NCBI GenBank assembly: GCA_913774845.1
Contig: CAJYJO010000001.1
Coordinates: 1-41,842 of the forward strand
From: an uncultured Microbacterium sp.
GTDB taxonomy: Bacteria; Actinomycetota; Actinomycetes; Actinomycetales; Microbacteriaceae
Reading direction: 5' to 3'
Length of the DNA: 41,842 nt
The notes under the pieces: model-generated
Databases searched by the model: none
The model's input: only the letters and a program-made list of their open reading frames with translations
Told to the model about the DNA's origin: nothing
In this document: positions 1 to 41,842 of the stretch, in pieces
Numbering within the stretch: the stretch's first letter is position 1
Layout of the letters: each line of letters opens with the position of its first letter
Translations under genes and position numbers: made by a program

Positions 1-105
1 GATCGGTTTCGCACCACCGGGGGAGCCGTCGACGAGGTGTGTGGGGTTGCTCGCCTGATGGCGGCGTTCTCTGATCGCTCGATGGCGCCGGTCAGCTTCC
101 GATGA
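1..105 (+). CDS. possible 3' end of an upstream gene (partial)
   Basis: Frame 1 is open from the first base to a TGA at 103-105 and reads as 34 residues ending SDRSMAPVSFR. It would converge with the glycosylase-like gene that ends at 172. There is too little sequence to name a family, and an open stretch this short is common by chance in DNA this GC-rich. The rest of the stretch up to 171 shows nothing I can assign. Confidence 0.25.
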   Translation, partial: DRFRTTGGAVDEVCGVARLMAAFSDRSMAPVSFR

Positions 106-171
106 CGAAGACGGTGAGGCGAGCGCTGGATTGCTTGGGCGTGGTGCGATTCGCGCATCTCGCGATGCCGT

Positions 172-744
172 TCAGGGGGTTCGTGGGCGCGTAGCGAGTC
201 GGAGTGCTCGTACGGAGCGTTCTGCTTGTTCGGAGCGGTGATGGCCGTTTGCGGGCGAGGGGTGCGGAGCGGCTATGACGTGAACGAGGCGTGCGTTGTC
301 ATCGAGTGTGAGGTGGCGCATGATCCCGTTGAGGGCGACGGCGCCGTAGGTGACCACTGTCTCAAGCGCGGGGAGGAGTGGGAGTAGTTCGCCCAGCGCA
401 CGGCGGCCCAGCTCGATCTCCGATGCGCGGACCGGGCTGCGTGTCGCCCAGGGGATGAGGTTCCACCGGAGGTAGTCGCTTCGAGCGAGCCCGGAGGTGA
501 TGCGGGCTGCTCGAAACGCGCGCGCGGTTGGGCCGGGGTTGTCCTCACTGCAGACCGCGTTTTCTCCGGCGGCGATCGTCTGCGGGCCGGGGGATTGCAT
601 GAGAACCAGAACCCGGCTGGTGGTGCCGCCGGAGAGTGGATCGAAGTTGGGCACGAACCGCCGTGTGCCATCGGGTGCTGTCCGCCAGGTTTCGGCGAGA
701 GCGTTGAGCGTGCGGACGTCTGCGGGCACGTCGAGAGTTTTCAT
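172..744 (-). CDS. uracil-DNA glycosylase superfamily protein
   Basis: This 190-residue protein resembles the compact UDG-like family (UDG superfamily fold), which removes uracil or related lesions from DNA in the cytoplasm. What I see: an N-terminal strand followed by MQSPGP (about residues 49-54), then SEDNPGPTARAFR and YLRWNLIPWA, and a C-terminal HPSPAN, which matches the conserved HPSP-type motif of the superfamily. The start is the ATG that overlaps the stop of the upstream exporter gene as ATGA, so the two are translationally coupled. A repair-type protein coupled to an anion exporter is an odd pair, and the true substrate is unknown. I am sure of the superfamily, less so that it is an active uracil glycosylase. 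Confidence 0.75.
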   Translation of the reverse strand: MKTLDVPADVRTLNALAETWRTAPDGTRRFVPNFDPLSGGTTSRVLVLMQSPGPQTIAAGENAVCSEDNPGPTARAFRAARITSGLARSDYLRWNLIPWATRSPVRASEIELGRRALGELLPLLPALETVVTYGAVALNGIMRHLTLDDNARLVHVIAAPHPSPANGHHRSEQAERSVRALRLATRPRTP

Positions 745-1904
745 GCTGGACGCGGCGGTGCGAGGAGGGTTCCGCGGATGACGGAGCCGTGGAAGGTGCG
801 AACGGCGACGGTAATCCATGCCGCGACCAGGCCGACGTAGTAGATCACGGCGAGGGCCCCAACAGCGGTGAGCCCGGAGTGCAGGGCGAGGCCGTTCAGC
901 CCGGTGACGCAGGTGCCGACGGGGAAGGTGAAAGACCACCAGGTCAGGCTGAACGGGAGGTGCTCGCGGGCGGTGCGGATGGTGATGGCAAGGGCGATAA
1001 CGGTCCACAGCAGCGCGAAGCCGAGCATCGCGAAACCGTATACGAGAGCGACGATGAGTAGCGCGTGGGTCGTGCTCGCGTCGACGGCGGTGGAGGCGTT
1101 CGTTGCGAGGAGGTTCACGGCGGTGATCGACTGCCCCACGGGGCCGAGAACGATCCAAAGGGTCGGGACCATCGCGGCGGTACCGATTTTGTGCTGCGCG
1201 AGGCGGTTCCAGATCAGGGTGATGACCACCAGCGAGGCGATCAGGCTGAGCCCGAAGAACCCGTAGCACGCCCACAGCAGCGTTTCTCGCGCTTGTCCGG
1301 CGGGGGTGTAGGGCAGCAACAGTGCGCCGGTGGAGGCGGACACCATGGGGGGGACGACCGGCATCAACCACCCGCCGAACGCGGAGTCGGGCTTGTTCTC
1401 GTGTCGAGTGAATGCCAGATACGGCACCAGCGCCGCGGTGAGGAGCCCGCCGACGGTACCGATGACCCAGAGCACCCAGTCGACGGCGACCGCGGCGGGT
1501 AACCCGATCCAGTCTTTTCCGAGGAGAAGGGTGCCCGCACCGACAGTGAGAAACGCCATCGGCGGAGCGCCGTAGAAGTGCGAGATGACCGGGTGCAGGT
1601 GGTGGTTCTTGGCGACGTGCCGGTACCGGGTCCAGTGCAGACCCGTGGCTACTGTGAGCGCAACGAGCAGAACAGCGGCGATCGCCCACACGACGGTCGC
1701 TGCGGTGCGAAGGCCGGGGAACTGCAGCGGGAGCGAGGCTGCGGCGACGGCGACGATCCCTGTTCCCATGATGGATGCGAACCAGTTCGGTGTCAGGTTC
1801 GACACGATCTGCGCCGGTCCCTCCAACTCGCGGAAGAAGCGCTTGCGGGTATCCGTCGTGACACGCGTGCGGGCGGGTGCGGACTCAGCAAGCAGGGAAG
1901 GCAT
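741..1904 (-). CDS. TDT-family (TehA/Mae1/Ssu1-like) membrane exporter
   Basis: A 387-residue polytopic membrane protein with about ten hydrophobic segments. It begins its membrane domain with LTPNWFASIMGTGIVA, the typical opening of the tellurite-resistance/dicarboxylate transporter (TDT) family, whose members move C4-dicarboxylates, sulfite or other anions across the plasma membrane. A charged 35-residue N-terminus precedes the first membrane segment. The chosen ATG at 1904 leaves a 63-bp divergent intergenic space to the LysR gene; an in-frame extension to 2150 would run through the regulator and is not credible. Divergence from a LysR regulator suggests control by that protein. The substrate cannot be read from sequence; sulfite is the commonest role for bacterial members paired with LysR genes, which is inference only. 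Confidence 0.88.
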   Translation of the reverse strand: MPSLLAESAPARTRVTTDTRKRFFRELEGPAQIVSNLTPNWFASIMGTGIVAVAAASLPLQFPGLRTAATVVWAIAAVLLVALTVATGLHWTRYRHVAKNHHLHPVISHFYGAPPMAFLTVGAGTLLLGKDWIGLPAAVAVDWVLWVIGTVGGLLTAALVPYLAFTRHENKPDSAFGGWLMPVVPPMVSASTGALLLPYTPAGQARETLLWACYGFFGLSLIASLVVITLIWNRLAQHKIGTAAMVPTLWIVLGPVGQSITAVNLLATNASTAVDASTTHALLIVALVYGFAMLGFALLWTVIALAITIRTAREHLPFSLTWWSFTFPVGTCVTGLNGLALHSGLTAVGALAVIYYVGLVAAWITVAVRTFHGSVIRGTLLAPPRPA

Positions 1905-1967
1905 GGTTCCAGCCTGAGCGGCATCGGCTTCTTTCGGAACGGCGATCGTTTTGGCAGGGCACAATGA
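1905..1967. promoter_or_regulatory. divergent promoter region, exporter / LysR
   Basis: These 63 bases separate the start codons of the TDT exporter and the LysR regulator and must carry both promoters and, by the usual LysR arrangement, the regulator's binding site. The stretch is slightly AT-richer than its surroundings (CTTCTTTCGGAAC, GATCGTTTTGG). I do not see a clean T-N11-A palindrome I would commit to. Confidence 0.5.
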
Positions 1968-2900
1968 GTGTTTGTGAAGACGCGGCGGTTGACGGACCGG
2001 ACCTTGGACCTGGACACTCTCGAGGTTCTCGCGGGCATCGCGGAGACCGGTTCGTTGACCCGCGCCGCCGAGGCGCTGGGGGTGACGCAGCAGGCAGTGT
2101 CTGCGCGCTTGCGCGTTGCGGAGCGGGCGACCGGTCAGCCTCTCGTGCACCGGACGGCATCCGGTTCGCAGCTCACCGATGTGGGCCGGGTGGTTCTCGG
2201 GCTGGCTGTTCCGGTGTTGGAGGCGTCCCGACGGTTGGAGGCGGGGATCGTTGCGCTCAGGGAGCCTGGTGGTGCCCTCGTCGTGGCCGCGTCACAGACG
2301 ATCGCGGAGGTGCTGATGCCCGGTTGGCTGCTGGTGCACCGGGACGCTGCACCTGATGTGAGCGTGCGGTTGCTCGCCGGTAACTCCGCCGCCGTGACGG
2401 ACCTGGTCCGCTCCGGTGCGGCAGATCTCGGCTTCGTCGAGACCCCCATCGACCCACCGGACGTCTCCTCGGTGGTGGTCGCTGTGGACGAGCTCGCGGT
2501 CGTCGTCGCGCCGCACCATCCGTGGGCACACGTTGCCGGCGTCACCGCGAAAGAACTCGCCGACACCCCCCTGCTGTTGCGGGAGGAAGGCTCCGGAACA
2601 CGCGCCACGCTGGAAACCTGGCTCGCCGATGCGGGGCTTCACCTCTCTTCGCCGGCGGCGGTGCTCGACACGACGGGCATCATCCGAGCGAACGCGCGCG
2701 CCGGTATCGCACCGGCGGTGATGAGCTTGCGCACGGTGGACGGTGACCTTGCCGACGGGACCCTCGTCCAGGTTCCCCTGCTCGCACCCCCTCTGACTCG
2801 CCCGCTGCGCGCGGTGTGGTCCACCCGGCCCGGGTCTGCCGCGACAGCGTTCTTAAGCATCGCTCACGGACCCGGCGCTTTCGGTCACCTCAGTCCATAG
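1968..2900 (+). CDS. LysR-family transcriptional regulator
   Basis: A 310-residue regulator. Residues about 14-75 form the winged helix-turn-helix (LDTLEVLAGIAETGSLTRAA followed by LGVTQQAVSARLR), and residues about 95-295 form the LysR substrate-binding fold of two alpha/beta lobes, with a conserved LREEGSGTR segment near residue 202. It starts with GTG at 1968; a second in-frame GTG at 1974 is possible. It is transcribed divergently from the TDT exporter, so it most likely senses that exporter's substrate and regulates both genes. The effector is unknown. The length and domain order are normal for the family. Confidence 0.92.
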   Translation: MFVKTRRLTDRTLDLDTLEVLAGIAETGSLTRAAEALGVTQQAVSARLRVAERATGQPLVHRTASGSQLTDVGRVVLGLAVPVLEASRRLEAGIVALREPGGALVVAASQTIAEVLMPGWLLVHRDAAPDVSVRLLAGNSAAVTDLVRSGAADLGFVETPIDPPDVSSVVVAVDELAVVVAPHHPWAHVAGVTAKELADTPLLLREEGSGTRATLETWLADAGLHLSSPAAVLDTTGIIRANARAGIAPAVMSLRTVDGDLADGTLVQVPLLAPPLTRPLRAVWSTRPGSAATAFLSIAHGPGAFGHLSP

Positions 2901-3145
2901 AGCTACCCGGGCCCTGGGGCGACCTCGGAAGGAACTGCTGCGCGACTGCCCGAAAGCCCTACGACGCATTATCCGCGAGCGAACTGCGCCGGAGTACGTC
3001 GACCGCCCTGCCGACAGCCCAAGCTGACTATCGATCCTTCCGCACCTGGTGACGGCCGTGCCCCGCGGCTGCCCTGCCCCGCAGGCGGAGTACGGAGCCA
3101 CCGCATGCCCTGCGTTTGCCCGGGAAGGCCGGATACGCTGACGCA
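2901..3145. other. intergenic region with leaderless promoter for the RibD-type gene
   Basis: No gene is supported in these 245 bases. A TACGCT hexamer at 3134-3139 lies exactly six bases before the ATG at 3146 and there is no purine-rich ribosome site, which is the layout of a leaderless transcript. Another in-frame codon, TTG at 3116, exists upstream but would place the start ahead of this hexamer. Confidence 0.5.
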
Positions 3146-3928
3146 ATGACGTCCATCGATGACGCGGGACACCCACCGCCTCCCTCGTCCGGCGAAGCAG
3201 TGCCCGACCCCGACGACGTGGCCTGGCGGCAGCTGATCGCCGGAGAGGCGTCGTCGTGCCCGGTGATCGCGTCGATGTACGAGCCGATCATGAACGATAC
3301 GGGGTCTCTCGCGATCGCCCAGCTGGGGCAGAGTCTCGATGGGTTCATCGCCGCGCGCACGGGTGACGCCAACTACGTCACGGGCGTCGAGGATCGGCGA
3401 CACCTGCACCGGCTTCGCGCCCTCGTCGACGCCGTCGTGGTCGGCTGGCGCACCGTCGCGCAGGACGATCCCCGCCTCACCGTCCGCGCCGTGGCCGGTC
3501 TCAACCCGGTGCGGGTGGTCCTCGACCCGTCGGCGCGCATTCCGTCGGAGGCCGTGCTGTTGCGCGACGGCGCGGCGACGACCCTCTGGCTGGTGGATGC
3601 CGATACCGACGTCGACGTGACCGTTGGCAATCACGTCGAGGTGGTCCGCGTCCCCGGGCTCTCTGCACTCAGCCCGCGGGCGATCCTCGCCGTACTCGCT
3701 GAGCGGGGGCTGTCACGGGTGCTCGTCGAGGGCGGAGGGGTCACGGTCTCACGCTTTGTCGTCGACGGCGCCCTCCGCCGGCTCTACCTGACGACCGCTC
3801 CGGTGCTGATCGGCGACGGGGTGCCCGGCATCCGCTTCGACGGGGAGGACCGTCTCGCCGACGCGCTGCGCGGAGCCGTGCGTAGGTTCCCCCTCGGCGC
3901 CGACCTCTGCACCGAGTTCACGTTCTGA
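3146..3928 (+). CDS. stand-alone RibD C-terminal (pyrimidine/pteridine) reductase
   Basis: A 260-residue protein carrying only the dihydrofolate-reductase-like domain found at the C-terminus of RibD; the deaminase half is missing. After an acidic, Pro-rich N-terminus (about 65 residues), it shows the family signatures AQLGQSLDGFIA (about 69-80), VVVGWRTVAQDDPRLTVR (about 107-124) and LVEGGGVTVSRFVVDG (about 194-209). RibD reductases use NADPH to reduce the ribosyl group of a riboflavin intermediate; stand-alone copies act on varied pyrimidines or pterins. It converges on, and its last 180 bases overlap, the gene for a membrane protein of the neighbouring pteridine-type operon. Together with the PTPS homologue in that operon it suggests a shared pterin- or flavin-like intermediate. 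It is not the housekeeping riboflavin gene, since no other rib genes are near. Confidence 0.82.
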   Translation: MTSIDDAGHPPPPSSGEAVPDPDDVAWRQLIAGEASSCPVIASMYEPIMNDTGSLAIAQLGQSLDGFIAARTGDANYVTGVEDRRHLHRLRALVDAVVVGWRTVAQDDPRLTVRAVAGLNPVRVVLDPSARIPSEAVLLRDGAATTLWLVDADTDVDVTVGNHVEVVRVPGLSALSPRAILAVLAERGLSRVLVEGGGVTVSRFVVDGALRRLYLTTAPVLIGDGVPGIRFDGEDRLADALRGAVRRFPLGADLCTEFTF

Positions 3929-4843
3929 CGCGGTACCGTGCGCCCGGCGACGCGCGCGCGCTCGCCCGATTTCGCGAACGCGCGGAACGACGCGTGCGCC
4001 GAGGATCACCGCCCCCGGCAGCGTCGACGCGAGGGCCAGGATGCCGTAGCCGATCGACACGGTGAGACCGTCTTCTGCGGTCGACCCGAGCATCTCGAAG
4101 GCCCACGCCGCGGCTGCTTCCCGGGTGCCCCACCCGCCGACACCGAGCGGAACGGACATCCCGGCGACGGCGACGGCGGAGGTGCTCGTCAGTACCGCAG
4201 CGCTCGGGTCGGGTACGAGCGCAACCGCGGAGACGACGAAGATCGCCGTGAATGCCGCCCACCCGACGATCGCGAGGCCGACGACGGCGAGCGTCTCGCC
4301 GCGCGAGAGCCGCCGCATCCATCGTCCGGCGATGGCAGCGGCGAACGCGGCGATCACGGCGCACCCGGCTGCGAAGATGGGAGCCACAAAGGCCAGCGCG
4401 ATCGACGCCGCCGCAAAGACCACCGCCGTGCCGATCAACCGCTCCGCCGCGACCGCGGCGAAGCTGCTCGCGAGAGCCCGGCGACCTCGGTCCACACGCG
4501 CGTCGCTGCTGTCGTCGGCCGCCCGCAGTGCGTCTCCGGCCAGACCACCGGGGAGCACACTGTTGAGGAACGACGCCTGCCAGCACCTGGCGACCGCCGA
4601 TCCGAATGGGACGCGGATGGCGTGGTGTCGCGCGACGATGCTCCATCGAAGCGCCTGGGCGACGACGCCGAGCGCTCCCAGGCCGATACCGGCGGGGTAG
4701 GTCCACGGCGGAAGGCGCATCACGGCGTTGACGAATGGCGTCAGACCGAAGCTCCATACGAGAAAAGAGAGGATGCCGACCGTAGCGGCCGCCTGCGCGA
4801 CCGAGAAGAACACGTATCGCCCCCGGCCCACGGTGCCCGTCAT
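3749..4843 (-). CDS. LPG-synthase-type membrane protein (UPF0104/AglD-like)
   Basis: A 364-residue protein whose first 300 residues hold about eight hydrophobic segments with the sequence style of the lysylphosphatidylglycerol synthase membrane domain (LRWSIVARHH, SFLNSVLPGGLAGDALRA, MSVPLGVGGWGTREAAAAW). In that family this domain flips or hosts a lipid-linked substrate in the plasma membrane; no aminoacyl-transfer domain is fused here. Its ATG overlaps the stop of the methyltransferase gene as ATGA, so it is the last gene of a coupled operon. From about residue 305 onward the frame is simply antisense to the 3' end of the RibD-type gene and reads as charged low-complexity sequence. Either a real tail was gained by loss of the stop codon, or a small frameshift moved it. 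Confidence 0.75.
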   Translation of the reverse strand: MTGTVGRGRYVFFSVAQAAATVGILSFLVWSFGLTPFVNAVMRLPPWTYPAGIGLGALGVVAQALRWSIVARHHAIRVPFGSAVARCWQASFLNSVLPGGLAGDALRAADDSSDARVDRGRRALASSFAAVAAERLIGTAVVFAAASIALAFVAPIFAAGCAVIAAFAAAIAGRWMRRLSRGETLAVVGLAIVGWAAFTAIFVVSAVALVPDPSAAVLTSTSAVAVAGMSVPLGVGGWGTREAAAAWAFEMLGSTAEDGLTVSIGYGILALASTLPGAVILGARVVPRVREIGRARARRRAHGTASERELGAEVGAEGEPTHGSAQRVGETVLPVEADAGHPVADQHRSGRQVEPAEGAVDDKA

Positions 4844-5700
4844 CCGTTGGGGGGCAAGCTGAGGATGTCGGCATGCCCGACGCGCACGACGAGGTTACCG
4901 CGTCGGATCTGCTCCTGCCGCGCCGCACCCCACACGGCGACGAGATCGGTGAGCGCCGGGTCCTGCTCGACGGCGACGGCGCCACGATCGGCGAGGTAGC
5001 GCGCGAGGAGTGCGGACTGATCGGCGGCATCCAACCGCCAGGGCGTCTGCATCACGCGCACCCGGTGTCCACGGTCGCGCAGCAGAGCGCCGACGTGGTC
5101 GATCGCATCTGGACCGAGCAGGTCATCACGCCGCTGATGGGCGTCGAAGGCCGCGGAGATCGGCGCATCCGCGGGGTGAGGAGGATCGATCGACACCTCC
5201 CCGGTCACGCTGAGGCTCAGCAGGGCCGCGGAGCCCGTTTGGACGATGACGTCGACGAGCACGGCAGCGTCATCGGGGGAGAGCAGATCGAGAAGCGCCG
5301 CGCAGGTGATCACGACGGGTCCCGCCCCGCCGGTGACGATGTCCGGAAGCTCGGCGACGGTCGCGATACGGCGGGTGAGTCGCGAGATGGACGGCGGGGC
5401 GACCAGATCGGTCGTGCCGATGAGTTCAGCGTCGTGATCGACGAGGATCCAGTGCTGCGGCAGCGGCGCCAGGCGATCGGCGAGCCACATGAGGTTCGAC
5501 CCGGTGCCCGCGCCGACGTCGACCACGCGGACCTCGACCGTCTCGTCGGGGCGGGGTACCGTCCCCTCGGTGCGGGCCCGATCTCGGCGGACGAGGGTTC
5601 CGACGAGCTCATCAACAAGGGGGAGAGACGCCTCACGGGCGGCGTGGTCGGCCCCTCGGCGCAGCGACAGCCAGGCGGCGGGAACCGGCCGGGTTACCAT
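4840..5700 (-). CDS. class I SAM-dependent methyltransferase
   Basis: A 286-residue protein with a Rossmann methyltransferase core: VVDVGAGTGSN at about residue 60 is motif I, which holds S-adenosylmethionine, followed by an acidic strand end (HWILVDHD) and a TCAALLDLLSPDD segment at the motif IV position. The ATG at 5700 is favoured because GAGAG lies about ten bases upstream and the overlap with the glycosyltransferase stop is then only 7 bp; an in-frame ATG at 5739 is the alternative. It lies between glycosyltransferase and membrane-protein genes in one operon, so the acceptor is probably the product of the neighbouring enzymes. The acceptor atom cannot be deduced. Confidence 0.8.
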   Translation of the reverse strand: MVTRPVPAAWLSLRRGADHAAREASLPLVDELVGTLVRRDRARTEGTVPRPDETVEVRVVDVGAGTGSNLMWLADRLAPLPQHWILVDHDAELIGTTDLVAPPSISRLTRRIATVAELPDIVTGGAGPVVITCAALLDLLSPDDAAVLVDVIVQTGSAALLSLSVTGEVSIDPPHPADAPISAAFDAHQRRDDLLGPDAIDHVGALLRDRGHRVRVMQTPWRLDAADQSALLARYLADRGAVAVEQDPALTDLVAVWGAARQEQIRRGNLVVRVGHADILSLPPNG

Positions 5701-6752
5701 CGGAGCAGCTCTCGCAGCTGAGTTGCGGCGTCGGGCCATCGTCGAAGTCTAGACCGCGCCTGCAGAGCGGCGGACCGCCAGGCGCCGCGGAGAGAGGCAT
5801 CGTCCGACCAGCGGGCGACGGCGTCGCTCCAGGCCGCGGGGTCGCCGGGGGGAAGTGCTGCGCCAGGCAGCGGGGCACCGGGCGGCGTGCCGTCGCCGAG
5901 CGCCTCGACGGCCCCCGTCCCCGAGGCGACAAGGGCCGGGATGCCTCGGGCCAGGGCCTCGGTGACGACCATGCCGTACGGTTCGACGAGCGAGGGCAGA
6001 AGGAGGAGGTCGGTTTCGTGCCACAGACGCTCGCGGCGACGCCCGGTCACGGCGCCGACGAGGCGGGCGCGGTCGGCTCCGAGGGTGTGAACGGCGCGAG
6101 CGACCTCGGCGGGGAAGGGATCGCCGGGAATCACGGGCCCTGCCACCACCACCTCCCACGGCAGCTCACGAACCGAGGCTAGCGCGCGGAGCGCGAGCAG
6201 GGTGTTCTTCCGCGGCGTCACCGACCCGAGCAGCATCAGACGCGGTGGGCTGCTCCCCGCGGACAGTGCGGCTTCTTCGACGCCTGGACGCACGATATCG
6301 GCATCTACCCCGTACCGTGCCGCGAGGTCGGCGCGCGTCCAATCGCTCGTGCAGAGCACCGCGTTCGCCGCCTCGAGCGTTGTGCGCTCCGACCGGGCCA
6401 GGGCGTCAACATCGATGCGCCCGAGTCCGGACTCGGCGGGGAGGGGAAGGTGAACAAGCACGACGACGCGGATGCCGGAGGCTACGGCGTCCCGGATCTG
6501 ACGGGGCGCAGCGCAGGCCACGATCCCGTCGACGACGACCTCGTCCGCGTGCGAAAGGGCGCGCGCGAGAATTTCGAGGTCGGACCTCGAGGGTCGTGGC
6601 CACGCGCCCGCGACACGGAACTCCGCCACGTGCGTGCCGCCCGCCCGCAGCGCGGCGAGAACCGCGTCGTTGTATGCGCTGCCGCCGCTCGGACCACCGA
6701 GATCGGCGGGGACGACGAAAGCGCGATCAGCGACCCGAGAGGTCGATCTCAA
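5694..6752 (-). CDS. GT4-family glycosyltransferase
   Basis: A 352-residue GT-B-fold glycosyltransferase. The C-terminal nucleotide-sugar half is clear: LGSVTPRKNTLLALRAL, then LPSLVEPYGMVVTEALARG, where the E-x7-E pair of family GT4 binds the donor. The N-terminal acceptor half has a Gly-rich start (DLGGPSGGSAYNDAVL). The start appears to be TTG at 6752, which sits behind GGGTGA and overlaps the PTPS-type gene by 26 bp; no better in-frame start is visible before the conserved fold. It is the fourth gene of the operon that starts at 9001. Donor and acceptor are unknown; the presence of a CDP-alcohol phosphatidyltransferase in the operon makes a lipid acceptor plausible but unproven. Confidence 0.82.
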   Translation of the reverse strand: MRSTSRVADRAFVVPADLGGPSGGSAYNDAVLAALRAGGTHVAEFRVAGAWPRPSRSDLEILARALSHADEVVVDGIVACAAPRQIRDAVASGIRVVVLVHLPLPAESGLGRIDVDALARSERTTLEAANAVLCTSDWTRADLAARYGVDADIVRPGVEEAALSAGSSPPRLMLLGSVTPRKNTLLALRALASVRELPWEVVVAGPVIPGDPFPAEVARAVHTLGADRARLVGAVTGRRRERLWHETDLLLLPSLVEPYGMVVTEALARGIPALVASGTGAVEALGDGTPPGAPLPGAALPPGDPAAWSDAVARWSDDASLRGAWRSAALQARSRLRRWPDAATQLRELLRW

Positions 6753-7116
6753 AGGTCACCCACGCATCGGGGTGCTCGCGAACCACGATGCCGATGCTCG
6801 CGATTCCGCGGTCGGCCTCCAGTCGTGCCGCCAGCTCGTTGGCGATGTGCCGGGCCACGGCCTCGGTCGTGCTCAGCGTCCCGGCGAAGGCGGGGTGCTC
6901 ATCGAGGTTGGCGTACCGCAGCGGATCGAGCACCTCGGACAGATGGCGCGACGCTTCGCCGATGTCCATCACGACCGCGTGGTCGTTGAGGCTGGGGCTG
7001 CGCCATGTCGCCTCCACGACGAGCGTCGCGCCATGGAGCCCCTGAGCAGGGCCGAAGAACGGGTCGGGCAGGCTGTGAGCGATCATGATGTGATCGCGGA
7101 CGGTGAGTCCGAACAT
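6727..7116 (-). CDS. cysteine-free 6-pyruvoyl-tetrahydropterin synthase/QueD homologue
   Basis: A 129-residue single-domain protein of the PTPS/QueD T-fold family, whose normal members convert dihydroneopterin triphosphate to tetrahydropterins. The fold is recognisable from VRDHIMIAHSL (1-16), GLHGATLVVEA (26-36), VVMDIGEASRHL, YANLDEHPAF and the C-terminal VREHPDAWVTFE. His14 and His28 match two zinc ligands, but the third, normally the second His of an HGH motif, is Ala30, and the protein contains no cysteine at all, so the usual catalytic Cys is missing. It therefore probably catalyses a different step or acts as a binding protein. AAGGA lies seven bases before the ATG. It follows the MDR dehydrogenase by 20 bases in the same operon. 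Confidence 0.82.
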   Translation of the reverse strand: MFGLTVRDHIMIAHSLPDPFFGPAQGLHGATLVVEATWRSPSLNDHAVVMDIGEASRHLSEVLDPLRYANLDEHPAFAGTLSTTEAVARHIANELAARLEADRGIASIGIVVREHPDAWVTFEIDLSGR

Positions 7117-7136
7117 GGGGTCCTTTCGGCGACGCG

Positions 7137-8267
7137 TCAGGTCGCGGCGATCTCTGCGGAGGGGTTCGGACGGATGACCGAACCGGTCGGGGGATCAAGC
7201 GGCCCGGGGGTGGCCGCTCGCTTCGAGCGGGGATCGTCGGAGGCCCCGGGATGGGCCACGACCACGCAGCCGGGGCCGATCTCGCCCTTCTCCATCGCGG
7301 CGTAAGCGTCACCGATGTCGTCGAATGTGACGTCGGCGGCGATCAGCTCCTCGAAGGCAGGGTCGGTGAGCAGCTCGAGCGCCGTCGCGAGACGGGTTGC
7401 TGCATCGCGGCGGGCGCGTCGCGCCATGCCGATCCGCGAGACTTGGCTCGCCGTGATTCGCAACCGCCGGGAGTGAAAGTCCTCGCCCAGCGGCACCCGC
7501 GTCGGATGAGTGCCGAACCACGACATCTCGATCAGCTCCGCTTCGTCGCCGAGCAGGCCCAGGGCGAGCGCTAGGCCTTCCTCCGACGCCGACGCGTGAA
7601 ACACGAGATCGCAGTCGTTCATCGCCTCCCCGGCCTCCACCACGTCGAGGCCCGCGCTGATGAGGCGTGCCCGGCGCGCGGCATCCGGATCGACGATCTG
7701 CAGGCGCGCGAGCGGAAAACGCCGCAGCAGTAGCGCGACCGCACCGCCGACGAGCCCGCCCCCGACGACCGCCACTCGGTCGCCCGCACAGGGAGGGGCA
7801 TCCCAGAGGGCGTTCAACGCCGTTTCGACCGTTCCGGCGAGCACGGCGCGACGCGACGGCAGCTCATCGGGGAGGGGCGTGAGCGCGCGCGCATCGACGA
7901 CGTACTGGTCCTGGTGCGGATACAGGCAGAACACGCGGCGACCAAGCAGCGCGTCGGGCCCCGCCTCGACCACTCCCACCGACAGGTATCCGTACTTGAT
8001 GGGAAAAGGGAAGTCGCCCTCTTGGAACGGGGCGCGCATGCGCGCATGCTGCGAGTCGGGAACTTCGCCGCGGCGCACGAGGAGCTCGGTTCCCCGGCTG
8101 ATGCCCGTGTACAGCGTCCGCACACGCGCCTCGCCGTCGCGCACCGGAGGCAGCTCTTCAATCTGCATCCGACCCTCATTTGGAGCAACGAACCAGAAGG
8201 CGCGGGCCGTTACAGCGGCTGGGTGCCGCTCGCGCGGAGCGAACCCGTCGTCGTCCGCGATACTCAC
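7137..8267 (-). CDS. MDR-superfamily dehydrogenase (zinc-type alcohol dehydrogenase-like)
   Basis: A 376-residue medium-chain dehydrogenase/reductase. The N-terminal GroES-like half carries TLYTGISRGTELLVRRGEVP, and the Rossmann half carries DRVAVVGGGLVGGAVALLL (GxGxxG) followed by an acidic VDPDAARRA for cofactor binding. The usual zinc-catalytic Cys and GHE motif are absent, and GISRGTE resembles the BchC-like branch, so zinc dependence is doubtful. It starts with GTG at 8267, overlapping the stop of the CDP-alcohol phosphatidyltransferase as GTGA, and ends 20 bases before the PTPS-type gene. It presumably oxidises or reduces an alcohol or sugar intermediate of this pathway. The last 30 residues are Pro/Ser-rich and poorly conserved in style. 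Confidence 0.85.
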   Translation of the reverse strand: MSIADDDGFAPRERHPAAVTARAFWFVAPNEGRMQIEELPPVRDGEARVRTLYTGISRGTELLVRRGEVPDSQHARMRAPFQEGDFPFPIKYGYLSVGVVEAGPDALLGRRVFCLYPHQDQYVVDARALTPLPDELPSRRAVLAGTVETALNALWDAPPCAGDRVAVVGGGLVGGAVALLLRRFPLARLQIVDPDAARRARLISAGLDVVEAGEAMNDCDLVFHASASEEGLALALGLLGDEAELIEMSWFGTHPTRVPLGEDFHSRRLRITASQVSRIGMARRARRDAATRLATALELLTDPAFEELIAADVTFDDIGDAYAAMEKGEIGPGCVVVAHPGASDDPRSKRAATPGPLDPPTGSVIRPNPSAEIAAT

Positions 8268-9001
8268 GCGCGTTCCAAGGCGACGACGTCCCGACCGAAC
8301 GAAACCGTCAACAGTGCCAAGGCGATCGCGACGGATGCGACGGCCATCGCGGGCGGCACGATCGGAACGAGCGCGAGCAGGAGGGCAATCCCCTGGATCG
8401 CGGCAACCACACGGCGGAACGAGCTGTACGACAGATCAGCCCGCAGCTTGGGGTGCACCCAGGATGCCGCAACGAACACGTAGCGCATGAGGCCAATCGC
8501 CAGCACCCACCAGCCCACCGTCTGCGACACGAGGACCGAGAGCACGAGCAAGAGGGCGGCATCCGACTCCATGTCGAGGCGTGCACCAGCGTCGGTGGCG
8601 GTGCCCGTGCGGCGTGCCACCCACCCATCAACGGCGTCGAGGAGGAGTGCCGCGCTCACCACCGCGGCCGTCGTCCAGGTGCGGACGGGAAAACTGTCCA
8701 AGAGGACCAGCACCGTGACGGCGGCGATCAACCCGGTGAGCGCTACGCGCCCCAGAGTGACGCGATCGGCGGGGGTGATCGTGCGGGGCCGACGGCGCAG
8801 GATCGAGGCGGCGGCGACCAGGGGAACGACGAGGGCCACGGCGACCGTCACGACGATCTCGACGCCGTGCGGGGTGTACAGCAGCGCCCACACGAACGCG
8901 ACGATCAGGGGCAAGAGCACCACGACGCCCACGTCGACCGCTCCGCCGGACCGCGACGGGCGCGCCTCGCCAGAAGCGGTCTTTAATCGATGGGGAGTCA
9001 T
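8264..9001 (-). CDS. CDP-alcohol phosphatidyltransferase family membrane protein
   Basis: A 245-residue membrane enzyme with the complete family signature: DAVDGWVARRTGTATDAGAR and on to LDMESD fits D-x2-D-G-x2-A-R-x8-G-x3-D-x3-D (about residues 121-146), the metal-binding site that transfers a phosphoryl alcohol from a CDP-alcohol to an acceptor alcohol. About six hydrophobic segments are visible, two before and four after or around the motif. ATG at 9001 is preferred over the in-frame ATG at 9028 because TACTGT lies exactly six bases ahead. It is the first gene of the six-gene operon ending at 3749. The lipid or polyol that it uses is unknown. Confidence 0.88.
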   Translation of the reverse strand: MTPHRLKTASGEARPSRSGGAVDVGVVVLLPLIVAFVWALLYTPHGVEIVVTVAVALVVPLVAAASILRRRPRTITPADRVTLGRVALTGLIAAVTVLVLLDSFPVRTWTTAAVVSAALLLDAVDGWVARRTGTATDAGARLDMESDAALLLVLSVLVSQTVGWWVLAIGLMRYVFVAASWVHPKLRADLSYSSFRRVVAAIQGIALLLALVPIVPPAMAVASVAIALALLTVSFGRDVVALERA

Positions 9002-9007
9002 TCCCTC

Positions 9008-9013
9008 ACAGTA
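9008..9013 (-). promoter_or_regulatory. -10 element of a leaderless operon promoter
   Basis: TACTGT on the minus strand, followed by GAGGGA and then the ATG at 9001. The six-base gap puts the expected transcription start at or next to the start codon. The decayed tniB copy begins about 35 bases further upstream, so insertion of foreign DNA stopped just short of this promoter. Confidence 0.5.
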
Positions 9014-9045
9014 ACGCGACGCAAACATCCGCGGCTAAGAGCGCA

Positions 9046-9452
9046 TTCCGACGCCGTTGTCGACGCGACGACTGGCCTCGAACTGATCCGCGACCATGAC
9101 GACCGCACCCGGATCGCGGTCGCACTCATCGGCATGCCCGGTATCGACTAACGATCCCGCCATTGCCCGCCGGTCGACAGCCGGCTCGGCTTCTCTCACC
9201 GGTACAGAAGTGCTCGGCTTCGACGAACTCCTGTTTGTCCTCGACTGTCACTGCAAACGCCTCGGTGCGTTCTCGACCTCCACGACTTCACCGACACAAA
9301 CCGTCGCCGCTACCGAAAGCATCACGCGCGGCAATTTCTGACTCCTCGAACGCCTCTTTTCCCAAGTTCAACGAGTACTGCGCGTCAATCAACTCGAAAC
9401 CATGACTGACGACGACATCGAAACCACCGCAAGCGTCCTCGTCACCGGCTGA
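9046..9452 (+). pseudogene. decayed tniB/istB-like transposition ATPase
   Basis: Pieces in different frames match the C-terminal half of the intact ATPase at 14147-14956 in the same order: LELIRDHDDRT then ALIGMPGID followed by a stop (near 9150), then GFDELLFVLDCHCKRLG, then SITRGNF and a stop, then LLERLF, and finally ASVLVTG before a stop at 9450-9452. The N-terminal half with the Walker A loop is gone. Many base differences from the intact copy show that this is an old, separate element, not a recent duplicate. It marks the left edge of the accessory segment, directly in front of the fluoride-resistance operon. Confidence 0.85.
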
Positions 9453-9809
9453 CACCCGTCATCTGGTGTACCCGGTGCACCGCCACATCGTTCAACTCGT
9501 CGACGAATCCGTGCGGAGTACGTTGCCGGGGCAAAGGGCGACGCCAGCCAGGCATCACATCGCGGCCGCTCCGCGCGCTGGGGAAGGTCAAGTCCCAGCG
9601 GGGGTGGAGATCAGGCGCATCGGATTCGACCGCGTCGTTGATGATGGGCGCTATCGACCTGCCTCTATGACAGGTGCCCGGGTGGGTGCATACTGGTGGT
9701 GTCTTCGGACCCGGCAGTGGGGCTTGCCCGGACCCAACCTCGACACTCGTCGACAACAGTCCCTATCTCAGTTGGTCGCGCTCACGCGCGCCTGAGGTAG
9801 GGAGATGTG
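9453..9809 (+). promoter_or_regulatory. structured leader of the fluoride operon
   Basis: A 357-base gene-free stretch before the first gene of the uspA-gpm-fluC-fluC operon. It holds two notable inverted repeats, one at 9646-9679 and one at 9760-9803; the second contains the ribosome binding site. The conserved blocks of the known fluoride riboswitch (a 5' GGnGATGG and a 3' CTGATG) are not present. A promoter probably lies upstream of the hairpins, but I could not pick a convincing pair of hexamers. Confidence 0.5.
9760..9803 (+). promoter_or_regulatory. hairpin sequestering the uspA ribosome binding site
   Basis: TCCCTATCTCAG (9760-9771) pairs with CTGAGGTAGGGA (9792-9803), giving a 12-bp stem with one G-U pair. 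The 20-base loop contains a further CGCG/CGCG pairing. The Shine-Dalgarno GGGAG (9800-9804) is in the 3' arm, seven bases before the ATG at 9810, so the folded leader should block translation initiation. Confidence 0.6.
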
Positions 9810-10316
9810 ATGGCAGATTTGACGGTGCCGGGCGCAGTCGTCATCGGCGTACAAACGGGTCACGTGCGTGACGTCATGGAAGTCGCGGCGCAGGTAGCCG
9901 AAAAATTCGCCGTACCTGTGGTGTGCGTCACCGTCGATGCAGGGCTGCTGGCTTTGGGAAAGCGAGCGGACGGTTCCGCGATCATCGAGCCGCTTGACCC
10001 GGACTCCATCGACAGGGACCCGCAGCATCTTTCGGATCCCGACCGCGCCGCGATTGATGCGATCGCTGCTGCCCGGTCGGTCGAGGTCGCAGTGTTGACG
10101 AGAGTCGGGGATCCTGTCCGAGCCCTCACCACGATCGCCGAGGAGCGTGACGCCGTGATGATCGTGGTGGGCACGAACACCGGGTGGCATCGGCTGGCGG
10201 AGTTGTTCAACGGCAGCGTCGCTGCGCGACTCACCCGTCACCAGCACCGCCCGGTGCTGGTCGTGCCGACAGACCCCGTCGGGTTCAATCACCACTCACC
10301 AGCGGATCCGTCATGA
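9810..10316 (+). CDS. UspA-type universal stress protein
   Basis: A 168-residue single-domain universal stress protein. The alpha/beta fold opens with AVVIGVQTGH and ends with the nucleotide-binding signature: VVGTNTGWHRLAELFNGSVA (about residues 121-140), a G-rich loop followed by GS, then HRPVLVVP. ATG at 9810 is favoured over the overlapping GTG at 9807 by its spacing from GGGAG. Its stop overlaps the next gene's start as ATGA. UspA genes are among those found with fluoride-responsive regulation in other bacteria, which fits the downstream fluC pair. Its role is probably protective; no enzymatic activity is implied. Confidence 0.9.
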   Translation: MADLTVPGAVVIGVQTGHVRDVMEVAAQVAEKFAVPVVCVTVDAGLLALGKRADGSAIIEPLDPDSIDRDPQHLSDPDRAAIDAIAAARSVEVAVLTRVGDPVRALTTIAEERDAVMIVVGTNTGWHRLAELFNGSVAARLTRHQHRPVLVVPTDPVGFNHHSPADPS

Positions 10317-11059
10317 CCGGGACCCTCGCGCTCCTCCGACACGGCGAAAGCACCGCGAACCAAACCGGGATCTTCACGGGATTACTCGACGTGCAGCTCA
10401 CCACCCGCGGTATCCAGCAGGCCCACCATGCCGGGCTCCTACTGCGAACCCACCACGTGATGCCGGATCTGATATTCACATCGACGCTGCAGCGCGCCGT
10501 CCACGCCGCCGACCTTGTTCGAGACACCCTCGGCACGGACGCCCCCACCACCGCGATGTGGGAGTTCAACGAACGCAACTACGGCGCCCTCACCGGACGC
10601 ACCAAAGCAGAGGCCCGCGCCGAGCTCGGCGACAACCAGTACACACACATGCGTCGGTCGCGGGACGGTCGACCACCGGAAATGTCAGGTAATCACTGGA
10701 GAGCTCTGCGACAAACACCCGCACTGCGCGGACTCCCCGAAGCGGCGGTCCGGCGGACGGAGGCGCTGATGGATGTCATCGACCGCCTCACGCCCGTGGT
10801 GCGGACACGGCTTCTTCCCGCGCTGCAGTCAGGGCAGAGCGTGCTCATCGTCGCGCACGGCAACTCCTTGCGCGCCCTCTGCGCCGTCATCGACGACCTC
10901 TCCGATGCAGAGCTCGCCGACCTCAACCTCCCCACAGGACAGCCCCTGCTCTACCGGATGGACGACGCAGACAACACGCTCACGCCCCGAGGCGGGGCCT
11001 ACCTCGATCCGGCAGCACACGACGCCGCAGCACTCGTCGCGGCAGAAGGCGGAACATGA
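10313..11059 (+). CDS. gpmA: 2,3-bisphosphoglycerate-dependent phosphoglycerate mutase
   Basis: A 248-residue mutase that interconverts 3- and 2-phosphoglycerate through a phosphohistidine. The catalytic LLRHGES is at residues 6-12, FNERNYGALTGRTKAEAR (about 82-99) is characteristic of true mutases as opposed to general histidine phosphatases, and AHGNSLRAL near residue 180 carries the second histidine. ATG at 10313 overlaps the UspA stop as ATGA. An extra mutase inside a fluoride cassette makes sense: fluoride inhibits enolase and causes phosphoglycerates to accumulate, so a second copy could keep glycolysis moving. That role is inference. It is most likely not the cell's only mutase. Confidence 0.88.
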   Translation: MTGTLALLRHGESTANQTGIFTGLLDVQLTTRGIQQAHHAGLLLRTHHVMPDLIFTSTLQRAVHAADLVRDTLGTDAPTTAMWEFNERNYGALTGRTKAEARAELGDNQYTHMRRSRDGRPPEMSGNHWRALRQTPALRGLPEAAVRRTEALMDVIDRLTPVVRTRLLPALQSGQSVLIVAHGNSLRALCAVIDDLSDAELADLNLPTGQPLLYRMDDADNTLTPRGGAYLDPAAHDAAALVAAEGGT

Positions 11060-11559
11060 ACACCCCCACGGACACGTCAATGCCCGATGAACAGCTCCCA
11101 CCCGACCCCGACGTTTACACCCCGGCACCGTCAGCGGCAACGCGTCCGATTCACCTGCGTTGGCGCTACCTCGGGCTGGTAGCTGCTGGCGGCGCCATCG
11201 GTACCGCGGTACGCGAGATCGTCGTTGAGGTCTTCCCCGCTGTCGATGGGGTGAGCTGGTCCATCTTCTGGATCAACATTGTCGGCGCGCTGCTTCTTGG
11301 CCTGCTCTTGGAGGCTCTCTCGCACCGCGGACCCGATTACGGTCACCGCCGCACCCTGCGGCTGCTCCTGGGAACCGGGGTTCTGGGCGGCTTCACCACC
11401 TACAGTGCCCTTGCAGAAGCCACCGCCGCGCTGTTCCTCGACGGACACGGCCTCGCCGGCACCGGCTACGCACTTCTGACCGTGGTGTCCGGCGCGATCG
11501 CGACCGCGGGCGGCCTCGTGGCCGCCTCCTGGATGCGCCCGCGGACGGTGCACGCATGA
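11056..11559 (+). CDS. crcB: FluC/CrcB fluoride exporter subunit 1
   Basis: A 167-residue fluoride-channel subunit with four membrane segments. Family motifs: AAGGAIGTAVRE at the start of TM1, WINIVGALLLGLLLEAL in TM2 and GTGVLGGFTTYSALAE in TM3, the last containing the polar track and sodium-site region. It has a soluble, Pro-rich N-terminus of about 38 residues that its partner lacks. Start and stop overlap neighbours as ATGA on both sides. FluC functions as an antiparallel dimer that lets fluoride leave the cytoplasm; tandem unequal copies usually build a heterodimer with the following gene. Confidence 0.92.
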   Translation: MNTPTDTSMPDEQLPPDPDVYTPAPSAATRPIHLRWRYLGLVAAGGAIGTAVREIVVEVFPAVDGVSWSIFWINIVGALLLGLLLEALSHRGPDYGHRRTLRLLLGTGVLGGFTTYSALAEATAALFLDGHGLAGTGYALLTVVSGAIATAGGLVAASWMRPRTVHA

Positions 11560-11927
11560 GCGCGCTCCTGGTCCTTTTCATCGCTGTCGGCGGTGGTGTC
11601 GGCGCTGCCGCCCGGTTCTTGCTTGACGGCCTGATCAACACCGGCCGGCAATTCCGCCTTCCCGTCGGAACCTTGACGATCAACATCACCGGGTCTCTGC
11701 TGCTCGGCGTCATCGTCGGAGCGGCAAGCCACCTCGGTGCGGTACCGGTCGCGGTGCTCGGCACCGGAGTGATGGGCGGGTACACCACCTTCAGCACGGC
11801 CAGCTTCGAGACCGTTCGACTCGCCCGAAGCGGCCGGCTGACCGCTGCCACCGTGAACGGACTCGGGATGCTCGTCGTCTCCGTCTCCGCAGCCACCGTC
11901 GGCATCCTTCTCGGCGGCGCACTATGA
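11556..11927 (+). CDS. crcB: FluC/CrcB fluoride exporter subunit 2
   Basis: A 123-residue partner subunit of minimal FluC length with four membrane segments. VGGGVGAAARFLLDG opens TM1, INITGSLLLGVIVG is the TM2 Asn-Gly signature, and GTGVMGGYTTFSTASFE is the TM3 signature with the polar TTFST. Its ATG overlaps the first subunit's stop. The two proteins differ enough to suggest a heterodimer with complementary orientations in the membrane. It is the last gene of the four-gene operon; no clear terminator was found after it before the transposon's repeats begin near 12004. Confidence 0.92.
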   Translation: MSALLVLFIAVGGGVGAAARFLLDGLINTGRQFRLPVGTLTINITGSLLLGVIVGAASHLGAVPVAVLGTGVMGGYTTFSTASFETVRLARSGRLTAATVNGLGMLVVSVSAATVGILLGGAL

Positions 11928-12003
11928 CCGTCGTCACCCTTCACCGTTCACAACTCTTGCGTCGCGGGAGCTGCTGTGTAGCTGGCTCGACCCGAAAGGA
12001 AGC

Positions 12004-12124
12004 GTCTCAGGTAGCTGTTGCTTTCTGAGACAAGCCGTCCTGCGGTCGTTCCGCGCTCATCGGGTTCGAGTTCTCGGGACGTCAGCCGTCTTGAAAAGAC
12101 GTCTTGCCGCGTTTTGTCTCAGAA
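12004..12124. repeat. resolvase-site-like inverted repeats
   Basis: GTCTCAG at 12004-12010 faces CTGAGAC at 12025-12031. TTCTGAGACA at 12023-12032 is an exact inverted copy of TGTCTCAGAA at 12115-12124. A palindrome AAGACGTCTT lies at 12096-12105. Several related half-sites immediately upstream of a resolvase gene are the layout of a res recombination site with multiple subsites, which would also let the resolvase repress its own gene. Confidence 0.6.
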
Positions 12125-12161
12125 GGGGGCGCGGAGGGTTTTTCCGAGTCAGAATGAGGTT

Positions 12162-12758
12162 GTGAGGCTTCTGGGGTATACGCGTGTGAGTACGTCGAGT
12201 CAGGATGCGCAGTTGCAGCTTGATGCGCTCGTCGCCGCCGGGGTGCAGAAGCGCGACGTCTTCGCGGACGTCACCTCGGGGAGCAAGACCGCGATCGAGC
12301 GGGCCGGGATGAAAAAGCTCCTCGAGTACGCCGAGGACGGCGACACCGTGGTCGTGTGGCGAGTCGATCGTCTTGGCCGCTCCCTGATTGATGTGCTGAA
12401 TACCGTGAACCTGCTGCGCGAGCGCGGTGTGCAGGTGCGGTCTATTTCGGATGGCATCGATCCGTCGACGTCGACGGGCCGGCTGATGCTGAACATGCTC
12501 GCCACGCTCGCGGAGTACGAACGGGAGCTCATCGTCGAACGGGTCAACGCCGGCATCGCGGCCGCCCGAGCAAACGGGACCCGGTTCGGCCGGCCCCTGT
12601 CAGATCCGGTCGTAATCGCGGACAAGCTCGCGATCGCCGCGGACGCGCGGGCGCGTGGTCGCACCGCTGAGGACGCTGCTCGTCTCGTCGGGTGGAGTCG
12701 CGCAACGCTCTACCGCCACCAGCAGGCCCACGCGGTCCGCGAGAGCGCAGCGATGTAG
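12162..12758 (+). CDS. serine resolvase of the transposon
   Basis: A 198-residue small serine recombinase. LLGYTRVSTSSQD places the catalytic serine at residue 10, as in gamma-delta resolvase; VWRVDRLGRSLIDVLN carries the conserved Arg-Asp-Arg cluster, and the long dimerisation helix (STSTGRLMLNMLATLAEYER) follows. The C-terminal helix-turn-helix (EDAARLVGWSRATLYRH) binds the res subsites. The GTG at 12162 gives the family's normal N-terminus; the frame stays open upstream to 12018, but that part runs through the res-like repeats. It resolves cointegrates made by the transposase encoded next to it. Confidence 0.9.
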   Translation: MRLLGYTRVSTSSQDAQLQLDALVAAGVQKRDVFADVTSGSKTAIERAGMKKLLEYAEDGDTVVVWRVDRLGRSLIDVLNTVNLLRERGVQVRSISDGIDPSTSTGRLMLNMLATLAEYERELIVERVNAGIAAARANGTRFGRPLSDPVVIADKLAIAADARARGRTAEDAARLVGWSRATLYRHQQAHAVRESAAM

Positions 12759-12764
12759 CGGCTC

Positions 12765-14147
12765 ATGGACGGCCTCGAGCGGTGGCGGATCCTTCGACTT
12801 CACGTCGAAGATCAGGTCCCCCTCGCGGCCCTCGCCCGCGAGAGCGGCATCGGCACGCGGACGCTGCAACGCTGGCATCAGCTCTACAAGAAACACGGGC
12901 TCGCGGGACTCGACGACTCGGCACGAAGAGACAAGGGCAGGCGGCGCACTCACCCGGCAACTGTCACCACCATCGAGCGGCTCGCTCTGACGCGGCCTCG
13001 TCCCTCAATTGCGACATTGCATCGCCTCACCGTCGAAGAGTGCCTGCGCGACAGCAGGCCGGCGCCGAGCTACGCGACCGTCCGGCAGATCGTGCAGGCC
13101 CTCGACCCCGCGCTCGTCACCCTCGCGTTAGAGGGTCCCGCTTCCTACCGCGACCGCCACGAGCTGGTGTTCCGCCGCCGCGCGGAACGGCCGAACCAGA
13201 TCTGGCAGGCCGACCACACTGAACTCGACATCCTCATCATCGGCGCGAACGGGAAGCCCGAGCGCCCCTGGCTGACGACGGTTATGGATGATTACTCCCG
13301 CTCAATCTGCGGCTACATGGTCTTTACCGGCGCGCCTTCGTCACTGAACACCGCTCTCGCGTTGCGGCAGGCGATTTGGCGAAAGACCGACCCGGCATGG
13401 GCGATGTGCGGGATCCCCGACGTGCTGCACGTCGATCACGGCTCCGACTTCACCAGCCACCACCTCGAACGCACCGCCGTCGAGCTGCACCTGCGGCTCA
13501 TCTTCTCGACCGTCGGACGGCCCCAGGGGCGCGGCAAGATCGAGCGGTTCTTCGGCACCATCAATACCGAAGTCCTCCAGACCCTCCCCGGCCACCTCGG
13601 CCCCCGCAACCGCAGCCCTCAGCCAGTGCTCGACCTCCCCGGTGCGGACCGGGCGATCGGCGCCTTCATCGCCACCTACAACCAGCGCACCCACCGGGAG
13701 CTCGGTGTTTCCCCGCGAGACGCATGGGTCGCGGACGGCTGGATGCCCCGCATGCCCGACACCCTCGACCAGCTCGACGGCCTGCTACTCACCGTCCCCA
13801 CGCATCGGACCGTGCATCGAGACGGCATCCACTTTCAGGGTCAGCGCTACCTCGCGCCCACTCTCGCCCCGTTCGTCGGACACGCCGTCACCATCCGCTA
13901 CGACCCCCGCGACGTCTCCGAGATCCGCGTCTACGACCACGACACCTTCGTCTGCGTCGCCGTCGACGAAGCCCACCCCAACATCCGCCTCAGCCTCCGC
14001 GACATCGAAGCCGCCCGCCGTGCTCGCCGCCACGAACTCCGGCGCATCATCAACGATCGCATCCCCACCGTCGCCCACCGCGAAGAACCTCGCCTTGCGG
14101 ACCCCGCCCCGCGCAGGAAACGACTCCGTACCTACGAGGAGGAGTGA
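12765..14147 (+). CDS. tniA: Tn552/TniA-type DDE transposase
   Basis: A 460-residue transposase. An N-terminal helix-turn-helix (LAALARESGIGTRTLQRWHQ, about 19-38) binds the transposon ends. The RNase-H-like core supplies the DDE triad: Asp in WQADHTELDIL (about 147), Asp in VLHVDHGSDF (about 223) and Glu in GRGKIERFFGT (about 259). A Mu-type beta-barrel C-terminal domain follows (LLTVPTHRTVHRDGIHFQGQ). Its stop overlaps the ATPase start by one base (TGATG) behind GAGGAGGAG, so the two are coupled. Length matches Tn552 p480. It cuts and joins element ends with help from the ATPase. Confidence 0.9.
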   Translation: MDGLERWRILRLHVEDQVPLAALARESGIGTRTLQRWHQLYKKHGLAGLDDSARRDKGRRRTHPATVTTIERLALTRPRPSIATLHRLTVEECLRDSRPAPSYATVRQIVQALDPALVTLALEGPASYRDRHELVFRRRAERPNQIWQADHTELDILIIGANGKPERPWLTTVMDDYSRSICGYMVFTGAPSSLNTALALRQAIWRKTDPAWAMCGIPDVLHVDHGSDFTSHHLERTAVELHLRLIFSTVGRPQGRGKIERFFGTINTEVLQTLPGHLGPRNRSPQPVLDLPGADRAIGAFIATYNQRTHRELGVSPRDAWVADGWMPRMPDTLDQLDGLLLTVPTHRTVHRDGIHFQGQRYLAPTLAPFVGHAVTIRYDPRDVSEIRVYDHDTFVCVAVDEAHPNIRLSLRDIEAARRARRHELRRIINDRIPTVAHREEPRLADPAPRRKRLRTYEEE

Positions 14148-14956
14148 TGAGCCAAAACTTCATCGTCACCAAGGAACACCGTCGCTTCACCGAGTTCGCG
14201 AACGCGGTGAGGAAGGAGCGCACGATCGGCATCTGCCACGGTGACGCCGGAGTGGGAAAGACCAACTCCGCGCGTCGCTACGCCAACTGGGACGCCCTCG
14301 AGCCTTACATCACCGCGTGGGGCCCGAGGGGCGAGGACGACGCGAAACACTATGCGCTCGCGCACCGCTCCCGCACCGTCTTCTACACACCCGAAGTCCT
14401 CCCGCGACCCAAAGTTCTCATGGAGGAGATCAGCAGATGGCAGGCCAAGGCCGGCATCTGCATCGATGAACACCTCCGCACACTCGGGAAAGTCACCGGC
14501 GCAAATAACGGCGACACCACCCGATGGGTTGAACTACTCATCGTCGACGAAGCTGAGCGACTCACCCCCACCGCGCTTGAGCTGCTCCGCGACAAACACG
14601 ACCGCACCCACCTCGCGATCATCCTGATCGGTATGCCCGGCATCGACCAGCGCTTCCGCCACTACCCCCAGCTCTACAGCCGCCTCGGCTTCTCCCACCG
14701 CTACCGCGCCCTCGGCCGCGACGAACTCCTCTTTGTCCTCGACAAACACTGGAAACGCCTCGGACGCACCCTTAACCCCGACGACTTCACCGATGCCCAG
14801 GCCATCGCCGCCATCGAACGCATCACTCGCGGAAACTTCCGCCTCCTCGAACGACTCTTCCCTCAGATCAGCCGCATCCTCAAGATCAACGAACTCGAGA
14901 CAATCACCGACGACGTCGTCGAAGCGGCCGCCAGCGTCCTCGTCATCGGGAGCTAA
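14147..14956 (+). CDS. tniB: TniB/IstB-like transposition ATPase
   Basis: A 269-residue AAA+ ATPase that selects targets and activates the DDE transposase. Walker A is GDAGVGKT (about residues 28-35) and Walker B is ELLIVDEAERL (about 126-136); a sensor-like IILIGMPGIDQRF follows. A close relative survives as a decayed fragment at 9046-9452. The gene is intact. No tniQ homologue follows, which fits Tn552 better than Tn5053. Confidence 0.9.
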   Translation: MSQNFIVTKEHRRFTEFANAVRKERTIGICHGDAGVGKTNSARRYANWDALEPYITAWGPRGEDDAKHYALAHRSRTVFYTPEVLPRPKVLMEEISRWQAKAGICIDEHLRTLGKVTGANNGDTTRWVELLIVDEAERLTPTALELLRDKHDRTHLAIILIGMPGIDQRFRHYPQLYSRLGFSHRYRALGRDELLFVLDKHWKRLGRTLNPDDFTDAQAIAAIERITRGNFRLLERLFPQISRILKINELETITDDVVEAAASVLVIGS

Positions 14957-15313
14957 CCAGCCCCACCGGGCGATCACGGAACACCGCCATAGAGCTGGCA
15001 ACTCCACATGCCCCGAGGCTAGCGCGGGGAGAAGTGACCCGGGACACACTTTGCGACCGTCCCGACGGGGTTGTGCTCGTCCACCCGACGACGAAGGCCA
15101 TCCTCCCGAGAGCGGCACGTCAACGGGCCCGGATTTCTCCCCGCCAACGAACCGCGGCATCAGTGCACCGTGCACACTCCCCGGTGTGAAGTTCGCCACC
15201 CGCGCCACTGTGCTGCCCGGCCGACCTTCCTAGCGTGAAGGGAGCGCGAAGACGCGCACCAGAACGCTCGAATCGCGTCCGACGCAGCCGTCGACGCGGG
15301 GAGGTGAACGACG
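14957..15313 (+). other. gene-free region and promoter of the acyl-CoA synthetase operon
   Basis: About 150 bases after the transposon ATPase look like degraded or end-of-element DNA without a recognisable gene. Near the operon a TAGCGT hexamer at 15231-15236 (in CCTAGCGT) is the likely -10 element; the same CCTAGCGT occurs ahead of the molybdenum-enzyme operon at 26633-26640. A strong ribosome site, GGGGAGGTGA, lies just before the ATG at 15314. Confidence 0.5.
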
Positions 15314-16819
15314 ATGTCTCTCGACGAACTCGACATGCGCATCACGACACGGCGCCCGGATTCCGGCCTCGACCACCTGCCATGGCACAGCCCCGCGGCC
15401 GGGACCGCACGGCCCGCCGTGCGCGACATGACCGAAGAACTCAGCTACCGCGGCCTCGAACGGCGGGCCGCGGCGTGCGCGGAGCAGTTCGCCGCGCGCG
15501 GGATCGGGCGCGGCGGCGTGGTGGCCATCATGCTGCCGAACTCGGTCGCGTTCCTCACCGCCATGCTGGGGGCCTGGCGCGTGGGGGCGGCAGTCACGCC
15601 CGTGAACCCCACGTTCACCGAACGCGAGCTCCGCTACCAGCTCGACGACTCGGGAGCGCGACTGCTCGTGACGGCCGGCGCCCCCGCGGTCGAGATCGAA
15701 ACACTCGCGCCGGCGGACCTCGCCCGCATCCCCGACGGACCCATCGACGACCCGACCATCACCCCCGACACGCTGGCTCTGCTCGTGTACACGAGCGGCT
15801 CGACCGGCCAGCCCAAGGGCGTCATGCTCGATCACGCCAATCTCAGCGCGATGGCCGCCTCCCTCCGCCGCCACATCGAGCTCGGACCCGACGATCAGGC
15901 ACTGCTCGTCCTGCCGCTCTTCCACGTCAACTCGCTCTGCGTGAGCTTCCTCGCCCCCATCAGCGCGGGCGGCAGCGTCTCGATCCTCGAACGCTTCGCC
16001 CCCGCCACCTTCCTCGACGCGCTCCAGCGCTTCCGGCCCACCTACTTCTCGGCGGTGCCGGCGATCTTCGCCCGCCTGGCCGAGGTCCCGCGGGAACAGA
16101 TTCCGCGCCTGCCCTCGCTGCGCCTAGCGATCTGCGGCGCCGCACCGGCCAGCCCCGAGCTCCTCGCCCTCAGCGAGGAGCGATTCGGCATCCCGATCCT
16201 CGAGGGCTACGGCCTCACCGAAGCCACGTGCGCTTCGGCGTGCAACCCCCTGTGGGGCGAGCGCAAGCCGGGCACCGTCGGTCCCGCGCTCCCCGGCCAA
16301 CAGATCGCCATCCTCGACGACGAGGGCCGTCTCGTGCCCCCCGGCGTGCGGGGCGAGGTCGCGATCCTCAGCCCCACGGTCATGCGCGGGTACCTCGGGC
16401 GACCGGATGCCACGGCAGAGGTGATGCGCGGAGGATGGCTGCGCACGGGCGACATCGGCATCCTGGACGAAGACGCCTACCTGACGCTGGTGGATCGGGC
16501 GAAGGACATGATCATCCGCGGCGGCGAGAACCTCTATCCCAAAGAGATCGAGGCCTTCCTCGCCACGCATCCCGCGGTGCTCGAGGCCGCGGTCATCGGT
16601 CGTCCCGACCCCGTGTACGGCGAGGTCCCGATCGCCGACGTCGTGCTGCACCCCGGCGAGACCGTCACCGAGGACGAGCTGCGCACCCATTGCGCCGCAG
16701 GCCTCACCAAGATCAAGGTGCCCGCGGAGATCCGTATCGTCGCCGATCTCGCACGCAACCCGGTCGGCAAGGTCGACAAACCGGCGATGCGCCGCGCGCT
16801 CGCCGCGACCGCCGCCTGA
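15314..16819 (+). CDS. AMP-binding acyl-CoA synthetase/ligase
   Basis: A 501-residue member of the ANL superfamily, which activates a carboxylate (usually a fatty acid) as acyl-AMP and then as a CoA thioester. Motifs run in order: YTSGSTGQPKGVM (P-loop, about 158-170), GYGLTEAT (about 298-305), WLRTGDIG (aspartate binding ribose), RAKDMIIRGGENLYPKEIE (hinge, about 395-413) and NPVGKVDK with the catalytic lysine near the C-terminus. The length is normal. It heads an operon with a DUF3556 membrane protein, an FAD oxidoreductase and a PucR regulator, so its acyl-CoA probably feeds lipid chemistry at the membrane. Exact chain length is not predictable from the motifs. Confidence 0.9.
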   Translation: MSLDELDMRITTRRPDSGLDHLPWHSPAAGTARPAVRDMTEELSYRGLERRAAACAEQFAARGIGRGGVVAIMLPNSVAFLTAMLGAWRVGAAVTPVNPTFTERELRYQLDDSGARLLVTAGAPAVEIETLAPADLARIPDGPIDDPTITPDTLALLVYTSGSTGQPKGVMLDHANLSAMAASLRRHIELGPDDQALLVLPLFHVNSLCVSFLAPISAGGSVSILERFAPATFLDALQRFRPTYFSAVPAIFARLAEVPREQIPRLPSLRLAICGAAPASPELLALSEERFGIPILEGYGLTEATCASACNPLWGERKPGTVGPALPGQQIAILDDEGRLVPPGVRGEVAILSPTVMRGYLGRPDATAEVMRGGWLRTGDIGILDEDAYLTLVDRAKDMIIRGGENLYPKEIEAFLATHPAVLEAAVIGRPDPVYGEVPIADVVLHPGETVTEDELRTHCAAGLTKIKVPAEIRIVADLARNPVGKVDKPAMRRALAATAA

Positions 16820-16858
16820 ACCCTCCTGTCCCCTCATCCCGTCACCGAAGGAGTTGTC

Positions 16859-18688
16859 ATGGGATTCAAAACAGCGGACTTCCCGCCCGTCGACACGAGC
16901 ACATTTCTGCACCAGCCGCTGCGCGAGCGGATCAAGGCTCTGACCCTGCACTGGGTGGAGTATGGCTTCGGATCGCCCCGCATGATCGCCGCGACCTACC
17001 TCGTGAAGATCGCCGTGCTGTGGCTCCTCATCGGCAGCATCGTCATCACGGCGACGAGCGGCGTGGGGTGGTTCTGGCAGGTCGACCAGTGGTGGAACCA
17101 GCCGATCGTCTACCAGAAGGCGATCATCTGGACCATGCTGCTCGAAGCGATCGGCCTCGCCGGATCGTGGGGGCCGACGGCGGGCAAGTTCAAGCCCATG
17201 ACCGGCGGCATCCAGTTCTGGGCGCGACCGGGCACGATCCGGCTACGGCCGTGGGCCTGGGTGCCGGGAACGGCCGGTGACACGCGGACCGTGTTCGACG
17301 TCGTCGTCTACCTCGGGTTCCTCGCGGCGCTCGCCACGGCGCTCGTGCTCCCCGGCACGGTGACCCCTGCGCTCGCCGCGGCGCTTCCCGAGAACACGAG
17401 CGGGTTGGTGCAGACCACCCCCGTGATCGTCGCGATCGCGCTCCTGGTGATCGCGGGCGTGCGCGACAAGACGATCGCGGTCGCCTCGCGCATCGAGCAG
17501 TACCTGCCGGCGCTGGTGTTCTTCTCCGTGCTGTCGTTCGTCGACATGATCATCGCGCTGAAGCTGCTCATCGTGGCCGTGTGGGTGTGCGCGGGCATCT
17601 CGAAGTTCGGCAGGCACTTCGTCAACGTCATCCCGCCGATGCTCAGCAACACGCCGTTCTGGCCGCCGCGGTGGCTCAAGCGCGCGCTGTACCGCGACTT
17701 CCCTCGGGACGTGCGCCCGTCGAAGCTCGCGCACTTCATGGCACACGCGATGGGAACCACGGTCGAGATCGCCGTTCCGCTCGTGCTGCTGTTCTCACAG
17801 AACTTCTGGGTCACGCTCGCCGGGGTCGTTCTCATCGTGGGCTTCCACCTCTTCATCTTCTCGACGTTCCCGCTCGCCGTCCCGTTGGAGTGGAACACCC
17901 TGTTCTGCTACGCCGCGGTGTTCCTCTTCCTCGGCTTTCCCGCGCAGTCCGGGTACGCGGTCGCCGACTTCTCGAACGGCTGGCTGCTCGCCGCGATCGT
18001 GGCGGGCCTGGTGTTCTTCCCCGTGCTCGGCAACCTCCGCCCCGACAAGGTCTCGTTCCTTCCCTCGATGCGCCAATACGCGGGCAACTGGGCGTCGGCG
18101 CTGTGGACCTTCACGCCGGGTGCGGAGCAGAAGCTGGATGCCGTCATCCGGCCCACGTCGAACCAGGTCGATCAGCTCGTTCAGCTGGGTTACGCCCCCG
18201 AGATCGCCGAGATCACGATGCAGCAGACGCTCGCGTGGCGCTCGATGCACAGCCAGGGTCGCGGACTCTTCTCGGTGCTCTACCGGGCGCTGCCCGACAT
18301 CGAGACCCGCACGATCCGCGAGGGCGAATTCGCCTGCAACTCGGTGATCGGCTTCAACTTCGGCGACGGCCACCTGCACGACGAGTCGCTCATCCGTGCC
18401 CTGCAGAGCCGCTGCCACTTCGCGCCCGGGGAGTTCGTGGTGGTATGGGTGGAGTCCCAGGCCATCCACGCGGACTTCCAGGAGTACAAGGTGATCGATG
18501 CGGCCCGTGGTGTCATCGAGCGGGGAAGATGGCGCGTCGCGGATGCCGTGGCCGCCCAGCCGTGGCTCGCGGACGGCCCCATCCCGCTCGAGCGCTCCTG
18601 GCGGGCTGACGCGAAGGCTCCGACGACCGATGTGACGAACAGCGTCCGCACGGTCTCGCGGAGGCGAGGAGAGCGGGTCTCGAAATGA
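16859..18688 (+). CDS. DUF3556 transmembrane protein
   Basis: A 609-residue membrane protein resembling the actinobacterial DUF3556 family, of unknown function. It begins MGFKTADFPPVD and has a soluble front, about ten hydrophobic segments between residues 45 and 400, and a soluble C-terminal domain of about 200 residues (RTIREGEFACNSVIGFNFGDGHLHDES). Conserved aromatic clusters such as GWFWQVDQWWNQP flank the early membrane segments. AAGGAG lies nine bases upstream of the ATG, 39 bases after the synthetase stop, and the end overlaps the oxidoreductase start as ATGA. Its fixed company with an acyl-CoA synthetase and a desaturase-like flavoprotein suggests membrane redox or lipid work; that is inference. 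Confidence 0.82.
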   Translation: MGFKTADFPPVDTSTFLHQPLRERIKALTLHWVEYGFGSPRMIAATYLVKIAVLWLLIGSIVITATSGVGWFWQVDQWWNQPIVYQKAIIWTMLLEAIGLAGSWGPTAGKFKPMTGGIQFWARPGTIRLRPWAWVPGTAGDTRTVFDVVVYLGFLAALATALVLPGTVTPALAAALPENTSGLVQTTPVIVAIALLVIAGVRDKTIAVASRIEQYLPALVFFSVLSFVDMIIALKLLIVAVWVCAGISKFGRHFVNVIPPMLSNTPFWPPRWLKRALYRDFPRDVRPSKLAHFMAHAMGTTVEIAVPLVLLFSQNFWVTLAGVVLIVGFHLFIFSTFPLAVPLEWNTLFCYAAVFLFLGFPAQSGYAVADFSNGWLLAAIVAGLVFFPVLGNLRPDKVSFLPSMRQYAGNWASALWTFTPGAEQKLDAVIRPTSNQVDQLVQLGYAPEIAEITMQQTLAWRSMHSQGRGLFSVLYRALPDIETRTIREGEFACNSVIGFNFGDGHLHDESLIRALQSRCHFAPGEFVVVWVESQAIHADFQEYKVIDAARGVIERGRWRVADAVAAQPWLADGPIPLERSWRADAKAPTTDVTNSVRTVSRRRGERVSK

Positions 18689-20130
18689 CACGCGCGGTGG
18701 TCGTCGGCAGCGGTCCCAACGGGCTGGCCGCTGCCGCGACCCTGTCGGCCGCGGGCCTGGACGTACACGTCGTCGAGGCCGCGGACGAACTCGGGGGAGG
18801 GGCGCGCAACAGCGAGCCCCTCCTCGCGGGGCTCATCCAGGACCACTGCGCCGCGGTCCACCCGATGGCGGCCGGCTCGCCGTACTTCGCCGACCTCGAC
18901 CTGCCGGAATCGCCCTGGGTGCTCCCCGCCATCGACTGCGCCCACCCGCTCGACGACGGCGACGTGGTGTTGCTCCGTCGCTCGATCGTCGAGACCGCGG
19001 CCGGCCTCGGCGCCGACGGATGGCGGTGGCGGGCCCTGTTCGGCCCCTCGTCGCGCTCGTTCGCGGCGCTGTCGGAAGACATCCTCCGCCCTCTCGTCGG
19101 CATCCCTCGCCACCCCCTGCTTCTCGCGCGGTTCGGCGCCGCTGCCGCGCTGCCCCCGGTGTGGACGGCGCGTGCTTTCGCCGAGGAGCGAACCCGTGCT
19201 CTGTTCCTGGGCGTCGCGGCCCACGCGTTCCAGCGCCTCGACCAACCGCTTGTCGGCGGGATCGGCGCGGGCATCATCACCGCCGGACATGCCGTGGGGT
19301 GGCCCGTCGTTGCCGGCGGAACCGGAACGCTCACCGCAGCCGTCATCTCCCGGCTCCGCGAGCGCGGCGTGACGTTCGAGACCGGCCGCCGCATCCGTTC
19401 CCGGCGCGATCTGCCCCCGCACGACGTCGTCATGCTCGATGTGCACCCGCATGCGGTCGCCGAGATCCTCGGGGGCAGCCTGCCCCGTCGCACCGCCGAG
19501 GCTTTCCGCCGCTTCCGCCCCGGCCCCGCCGCCTTCAAGGTGGAGTTCGCGGTCGCCGACGGCGTGCCATGGCGCGCGGAAGAGACCGGTCGTGCCGGCA
19601 CCGTGCATCTGGCGGGCTCGGCGCGCGAGATCGCGGCGGCCGAGCGCGCCGTCGCCGAGGGGCGGATGCCGGAACGCCCGTTCGTGCTCGTCGGTCAGCA
19701 GCACGTCGCCGACCCGCAGCGCTCGGCGGGCGACACGCAACCGCTGTACGCCTACGCTCACGTGCCCGCCGGATACTCCGGGGACGCCACCGAGGCCCTG
19801 GTGTCGCAGATCGAGCGATTCGCCCCGGGATTCCGCGATCGCATCCTGGCGACCCGGGTGATCACCGCGACGGAGTGGAGTCAGCGAAACCCGAACTTCG
19901 TCGGGGGAGACATCCTCACCGGCGCCAAGACACCGCTGCAATTCATGCTCGGTCCCCGGATCTCGGCCCAGCCGTACGATACGGGGGTGCCGGGTTTCTA
20001 CCTCTGTTCCGCTGCGACGCCGCCGGGGCCGGGAATCCACGGACTGTGCGGCGTGAACGCCGCCCGACGTGCCCTGCGGGGCATCGCGCCCGCTTCCGCG
20101 AGACGGACCACGGAGGCGCAGCCCGCGTGA
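18685..20130 (+). CDS. NAD(P)/FAD-dependent oxidoreductase (phytoene-desaturase-like)
   Basis: A 481-residue flavoprotein. VVVGSGPNGLAAAATLSAAG (residues 5-24) is the dinucleotide loop that binds FAD, followed by VVEAADELGGGARNSE with the ribose-binding Glu and the GG motif. The C-terminal block PGFYLCSAATPPGPGIHGLCG (about 435-455) is the second FAD motif typical of carotenoid desaturases and retinol-saturase-like enzymes. It overlaps both neighbours (ATGA in front, GTGA behind), so it is tightly coupled to the DUF3556 protein and the regulator. It likely desaturates or saturates a lipid or isoprenoid; no other carotenoid genes are in the window. Confidence 0.85.
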   Translation: MTRAVVVGSGPNGLAAAATLSAAGLDVHVVEAADELGGGARNSEPLLAGLIQDHCAAVHPMAAGSPYFADLDLPESPWVLPAIDCAHPLDDGDVVLLRRSIVETAAGLGADGWRWRALFGPSSRSFAALSEDILRPLVGIPRHPLLLARFGAAAALPPVWTARAFAEERTRALFLGVAAHAFQRLDQPLVGGIGAGIITAGHAVGWPVVAGGTGTLTAAVISRLRERGVTFETGRRIRSRRDLPPHDVVMLDVHPHAVAEILGGSLPRRTAEAFRRFRPGPAAFKVEFAVADGVPWRAEETGRAGTVHLAGSAREIAAAERAVAEGRMPERPFVLVGQQHVADPQRSAGDTQPLYAYAHVPAGYSGDATEALVSQIERFAPGFRDRILATRVITATEWSQRNPNFVGGDILTGAKTPLQFMLGPRISAQPYDTGVPGFYLCSAATPPGPGIHGLCGVNAARRALRGIAPASARRTTEAQPA

Positions 20131-21416
20131 CGACGGCACCCGGTTCCGGTGAAGAGCACACCGCTGACGTCTCCGAGCTCCTCGCGCTCGTCGCGCGGCA
20201 GCTCGATCTGCGTATGCCCGAGATCGTCCGTGAGATGAGGGACCTGTTGGCATCCCGCATCGACGACCTGGGCGGTGACCCCCAGCTGGTCGAGATGCTG
20301 CAGGCGAGCATCGAGGGCAACGTCACGACGATCTGCCACATCCTCGCGAACGGCATCGATCTCGAGAGCCTGCAGCCGACGACGGCCGCCGTCGAGTATG
20401 CGGCGCGTCTCGCGCAGCGCGACGTGCCTCTGGCGGCCCTGACGCGCGCCTACTACCTGGGGCAGAGCATGTTCCTGCGGCTCGGGATGGACGAAGCCGA
20501 GCGCCTGGGCGTGACCGACCGCGTCAAGATTGACGTCGTCCGCGACATCGCCGACGTCGTGCACCGTTACATCGACTGGATCCTGCAGCTCGTGACCGGC
20601 GTGCACGAGCAGGAGCGTCGGCGCTGGTGGAGCACCCGCGCGACCCTCAACGCGAGCATCATCCTCAAGGTGCTGCGCGGAGACTCCCTGCCGATCCGCG
20701 GGTTCGTCTCGGAGACCGGGTACACGCTCGCACAGACGCACCTCGGGGTGATGGCCTGGTCCGACGTGGATGCCGAAGACGCGGCGCGCCAGCACGAGAT
20801 CGACCTGCTGCTGCGCCGACTGGCCACGGCGGTGCACTCGTCCGCCGCGCCTCTCATCACCGTGGTCGATCGATCCACGGCCTGGGCTTGGTTCGGCGGG
20901 GCTCGGCTCGACGCGGGAGCGCTGGCACGGGTGGAAGAACTCGCGGCGACGGTGCCCGGCGTGCGGATCGCCCTCGGCGAGCCGGGCCACGACGTCGAGG
21001 GTTTTCGCCGAACGCACGAGCAGGCCGCGATCGCACGGCTCGTGGCGCTGTCGTCGCCGCGCTACCGGGACCGAGCGGTGGTGTCGTACGCCGACCCCCA
21101 GGTCGCGCTGGTCCAGCTGCTGACGAAGGATGCCACGGCGACGGCGACGTGGGTGCGCGAGGTTCTGGGCGACTACGCCGGTGCCGGCGAGCAGGCGCGC
21201 GTGATGCGCGATACCGTCGCGGCCTACTACGCCGCCGACAAGAACGCGCTGCGCACGGCAGAGCAGCTCGGCGTCCACCGCAATACGGTGCGCCAGCGCG
21301 TAGACCGGTTCGAGGCCTCGGTGGGAGCGCGGGGAGTCGATCCCCTGCAGGTGGCGCTCGCCCTGCGGATTTACGACGACCTCTCCCTCGACGGCGGTGA
21401 TCCACGGCCCACGTGA
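20127..21416 (+). CDS. PucR/CdaR-family transcriptional regulator
   Basis: A 429-residue regulator. The N-terminal 170 residues form an all-helical sensory region (LLALVARQLDLRMPEIVREM), a GGDEF-like middle follows, and the C-terminus carries the PucR helix-turn-helix: AAYYAADKNALRTAEQLGVH then RNTVRQRVDRFE (about residues 370-401). It starts with GTG overlapping the oxidoreductase stop as GTGA; upstream in-frame extension runs only antisense or out of frame through that gene. As last gene of the operon it probably controls the operon that encodes it, responding to the substrate or product. The effector is unknown. Confidence 0.88.
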   Translation: MTTAPGSGEEHTADVSELLALVARQLDLRMPEIVREMRDLLASRIDDLGGDPQLVEMLQASIEGNVTTICHILANGIDLESLQPTTAAVEYAARLAQRDVPLAALTRAYYLGQSMFLRLGMDEAERLGVTDRVKIDVVRDIADVVHRYIDWILQLVTGVHEQERRRWWSTRATLNASIILKVLRGDSLPIRGFVSETGYTLAQTHLGVMAWSDVDAEDAARQHEIDLLLRRLATAVHSSAAPLITVVDRSTAWAWFGGARLDAGALARVEELAATVPGVRIALGEPGHDVEGFRRTHEQAAIARLVALSSPRYRDRAVVSYADPQVALVQLLTKDATATATWVREVLGDYAGAGEQARVMRDTVAAYYAADKNALRTAEQLGVHRNTVRQRVDRFEASVGARGVDPLQVALALRIYDDLSLDGGDPRPT

Positions 21417-21517
21417 CGGGGACCACCGAGTGTTACGGTTCGCGTCGCGCTCGATCGCCCGAGCTCTCGGCATCCCGTAGCTTCATCACACCAACTCCTC
21501 CGAAGGCAGGTGAAGCC

Positions 21518-21775
21518 ATGTCCCGCACGATCTCGTCGACAGTCCACCCGATCCAGCGCTGCATGGCAGCCTCGAACCCTGCCGCGTGGTGGGACGGCCT
21601 GGTCATCGACGCCGACGGCTCGACCGCGACGGTCGCACTGCTGAGCGGTCGCACGGTGCAGCTGCGGATCGTCGGCCCGGCCGTCGACATCGCGGTGGGG
21701 GAGCCGGTGGCGTACCACCCGGTCGCGGAGCTGCTCAGCGCGTCCGCGATCCTCACGACCGCGCGCGCCGCATAG
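21518..21775 (+). CDS. small hypothetical protein (85 aa)
   Basis: I do not recognise a family. The ATG at 21518 follows GGCAGGTGAA at good spacing, and the next base pattern keeps GC-rich third positions. The 85 residues read as a small beta-rich domain: AAWWDGLVIDADGSTATVAL then GRTVQLRIVGPAVDIAVGEP, and a short hydrophobic Ala-rich tail. The repeated short strands and VGEPVAYHPVAELL suggest an SH3- or OB-like barrel. It has its own promoter space of about 100 bases after the PucR gene and ends at a strong bidirectional terminator. Function unknown. Confidence 0.65.
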   Translation: MSRTISSTVHPIQRCMAASNPAAWWDGLVIDADGSTATVALLSGRTVQLRIVGPAVDIAVGEPVAYHPVAELLSASAILTTARAA

Positions 21776-21779
21776 CCGA

Positions 21780-21808
21780 GCGGCCGCCGACGAAACGTCA
21801 GCGGCCGC
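21780..21808. terminator. bidirectional hairpin terminator
   Basis: GCGGCCGCCGACG (21780-21792) pairs with CGTCAGCGGCCGC (21796-21808) around an AAA loop: a 13-bp stem with one mismatch, carrying two NotI-type octamers. It sits between two convergent stops (21775 and 21823) and has no T-tract, as is common in actinobacteria. Confidence 0.75.
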
Positions 21809-21822
21809 GCGAAGTAGAGAAC

Positions 21823-22224
21823 TCAGGCGGACATCGAAGCCATCATGGCCTCGCACTTGGCGACCATGTCGTCGCAGGCCATGGCGCAGTAGCGGCACAT
21901 CTCGTCCATGTCGGCGTGGGCGCGGCACTCGGCGGCGCAGGCCTTGCCCATGGTCATGCAGGCGGTCATCATGGCGCTCATCACGTCCATGTTCATCCCG
22001 GCCGGACGCATCATCATGTGCATCGTCGCCTGAGCCATCTCGACCATGTTCGAGCACATGGCGCAACACGTCGCCATCTCGGGGCCGTGCATCATGTCGC
22101 TGCCGGCGCACATCGCCGCGGCCATCGCGCAGGCGTTGAGCGACTGCATGCATTCCTGCATGGCATCCATGTCCATCGACATCTCGCCCATGTCCATCGA
22201 CTTCATCATGGCCATCGTGTCCAT
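21823..22224 (-). CDS. four-helix-bundle copper-binding protein (Csp-like)
   Basis: A 133-residue protein extraordinarily rich in Met and Cys: 13 cysteines in a regular helical spacing (MQECMQSLNACAMAAAMCAG, TCCAMCSNM, TACMTMGKACAAECRAH, MCRYCAMACDDMVAKC) and a Met-rich N-terminus (MDTMAMMKSMDMGEMSMDMD). This is the pattern of copper storage proteins, in which the Cys side chains line the core of a four-helix bundle and hold many Cu(I) ions. No signal peptide is visible, so it should be cytosolic. GGGAG stands at good distance from the ATG at 22224. The in-frame extension to 22497 has no conserved features and is rejected. I saw no clear copper-repressor operator upstream. Confidence 0.9.
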   Translation of the reverse strand: MDTMAMMKSMDMGEMSMDMDAMQECMQSLNACAMAAAMCAGSDMMHGPEMATCCAMCSNMVEMAQATMHMMMRPAGMNMDVMSAMMTACMTMGKACAAECRAHADMDEMCRYCAMACDDMVAKCEAMMASMSA

Positions 22225-22495
22225 TTGTGCTCCCGTGTTCTCGTCGTATCGGAGGGACCGGATGCCGCGGAGGGACTCCGGCGTGAGGGCGATGCTACGC
22301 GCGTGGAGGTGGCGAGCGACAGGGCTTGGAGGAACTTGATCGCGTACATACACGTTGATAAATCCGGTTTCTCGTCTAGGGAGACCGACTTCATCGGCGG
22401 CATCCGTAGACATGTGGACATACCCTGAGTAGCGTCTGGCACAAGCCGCGCGGCGCACGCGCGGCTTGTGCCCACAGGCAACCAGATGGGAAGCC
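22225..22495. promoter_or_regulatory. divergent region with a 15-bp perfect hairpin
   Basis: This 271-base region lies between the copper protein and the hypothetical gene at 22496. The inverted repeat GGCACAAGCCGCGCG (22438-22452), loop GCGCA, CGCGCGGCTTGTGCC (22458-22472) is perfect over 15 bp and ends 23 bases before the downstream ATG. A TTGATA followed by TAGGGA around 22355-22383 could be the promoter that transcribes it. Confidence 0.65.
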
Positions 22496-23269
22496 ATGTC
22501 CTACCTCGATTCGATGGCGATCAGCCCGGGCGACGCTGTGCGTGCTGTCGGAAAGTTGGGTACCGCCCGGTCGGGGCATGTCCTGACCGCGCGGATGGAA
22601 GGGATCTACCTCGAACTCAGCCGTGCCCTCGGTGGTGAGACGGCGCACGTAAAGGGTCTCGCGGATCCTCCACTCGACGAGGTGGTGACGGTGCGCGGCA
22701 CCTGGACCGGCTCCGAGATCTCGGATGGGCGGGTGTTCGCGGCGCGGGTCGACTTACGACCCCACGAATCGCTCAATCCGCGTCGGTTTCCACAGGTTCC
22801 CGGTGTTGCTCAGCAGTCCGACATTCTGCGCGCCAAGGTACTCGAAGCGTGCGAACCGTTGCGCGGTCGCTCCCTGCTCTCGTTCGTGGCCGTCCCCGGT
22901 CCTCGGGGCTGGTTCGGACTGGCCGCTGCTACCGACGCTGAGGAAGTGCGCGATCAGCTCGGACCGCTGCTCCACCCGCACCTCCTCGTCACCGAGAGTG
23001 CTTGGACGCTCGGGCAAGTAGAAGAGGTGGAGAGCGTCCTCGGTGCGGACGACAACGTGCGGAACATCGGGATGTTCTGGGACGTGGACGGGCGGTTCCG
23101 CGCAAACGGTTTGCTGCATCACGTGACGCCCGAGCTGGCGGCATCCCTCGATGCTTTCCCCGCTGAGATCGCTCACGTCTGCGCGTGGCTCATGCCGGAC
23201 GATCCGGATGTCCCCTCTCGGGCAGCGAGGCGGCGAGCGTTACTTGATGCGGCGGAACCGGGGCCCTGA
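22496..23269 (+). CDS. hypothetical protein (257 aa)
   Basis: I do not recognise a family. ATG at 22496 follows GGGAAG closely; a TTG at 22466 would start inside the upstream hairpin. Residues 1-95 look like a small beta-barrel (AVGKLGTARSGHVLTARM, VVTVRGTWTGSEISDGRVFA), and residues 105-250 look alpha/beta (LLSFVAVPGPRGWFGLAAAT, IGMFWDVDGRFRANGLLHHV). There is no signal peptide or membrane segment, so it should be cytosolic. Its last 30 bases overlap the convergent DUF1653 gene. The strong upstream hairpin suggests regulation at the RNA level. Function unknown. Confidence 0.65.
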   Translation: MSYLDSMAISPGDAVRAVGKLGTARSGHVLTARMEGIYLELSRALGGETAHVKGLADPPLDEVVTVRGTWTGSEISDGRVFAARVDLRPHESLNPRRFPQVPGVAQQSDILRAKVLEACEPLRGRSLLSFVAVPGPRGWFGLAAATDAEEVRDQLGPLLHPHLLVTESAWTLGQVEEVESVLGADDNVRNIGMFWDVDGRFRANGLLHHVTPELAASLDAFPAEIAHVCAWLMPDDPDVPSRAARRRALLDAAEPGP

Positions 23270-23455
23270 GTATCCGTCGCGGTCGACGGTGTCGAGGAAC
23301 ATCGCCACGGGGCGCACCCAGGCGGAGTAGTCGTCGTAGAGCTTGCGGTAAGAGACGAAGACCTCCTCCGTCTCGGAGTGCCTCGCCGTGCCGAAGACCT
23401 CGTAGTGCTGGCCTTTGAAGTGTTCGTAGATGCCGGGTTCGATGTCCACTTTCAC
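23240..23455 (-). CDS. DUF1653 domain protein
   Basis: A 71-residue protein consisting of the DUF1653 domain alone: GIYEHFKGQHYEVFGTARHS then TEEVFVSYRKLY and ending in VRPVAMFLDTVDRDG. This small beta-rich domain is widespread in bacteria and has no established function. GTG at 23455 is chosen because GGAAGGA precedes it by two to three bases and the conserved domain begins immediately; the longer in-frame ATG at 23524 adds an unconserved Arg-rich stretch. It converges on, and overlaps, the gene ending at 23269. Confidence 0.8.
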   Translation of the reverse strand: MKVDIEPGIYEHFKGQHYEVFGTARHSETEEVFVSYRKLYDDYSAWVRPVAMFLDTVDRDGYSGPRFRRIK

Positions 23456-23530
23456 CGTCCTTCCGGTTCTGTCGATGCTGTTCGACCGCGCCCGAGGGGC
23501 GGAAATGCGACGCGATGCGTCCATGGGACA

Positions 23531-24196
23531 TTACGCAGGTTCAGCCCGCAAAAGTCGTCGCCGTTGGAGGAGCGCCTGCAATTCCTCGACGAGCGCAGCG
23601 GGGAGGGGGCCCGGCTGTCGGAGCACCTCGCCCAGGGTCGTCTTTCCGACCACATCGTGAACGGAGAGGCGAGCGAGGTCGAAGCCGTTCGACATCGCGG
23701 CGGCGTCACGCATGGCGTCATACAGTGCGCGCTGCTTCCACCGAGCGGAGCCGTTGCCGGAGAAGTCCTTCCGAATGGCCGAGGGGCCGAAGAGCTTTTC
23801 GGAACCGGCGCCCGTCCAGAAACCGCCCCCGCTATGCGAGGCAATCGCTTTCGCCTCGTACCGTTCGCACTGGCGAACGTAGTCAGCTGCCCACGGCAGA
23901 GTTCGTGCCCAGGCGAATTGCAGTGTGAACGCGCGATAGCGATTGAAGTGCTGTTCCTCGTCCAGCTCCACGACGAGTCCATCCAGCGGATGGTCCCAGC
24001 CTCGGGGCCGGAGAAGTGGGGCCTTCTGGATGCCGCCGAGTGCCTCGTAGCATTCGGTGATCCGGCGAGCAGCGGATGGCGGGAGGCCAGGGAGGCGGGG
24101 AACCGGAGGGATCAGCCCATCGTTCGGCGCGAGTCGACGGAAGCCGAGCACCTCTAGGAAGGAGCCGAGCTTCCTCTCGCGGTCTCCTACTGCCAT
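23531..24196 (-). CDS. hypothetical protein with possible nuclease-like core (221 aa)
   Basis: I do not recognise a named family. The ATG at 24196 is preceded by GGGAGGGACGTC. Around residues 64-85 the segment WDHPLDGLVVELDEEQHFNR has an acidic residue, then ExD after a hydrophobic strand, a layout reminiscent of PD-(D/E)xK endonuclease cores, but no lysine falls at the usual place, so this is only a hint. Downstream it is helix-rich and basic (KQRALYDAMRDA, LQALLQRRRLLR). No membrane segment or signal peptide. It stands 75 bases upstream of the DUF1653 gene on the same strand and could share its transcript. Confidence 0.6.
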   Translation of the reverse strand: MAVGDRERKLGSFLEVLGFRRLAPNDGLIPPVPRLPGLPPSAARRITECYEALGGIQKAPLLRPRGWDHPLDGLVVELDEEQHFNRYRAFTLQFAWARTLPWAADYVRQCERYEAKAIASHSGGGFWTGAGSEKLFGPSAIRKDFSGNGSARWKQRALYDAMRDAAAMSNGFDLARLSVHDVVGKTTLGEVLRQPGPLPAALVEELQALLQRRRLLRAEPA

Positions 24197-24339
24197 GACG
24201 TCCCTCCCGCGGGTCGACTCGACGCATCGATGTCATCATCTCAGTCACCCGATGGTGCGCCGCCGATTTATCCTGCCCGACGGCACGGGATTCGCTCGAT
24301 GAGAGAAGAGGGCACTCCGGCAGGGTGGTGCCTAAATGA

Positions 24340-24362
24340 TCGGTTCGAGTGGGTCGAACCGA
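24340..24362 (-). terminator. hairpin terminator
   Basis: TCGGTTCGA (24340-24348), loop GTGGG, TCGAACCGA (24354-24362): a perfect 9-bp stem nine bases after the minus-strand stop at 24372. It is placed to end the transcript of the four-gene minus-strand set starting at 26186. Confidence 0.65.
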
Positions 24363-24371
24363 AGCAGCTTG

Positions 24372-24884
24372 TCACGACACTGTCAGGTCGAGCTCGCGAA
24401 GCGAGTAACCCGCCGGCACCCGACCCGTCTCGTAATAGGAAATGAAGACGGGGGCTGCTTGCTCGGCCGTGAAGTCCTCGCCGGCATGAACAAACACGCA
24501 TCGTGTTTGGCGCCACGTCACCGGTATCGCGGCAGGTCCCGCTTGCGCGGTGTGCGGCCGGCCCACAACGAACTGACGAGGCGCACCTTCAGAGTCGATC
24601 TCACGCAATTCGAGCGTCATGAGCTGCGCATTGCCCGAGCTCTGCAGGAACTCCTTGGGAGACATGTCGTTGTCAGGCCAGAGCTCTCCTTCCGGAATGC
24701 GCCAGAGCGAGAATGCCCAAAAGCTCGCTCCGTTCATCCGGCTCAGGGATACGGCCAGCTCCGTATGTGCAGCGAACAGGTCGCCGACGGCGCCGCTGCC
24801 GCGCCAATTGATAGTCGCGGCATGTGTGCGTCTCCCTGCTATGTCGGTGTTCGAGGAGGCGCCGCGCGGACGACGCTCATTCAT
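24372..24884 (-). CDS. hypothetical protein (170 aa)
   Basis: I do not recognise a family. The 170-residue product has no signal peptide, a beta-rich look and conserved-looking aromatic runs (NGASFWAFSLWRIPEGELW, VFISYYETGRVPAGYSLREL). An LMTLELREID strand and an FVVGRPHTA segment suggest a small compact domain. Its ATG overlaps the stop of the 32-codon ORF as ATGA, so it belongs to the minus-strand set with the lipoprotein and secreted protein. Its position as last gene behind exported products would suit an immunity or accessory protein, but nothing in the sequence proves this. Confidence 0.6.
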   Translation of the reverse strand: MNERRPRGASSNTDIAGRRTHAATINWRGSGAVGDLFAAHTELAVSLSRMNGASFWAFSLWRIPEGELWPDNDMSPKEFLQSSGNAQLMTLELREIDSEGAPRQFVVGRPHTAQAGPAAIPVTWRQTRCVFVHAGEDFTAEQAAPVFISYYETGRVPAGYSLRELDLTVS

Positions 24885-24979
24885 GAGGACGTGCCGAGCT
24901 TGAATCCGCCGAAGCGGGGTCGGCCTTTGAGCACCTCGTGCCGCCGCACGAGACGTGGTTCTCGGAAAGAGAGGGTCAC
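24881..24979 (-). CDS. small ORF (32 aa), Arg/Lys-rich
   Basis: A GTG at 24979 follows GGAGGCGAG at ideal spacing and opens a 32-codon frame that ends exactly in an ATGA overlap with the next gene. The peptide is basic (about 9 Arg or Lys in 32), with RRHEVLKGRPRFGGFKLG in its middle. Good ribosome site, exact coupling to a real gene and a gap in the operon otherwise left empty support translation. It may be a true small protein or a leader that couples translation. No family is recognised. Confidence 0.45.
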   Translation of the reverse strand: MTLSFREPRLVRRHEVLKGRPRFGGFKLGTSS

Positions 24980-25014
24980 CTCGCCTCCGGGCCGCCGGTT
25001 GCGATCGACCGGCG

Positions 25015-25593
25015 TCAACGCGTTACTTCGAACGCCCATGTGACCGAATTGGAGAACGGACGCCCTTGATCCTCCGCGAAGTAGCTGGCGGCCACAGTGA
25101 ACACGCTGGCGGCGGCCGTCGCGGGAAACAGAGGACTGAGATCAACGATGACGTCGTCGCCGTGCGCGACGACGCCACACGCCGCGCCGGCGACGCAGCT
25201 GACGTAGCGTGGCGGTGGCTGGAGAGGATCGACGTCCTTCAGCGCGGTGGGGTAGATGCCAACGGTCACCTCCGAAGGCATGGCCGACCGTTGCAGGGTG
25301 AGTTCCAAGTTAGCGGCGTGCGTGACGAACCCCACTTTGTCCACGCTCTCGGGCGGCGGTTGGTCGCGCGCATTTCCCGTCCGCCAATCGATGGCGAACG
25401 CGTCGATGCTGATGCCGTTGACGACCAATGTTGGCGGGTCGTCAGGAAGGTCTTGCGCTTCTTGCAGGAGCATTTCCCGTCCTTCCTCCTGTGAATCTAT
25501 TGCGTCCTCGAACGGCGCGCATGAAGCGAGACAAATGAGCAGCGCGACGGTCGTTGTCGCTCTGATCAACCTCACGGACGATGTGCGTTGCAT
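25015..25593 (-). CDS. predicted lipoprotein
   Basis: A 192-residue lipoprotein. The N-terminus (RLIRATTTVALLICLASCAP) has positive charges, a hydrophobic stretch and the lipobox LASC, so cysteine about 25 should carry the lipid on the outer face of the membrane. The mature part is acidic at first (EDAIDSQEEGREMLLQEAQD) and then beta-rich with two more cysteines in a CVAGAAC motif. Its start overlaps the secreted-protein gene by 22 bases, so both are on one transcript. No family is recognised; together with the secreted partner it may form a surface-associated pair. Confidence 0.72.
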   Translation of the reverse strand: MQRTSSVRLIRATTTVALLICLASCAPFEDAIDSQEEGREMLLQEAQDLPDDPPTLVVNGISIDAFAIDWRTGNARDQPPPESVDKVGFVTHAANLELTLQRSAMPSEVTVGIYPTALKDVDPLQPPPRYVSCVAGAACGVVAHGDDVIVDLSPLFPATAAASVFTVAASYFAEDQGRPFSNSVTWAFEVTR

Positions 25594-26186
25594 CCGAAGC
25601 GGCTCTCGGACTCGCTCGATGTGCTCGCGAAGTAGTTCGTGTCGCCGATCAGGACGCGATGGTGACCGTTACCTCGATACGTCTGCTGACTGGAGTCGGA
25701 GCATACGAGCTTCCGGTTGCTGTCAATTGCCTTTTGGGTGCCCCGCCTATCCTCGCGGGGAGTCGCTCCAAGGCTATGCCAGGCGCCGAGATACCCCAGT
25801 TTCACAATCTCCGCCGACACCTGAATCTCACGCGGAGCCGCGGAGCATCGATATGTTCGCGCATGGAGTGAAGCGAAGGAACCGCTGCGGTGAACGTTCT
25901 CCGTCAGTCCGTGGCAACCGTAAGGATTCTCGCGGATGACGGCGCTCTTCGTGCTGAGGTCGTCCGAGTCTCCCGCGCCCGCTGATGACAGGCCCGATTC
26001 GTTCTCGTCAACGAAGGGGTTGGCAGGATCGAAGTAGTGACCGTTCTCATCGATATAGGGCTCGGTGGGATAAGGAAGCTCTCCGGTCGTCGCCGCGGCA
26101 GGAACCGCGATGAGCAAAGACGTGGTCGCCACCGTCGCAATAGCAACAGCCTTTGGCCATGCGATTCCCTGGCGCTTCTTCATCAT
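25572..26186 (-). CDS. secreted cysteine-containing protein
   Basis: A 204-residue exported protein. The signal peptide is MMKKRQGIAWPKAVAIATVA, followed by more hydrophobic residues and an AAA cleavage region near residue 33. After an acidic, disordered linker, a compact domain contains four cysteines (YGCHG, TYRCSAAP, LVCSDSS, FGCNAH) that can form two disulfides, with QTYRGNGHHRVL near the end. Small secreted proteins with this Cys and YRGxGxH pattern are common in actinobacteria and of unknown role. GGAGA precedes the ATG at 26186. It heads the four-gene minus-strand set with a lipoprotein, a 32-codon ORF and a hypothetical. Confidence 0.72.
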   Translation of the reverse strand: MMKKRQGIAWPKAVAIATVATTSLLIAVPAAATTGELPYPTEPYIDENGHYFDPANPFVDENESGLSSAGAGDSDDLSTKSAVIRENPYGCHGLTENVHRSGSFASLHARTYRCSAAPREIQVSAEIVKLGYLGAWHSLGATPREDRRGTQKAIDSNRKLVCSDSSQQTYRGNGHHRVLIGDTNYFASTSSESESRFGCNAHRP

Positions 26187-26664
26187 CGTGTTCTCCGTTC
26201 CCGTGCGATGTTGTTCAGCGCTACGTGTGAGCGCGTGATGTCAAGATGATGCGGCGAGTCCATCGCATCGCTTGCTGAGGCTTACCGCGTTCCCGGGTGA
26301 ATTTGCGCGGGGCGGGCCCTGCGGCGTCGCCCGAGGAACCCGGAGGTAAAACCGACTCGCCCTTCGTGCCCGGGCCGACGCCGGTGTCACCGCGCGTGGT
26401 CGTAGGCTCCGCGAGCTGTCAATCACGGACGCCCGAGTGCTGCGGTACAGCAACGCAAAATCATCCGCTTCTTCACCCATGGCGCCTCGGCTAATCACGC
26501 GACTCTCCGGCCCGCTTTGAAAGCGAGGAGGCGTGTTCAGGCCTCGAGGCTGTAGAGCGAATTCGCCGCCGGGCGAACCCTGGCACTCGCCCCGCTCGCT
26601 GTCGAGGCTCTCCGCGCGGGCGGCTCGACGGTCCTAGCGTCCGAGCCGACCGGGAGGACGACAC
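26187..26664. other. divergent intergenic region with molybdoenzyme promoter
   Basis: No gene is supported in these 478 bases. The reading frames present have no ribosome site and poor codon use. At the right end TAGCGT at 26635-26640 (within CCTAGCGT) is a likely -10 element, 25 bases ahead of the ATG at 26665, which has GGGAGG at good spacing. The promoter of the secreted-protein set must lie at the left end. Confidence 0.5.
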
Positions 26665-29136
26665 ATGATCGACCGCATCGAGCACATCTGGGGCACGCGC
26701 ACCCCATTCGCGCAGGGGGAGCGGTGGCCCGTCCGCGTTGACCTGAAGCTCGCCGACGGGCTGACCGAGGGCGACGTCGACCGCTGGGTGCAGTCGGCGT
26801 GTGTGCTGTGCAGCAACGGGTGCGGCACCGACATCGCCGTGAAGGACGGGCGGATGGTGGGCGTCCGCGGTCGCCCGATGGACATCGTCAACCATGGGCG
26901 CCTCGGCCCGAAGGGGCTGTTCGGCGGCTGGCAGGGGATGGACAACCCCGACCGGCTTACCCGCCCGCTGATCCGCGAGAACGGCGAACTCGTCGAAACT
27001 GACTGGGACACCGCGATGTCGCGCATCGTCGCTCGCAGCCAGCAGCTCCTCGAAGAGAAAGGCCCGCTCACCCATGGGTTTTACAGCTCGGGGCAGCTGT
27101 TCCTCGAGGAGTACTACGCCCTCGGCATCATCGGGAAGGCCGGTCTCGGCACCCCGCACATGGACGGCAACACCCGGTTGTGCACGGCGACGGCTGCGGC
27201 ATCCATGAAAGAGAGCTTCGGCTCCGACGGCCAACCCGGCAGCTATGCCGACATCGACGAGTGCGACGCCATCTTCCTCTTCGGGCACAACATGGCCGAG
27301 ACGCAGACCGTGCTGTGGACGCGGGTGCTCGACCGGCTCGCCGGCCCTAATCCGCCACGCGTGGTGTGCGTCGATCCGCGGTTGACCGAGGTCGCGCGCC
27401 GCGCGGACGTGCACCTCGCCGTGCGTCCGGGCACGAATCTCGCGCTGATGAACGGGCTGATCCGCGAACTCCTCGTGCACGGGTGGATCGATGAGGACTA
27501 CATCGCCGCGCACACCGTCGGCTTCGACGAGCTGAGGACCACCGTCGAGCCCTGGACGCCCGAGGCCGTCGCCGAGACGTGCGGAGTCGACGCCGACGAC
27601 GTGCGTGACGCGGCGCGGCTGTTCGCGGCATCCGATCGCGTGCTCTCGACGGTGCTGCAGGGGTTCTATCAGGCCTCGGATGCCACGGCCGCGGCGTGCC
27701 AGGTCAACAACCTGCACCTGCTGACCGGGCGGATCGGGCTGCAGGGATGCGGCATCCTGCAGATGAACGGTCAGCCCACCGCGCAGAATGCGCGGGAGGC
27801 CGGCGCCGACGGCGACTTGCCCGGCTTCCGCAATTGGGAGAACCCCGAGCACGTGCGCCAGCTCGCCGAGCTCTGGGGCGTGCACGTCGACAAGATCCCG
27901 CACTGGTCGCCGCCGACGCACGCGATGCAGATCTTCCGGTACGCCGAACAGGGCAGCATCGAGTTCCTGTGGGTGCAGGCGACGAACCCCGCGGTGTCGA
28001 TGCCGCAGTCCGAGCGCATCCGGCGGATCCTCGCCCAACCGGAGCTGTTCCTCGTCGTGCAGGACCTCTACCTCACCGAGACCGCGATGCTCGCCGACGT
28101 CGTGCTGCCCGCGGCGGGGTGGGGCGAGAAGCAGGGCACGTTCACGAATGTGAACCGCACGGTGCACCTCTCGGAGAAGGCCGTCGAGCCGCCCGGGGAG
28201 GCGCGCAGCGACCTCGACATCTTCCTCGACTACGCCCGACGCATGGACTTCCGCCGCGACGACGGCGCCCCGCTGCTCGACTGGACGAGTCCCGAAGACG
28301 GCTTCCGCGCCTGGCAGGAGTGCACCCGCGGGCGACTCTGCGACTACACCGGCCTCAGCTACGAGAAGCTCCGCGGCGGCAGCGGCGTGCCCTGGCCGTG
28401 CAACGACGAGCACCCCGACGGCACCGTGCGCCTGTACGGCGACGGCATCTTCCCCACCGACCTCGACCGTGCCGAGACGTACGGCCACGACCTTCTCACC
28501 GGGGCGACCGTCGGCCCGGTGAACTACAAGGCCATGCGCGTCGACGGCCGCGCCATCTTGAAAGCGGCGGCGTACAACCCTCCGCACGAGACGCCGAGCG
28601 AGCAGTTCCCGCTGCAGTACTCGACGGGACGCACGGTCTACCAGTTCCACACCCGCACCAAGACCGGCCGCGCGCGTCAGCTGCAGCGGGCGGCCCCCTC
28701 GGCGTGGGTCGAGCTGTCTCGGACGGATGCCGCGGAGCGCGGCATCCACGAAGGAGATCTCGTGCGGGTGACCTCGGCACGGGGCGAGATCGTCGTTCCG
28801 GCGCGCGTCGGCGATGTGCGCGAGGGGTGCGTCTTCGCCCCATTCCATTACGGGTACTGGGAGGAGGGGCGGTCGGGGCCCGACGGGCATCCGACCGCGG
28901 CGAACGAGCTGACGATGACGGAGTGGGACCCGGTGTCGAAGCAGCCGCTGTTCAAGGTCGCGGCGGTGGAGGTGCGGAAGGTGGCCGACGGGGTCGGCCC
29001 GGCACCGGCGCCGACGACGACGGCATCCCGTCCGGCCTCGCCCGTGCCCACCACGGTCGGCGGGCCCGAGGCGGAAGCGCACGAGTCGCTGCGGCCGGTC
29101 GATCCGCCGCAGATCGCCACGGGGGAGGAAGCATGA
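26665..29136 (+). CDS. molybdopterin oxidoreductase (nitrate reductase/formate dehydrogenase-like)
   Basis: An 823-residue enzyme of the DMSO-reductase family, closest in style to assimilatory nitrate reductases. Near the N-terminus CVLCSNGC (Cys46, Cys49, Cys53) starts the [4Fe-4S] site, but the fourth ligand, normally Cys in an N-x-G-x-L-C-x-K-G motif, is glycine here (NHGRLGPKGLFGG, residue 81). NTRLCTATAAAS (Cys173) supplies the likely molybdenum ligand. The cofactor-binding segments FLFGHNMAET, QVNNLHLLTGRIGLQGCGIL and QGTFTNVNRTVHLSEKA follow in the usual order. The C-terminal 50 residues are a Pro/Thr-rich tail. No twin-arginine signal is present, so it is cytosolic. Its stop overlaps the next start as ATGA. 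Confidence 0.85.
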   Translation: MIDRIEHIWGTRTPFAQGERWPVRVDLKLADGLTEGDVDRWVQSACVLCSNGCGTDIAVKDGRMVGVRGRPMDIVNHGRLGPKGLFGGWQGMDNPDRLTRPLIRENGELVETDWDTAMSRIVARSQQLLEEKGPLTHGFYSSGQLFLEEYYALGIIGKAGLGTPHMDGNTRLCTATAAASMKESFGSDGQPGSYADIDECDAIFLFGHNMAETQTVLWTRVLDRLAGPNPPRVVCVDPRLTEVARRADVHLAVRPGTNLALMNGLIRELLVHGWIDEDYIAAHTVGFDELRTTVEPWTPEAVAETCGVDADDVRDAARLFAASDRVLSTVLQGFYQASDATAAACQVNNLHLLTGRIGLQGCGILQMNGQPTAQNAREAGADGDLPGFRNWENPEHVRQLAELWGVHVDKIPHWSPPTHAMQIFRYAEQGSIEFLWVQATNPAVSMPQSERIRRILAQPELFLVVQDLYLTETAMLADVVLPAAGWGEKQGTFTNVNRTVHLSEKAVEPPGEARSDLDIFLDYARRMDFRRDDGAPLLDWTSPEDGFRAWQECTRGRLCDYTGLSYEKLRGGSGVPWPCNDEHPDGTVRLYGDGIFPTDLDRAETYGHDLLTGATVGPVNYKAMRVDGRAILKAAAYNPPHETPSEQFPLQYSTGRTVYQFHTRTKTGRARQLQRAAPSAWVELSRTDAAERGIHEGDLVRVTSARGEIVVPARVGDVREGCVFAPFHYGYWEEGRSGPDGHPTAANELTMTEWDPVSKQPLFKVAAVEVRKVADGVGPAPAPTTTASRPASPVPTTVGGPEAEAHESLRPVDPPQIATGEEA

Positions 29137-29591
29137 ACCTCGCGCCCTACATCGGCCTGCTGCACGCGGGAGAGGACGTGCTCGCCCGCTCGCTCCGGCA
29201 GCTCGCGGACGGGCACGGCGACGAGCCCGACGTCTACCACCTGGCGCACACGCTCGCGACGCAGTGCGACGAGCACGGCCGTCGGCTCGCACCGGTCGTC
29301 GAGCGGTACGGGGAGAAACCGGATGCCGAGCCCGAACGCTTCCACGCCGAGGCGATGAGCGAGAGTCGCGGTGGTCCGCTCGGGCTGCTCCGCGACCTGC
29401 AGGACCTCCACGCCCTGGTCGGCTTCGTCGACACGACGTGGACCGTGGTGAAGCAGGCCGCCCTCGCCCTGCGCGACGAGGAACTGCTCGCGATCGTCGA
29501 AGACTGCGAGGCGCAGACGAAGGTGCAGCAAGACTGGCTCTCGACGCGGCTCAAGCAAGCGGCCCCGCAGGCTCTGCTGGTCGCGTCATGA
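29133..29591 (+). CDS. helical-bundle (ferritin-like) accessory protein
   Basis: A 152-residue all-helical protein that reads as four amphipathic helices with Glu and His at spacings seen in ferritin-like folds (LLHAGEDVLARSLRQLADGH, YHLAHTLATQCDEHGRRLAP, LQDLHALVGFVDTTWTVVKQ, VEDCEAQTKVQQDWLSTRLK). I do not recognise a named family with confidence. It overlaps both the molybdoenzyme and the HPP gene (ATGA at each end), so it is almost certainly a partner of that enzyme, perhaps for assembly, electron transfer or metal supply. Cytosolic; no signal peptide. Confidence 0.7.
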   Translation: MNLAPYIGLLHAGEDVLARSLRQLADGHGDEPDVYHLAHTLATQCDEHGRRLAPVVERYGEKPDAEPERFHAEAMSESRGGPLGLLRDLQDLHALVGFVDTTWTVVKQAALALRDEELLAIVEDCEAQTKVQQDWLSTRLKQAAPQALLVAS

Positions 29592-30121
29592 GCGAGCGCC
29601 TCGGCATCCGCCTCCGGCAGCACCGCGGGGGAGCCGCCCTGTATGCGGGGTCGCTCTCGCTCGTCGTGCTCGCCCTCGCCGGAGCGGTCGGCCTCGCGAT
29701 GCGGCAGCCCTGGCTCTTCCCGAGTCTCGGTCCGACGGTGATGCTGTTCTTCGAATCGCCCGAGTCGCCGTCGTCACGACCGCGGAACGCGCTCGTCGGG
29801 CACGCGGCCGGACTCATCGTGGGGGCGGCGTGCTTCTTCACCTTGGGCCTGAACGGGCAGCCGCCGGTGCCGTCGGGGGGACTCACCGGCACCTACCTCG
29901 TATCGGGCGCCCTCTCCGTCGCCCTCACGACGGTGGTGCTCACCCTGCTGAATACGCCCCACCCGCCCGCGGGAGCGACGACGCTGATCGTGAGCCTCGG
30001 CATCCTGACCCAGCCCGCGCAACTGGCCGCGATGGCCGGAGCGATCGTGCTGATCACGGTGGCGGGGTGGGCGCTGAACCGGATGCTGCTGGGGGCAGAG
30101 AGAGGTGGCGATGGAGCTTGA
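29588..30121 (+). CDS. HPP-family membrane protein
   Basis: A 177-residue membrane protein with four to five hydrophobic segments and the name-giving motif NTPHPPAGATTLIVSLG (about 118-134), plus FPSLGPTVMLFFESPESPSS, which is the other conserved block. HPP proteins of cyanobacteria and plant plastids take part in nitrite transport across the membrane. Coupled by ATGA overlap to a nitrate-reductase-like molybdoenzyme, this one probably handles the enzyme's anion. The CBS domains fused to some HPP proteins are absent. Confidence 0.85.
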   Translation: MSERLGIRLRQHRGGAALYAGSLSLVVLALAGAVGLAMRQPWLFPSLGPTVMLFFESPESPSSRPRNALVGHAAGLIVGAACFFTLGLNGQPPVPSGGLTGTYLVSGALSVALTTVVLTLLNTPHPPAGATTLIVSLGILTQPAQLAAMAGAIVLITVAGWALNRMLLGAERGGDGA

Positions 30122-30125
30122 GCGG

Positions 30126-30166
30126 TCTATCGATAAACGATAGATTGGTATTCATCCTCGATGAAT
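30126..30166. promoter_or_regulatory. twin palindromic operators before DUF2975/XRE genes
   Basis: TCTATCG (30126-30132), spacer ATAAA, CGATAGA (30138-30144) is a perfect 19-bp palindrome. ATTCATC (30150-30156), spacer CTC, GATGAAT (30160-30166) is a second perfect one right behind it. Both precede the DUF2975 gene whose partner encodes a Cro-like protein, so the first is the likely operator; TAGATT at 30141-30146 may be the -10 element lying partly inside it. Confidence 0.65.
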
Positions 30167-30176
30167 GGATGCCGCT

Positions 30177-30662
30177 ATGAGCCTTCTCCTCACCCGCGCA
30201 GCCCAGACAGTGATCGCTCTCGCCCTCATCGGATCGGTCGTCGTGCAGACGATGATCCTGCCGTCGATCTACCGCGACCTCGCCGACGCGCCTCCGGCGG
30301 CGAGAGTGACGTTCGTGGGGCTGTTGGCGCTCGGCATCCTGGCCCTTCAGGTCTTCGCGGTGTGCGTGTGGCGGCTGCTGTCGAAGGTGCGGACGGGGAG
30401 CGTGTTCGCCGAGGCGGCCTTTCGTGACGTCGACGTCATCACGTGGTCGCTCGTCGCCGTCGCCGCGGTGCTCGTGGCGATCGGGCTGCTGCTCGCACCG
30501 GGTGACGTCGCACCCGGGGTGGTCGGGCTGATCGGCGGAGCCGCGGTGGTCATCGGCGGCGTCGCGTTGCTCGTGCGCGTGATGAAGGGAATGCTGAGGC
30601 AGGCCATCGCCCGCGAGCGCGAGGTCGTGGGGCTGCGCGCCGAACTCGGCGAGGTGATTTGA
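30177..30662 (+). CDS. DUF2975 membrane protein
   Basis: A 161-residue protein with four hydrophobic segments (LIGSVVVQTMILPSIYRDL, VGLLALGILALQVFAVCVWR, WSLVAVAAVLVAIGLLL, GGAAVVIGGVALLVRVMKGM) and a charged C-terminus, typical of DUF2975. In many actinobacteria this gene is paired with a small Cro/XRE regulator, as here (next start one base after the stop). The conserved GSVFAEAAFRDVD loop is present. ATG at 30177 is chosen, with an in-frame ATG at 30165 as alternative; neither has a strong ribosome site. The pair may form a sensor and regulator unit; function unknown. Confidence 0.82.
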   Translation: MSLLLTRAAQTVIALALIGSVVVQTMILPSIYRDLADAPPAARVTFVGLLALGILALQVFAVCVWRLLSKVRTGSVFAEAAFRDVDVITWSLVAVAAVLVAIGLLLAPGDVAPGVVGLIGGAAVVIGGVALLVRVMKGMLRQAIAREREVVGLRAELGEVI

Positions 30663-30663
30663 G

Positions 30664-30915
30664 GTGCCGATCGTCATCGACATCGACGTGATGATCGCGC
30701 GCCGCAAGATGGGCGTCGGCGAGCTCGCCGACCGCATCGGTATCACCCCCGCCAACCTCGCGGTGCTGAAGAACGGGCGCGCCAAGGCCGTGCGGTTCTC
30801 GACTCTCAGCGCGCTGTGTGAGGTGCTCGACTGTCAGCCCGGCGATCTGCTGCGGTGGGAGCCCGAAGGCGAGACAGCGGCGGAGGAAGCGGCGCTCACC
30901 GACAGCCGCACCTGA
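30664..30915 (+). CDS. Cro/XRE-family regulator (YozG-like)
   Basis: An 83-residue DNA-binding protein that is almost entirely one helix-turn-helix domain: VMIARRKMGVGELADRIGIT then PANLAVLKNGRAKAVRFSTL and LCEVLDCQPGDLLRWEPEGE. It starts with GTG one base after the DUF2975 stop, so the two are coupled. Small proteins of this type normally bind an operator before their own operon; the palindrome at 30126-30144 is the obvious candidate. Confidence 0.88.
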   Translation: MPIVIDIDVMIARRKMGVGELADRIGITPANLAVLKNGRAKAVRFSTLSALCEVLDCQPGDLLRWEPEGETAAEEAALTDSRT

Positions 30916-30921
30916 GGCGGC

Positions 30922-31527
30922 CTACGGCAGACGGATGCCGAGCGACCGCAGCTCGAGATCGGCGAGTCGCCGCGTCACCTCGGGGTCGCCACGCCGCCAG
31001 GCGCTGAGGGCATCCGGGGCGACCTTCGCGATGACGCCGACCTTCTGATTTGTCAGGGCCCGCAGAGCGAGCAGGTCGGTGGTGTCGGGGCCGCGCCGCA
31101 GCAGTGCCTTCGTGCGCGACGCCCGGTTGATAAAGCGCAGTCGCGGCACGAGCCAGACGAGCAGCACCAGCAGGATCGGGAGCGCGGCGACGCCGACCCC
31201 GAGGACGATGGCGGCCTGCAGCACCAGATCCTGCTGCGTCTGCCCCGCGGACGCGAGGGTATCGCCCGCGTTGCTCGCGGAGTCGAAGGGAGCGCTGATC
31301 CCCTCGCCGATGAGGGGGACTCCGCTCAGCCGGTCGCCGACGTCGGTCATCGACGTACGGAAGTCGGCGCCCGCGGTCTGCATCTGTCGTCCGAACTGCG
31401 CGAGCTGGTTCACCGTGGAGAAGACGACCACACCCGTCACGATGCTCGCCACGATGATGGCGAGGGCGACGACGTCGGCCGTCAGCTGACGCGCGCGTCG
31501 CGCGGCGAAGTCGGAATACAGTTTCAC
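30922..31527 (-). CDS. hypothetical membrane protein (201 aa)
   Basis: A 201-residue protein with two long hydrophobic segments, ADVVALAIIVASIVTGVVVF near residue 20 and VLGVGVAALPILLVLLVWLV near residue 110, separated by an external or cytosolic loop of about 70 polar residues. The C-terminal 60 residues are charged and soluble (TKALLRRGPDTTDLLALRAL). GTG at 31527 is preferred since CAGAGT lies six bases ahead, the leaderless layout; an ATG at 31578 would add 17 unconserved residues. I recognise no named family. It converges with the XRE gene. Confidence 0.68.
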   Translation of the reverse strand: MKLYSDFAARRARQLTADVVALAIIVASIVTGVVVFSTVNQLAQFGRQMQTAGADFRTSMTDVGDRLSGVPLIGEGISAPFDSASNAGDTLASAGQTQQDLVLQAAIVLGVGVAALPILLVLLVWLVPRLRFINRASRTKALLRRGPDTTDLLALRALTNQKVGVIAKVAPDALSAWRRGDPEVTRRLADLELRSLGIRLP

Positions 31528-31670
31528 GCCGTCACTCTGCCACGGGGCGTCGGGTACGGCGGGCAGCGCGTCTCCCACGTTGCCCGAGGGGCGGTCGAGG
31601 AGCGCGGTGTCGCGTGCGGCCCGCCGTCATCCGGCACCGCTTACCCTGGTGCTGTCGGAAGGAGGCGCGC

Positions 31671-32162
31671 ATGTCGCTCATCGCTGTCGCCGCGCACCTC
31701 CGTCATCCGCGCAGGCTCCTGCATCTCGTGCTCCTGAGCGTCGTGGTCATCGCCGGTCTACTGGCGATGCACGCCCTGAACGCCCACGGCACGGCCATGG
31801 TCCATGGAGTGTCAACCGTGCCCGCCGTGACGGTCTCTCACGACCCGCCCCACGCGGGCATGACGAGCGCGCACGCCCACGGCGGCGAGCCGACGGCATC
31901 CGGGATCGCGTCCATGGCTCGACCGATGTCTTCCGGTGCGTCCGCTCACGACGAGCACGCCCCATCGGGGGAGCGCTCGATGGCCTGGATGACGTGCGTT
32001 CTGGCGCTGCTCGTCGCCGTGATCGCCTTCATCGTCCTGGCGGGGGTACGGGCCGAGGGCCCGCGCGGGCTCCGGCCGCAGATGCGGCCGTTCCGCTGGA
32101 CCGTGGTGGCGCACGCGCTCCCGCCTCCCTCGCTCACCGTTCTCTGCATCCGACGCACGTGA
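31671..32162 (+). CDS. DUF6153-type membrane protein, His-rich
   Basis: A 163-residue protein with an N-terminal hydrophobic segment (LLHLVLLSVVVIAGLLAMHA), a His/Met-rich exported loop (HDPPHAGMTSAHAHGG and nearby) and a second membrane segment (MTCVLALLVAVIAFIVLAGV). It resembles actinobacterial DUF6153 proteins, which often stand next to a DUF305 gene, as here 79 bases downstream. His- and Met-rich loops suggest binding of copper or another metal outside the membrane. GGAAGGAGG stands before the ATG at 31671; TACCCT at 31642-31647 may be the -10 element. Confidence 0.78.
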   Translation: MSLIAVAAHLRHPRRLLHLVLLSVVVIAGLLAMHALNAHGTAMVHGVSTVPAVTVSHDPPHAGMTSAHAHGGEPTASGIASMARPMSSGASAHDEHAPSGERSMAWMTCVLALLVAVIAFIVLAGVRAEGPRGLRPQMRPFRWTVVAHALPPPSLTVLCIRRT

Positions 32163-32241
32163 CGGCGCGCCGGCCCGCTCCGCGCGGGCAGCGCACCCCG
32201 CCCGATGTCCTCGGGCCTCACGACCGACTTTGGAGAACACC

Positions 32242-32853
32242 ATGAAGAACCGTCCTGCGGCGACCGCCGCACTCACCCTGACCGCTCTGCTCCTGCTCGC
32301 CGGCTGCAGCGGCGGCGGATCCGACAGCATGCCCGGAATGGATCACGGCGGCGGCGACGCGGCATCCGCCCCCAGCGACGCCGCCGGGGAGGGTACCGCC
32401 GCCGAGGCCGACGTCATGTTCACGAGCATGATGATCCCCCACCACCAGCAGGCCGTCGAGATGTCGGACACCCTGCTGGCGAAGGACGGCATCGACGAGC
32501 GCGTCACCGCTCTCGCGACGGAGATCAGAGCCGCACAGCAGCCCGAGATCGAGACGATGCAAGGGTGGCTCAGCGACTGGGGAGCAGCCCTCACCGATGG
32601 TGACGGCATGCACCACGGCGACGGCATGATGAGCGACGACGACATGCAGGCGCTCGACGACGCCTCCGGCGGCGAAGCCGCCCGGCTCTTCCTGTCGCAG
32701 ATGATCGAGCACCACCGCGGTGCGGTCGAGATGGCGCAGGACGAGATCGATGACGGCTCGAACGCGGATGCCGTCGCCCTCGCGAAGAGCATCGTCGAGA
32801 CGCAGACGGCGGAGATCGCCGAGATGGAGCAGCTGCTGGACGAGCTGTCCTGA
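32242..32853 (+). CDS. DUF305 lipoprotein
   Basis: A 203-residue lipoprotein: signal TLTALLLLAGC with lipobox LAGC (Cys about 22), a disordered Gly/Asp/Met linker and two DUF305 repeats, each with an HH pair on a helix (MFTSMMIPHHQQAVEMSDTL near 60-79 and FLSQMIEHHRGAVEMAQDEI near 155-174). DUF305 is a four-helix domain related to ferritin-like folds and often linked to metal stress, especially copper. The Met/His-rich MPGMDHGGG and DGMHHGDGMM stretches support metal binding on the cell surface. GGAGAA precedes the ATG at 32242. Confidence 0.9.
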   Translation: MKNRPAATAALTLTALLLLAGCSGGGSDSMPGMDHGGGDAASAPSDAAGEGTAAEADVMFTSMMIPHHQQAVEMSDTLLAKDGIDERVTALATEIRAAQQPEIETMQGWLSDWGAALTDGDGMHHGDGMMSDDDMQALDDASGGEAARLFLSQMIEHHRGAVEMAQDEIDDGSNADAVALAKSIVETQTAEIAEMEQLLDELS

Positions 32854-32858
32854 CCGAG

Positions 32859-32896
32859 CGGCGGGGCGGCGGCGCGAAGAGAGCCACGCCCCGCCG
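32859..32896 (+). terminator. hairpin terminator
   Basis: CGGCGGGGCG (32859-32868) pairs perfectly with CGCCCCGCCG (32887-32896) across an 18-base loop, five bases after the DUF305 stop. There is no T-tract. Confidence 0.55.
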
Positions 32897-32977
32897 TCGT
32901 CCCCGGGCGAAGCGGACGCCGCGAGGGCATGGCAACCCCCGAACGCCTTCCCCGTGGCGGCGCCTACGGTGACCGGC

Positions 32978-33775
32978 GTGACGACCCGGCACCACTCCGC
33001 GAGCAACCTCTCCTTCCGCTCCTCCTCGACGCGTCGATCAGGCGCACCCGTCTACGTGCTCGTCCACGGTCTCGGGATGTCGCACCGCTACTTCCGGCGC
33101 CTGCACGCCGAGCTGGCGGCGGATGCCGAGGTGCACACGGTCGACCTTCCCGGCTTCGGCGGGGTGCCGACGCCCGGCCGGTCGCCTGGCATCCGAGAGA
33201 TGGCCGGCGCTCTCGCCGGCGTGCTCGACGGGTTGGGGGTGCGGGAGGCCGTGCTGGTCGGGCGATCGATGGGCTCGCAGTGGGTGGTCGAGCTGGCTCT
33301 GCAACGCCCCGATCTCACGCGGGCGGTCGTGGCGCTGGGGGCCGTGGTCGACGACCGACGACGCGGGGCCCTCACCCAGGCCGCGCTGCTCGCGCGGGAC
33401 TCCGCCCTCGAACCGCCGCGGCTGAACGGCATCGTCGTCGGCGACTACCTGCGCTGCGGGCCGGTTTGGTACGCGCGGCAGGCCCGCCACATGCTGCGGT
33501 ACCCGATCGAGGACCGGGTGGCAGAGCTCGGCGTTCCGCTGCTCCTCACCCGCGGCTCGAACGACCCGATCGCCTCGCAGGAGTGGCTGCAGCGCCTCGC
33601 CGCGCGCACCACGACCGCAGAGATCGCGGTGATCGAGGGACACCGCCACCTCGCGCACTTCACGGCACCGCGCGAGACGGCCGAGCGCCTCCGCGCCTTC
33701 AGCTCTCGCGCACGACCGCGGTCAGCTCCGGCAGCAGATCCCGCGCGAGGAACCCCACCCCCACCCGTTCGGTGA
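32978..33775 (+). CDS. alpha/beta-hydrolase
   Basis: A 265-residue hydrolase with the full catalytic set: VYVLVHGLGMSHRYFRRL (oxyanion-hole HG), VLVGRSMGSQ (nucleophile serine in GxSxG, about residue 95), acid in TRGSNDPI and the histidine in EGHRHLAHF. It should be cytosolic and cleaves an ester, peptide or C-C bond of unknown substrate. It starts with GTG at 32978, seven bases after TACGGT, again a leaderless layout. Its 3' end overlaps the convergent NAD(P)HX dehydratase gene by 77 bases; the last 25 residues are Arg/Pro-rich antisense of that gene and probably dispensable. Confidence 0.85.
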   Translation: MTTRHHSASNLSFRSSSTRRSGAPVYVLVHGLGMSHRYFRRLHAELAADAEVHTVDLPGFGGVPTPGRSPGIREMAGALAGVLDGLGVREAVLVGRSMGSQWVVELALQRPDLTRAVVALGAVVDDRRRGALTQAALLARDSALEPPRLNGIVVGDYLRCGPVWYARQARHMLRYPIEDRVAELGVPLLLTRGSNDPIASQEWLQRLAARTTTAEIAVIEGHRHLAHFTAPRETAERLRAFSSRARPRSAPAADPARGTPPPPVR

Positions 33776-34523
33776 GGCGGTCGCCGGCGCGCGCGTGCGT
33801 CCATCCGCCCCACACGGCCGCGCGTTCGGCATCCATGCCGAGGGCCGCGAAGCCCGTGATGGCGCCCGACAGCACGTCGCCGCTGCCCGCGGTGCCGAGG
33901 CCCGAACCGCCCGGTTCGGCCTGCCAGACGCGGCCGTCCGGATGGGCTACCGTGCCGAAGCAGTGCACCACCGCTCCGTAACGGCGCGCGATCTCGGCGA
34001 CGTCGGCCGCGCGGTCCTCGCTCAGGTCGCGCTCGAGCAGCAGCTCCGCCTCCTCCTCGTTGGCGTTCAGCAGCAGGTCGGCGGGGAGGAGGCCGCGCTC
34101 GAACGCGGGCAGGATGCCGAGCGCGAAGGCGTCGAGGACGAGCCGGCCGATCTCAGCATCGGCGACGGATCGCAGTGCCGCGCGGGTGGCATCCGGGTCG
34201 TCGAAGCCGGGACCCAGGAGCACGGCATCCGCCGATTCGAGGGCGGAACGCAGGGCGTCGTCGAGGGGGCCGGACCCGGCGGGGAGGTCGTAGACGCCGG
34301 CCTCGGGCATCGCCGGTCCGAGGTGCGGGGCGATCGCGGCGGGGGCGGCGATGCCGACGCGACCCGCGCCGACGCGCAGCGCCGCTTCGGACGACAGCAG
34401 CACGGTGCCGGGGGAGCGGGGCGAACCGCCCACGACCACGACCTGGCCGCGGGACTTCTTCGAGCCGCCGGCGTCGGGCAGGCCCCACGCGCGCAGCAGC
34501 TCGAGGGTGACCTGTTCAGGCAT
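33699..34523 (-). CDS. nnrD: ADP-dependent NAD(P)H-hydrate dehydratase
   Basis: A 274-residue repair enzyme of the YjeF C-terminal (ribokinase-like) family, which dehydrates damaged NAD(P)H hydrates back to NAD(P)H using ADP or ATP in the cytosol. KKSRGQVVVVGGSPRSPGTV opens the nucleotide-binding fold, LLNANEEEAELLL is the conserved central block, and GLGTAGSGDVLSGAITGFAA near residue 210 holds the catalytic aspartate (GSGD). The epimerase half (NnrE) fused in some bacteria is missing, so a separate epimerase must exist elsewhere. Start overlaps the phosphatase gene by 8 bases behind GGAGAAG. Confidence 0.92.
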   Translation of the reverse strand: MPEQVTLELLRAWGLPDAGGSKKSRGQVVVVGGSPRSPGTVLLSSEAALRVGAGRVGIAAPAAIAPHLGPAMPEAGVYDLPAGSGPLDDALRSALESADAVLLGPGFDDPDATRAALRSVADAEIGRLVLDAFALGILPAFERGLLPADLLLNANEEEAELLLERDLSEDRAADVAEIARRYGAVVHCFGTVAHPDGRVWQAEPGGSGLGTAGSGDVLSGAITGFAALGMDAERAAVWGGWTHARAGDRLTERVGVGFLARDLLPELTAVVRES

Positions 34524-35232
34524 CGTCTTCTCCGGAGTGCACGGTGACGTCGGCGCCCTCGCTCTCGAGGTGGTCGACCGACGAGAACGTCACGAGACGC
34601 CAGCCGTCGTCGTCGCGCACGAGCTCGGTGACCGAGGCGTTGCGCACGGTGTGGCTCGCGGCGAACGCCATCAGCTTCGCCTCGTCGAGGCGGAGCAGCA
34701 CCGAGAGGATCAGCATGACCACCGCGTCGTGCGCGACGACCACCACGGTCGACGCGGGGCGGTGCAACGCCTCTCCGAGGAACGAGCGCAGCCGCAGGGC
34801 GACATCGGCCCACGACTCCCCGCCGGGAGGCCGGTGATAGTACTTCCCCAGGTGGCGGCGCCGCGCCGCCTCCTCGGGGTGAAGCTCCTCCACACCCTTC
34901 CAGGTGAGCAGGTCCAGGATGCCGAGCTCCCGGTCGCGGAGGCGCTCGTCGACCAGCGCACCGGATGCCGTCCGCGCGTCGTCGAGCGCGATCGCGAGGG
35001 TCTGCAGGGCGCGACGGTAGGGCGACACCCAGTACTCGTCGACGGATCCCTCGACCGAGCGGAGCCAGGTGCCCAGCGCCGCGGCCTGCTCCCGGCCGGT
35101 GGGCGAGAGCTCGACGTCGGCGTCGCGGATGTCGAGGGCGATCACGGGAGAGCCGTCGCGCTCGGCCCGGGAGGCGGCGACGTTGCCCTCGCTCTCCCCG
35201 TGCCGGACGAGCCACAGTCGAGTCACAGACAT
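34516..35232 (-). CDS. histidine phosphatase family protein
   Basis: A 238-residue phosphatase of the phosphoglycerate-mutase superfamily: LWLVRHGESEGN (7-18) with the nucleophile His, SPYRRALQTL with the second Arg, ERLRDRELGILDLLTWKGVE, and VVVVAHDAVVMLIL with the second His. The segment after ERLRDRE does not match the NERHYGxLxG of true mutases, so it is more likely a broad phosphatase. ATG at 35232 is chosen because TACGGT lies six bases before it, as in other leaderless genes of the window. It is coupled by an 8-base overlap to nnrD. Confidence 0.87.
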   Translation of the reverse strand: MSVTRLWLVRHGESEGNVAASRAERDGSPVIALDIRDADVELSPTGREQAAALGTWLRSVEGSVDEYWVSPYRRALQTLAIALDDARTASGALVDERLRDRELGILDLLTWKGVEELHPEEAARRRHLGKYYHRPPGGESWADVALRLRSFLGEALHRPASTVVVVAHDAVVMLILSVLLRLDEAKLMAFAASHTVRNASVTELVRDDDGWRLVTFSSVDHLESEGADVTVHSGEDDA

Positions 35233-35308
35233 GACGGCACCGTAGGTCGATCCGGGTCGGGGGCGAGCGGGCGTTGACAGGACGACGGGGTGCGGGGAAG
35301 GGCGCCGG

Positions 35309-35809
35309 TCACGCCGCGAAGCGGATGACACCGGCGATGATGAGCGTGATCACCGTCGTCCACAGGGCGATCGCGGCGGCCTGCCACGCGATGACGCGTG
35401 CCGACGAGACCCCCGTGGAGGTGAGGGCTGCGGCGGTGAACTGGGTCGGCAGCAGCAGGGGTCCGAGCAGGCTCACCCCGGGCGTGCCATAGCGGTGGTA
35501 GGCACGCTCGAACTTCTGGCGGCGGGCGGACATCGCCTTCTCGGGGGCGCCGCGGCGGGTGGTGACGGCGGTCCGCACGCGCGACGCGACGAGCACGACG
35601 ACCGCGACGCAGACGAGGTTGCCCACCGCCCCGGCGATCGCGGCGACGGCGGGATGGATGCCGCCGATGATGCCGATCGCGGCGGCACCCTCACCCTCGA
35701 TGAAGGGCACGGCCCCGGCGAGGGCGACGATGAGCGGTTGCACCAGATCGGGCACGTCGGCGACGAGGCCCTGGAAACCGAGGATGAGGTCCGAGATGGG
35801 GTTCGACAT
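35309..35809 (-). CDS. small multidrug-export/DedA-like membrane protein
   Basis: A 166-residue membrane protein with four to five hydrophobic segments. The pattern VALAGAVPFIEGEGAAAIGIIGG near residue 30 is the conserved re-entrant-like block of the small multidrug export family (related to DedA/SNARE-associated proteins), and KFERAYHRYGTPGVSLLGPLLLPTQF is the second. These proteins sit in the cytoplasmic membrane; the family name rests on few experiments. GGAGGCAACA precedes the ATG. Its neighbours do not indicate a substrate. Confidence 0.8.
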   Translation of the reverse strand: MSNPISDLILGFQGLVADVPDLVQPLIVALAGAVPFIEGEGAAAIGIIGGIHPAVAAIAGAVGNLVCVAVVVLVASRVRTAVTTRRGAPEKAMSARRQKFERAYHRYGTPGVSLLGPLLLPTQFTAAALTSTGVSSARVIAWQAAAIALWTTVITLIIAGVIRFAA

Positions 35810-35926
35810 TGTTGCCTCCGGGGATCGGGCCGCGGGGTGTTCCGCGGTGATTCCATCCCATCGAGGCCGCCCTCTCTTCGGCAGTGTCGCCGTGTCACGA
35901 CCGCGCGGGAGGATGCGCGCGTCGAC

Positions 35927-35944
35927 CCGTGACGAATGTCACGG
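35927..35944. promoter_or_regulatory. 18-bp palindromic operator, copy 1
   Basis: CCGTGAC, spacer GAAT, GTCACGG: a perfect palindrome in the divergent space between the small-export gene and the small membrane gene at 36036. The same 18 bases recur at 36944-36961; the identical stretch is 21 bp when flanks are counted. A two-fold symmetric site of this size suits a dimeric NarL/LuxR-type protein such as the one encoded at 36953. Confidence 0.6.
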
Positions 35945-36035
35945 CGGGTGAATTCGGGGCCGGGTGCTGTCGTTCCGGGCGTCGACCGGGTAGCGTCGCG
36001 ACCCCGCAACGGTTGCGGCGGAAGGAGGACACGAG

Positions 36036-36335
36036 ATGCCCACCGCCTTTGCCGGACTCGAGTACCTGTTCTGGGTCGTCATCGGTCTCGGCATCCTGAT
36101 TCGCCTTTCGGTCGCCCTCTTCCGTCGTCGCGCCGACCGGCGCAAAGACGCCCTGCGATCCGCCCTCGGACCCGTGATGGGCGCCGGTGCCGCGCAGTCG
36201 GCGGCCTACGGGTGGACGCCGCCCCGGTCGATGGATGCCGCTGGCCCCGGCCGTTCGACCGAGACGAGCGAGTACTGGGACCGCGCCCCGGGCGACCTCC
36301 CTGACCATCACCGAGGCGGCGACGCCGGACGCTGA
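36036..36335 (+). CDS. small membrane protein (99 aa)
   Basis: A 99-residue protein with one N-terminal hydrophobic segment (LEYLFWVVIGLGILIRLSVA) followed by a strongly basic stretch (FRRRADRRKDALR) and a disordered Ser/Thr/Asp-rich tail. It is thus a single-pass protein with the tail probably in the cytosol. GGAAGGAGG stands before the ATG. I do not recognise a family. It lies between the two copies of the 18-bp palindrome and may be controlled by it. Confidence 0.65.
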   Translation: MPTAFAGLEYLFWVVIGLGILIRLSVALFRRRADRRKDALRSALGPVMGAGAAQSAAYGWTPPRSMDAAGPGRSTETSEYWDRAPGDLPDHHRGGDAGR

Positions 36336-36376
36336 GAAGAGACGCGTCGCGGCGGGTCGCGCGGCAGGATGGACCC

Positions 36377-36949
36377 ATGCCGCGACCCCTTCCGCCCTGG
36401 CCCGCCACGCCTCCCGCGCACGGGGCGATCGTGCTGCGCGAGGTCGCGCTCCGCGACGTCGACATGGTGCGCGAGCTGTCGACCGACCCCTACATCGCCC
36501 AGACCGGGACTCTGCAGGCGGATGCCGACGGCGCGCACGCGCGAGCTTGGATCGACCGGCAGAGCGCCCGCCGCGACGAAGGCGTCGGCTTCTCATTCGC
36601 GATGGCGGATGCCGCCACCGGCGACGCCGTCGGGCACTGCGGTCTCTGGCTCACCGAGCTCGGTCAGGGCCGGGCCACCGCCGGGTACGTGGTCGCCCCG
36701 TCCGCCCGCGGCCACGGCTACGCGGCCGACGCGCTCGCCGCGCTGACGGCGTTCGCCGCGACCGTGCCGGGGCTTCATCGCGTGGCGCTGTTCATCGAGC
36801 CGTGGAACGCGGCGTCGATCCGCACCGCGGAACGCGCCGGCTACGAGCGCGAGGGGCTGCTGCGCAGCTACGTGACCATCGGCGATCAGCGCTGCGACAT
36901 GCTCGTCTACGCCATGGTTCTCCCCAGCGACGGAAGCGGCCACCCGTGA
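36377..36949 (+). CDS. GNAT-family N-acetyltransferase
   Basis: A 190-residue acetyltransferase of the RimJ/RimL-like type. VLREVALRDVDMVRELSTDP opens the fold; AGYVVAPSARGHGYAADALAAL (about 97-118) is the acetyl-CoA-binding motif A with its R-G-x-G-x-A loop, and VALFIEPWNAASIRTAERAG followed by YEREGLLRSY is the typical C-terminal motif. It transfers an acetyl group to a protein N-terminus, an antibiotic or a small amine; the acceptor is unknown. CAGGAT six bases before the ATG suggests a leaderless start. The TGA stop lies inside the second 18-bp palindrome and is in frame with the following LuxR-type ORF. Confidence 0.87.
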   Translation: MPRPLPPWPATPPAHGAIVLREVALRDVDMVRELSTDPYIAQTGTLQADADGAHARAWIDRQSARRDEGVGFSFAMADAATGDAVGHCGLWLTELGQGRATAGYVVAPSARGHGYAADALAALTAFAATVPGLHRVALFIEPWNAASIRTAERAGYEREGLLRSYVTIGDQRCDMLVYAMVLPSDGSGHP

Positions 36950-36961
36950 CGAATGTCACGG
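36944..36961. promoter_or_regulatory. 18-bp palindromic operator, copy 2
   Basis: Identical to 35927-35944 (CCGTGAC, GAAT, GTCACGG). It covers the stop codon of the GNAT gene and the start codon of the LuxR-type ORF, so a protein bound here would sit directly on that gene's start and could repress it. Confidence 0.6.
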
Positions 36962-37186
36962 CCGTCCGATGGCCGGGGTGAGCACCCCCACGGCCACCAC
37001 CCTGAGCGACGAGCGCTCGACGTGCTGCGGGCCGATGCGCGGGGAGAGACGGTCGCCGAGATCGCCTCCGCGCTGCTCCTCCCGGCCAGGACCGTGCGCA
37101 ATCACGTGTCGTCGGTGCTCGGCAAGGTCGGTTTCGCCAGCCGCCAGCAGGCGACGACTCACGCGCGGGAGTGGGGGTGGATCTGA
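36953..37186 (+). CDS. stand-alone LuxR-type HTH protein (77 aa)
   Basis: A 77-residue protein that is only a NarL/LuxR C-terminal DNA-binding domain: RRALDVLRADARGETVAEIA, then SALLLPARTVRNHVSSVLGK and VGFASRQQATTHAREWGWI. The receiver domain of a normal response regulator is missing. ATG at 36953 is the first in-frame start after the GNAT stop and lies within a palindrome; the two genes share a frame with only TGA and one codon between. It may be a true single-domain regulator or the remnant of a response regulator whose front half was lost. Confidence 0.6.
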   Translation: MSRPSDGRGEHPHGHHPERRALDVLRADARGETVAEIASALLLPARTVRNHVSSVLGKVGFASRQQATTHAREWGWI

Positions 37187-37193
37187 GGCGCGG

Positions 37194-37601
37194 TCAGTCG
37201 ACGACCGCGGCGATCGCCTCGATCTCGACCAGCTGGTCGTCGTAGCCGAGGACGGTGACGCCCATCAGCGTGCTCGGCACATCGTGGTCGCCGAAGGCGT
37301 CGCGCACGACCTCCCACGCGGCGACGAGGTCGGCCTGGCGAGTGGATGCCACGAGCACGCGCGTGCTGATCACGTCGGTGATCTCCGCGCCCGCCGCCCG
37401 GAGGGCGCCCGTCATCGTTTCGACGCACTTCGCGGCCTGCGCCGCGTAGTCGCCGACCCCGGCGGTCGATCCGTCATCGTTCAAGGGGCATGAGCCGGCC
37501 AGGAAGATCAGGCGGGCGTTCGACGGGGCGGTGGCGGCATACGCGTACTCCGCGGCATCGGACAGGGCGGAGGCGCGGATAAGCGTGACCGCAGACGGCA
37601 T
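37194..37601 (-). CDS. RidA-family protein
   Basis: A 135-residue RidA (YjgF/YER057c/UK114) protein, which hydrolyses reactive enamine or imine by-products of PLP enzymes as a trimer in the cytosol. [20 protein letters not shown] matches the conserved front, [20 protein letters not shown] the middle, and [20 protein letters not shown] the C-terminal part, in which the usual active-site Arg of the R-x-x-x-x-V block is replaced (STLMGV), so activity may differ from canonical RidA. It converges on the LuxR-type gene with seven bases between. Confidence 0.82.
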
Positions 37602-37826
37602 GAGCAGCTCCGGAGGGGCGGATGTCGGGGGGTCTTCGACAGACTAGGGGTACCTCGGCCCACAGGTCCGGCATCCGGCTGGCGCCGGCATCCATCCCCT
37701 CCGTTCGGAGGGGCAAGGGTCGGGGGTCTTCGGCCCCGTCTAGTAGGGTTGTCCACTGGTGAAGATCTCTTGATATCGAGAGAGTTCGCCTCCTCCCACC
37801 ACCGATCGCCCAGCGAAGGATTGTCC
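37602..37826 (+). promoter_or_regulatory. sucC promoter with near-perfect palindrome
   Basis: TAGGGT at 37744-37749 is a candidate -10 element. TCTCTTGAT (37766-37774) faces ATCGAGAGA (37775-37783), an 18-bp palindrome with one mismatched pair, lying between promoter and start; it is well placed as an operator controlling sucCD. The rest is GC-rich sequence with repeated GGCATCC. Confidence 0.55.
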
Positions 37827-39928
<2,102 letters not shown>

Positions 39929-39941
39929 CGTTTCGTTTCTG

Positions 39942-39971
39942 AGGGCCCGGATGCCATGGCATCCGGGCCCT
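39942..39971 (+). terminator. 28-bp palindromic terminator after sucD
   Basis: A perfect palindrome of 28 bases (39943-39970; half GGGCCCGGATGCCA) followed by TTTCG, 14 bases after the sucD stop; one more A-T pair extends it. The T-run on the plus strand supports intrinsic termination of the sucCD transcript. Confidence 0.8.
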
Positions 39972-40118
39972 TTCGCGTTCCCGGCGGCGCGGTTCACGGC
40001 CCGAGATCACACGATCGGTCCGAGGTCACACGATGTCGCGCCGGCGGAGCGTGTGGCCTCGCGCGGACCGTGTGGTGTCGGCTCTGCGCGGCGGTGAAGC
40101 CGCGGGCGCGACGGAACA
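39972..40118. repeat. intergenic repeat cluster between twin palindromes
   Basis: This 147-base space between the two identical hairpins contains TCACACGAT twice in direct order (near 40006 and 40026) and CGTGTGG twice in the opposite sense (near 40050 and 40069). No gene is present. The layout looks like a small dispersed intergenic element. Confidence 0.45.
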
Positions 40119-40146
40119 GGGCCCGGATGCCATGGCATCCGGGCCC
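40119..40146 (-). terminator. 28-bp palindromic terminator after the purine permease
   Basis: The identical 28-base palindrome (half GGGCCCGGATGCCA) lies 15 bases after the minus-strand stop of the permease at 40162. Read on the minus strand it is followed by TGTTCC. Confidence 0.72.
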
Positions 40147-40161
40147 CGAAACGGGCTGGGC

Positions 40162-41613
40162 TCAGCCGATCAGCGCCTCGACCGGACCGCGGGCGAAGAA
40201 GATCACGAAGCCGGCGGCGACGATCCACAGCAGGGGGCTCACGCGGCGGGCGCGGCCGGACAGGGCCTGGATCAGCACCCAGCTGACGAAGCCCGCGCCG
40301 ATGCCGTTCGCGATCGAGTAGGTGAGGGGCATCACGGTCACGGTGAGGAACACCGGGATGAGCACCGACAGGTCGCTGAGGTCGATGTGGCGGATCTGCG
40401 CCATCATCAGCGCGCCGACGATCACGAGCGCGGCCGCGGCGATCTCGGTGGGCACGATGCTCGTCAGCGGCGTGAAGAACATCGCCAGCAGGAACAGTGC
40501 GCCGGTGACGACGTTCGCGAGACCCGTGCGGGCGCCCTCGCCGATGCCGGAGCCCGACTCGATGAAGACGGTGTTCGACGACGACGAGGTCGCGCCACCC
40601 GCGACGGCGCCGATGCCCTCGATCACCAGCGCCGAGCGCAGGCGCGGGAACGTGCCGTCCGGCGCGGCGAGGCCGGCCTCACGCGAGAGGCCGGTCATCG
40701 TGCCCATCGCATCGAAGAAGTTGGTGAACACCAGGGTGAAGACGAGCATGAGGGCGGCGAGCACGCCGATGCGACCGAACGAACCGGCCAGATCGACCTG
40801 GCCGACGAGCGACAGGTCGGGCAGGCTCACCCACTGCGCGGGCAGCGTCGGCACGCTGAGGCCCCAGCCGCCGGCATTGCCGTCGGCCTTGGCGCCCAGG
40901 CCCGCGACCGCCTCGACGATCACCGCGATGACGGTGCCGGAGAGCAGACCGATCAGCAGAGCCGCCTTGACCTTGCGCACCAGCAGCACGGCGGTGATGA
41001 CCAGGGTCAGCACGAAGAGGGCCGTGGGGATCGTCGCGATCGAGCCGCCGACGCCGAGACCGACCGGGGGAGAGTTCAGCCCCGTCGAGGTGACCAGGCC
41101 GCTGTCGACGAAACCGATGAACGCGATGAACAGGCCGATACCGACGGTGATCGCGGTCTTGAGGGCGAGCGGGACCGCTTCGAAGATCATGCGGCGAAGT
41201 CCCGTCACCGCGAGCAGCACGATGATGATGCCGTTGATGACGACCAGCCCCATGGCCTCGGGCCAGGTGACCTCGCCGACGATGCCGACGGCGAGGAACG
41301 AGTTGATGCCGAGACCCGCGGCGAACGCGAACGGCAGGCGCGTGACCAGGCCGAAGAGCATCGTCATCACGCCGGCGGTGAGCGCGGTCACCGCGGCGAC
41401 CTGGGGGAAGCCGAGGGCGTTGCCCGAGACGTCGGGGGTCCCCGACAGGATGATCGGATTGAGGATGACGATGTAGGCCATCGTCACGAAGGTGACCACC
41501 CCGCCGCGGATCTCGGCGCCGACGGTCGAACCGCGGGCGGTGATCTCGAAGAACCTGTCGAAGGCGTTCTTCGGTTCGGGGACGGCCGTGGTCTCGGGAG
41601 CGGAAGCGCTCAT
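40162..41613 (-). CDS. NCS2/AzgA-type purine permease
   Basis: A 483-residue permease with 12-14 hydrophobic segments. The AzgA-type signatures are clear: FDRFFEITARGSTVGAEIRG followed by VTFVTMAYIVILNPIIL at the front, LPFAFAAGLGINSFLA in TM3, VFTNFFDAMGTMTGLSREAG in the middle (the family's FD-x-x-GT block) and ATSSSSNTVFIESGSGIGEG in TM10. The family takes up adenine, guanine or hypoxanthine with protons. GGAG stands at good distance before the ATG at 41613. The gene ends at its own palindromic terminator. I cannot tell which purine it prefers; xanthine or uracil is less likely from the motif set. Confidence 0.92.
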   Translation of the reverse strand: MSASAPETTAVPEPKNAFDRFFEITARGSTVGAEIRGGVVTFVTMAYIVILNPIILSGTPDVSGNALGFPQVAAVTALTAGVMTMLFGLVTRLPFAFAAGLGINSFLAVGIVGEVTWPEAMGLVVINGIIIVLLAVTGLRRMIFEAVPLALKTAITVGIGLFIAFIGFVDSGLVTSTGLNSPPVGLGVGGSIATIPTALFVLTLVITAVLLVRKVKAALLIGLLSGTVIAVIVEAVAGLGAKADGNAGGWGLSVPTLPAQWVSLPDLSLVGQVDLAGSFGRIGVLAALMLVFTLVFTNFFDAMGTMTGLSREAGLAAPDGTFPRLRSALVIEGIGAVAGGATSSSSNTVFIESGSGIGEGARTGLANVVTGALFLLAMFFTPLTSIVPTEIAAAALVIVGALMMAQIRHIDLSDLSVLIPVFLTVTVMPLTYSIANGIGAGFVSWVLIQALSGRARRVSPLLWIVAAGFVIFFARGPVEALIG

Positions 41614-41678
41614 GAAGGCTCCAGGAAAAAGGGGGGGGACTAGACCGGAGGGGAAGACGCCGCCGTATCGTGTGAGCT

Positions 41679-41842
41679 ATGTCACTCTCAGGAGAGTATC
41701 TACCCAGCACCAGCGAATGGGCCCGCACCCAAGCGGAGACCTACGAAGCCACGGGGGGCCAGGAGTCCGCCGACATGCGGGGCGTACCCATCATCGTCCT
41801 CACCACCGTCGGTGCCAAAACGGGCGGCCTGCGCAAGACCGC
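41679..41842 (+). CDS. Ddn-type deazaflavin-dependent nitroreductase (partial, 3' cut)
   Basis: The first 54 codons read [20 protein letters not shown], then YEATGG, then [18 protein letters not shown]. This is the N-terminus of the F420-dependent nitroreductase/quinone reductase family (Ddn, DUF385), in which the AKTG-x-LRKT block contacts the F420 cofactor. TATCGT at 41666-41671 lies seven bases before the ATG and there is no ribosome site, so the mRNA should be leaderless. It continues past the window edge. Confidence 0.85.

Follow-up and report, generated by a model that had tools for sequence, protein, structure and literature searches.

SCO6650 and SCO6655, two single proteins of the type of locus described here, have reportedly been studied in Streptomyces coelicolor (by Spoonamore and Bandarian) and are said to have been puzzles since about 2006-2008. 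The cyanobacterial route to pterin glycosides runs from GTP cyclohydrolase I (GCH I) via PTPS to a glycosyltransferase, and the archaeal riboflavin/F420 pathways start with GCH III, a formamide hydrolase and a 2,5-diamino-pyrimidinone reductase, in that order. The occurrence of glycosylated pterins in bacteria is documented in PMC13259868.

The DNA studied here is a contig of 41,842 nucleotides (CAJYJO010000001.1, assembly GCA_913774845.1; the whole of this stretch is called the window below) from an uncultured Microbacterium sp. belonging to the Microbacteriaceae. Between positions 3146 and 9028, it carries seven intact open genes, six of which are located on the minus strand and face a convergent gene encoding a deaminase-less RibD reductase (Table 1). 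The gene set, order and coupling described in an earlier note on this DNA were thus recovered with all seven genes present and open, and a Pfam family was assigned to six of them, the dehydrogenase being the exception. The CDP-alcohol phosphotransferase gene, the start of which is at 9028, 9001 or an internal position, overlaps the MDR dehydrogenase gene by 4 bases; a gap of 20 bases separates the latter from the PTPS gene; the PTPS and GT4 genes and the GT4 and methyltransferase genes overlap, given the starts as listed; and the methyltransferase and LPG-type genes overlap by 4 bases. The 3' end of the RibD-like gene (in-frame ATG at 3146, or a longer TTG reading frame from 3116) overlaps that of the LPG-type gene on the opposite strand by up to 180 bases, in the part encoding the C-terminal end of the LPG-type protein, and the C-terminal extension of this protein is present in another locus (L033) too. 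The leaderless promoter proposed for the six genes was not supported, since no minus-strand site was returned by a sigma-70 scan of positions 8900-9900; at gathering scores, no Rfam family was detected anywhere in the window.

Table 1. Position, strand and basis of assignment of the features of the window
Feature	Position	Strand	Basis
Segment common to plasmid pSGAir0570_2 of Microbacterium sp. SGAir0570	40..15008		97-99% DNA identity
RibD_C-type reductase lacking a deaminase domain (260 aa)	3146..3928	+	Pfam RibD_C 7.7e-34; convergent with operon
LPG_synthase_TM / flippase-like membrane protein	3749..4843	-	Pfam 6.4e-24
Class I SAM methyltransferase	4840..5739	-	Weak Pfam Methyltransf_25; residues; AlphaFold
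GT4 glycosyltransferase, start TTG or later	5694..6752	-	Pfam Glyco_trans_1_4 1e-17
PTPS-fold protein, SCO6650-like	6727..7116	-	Pfam 1.6e-22; 3d7j E 4e-29; residues
MDR dehydrogenase with a fold like that of polyol dehydrogenases and without conserved Cys	7137..8267	-	PDB profile, predicted model, conserved columns
CDP-alcohol phosphotransferase, encoded first in the operon	8264..9028	-	Pfam CDP-OH_P_transf 1.2e-13

Our main reading, to which we give a probability of roughly 0.5 on the basis of sequence comparisons, is that this mobile, widely shared locus uses the product of GCH II, and not that of GCH I, to make a decorated pterin-like compound. As in the window, the MDR, PTPS, GT4, methyltransferase, LPG-type and CDP-alcohol phosphotransferase genes are all carried by four Streptomyces loci of the SCO6650/SCO6655 type (L085, L090, L108, and L195), on which the comparison with this genus is based, S. 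coelicolor itself being represented by the SCO6650 protein (3d7j) and not by its locus. These four loci also have a creatininase gene and a GCH II of the Met type, both of which are absent from the window, whereas two of them have no linked RibD_C, which is present in the window. The locus has a glycosyltransferase and a PTPS-fold protein in common with the cyanobacterial pterin glycoside pathway, but unlike that pathway it has linked GCH II and RibD-type enzymes and additional lipid-type genes, and its PTPS-fold protein has lost the triad. It would share with the archaeal riboflavin/F420 pathways the order of ring opening, deformylation as a step of its own (in one clade) and reduction without deamination, but continues to MDR, PTPS, and GT4. 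As regards the claim that the pathway is undescribed, no paper on the gene set or its product was found in open-licence PMC text, which does not prove absence, but the single proteins SCO6650 and SCO6655 have reportedly been studied, so that the claim holds only in part; we found no product described for a gene set of which the PTPS gene has at least 582 relatives in one genome collection, and which occurs in partial form in archaea.

Linkage was counted in 139 loci chosen by the PTPS gene. The MDR gene is present in all of them, directly upstream of PTPS and on the same strand in 134, and GT4 in 136, immediately after PTPS in 131, so that MDR-PTPS-GT4 constitutes the near-invariant portion of the locus; the order characteristic of SCO6650-type loci (PTPS directly after MDR and before GT4) is also that of the window. 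CDP-alcohol phosphotransferase, methyltransferase and LPG-type genes are less frequent (94, 87, and 86 loci, respectively), as are GCH II (68) and RibD_C (64), and at least six of the seven families occur together in 85 loci. The gene set was identified in Actinomycetota, Pseudomonadota and MAGs belonging to other phyla, and a part of it on plasmids of Haloarcula. The co-occurrence that the neighbourhood comparison was expected to reveal is therefore found in many genomes, and since these genes stand together in many genera, their grouping is not due to chance. De novo clustering of 81 loci yielded no additional family that reached more than 12 genus labels (Pfam gave names to eight of the conserved-neighbour clusters 7 to 16, but not to clusters 11 and 13 or to those further down), and GCH II and RibD_C lie within one open frame in 8 of these loci. 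A 7-deazapurine product was rejected, as none of the families that exceed 12 genus labels belongs to this type.

The core RibD_C-MDR-PTPS-GT4 is present in 11 of 14 loci from outside the class, five of the 11 with GCH II; CDP-alcohol phosphotransferase, LPG-type and methyltransferase genes gave no profile match in these 14 outer loci, and the lipid product may therefore be a branch trait. In Arthrobacter-type loci, only MDR-PTPS-GT4 are linked; in two out of two genomes of this type, RibD_C gave a match of only about 80 bits, and a relative of the CDP-alcohol phosphotransferase is located elsewhere, with no other gene of the cluster found in the 20 kb covered. In one family (f56; four genera), to which this adjacency is limited, the single match to FolB (dihydroneopterin aldolase) adjoins a reduced core in seven out of seven genomes, FolK and FolE being located away from the core.

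The reactions that we infer, and their product, would be as follows. GCH II would open GTP to give 2,5-diamino-6-ribosylamino-4(3H)-pyrimidinone 5'-phosphate, the source being the housekeeping RibBA in this genome and a dedicated enzyme in many relatives; in one clade, the dedicated GCH II probably goes no further than the formyl compound and has the help of a creatininase-family deformylase. The deaminase-less RibD reductase would then convert the ribosyl into a ribityl chain, leaving the 2-amino group in place, which is the archaeal order of reactions, and the polyol-dehydrogenase-like MDR would oxidise this chain, most simply at C2', after which the 5-amino group would close on the ketone to form a dihydroneopterin-type ring. 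The PTPS-fold protein may bind the 2-amino-4-oxo ring via its conserved Glu and guide closure or isomerisation rather than catalysing the PTPS reaction. Lastly, GT4 would glycosylate the side chain, the methyltransferase and the CDP-alcohol phosphotransferase would add methyl and phospho(lipid) groups, and the LPG-TM protein would carry the product across the membrane or move it within the membrane. The product is thus probably a sugar-decorated pterin-like compound derived from an early vitamin B2 intermediate, and perhaps linked to a lipid. The earlier proposal that pteridine-type and lipid- or glyco-type enzymes are joined in one pathway is supported by their co-occurrence and by the linkage of GCH II in 68 of the 139 loci, and its chemistry is what we infer here. 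From the comparison come a definite substrate with which the pathway would start, a prediction of the sequence of its steps, a partner, open to testing, for GTP cyclohydrolases that retain the formyl group, and minimal gene sets small enough for reconstitution.

The linked GCH II that the earlier note mentioned for related sets is present in about half of the loci and absent from the window. In the genome under study, the single GCH II match is a RibBA-type protein (DHBP_synthase + GTP_cyclohydro2) encoded near a two-domain RibD on a contig other than that of the operon; this RibBA would have to supply the activity here, and a dedicated GCH II elsewhere in the genome was rejected, the one match being of the Tyr type. 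A creatininase-family gene is located nearby in all the 37 loci in which the linked GCH II lacks the switch Tyr, and in none of the 31 in which it has this residue; seven further loci outside this set of 68 agree with the pairing. On the GCH II tree, the pairing arose once and counts as one event, not 68, which does not support repeated independent evolution. RibD_C is linked in 30 of the 31 Tyr loci versus 5 of the 37 non-Tyr loci, and the fact that these five have both genes rules out RibD_C and creatininase as strict alternatives. In 12 out of 12 non-Tyr genomes of one genus (g30) having no linked RibD_C, the best match elsewhere reached at most 167 bits and consisted of open frames of 321-591 aa, the sizes expected of two-domain RibD, and the ribosyl reduction step is therefore not secure in non-Tyr loci. 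With the models of ArfB (cut-off 180) and MftE (cut-off 172), the one creatininase protein tested scored only 29.6 and 136 bits, respectively. BrbF of Sinorhizobium meliloti, which is annotated as a creatininase, was shown to be a formamidase acting on the formyl intermediate that arises when the ring of GTP is opened, as described in PMC9478397; on that account, it shares with the protein of the locus clade both the creatininase family and this intermediate (which is inferred in the case of the locus), but BrbF serves riboflavin synthesis, whereas the gene of the locus clade, absent from the window, pairs with a Tyr-less GCH II.

The MDR dehydrogenase gave no Pfam match at 0.01 and only weak NCBIfam matches (BchC 6.8e-9, far under the cut-off), but its predicted model shows a confident MDR fold (mean pLDDT 87.3), for which Foldseek returned butanediol, xylitol and sorbitol dehydrogenases. 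In the profile comparison with the PDB, L-iditol 2-dehydrogenase 4oh1 (1.3e-14) was matched, with xylitol and sorbitol dehydrogenases lower in the list and TarJ at rank 24. No Cys was found among the conserved columns of either the 82-row or the 22-row alignment, so that the Cys/His ligands of zinc MDRs are not conserved; since zinc-free MDRs are often reductases, this one might act in either direction.

The PTPS-fold protein scored 80.1 bits (Pfam cut-off 22.4) and fell under the NCBIfam cut-offs of QueD and 6PTHBS; SCO6650 (3d7j) was its sole PDB sequence match at 0.001. In PTPS enzymes, an Asp-His pair is catalytic and a Glu residue anchors the pterin. The window protein reads LRYANLD where PTPS chains have LDHKNLD or similar, without the Asp-His pair, and E114, which we take to be the pterin-binding Glu, was retained in 25 out of 25 rows. 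None of the subfamily motifs CxxxxxHGH, CxxxHGH, and ExxHGH, given in PMC5041015, is present: the protein reads FGPAQGLHGAT at this position, with neither the Cys nor the third His. The residue comparison thus bears out the description of this protein as a cysteine-free PTPS: the catalytic Cys, the Asp-His pair and the third Zn ligand are missing, and H14, H28, and E114 are retained. These losses in the branch of the window, and the fact that the S. coelicolor homologue is reportedly inactive as a PTPS, fit an alternative that we consider unlikely, in which the protein is a non-catalytic binder (a carrier or sensor) and the pathway ends before ring closure, an open diaminopyrimidine-ribitol being glycosylated and joined to a lipid; but a His is retained at the third zinc position in the divergent rows (13 of the 25), which suggests catalysis at least in those rows, and the presence of MDR in every locus also speaks against it.

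The best PDB profile match of the RibD-like protein was 2,5-diamino-6-ribosylamino-4(3H)-pyrimidinone 5'-phosphate reductase 6p8c (E 3.3e-51). It scored below the listed NCBIfam cut-offs, and Pfam detected the RibD_C domain and no deaminase domain, as expected of the deaminase-less type; among the seven genes, Pfam identified no deaminase and no lumazine or riboflavin synthase, so that they do not make up a riboflavin operon. GCH II and RibD_C are nevertheless riboflavin-type enzymes, and a flavin-, lumazine- or deazaflavin-like product might be made by using the ribityl-diaminopyrimidine as in riboflavin/F0 synthesis, followed by glycosylation and lipid linkage. This is less probable still: none of the families found under more than 12 genus labels is a further one of flavin type, a deaminase domain is missing from the reductase, the PTPS fold retains its pterin-binding Glu in all the rows, and FolB adjoins the core in one family. 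Of the pteridine- or flavin-like product first suggested, we thus keep the pterin side.

Lipid anchoring or export of the pterin-like compound is perhaps to be expected from the CDP-alcohol phosphotransferase and LPG-TM genes, on which this part of our reading is based; if a lipid is made, its head group would be new among membrane lipids. The motif of CDP-alcohol phosphotransferases, DxxDGxxAR(x8)GxxxDxxxD, occurs in the window protein as D131xxDGxxAR and G148xxxD152xxxD156, and D131, D134, G135, A138, R139, G148, D152, and D156 are invariant in 19 rows. Only LPG_synthase_TM was identified in the 364-aa frame of the LPG-type protein, Pfam and NCBIfam having detected no C-terminal aminoacyl transfer domain of the MprF type. 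The Methyltransf_25 match (6.8e-4, 20.7 bits) lies under the cut-off of 27, but D74, G76, and G78-T79-G80 are invariant in 16 rows and the AlphaFold model (pLDDT 92) has methyltransferases among its PDB matches; as to the substrate, the structure was uninformative, the listed PDB matches having a query TM of 0.33-0.52. A phosphatidylinositol-like glycolipid pathway that recruited the RibD- and PTPS-type proteins for unrelated steps is the least likely reading, since, although the CDP-alcohol transferase, GT4, methyltransferase and LPG-TM protein look like a glycolipid set and the first of these weakly matches the structures of cholinephosphotransferase, PgsA and PI synthase, what hardly varies among the loci is MDR-PTPS-GT4, reduced loci retain RibD_C, MDR, PTPS, and GT4 with no CDP-alcohol or LPG-type gene found by these profiles, and many loci have a linked GCH II or GCH IIa.

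GCH I works by Amadori rearrangement. A bolder form of the pterin reading, which we regard as doubtful, is that the locus provides a second route to neopterin-type pterins bypassing GCH I: GCH II or IIa would open GTP, the reductase and MDR would replace the rearrangement by reduction and re-oxidation, the triad-less PTPS-fold protein would close or tune the ring, and the pterin would be glycosylated and become a membrane lipid head group in some lineages. If the ring-closure idea is true, this would be a second way of making pterins. The same doubt applies to the joint proposal that the locus moves on plasmids, has crossed phyla and has reached haloarchaea. On a Haloarcula plasmid, the archaeal GTP cyclohydrolase IIa directly precedes MDR-PTPS, with no RibD in the stretch, and the segment of about 15 kb that the window shares with pSGAir0570_2 includes the operon together with recombinase and Mu-type transposase frames at 12018-14147.

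With the PTPS-type protein as query, a degenerate scan across the genome collection returned at least 582 confirmed stretches, the best 80 of which were kept; together with the window, 14 and 38 further loci and six plasmid loci, they make up a set of 139 loci, some truncated by contig ends and including at least three redundant pairs (window/L135, the locus of plasmid pSGAir0570_2; L033/L122; L050/L175). When the open frames of the 80 loci and the window were clustered without supervision, seven clusters exceeded 12 genus labels, and their representatives correspond to the seven families of the window plus GTP cyclohydrolase II (GCH II), which falls into one cluster with RibD_C. The next cluster, with 12 genus labels, is a short-chain dehydrogenase. 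Profile searches of the 139 loci detected the MDR dehydrogenase in 139, GT4 in 136, the CDP-alcohol phosphotransferase (CDPOH) in 94, the methyltransferase (MT) in 87, the LPG_synthase_TM protein (LPG) in 86, RibD_C in 64, creatininase in 40, and a linked GCH II, which the earlier note had expected in related sets, in 68; the PTPS count (139/139) is uninformative, since PTPS was the selector. The PTPS gene is directly preceded by the MDR gene on the same strand in 134 loci and followed by GT4 in 131. All seven families are present in 37 loci and six of them in 48. The families therefore recur together, as the earlier note had supposed, and their grouping is not due to chance.

In the window, six of the genes were assigned to Pfam families (RibD_C, LPG_synthase_TM, a weak Methyltransf_25, GT4, PTPS, and CDP-OH_P_transf). 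For the seventh, the dehydrogenase, Pfam gave nothing at 0.01; its predicted fold is of the MDR type (mean pLDDT 87.3), and the structural matches of the model include butanediol, xylitol, and sorbitol dehydrogenases, with TarJ at rank 24. The tight spacing previously described was found again: the CDPOH/MDR and MT/LPG pairs overlap by 4 bases each, a 20-base gap precedes the PTPS gene, and the GT4 gene shows longer overlaps on both sides with the starts listed. The single promoter proposed for these genes received no support from the promoter scan.

Coordinates of the features discussed in the text
Sequence	Positions	Feature	Observation
Window	3146-9028	Seven-gene locus	Six minus-strand genes, one convergent plus-strand gene; all frames open
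Window	3749-4843	LPG-type gene	One-gap alignment with the L135 gene; annotated ends differ
L135 (plasmid)	32756-33592	LPG-type gene	
L136 (Haloarcula plasmid)	8229-10426	GTP cyclohydrolase IIa before MDR-PTPS	Occupies the place of GCH II
Window	9807-11927	Universal stress protein, phosphoglycerate-mutase-like gene, two CrcB fluoride-channel genes	Consecutive; names per plasmid annotation
Window	13519-13592	tRNA-Ile (ARAGORN)	Within a transposase frame
Window	40-15008	Segment shared with pSGAir0570_2	97-99% DNA identity; includes recombinase and Mu-type transposase genes
Window	15009-41842	Remainder of contig	No megablast match to pSGAir0570_2
Window	~38-40 kb	Matches to sucC/sucD genes in other records	

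A single-sequence search of the PDB with the PTPS-fold protein of the window gave 3d7j (SCO6650 of Streptomyces coelicolor) as the sole match. SCO6650 reportedly has no PTPS activity and no zinc, and its pocket is said to be pterin-competent. In comparison with true PTPS chains, the window protein is without the Cys found in CxxxxxHGH-type motifs, which are described for the PTPS family in passages of PMC5041015. It has also lost the Asp-His pair (LRYANLD for LDHKNLD) and the third of the zinc-binding His residues (the sequence reads HGA), and it keeps H14, H28, D51, and E114. Among 25 aligned rows, the third His is found in 13, which belong to loci further removed from the window, and E114 in all 25. 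No second PTPS-family match was found in the genome of the window, the FolE, FolB, and FolK of which lie together on another contig.

The closest known system is the SCO6650/SCO6655 locus of S. coelicolor, compared here at the level of its single proteins; no product is known for it. Our search of open-licence literature yielded no paper on the gene set; SCO6652 occurs in an expression table on S. coelicolor development (PMC3610822) and SCO6655 in a correlation table (PMC2853524), the locus itself not being studied in the passages concerned. In kind, the locus probably belongs to pterin-type biosynthesis, which is already known as such; a bolder reading is kept alongside.

The MDR profile matched 39 of 296 genomes of the phylum at 1e-40. 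Among the 14 loci from outside the class of the window, 11 carry MDR, PTPS, GT4, and RibD_C, five of which (L181, L185, L186, L187, and L189) have GCH II in addition, and three (L188, L192, and L193) carry the dehydrogenase only. The CDPOH, LPG, and MT profiles found no match in these 14 loci, and methyltransferase domains adjoin GT4 in two of their frames tested. Of the gene set, the part that concerns lipids is the least widespread. In one family, f56 (L180-L184, L190, and L191; four genera), the sole FolB match lies at most ~1.6 kb from the MDR gene in all seven genomes, FolK and FolE being located elsewhere; FolB adjoins FolK in the window's genome and in three from other families. The position of FolB in f56 ties the RibD_C-MDR-PTPS-GT4 core to dihydroneopterin chemistry, in this family only.

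As to how the pathway begins, GCH II and RibD_C occupy one open frame, apparently a fusion protein, in eight of 81 loci (L035, L040, L044, L059, L061, L069, L073, and L082), which argues for their catalyzing consecutive steps. At the switch position of GCH II, which we take to be Tyr105 in the E. coli numbering, 31 linked enzymes have Tyr, and a creatininase gene is present in none of these loci; the other 37 have Met (21), His (11), Leu (3), or Gln (2), with a creatininase gene in every one of the 37 loci (L090 and L075, for example). Three further loci show creatininase with no GCH II in view. Outside the 68 loci, L181, L185, L186, L187, L189, and L194 have Tyr and no creatininase, and L195 has Met and creatininase. 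Met at this site in SCO6655, a protein of the GCH II type, is said to halt the enzyme at the formyl intermediate. According to PMC9478397, a creatininase-annotated protein of S. meliloti takes the formyl group off that intermediate. Since one change suffices for the creatininase label on the tree of the 68 GCH II proteins and the genome's own (support 98/85), the pairing is a single event followed by residue drift. RibD_C is linked in 30 of the 31 Tyr loci versus five of the 37 others. The non-Tyr genomes of genus g30 without a linked RibD_C have only RibD-like frames of 321-591 aa with at most 167 bits (12/12), and an unlinked RibD-like frame of 234-285 aa (172-198 bits) is present in some of the remaining non-Tyr genomes. 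The window carries RibD_C, and neither GCH II nor creatininase; its genome encodes one Tyr-type RibBA, the presumed source of the substrate, and has a two-domain RibD besides.

The following mechanism can be proposed. Reduction without deamination would keep the 2-amino-4-oxo edge, to be bound by the Glu of the PTPS-fold protein. Since deamination precedes reduction in bacterial riboflavin synthesis, a separate reductase would be needed; in archaea reduction comes first, which would account for the absence of RibD_C from the two Haloarcula stretches in profile searches. The polyol-type MDR enzyme might oxidize the ribityl C2' to the level at which GCH I leaves its Amadori product; attack of the 5-amino group on this carbon might then close a dihydroneopterin-type ring. 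Since no Cys is conserved in the alignment, the MDR enzyme is not a classical zinc dehydrogenase and may work in either direction. GT4, the methyltransferase, the CDP-alcohol transferase (motif complete), and the LPG-TM protein would add groups to the product and move it.

The PTPS protein was matched in 43 of 296 sampled genomes of the class and in 38 of 198 genomes of the genus, two of the latter at E ~1e-4 only; the ten genus loci fetched all carry the seven families, with GCH II linked in none of them. Beyond Actinomycetota, the locus occurs in Agrobacterium, Martelella, Methylosinus, Palleronia, and Thiodictyon records and on contigs labelled as MAGs of Myxococcales, Planctomycetota, and Saprospiraceae. 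The operon of L034, on a contig labelled as a Solirubrobacterales MAG and perhaps mis-binned, shows 73-84% DNA identity with that of the window. Haloarcula plasmids carry the locus in partial form: that of strain GH36 has CDPOH, GTP cyclohydrolase IIa, MDR, PTPS, and a methyltransferase, all co-directional, and pNG700 has MDR, PTPS, GT4, a methyltransferase-like gene, and CDPOH, with a creatininase 5 kb from MDR.

Near the stress-protein and fluoride-channel genes, the Rfam search found no riboswitch; the tRNA-Ile, with no Rfam match at gathering scores, is probably a false call. Since the remainder of the contig is not shared with the plasmid and includes the sucC/sucD matches, the contig may come from the chromosome, the shared segment having been acquired. 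The seven genes are 99.7-100% identical in DNA to those of pSGAir0570_2 (NZ_CP027930.2, Microbacterium sp. SGAir0570), and the segment with the operon seems to pass from one replicon to another.
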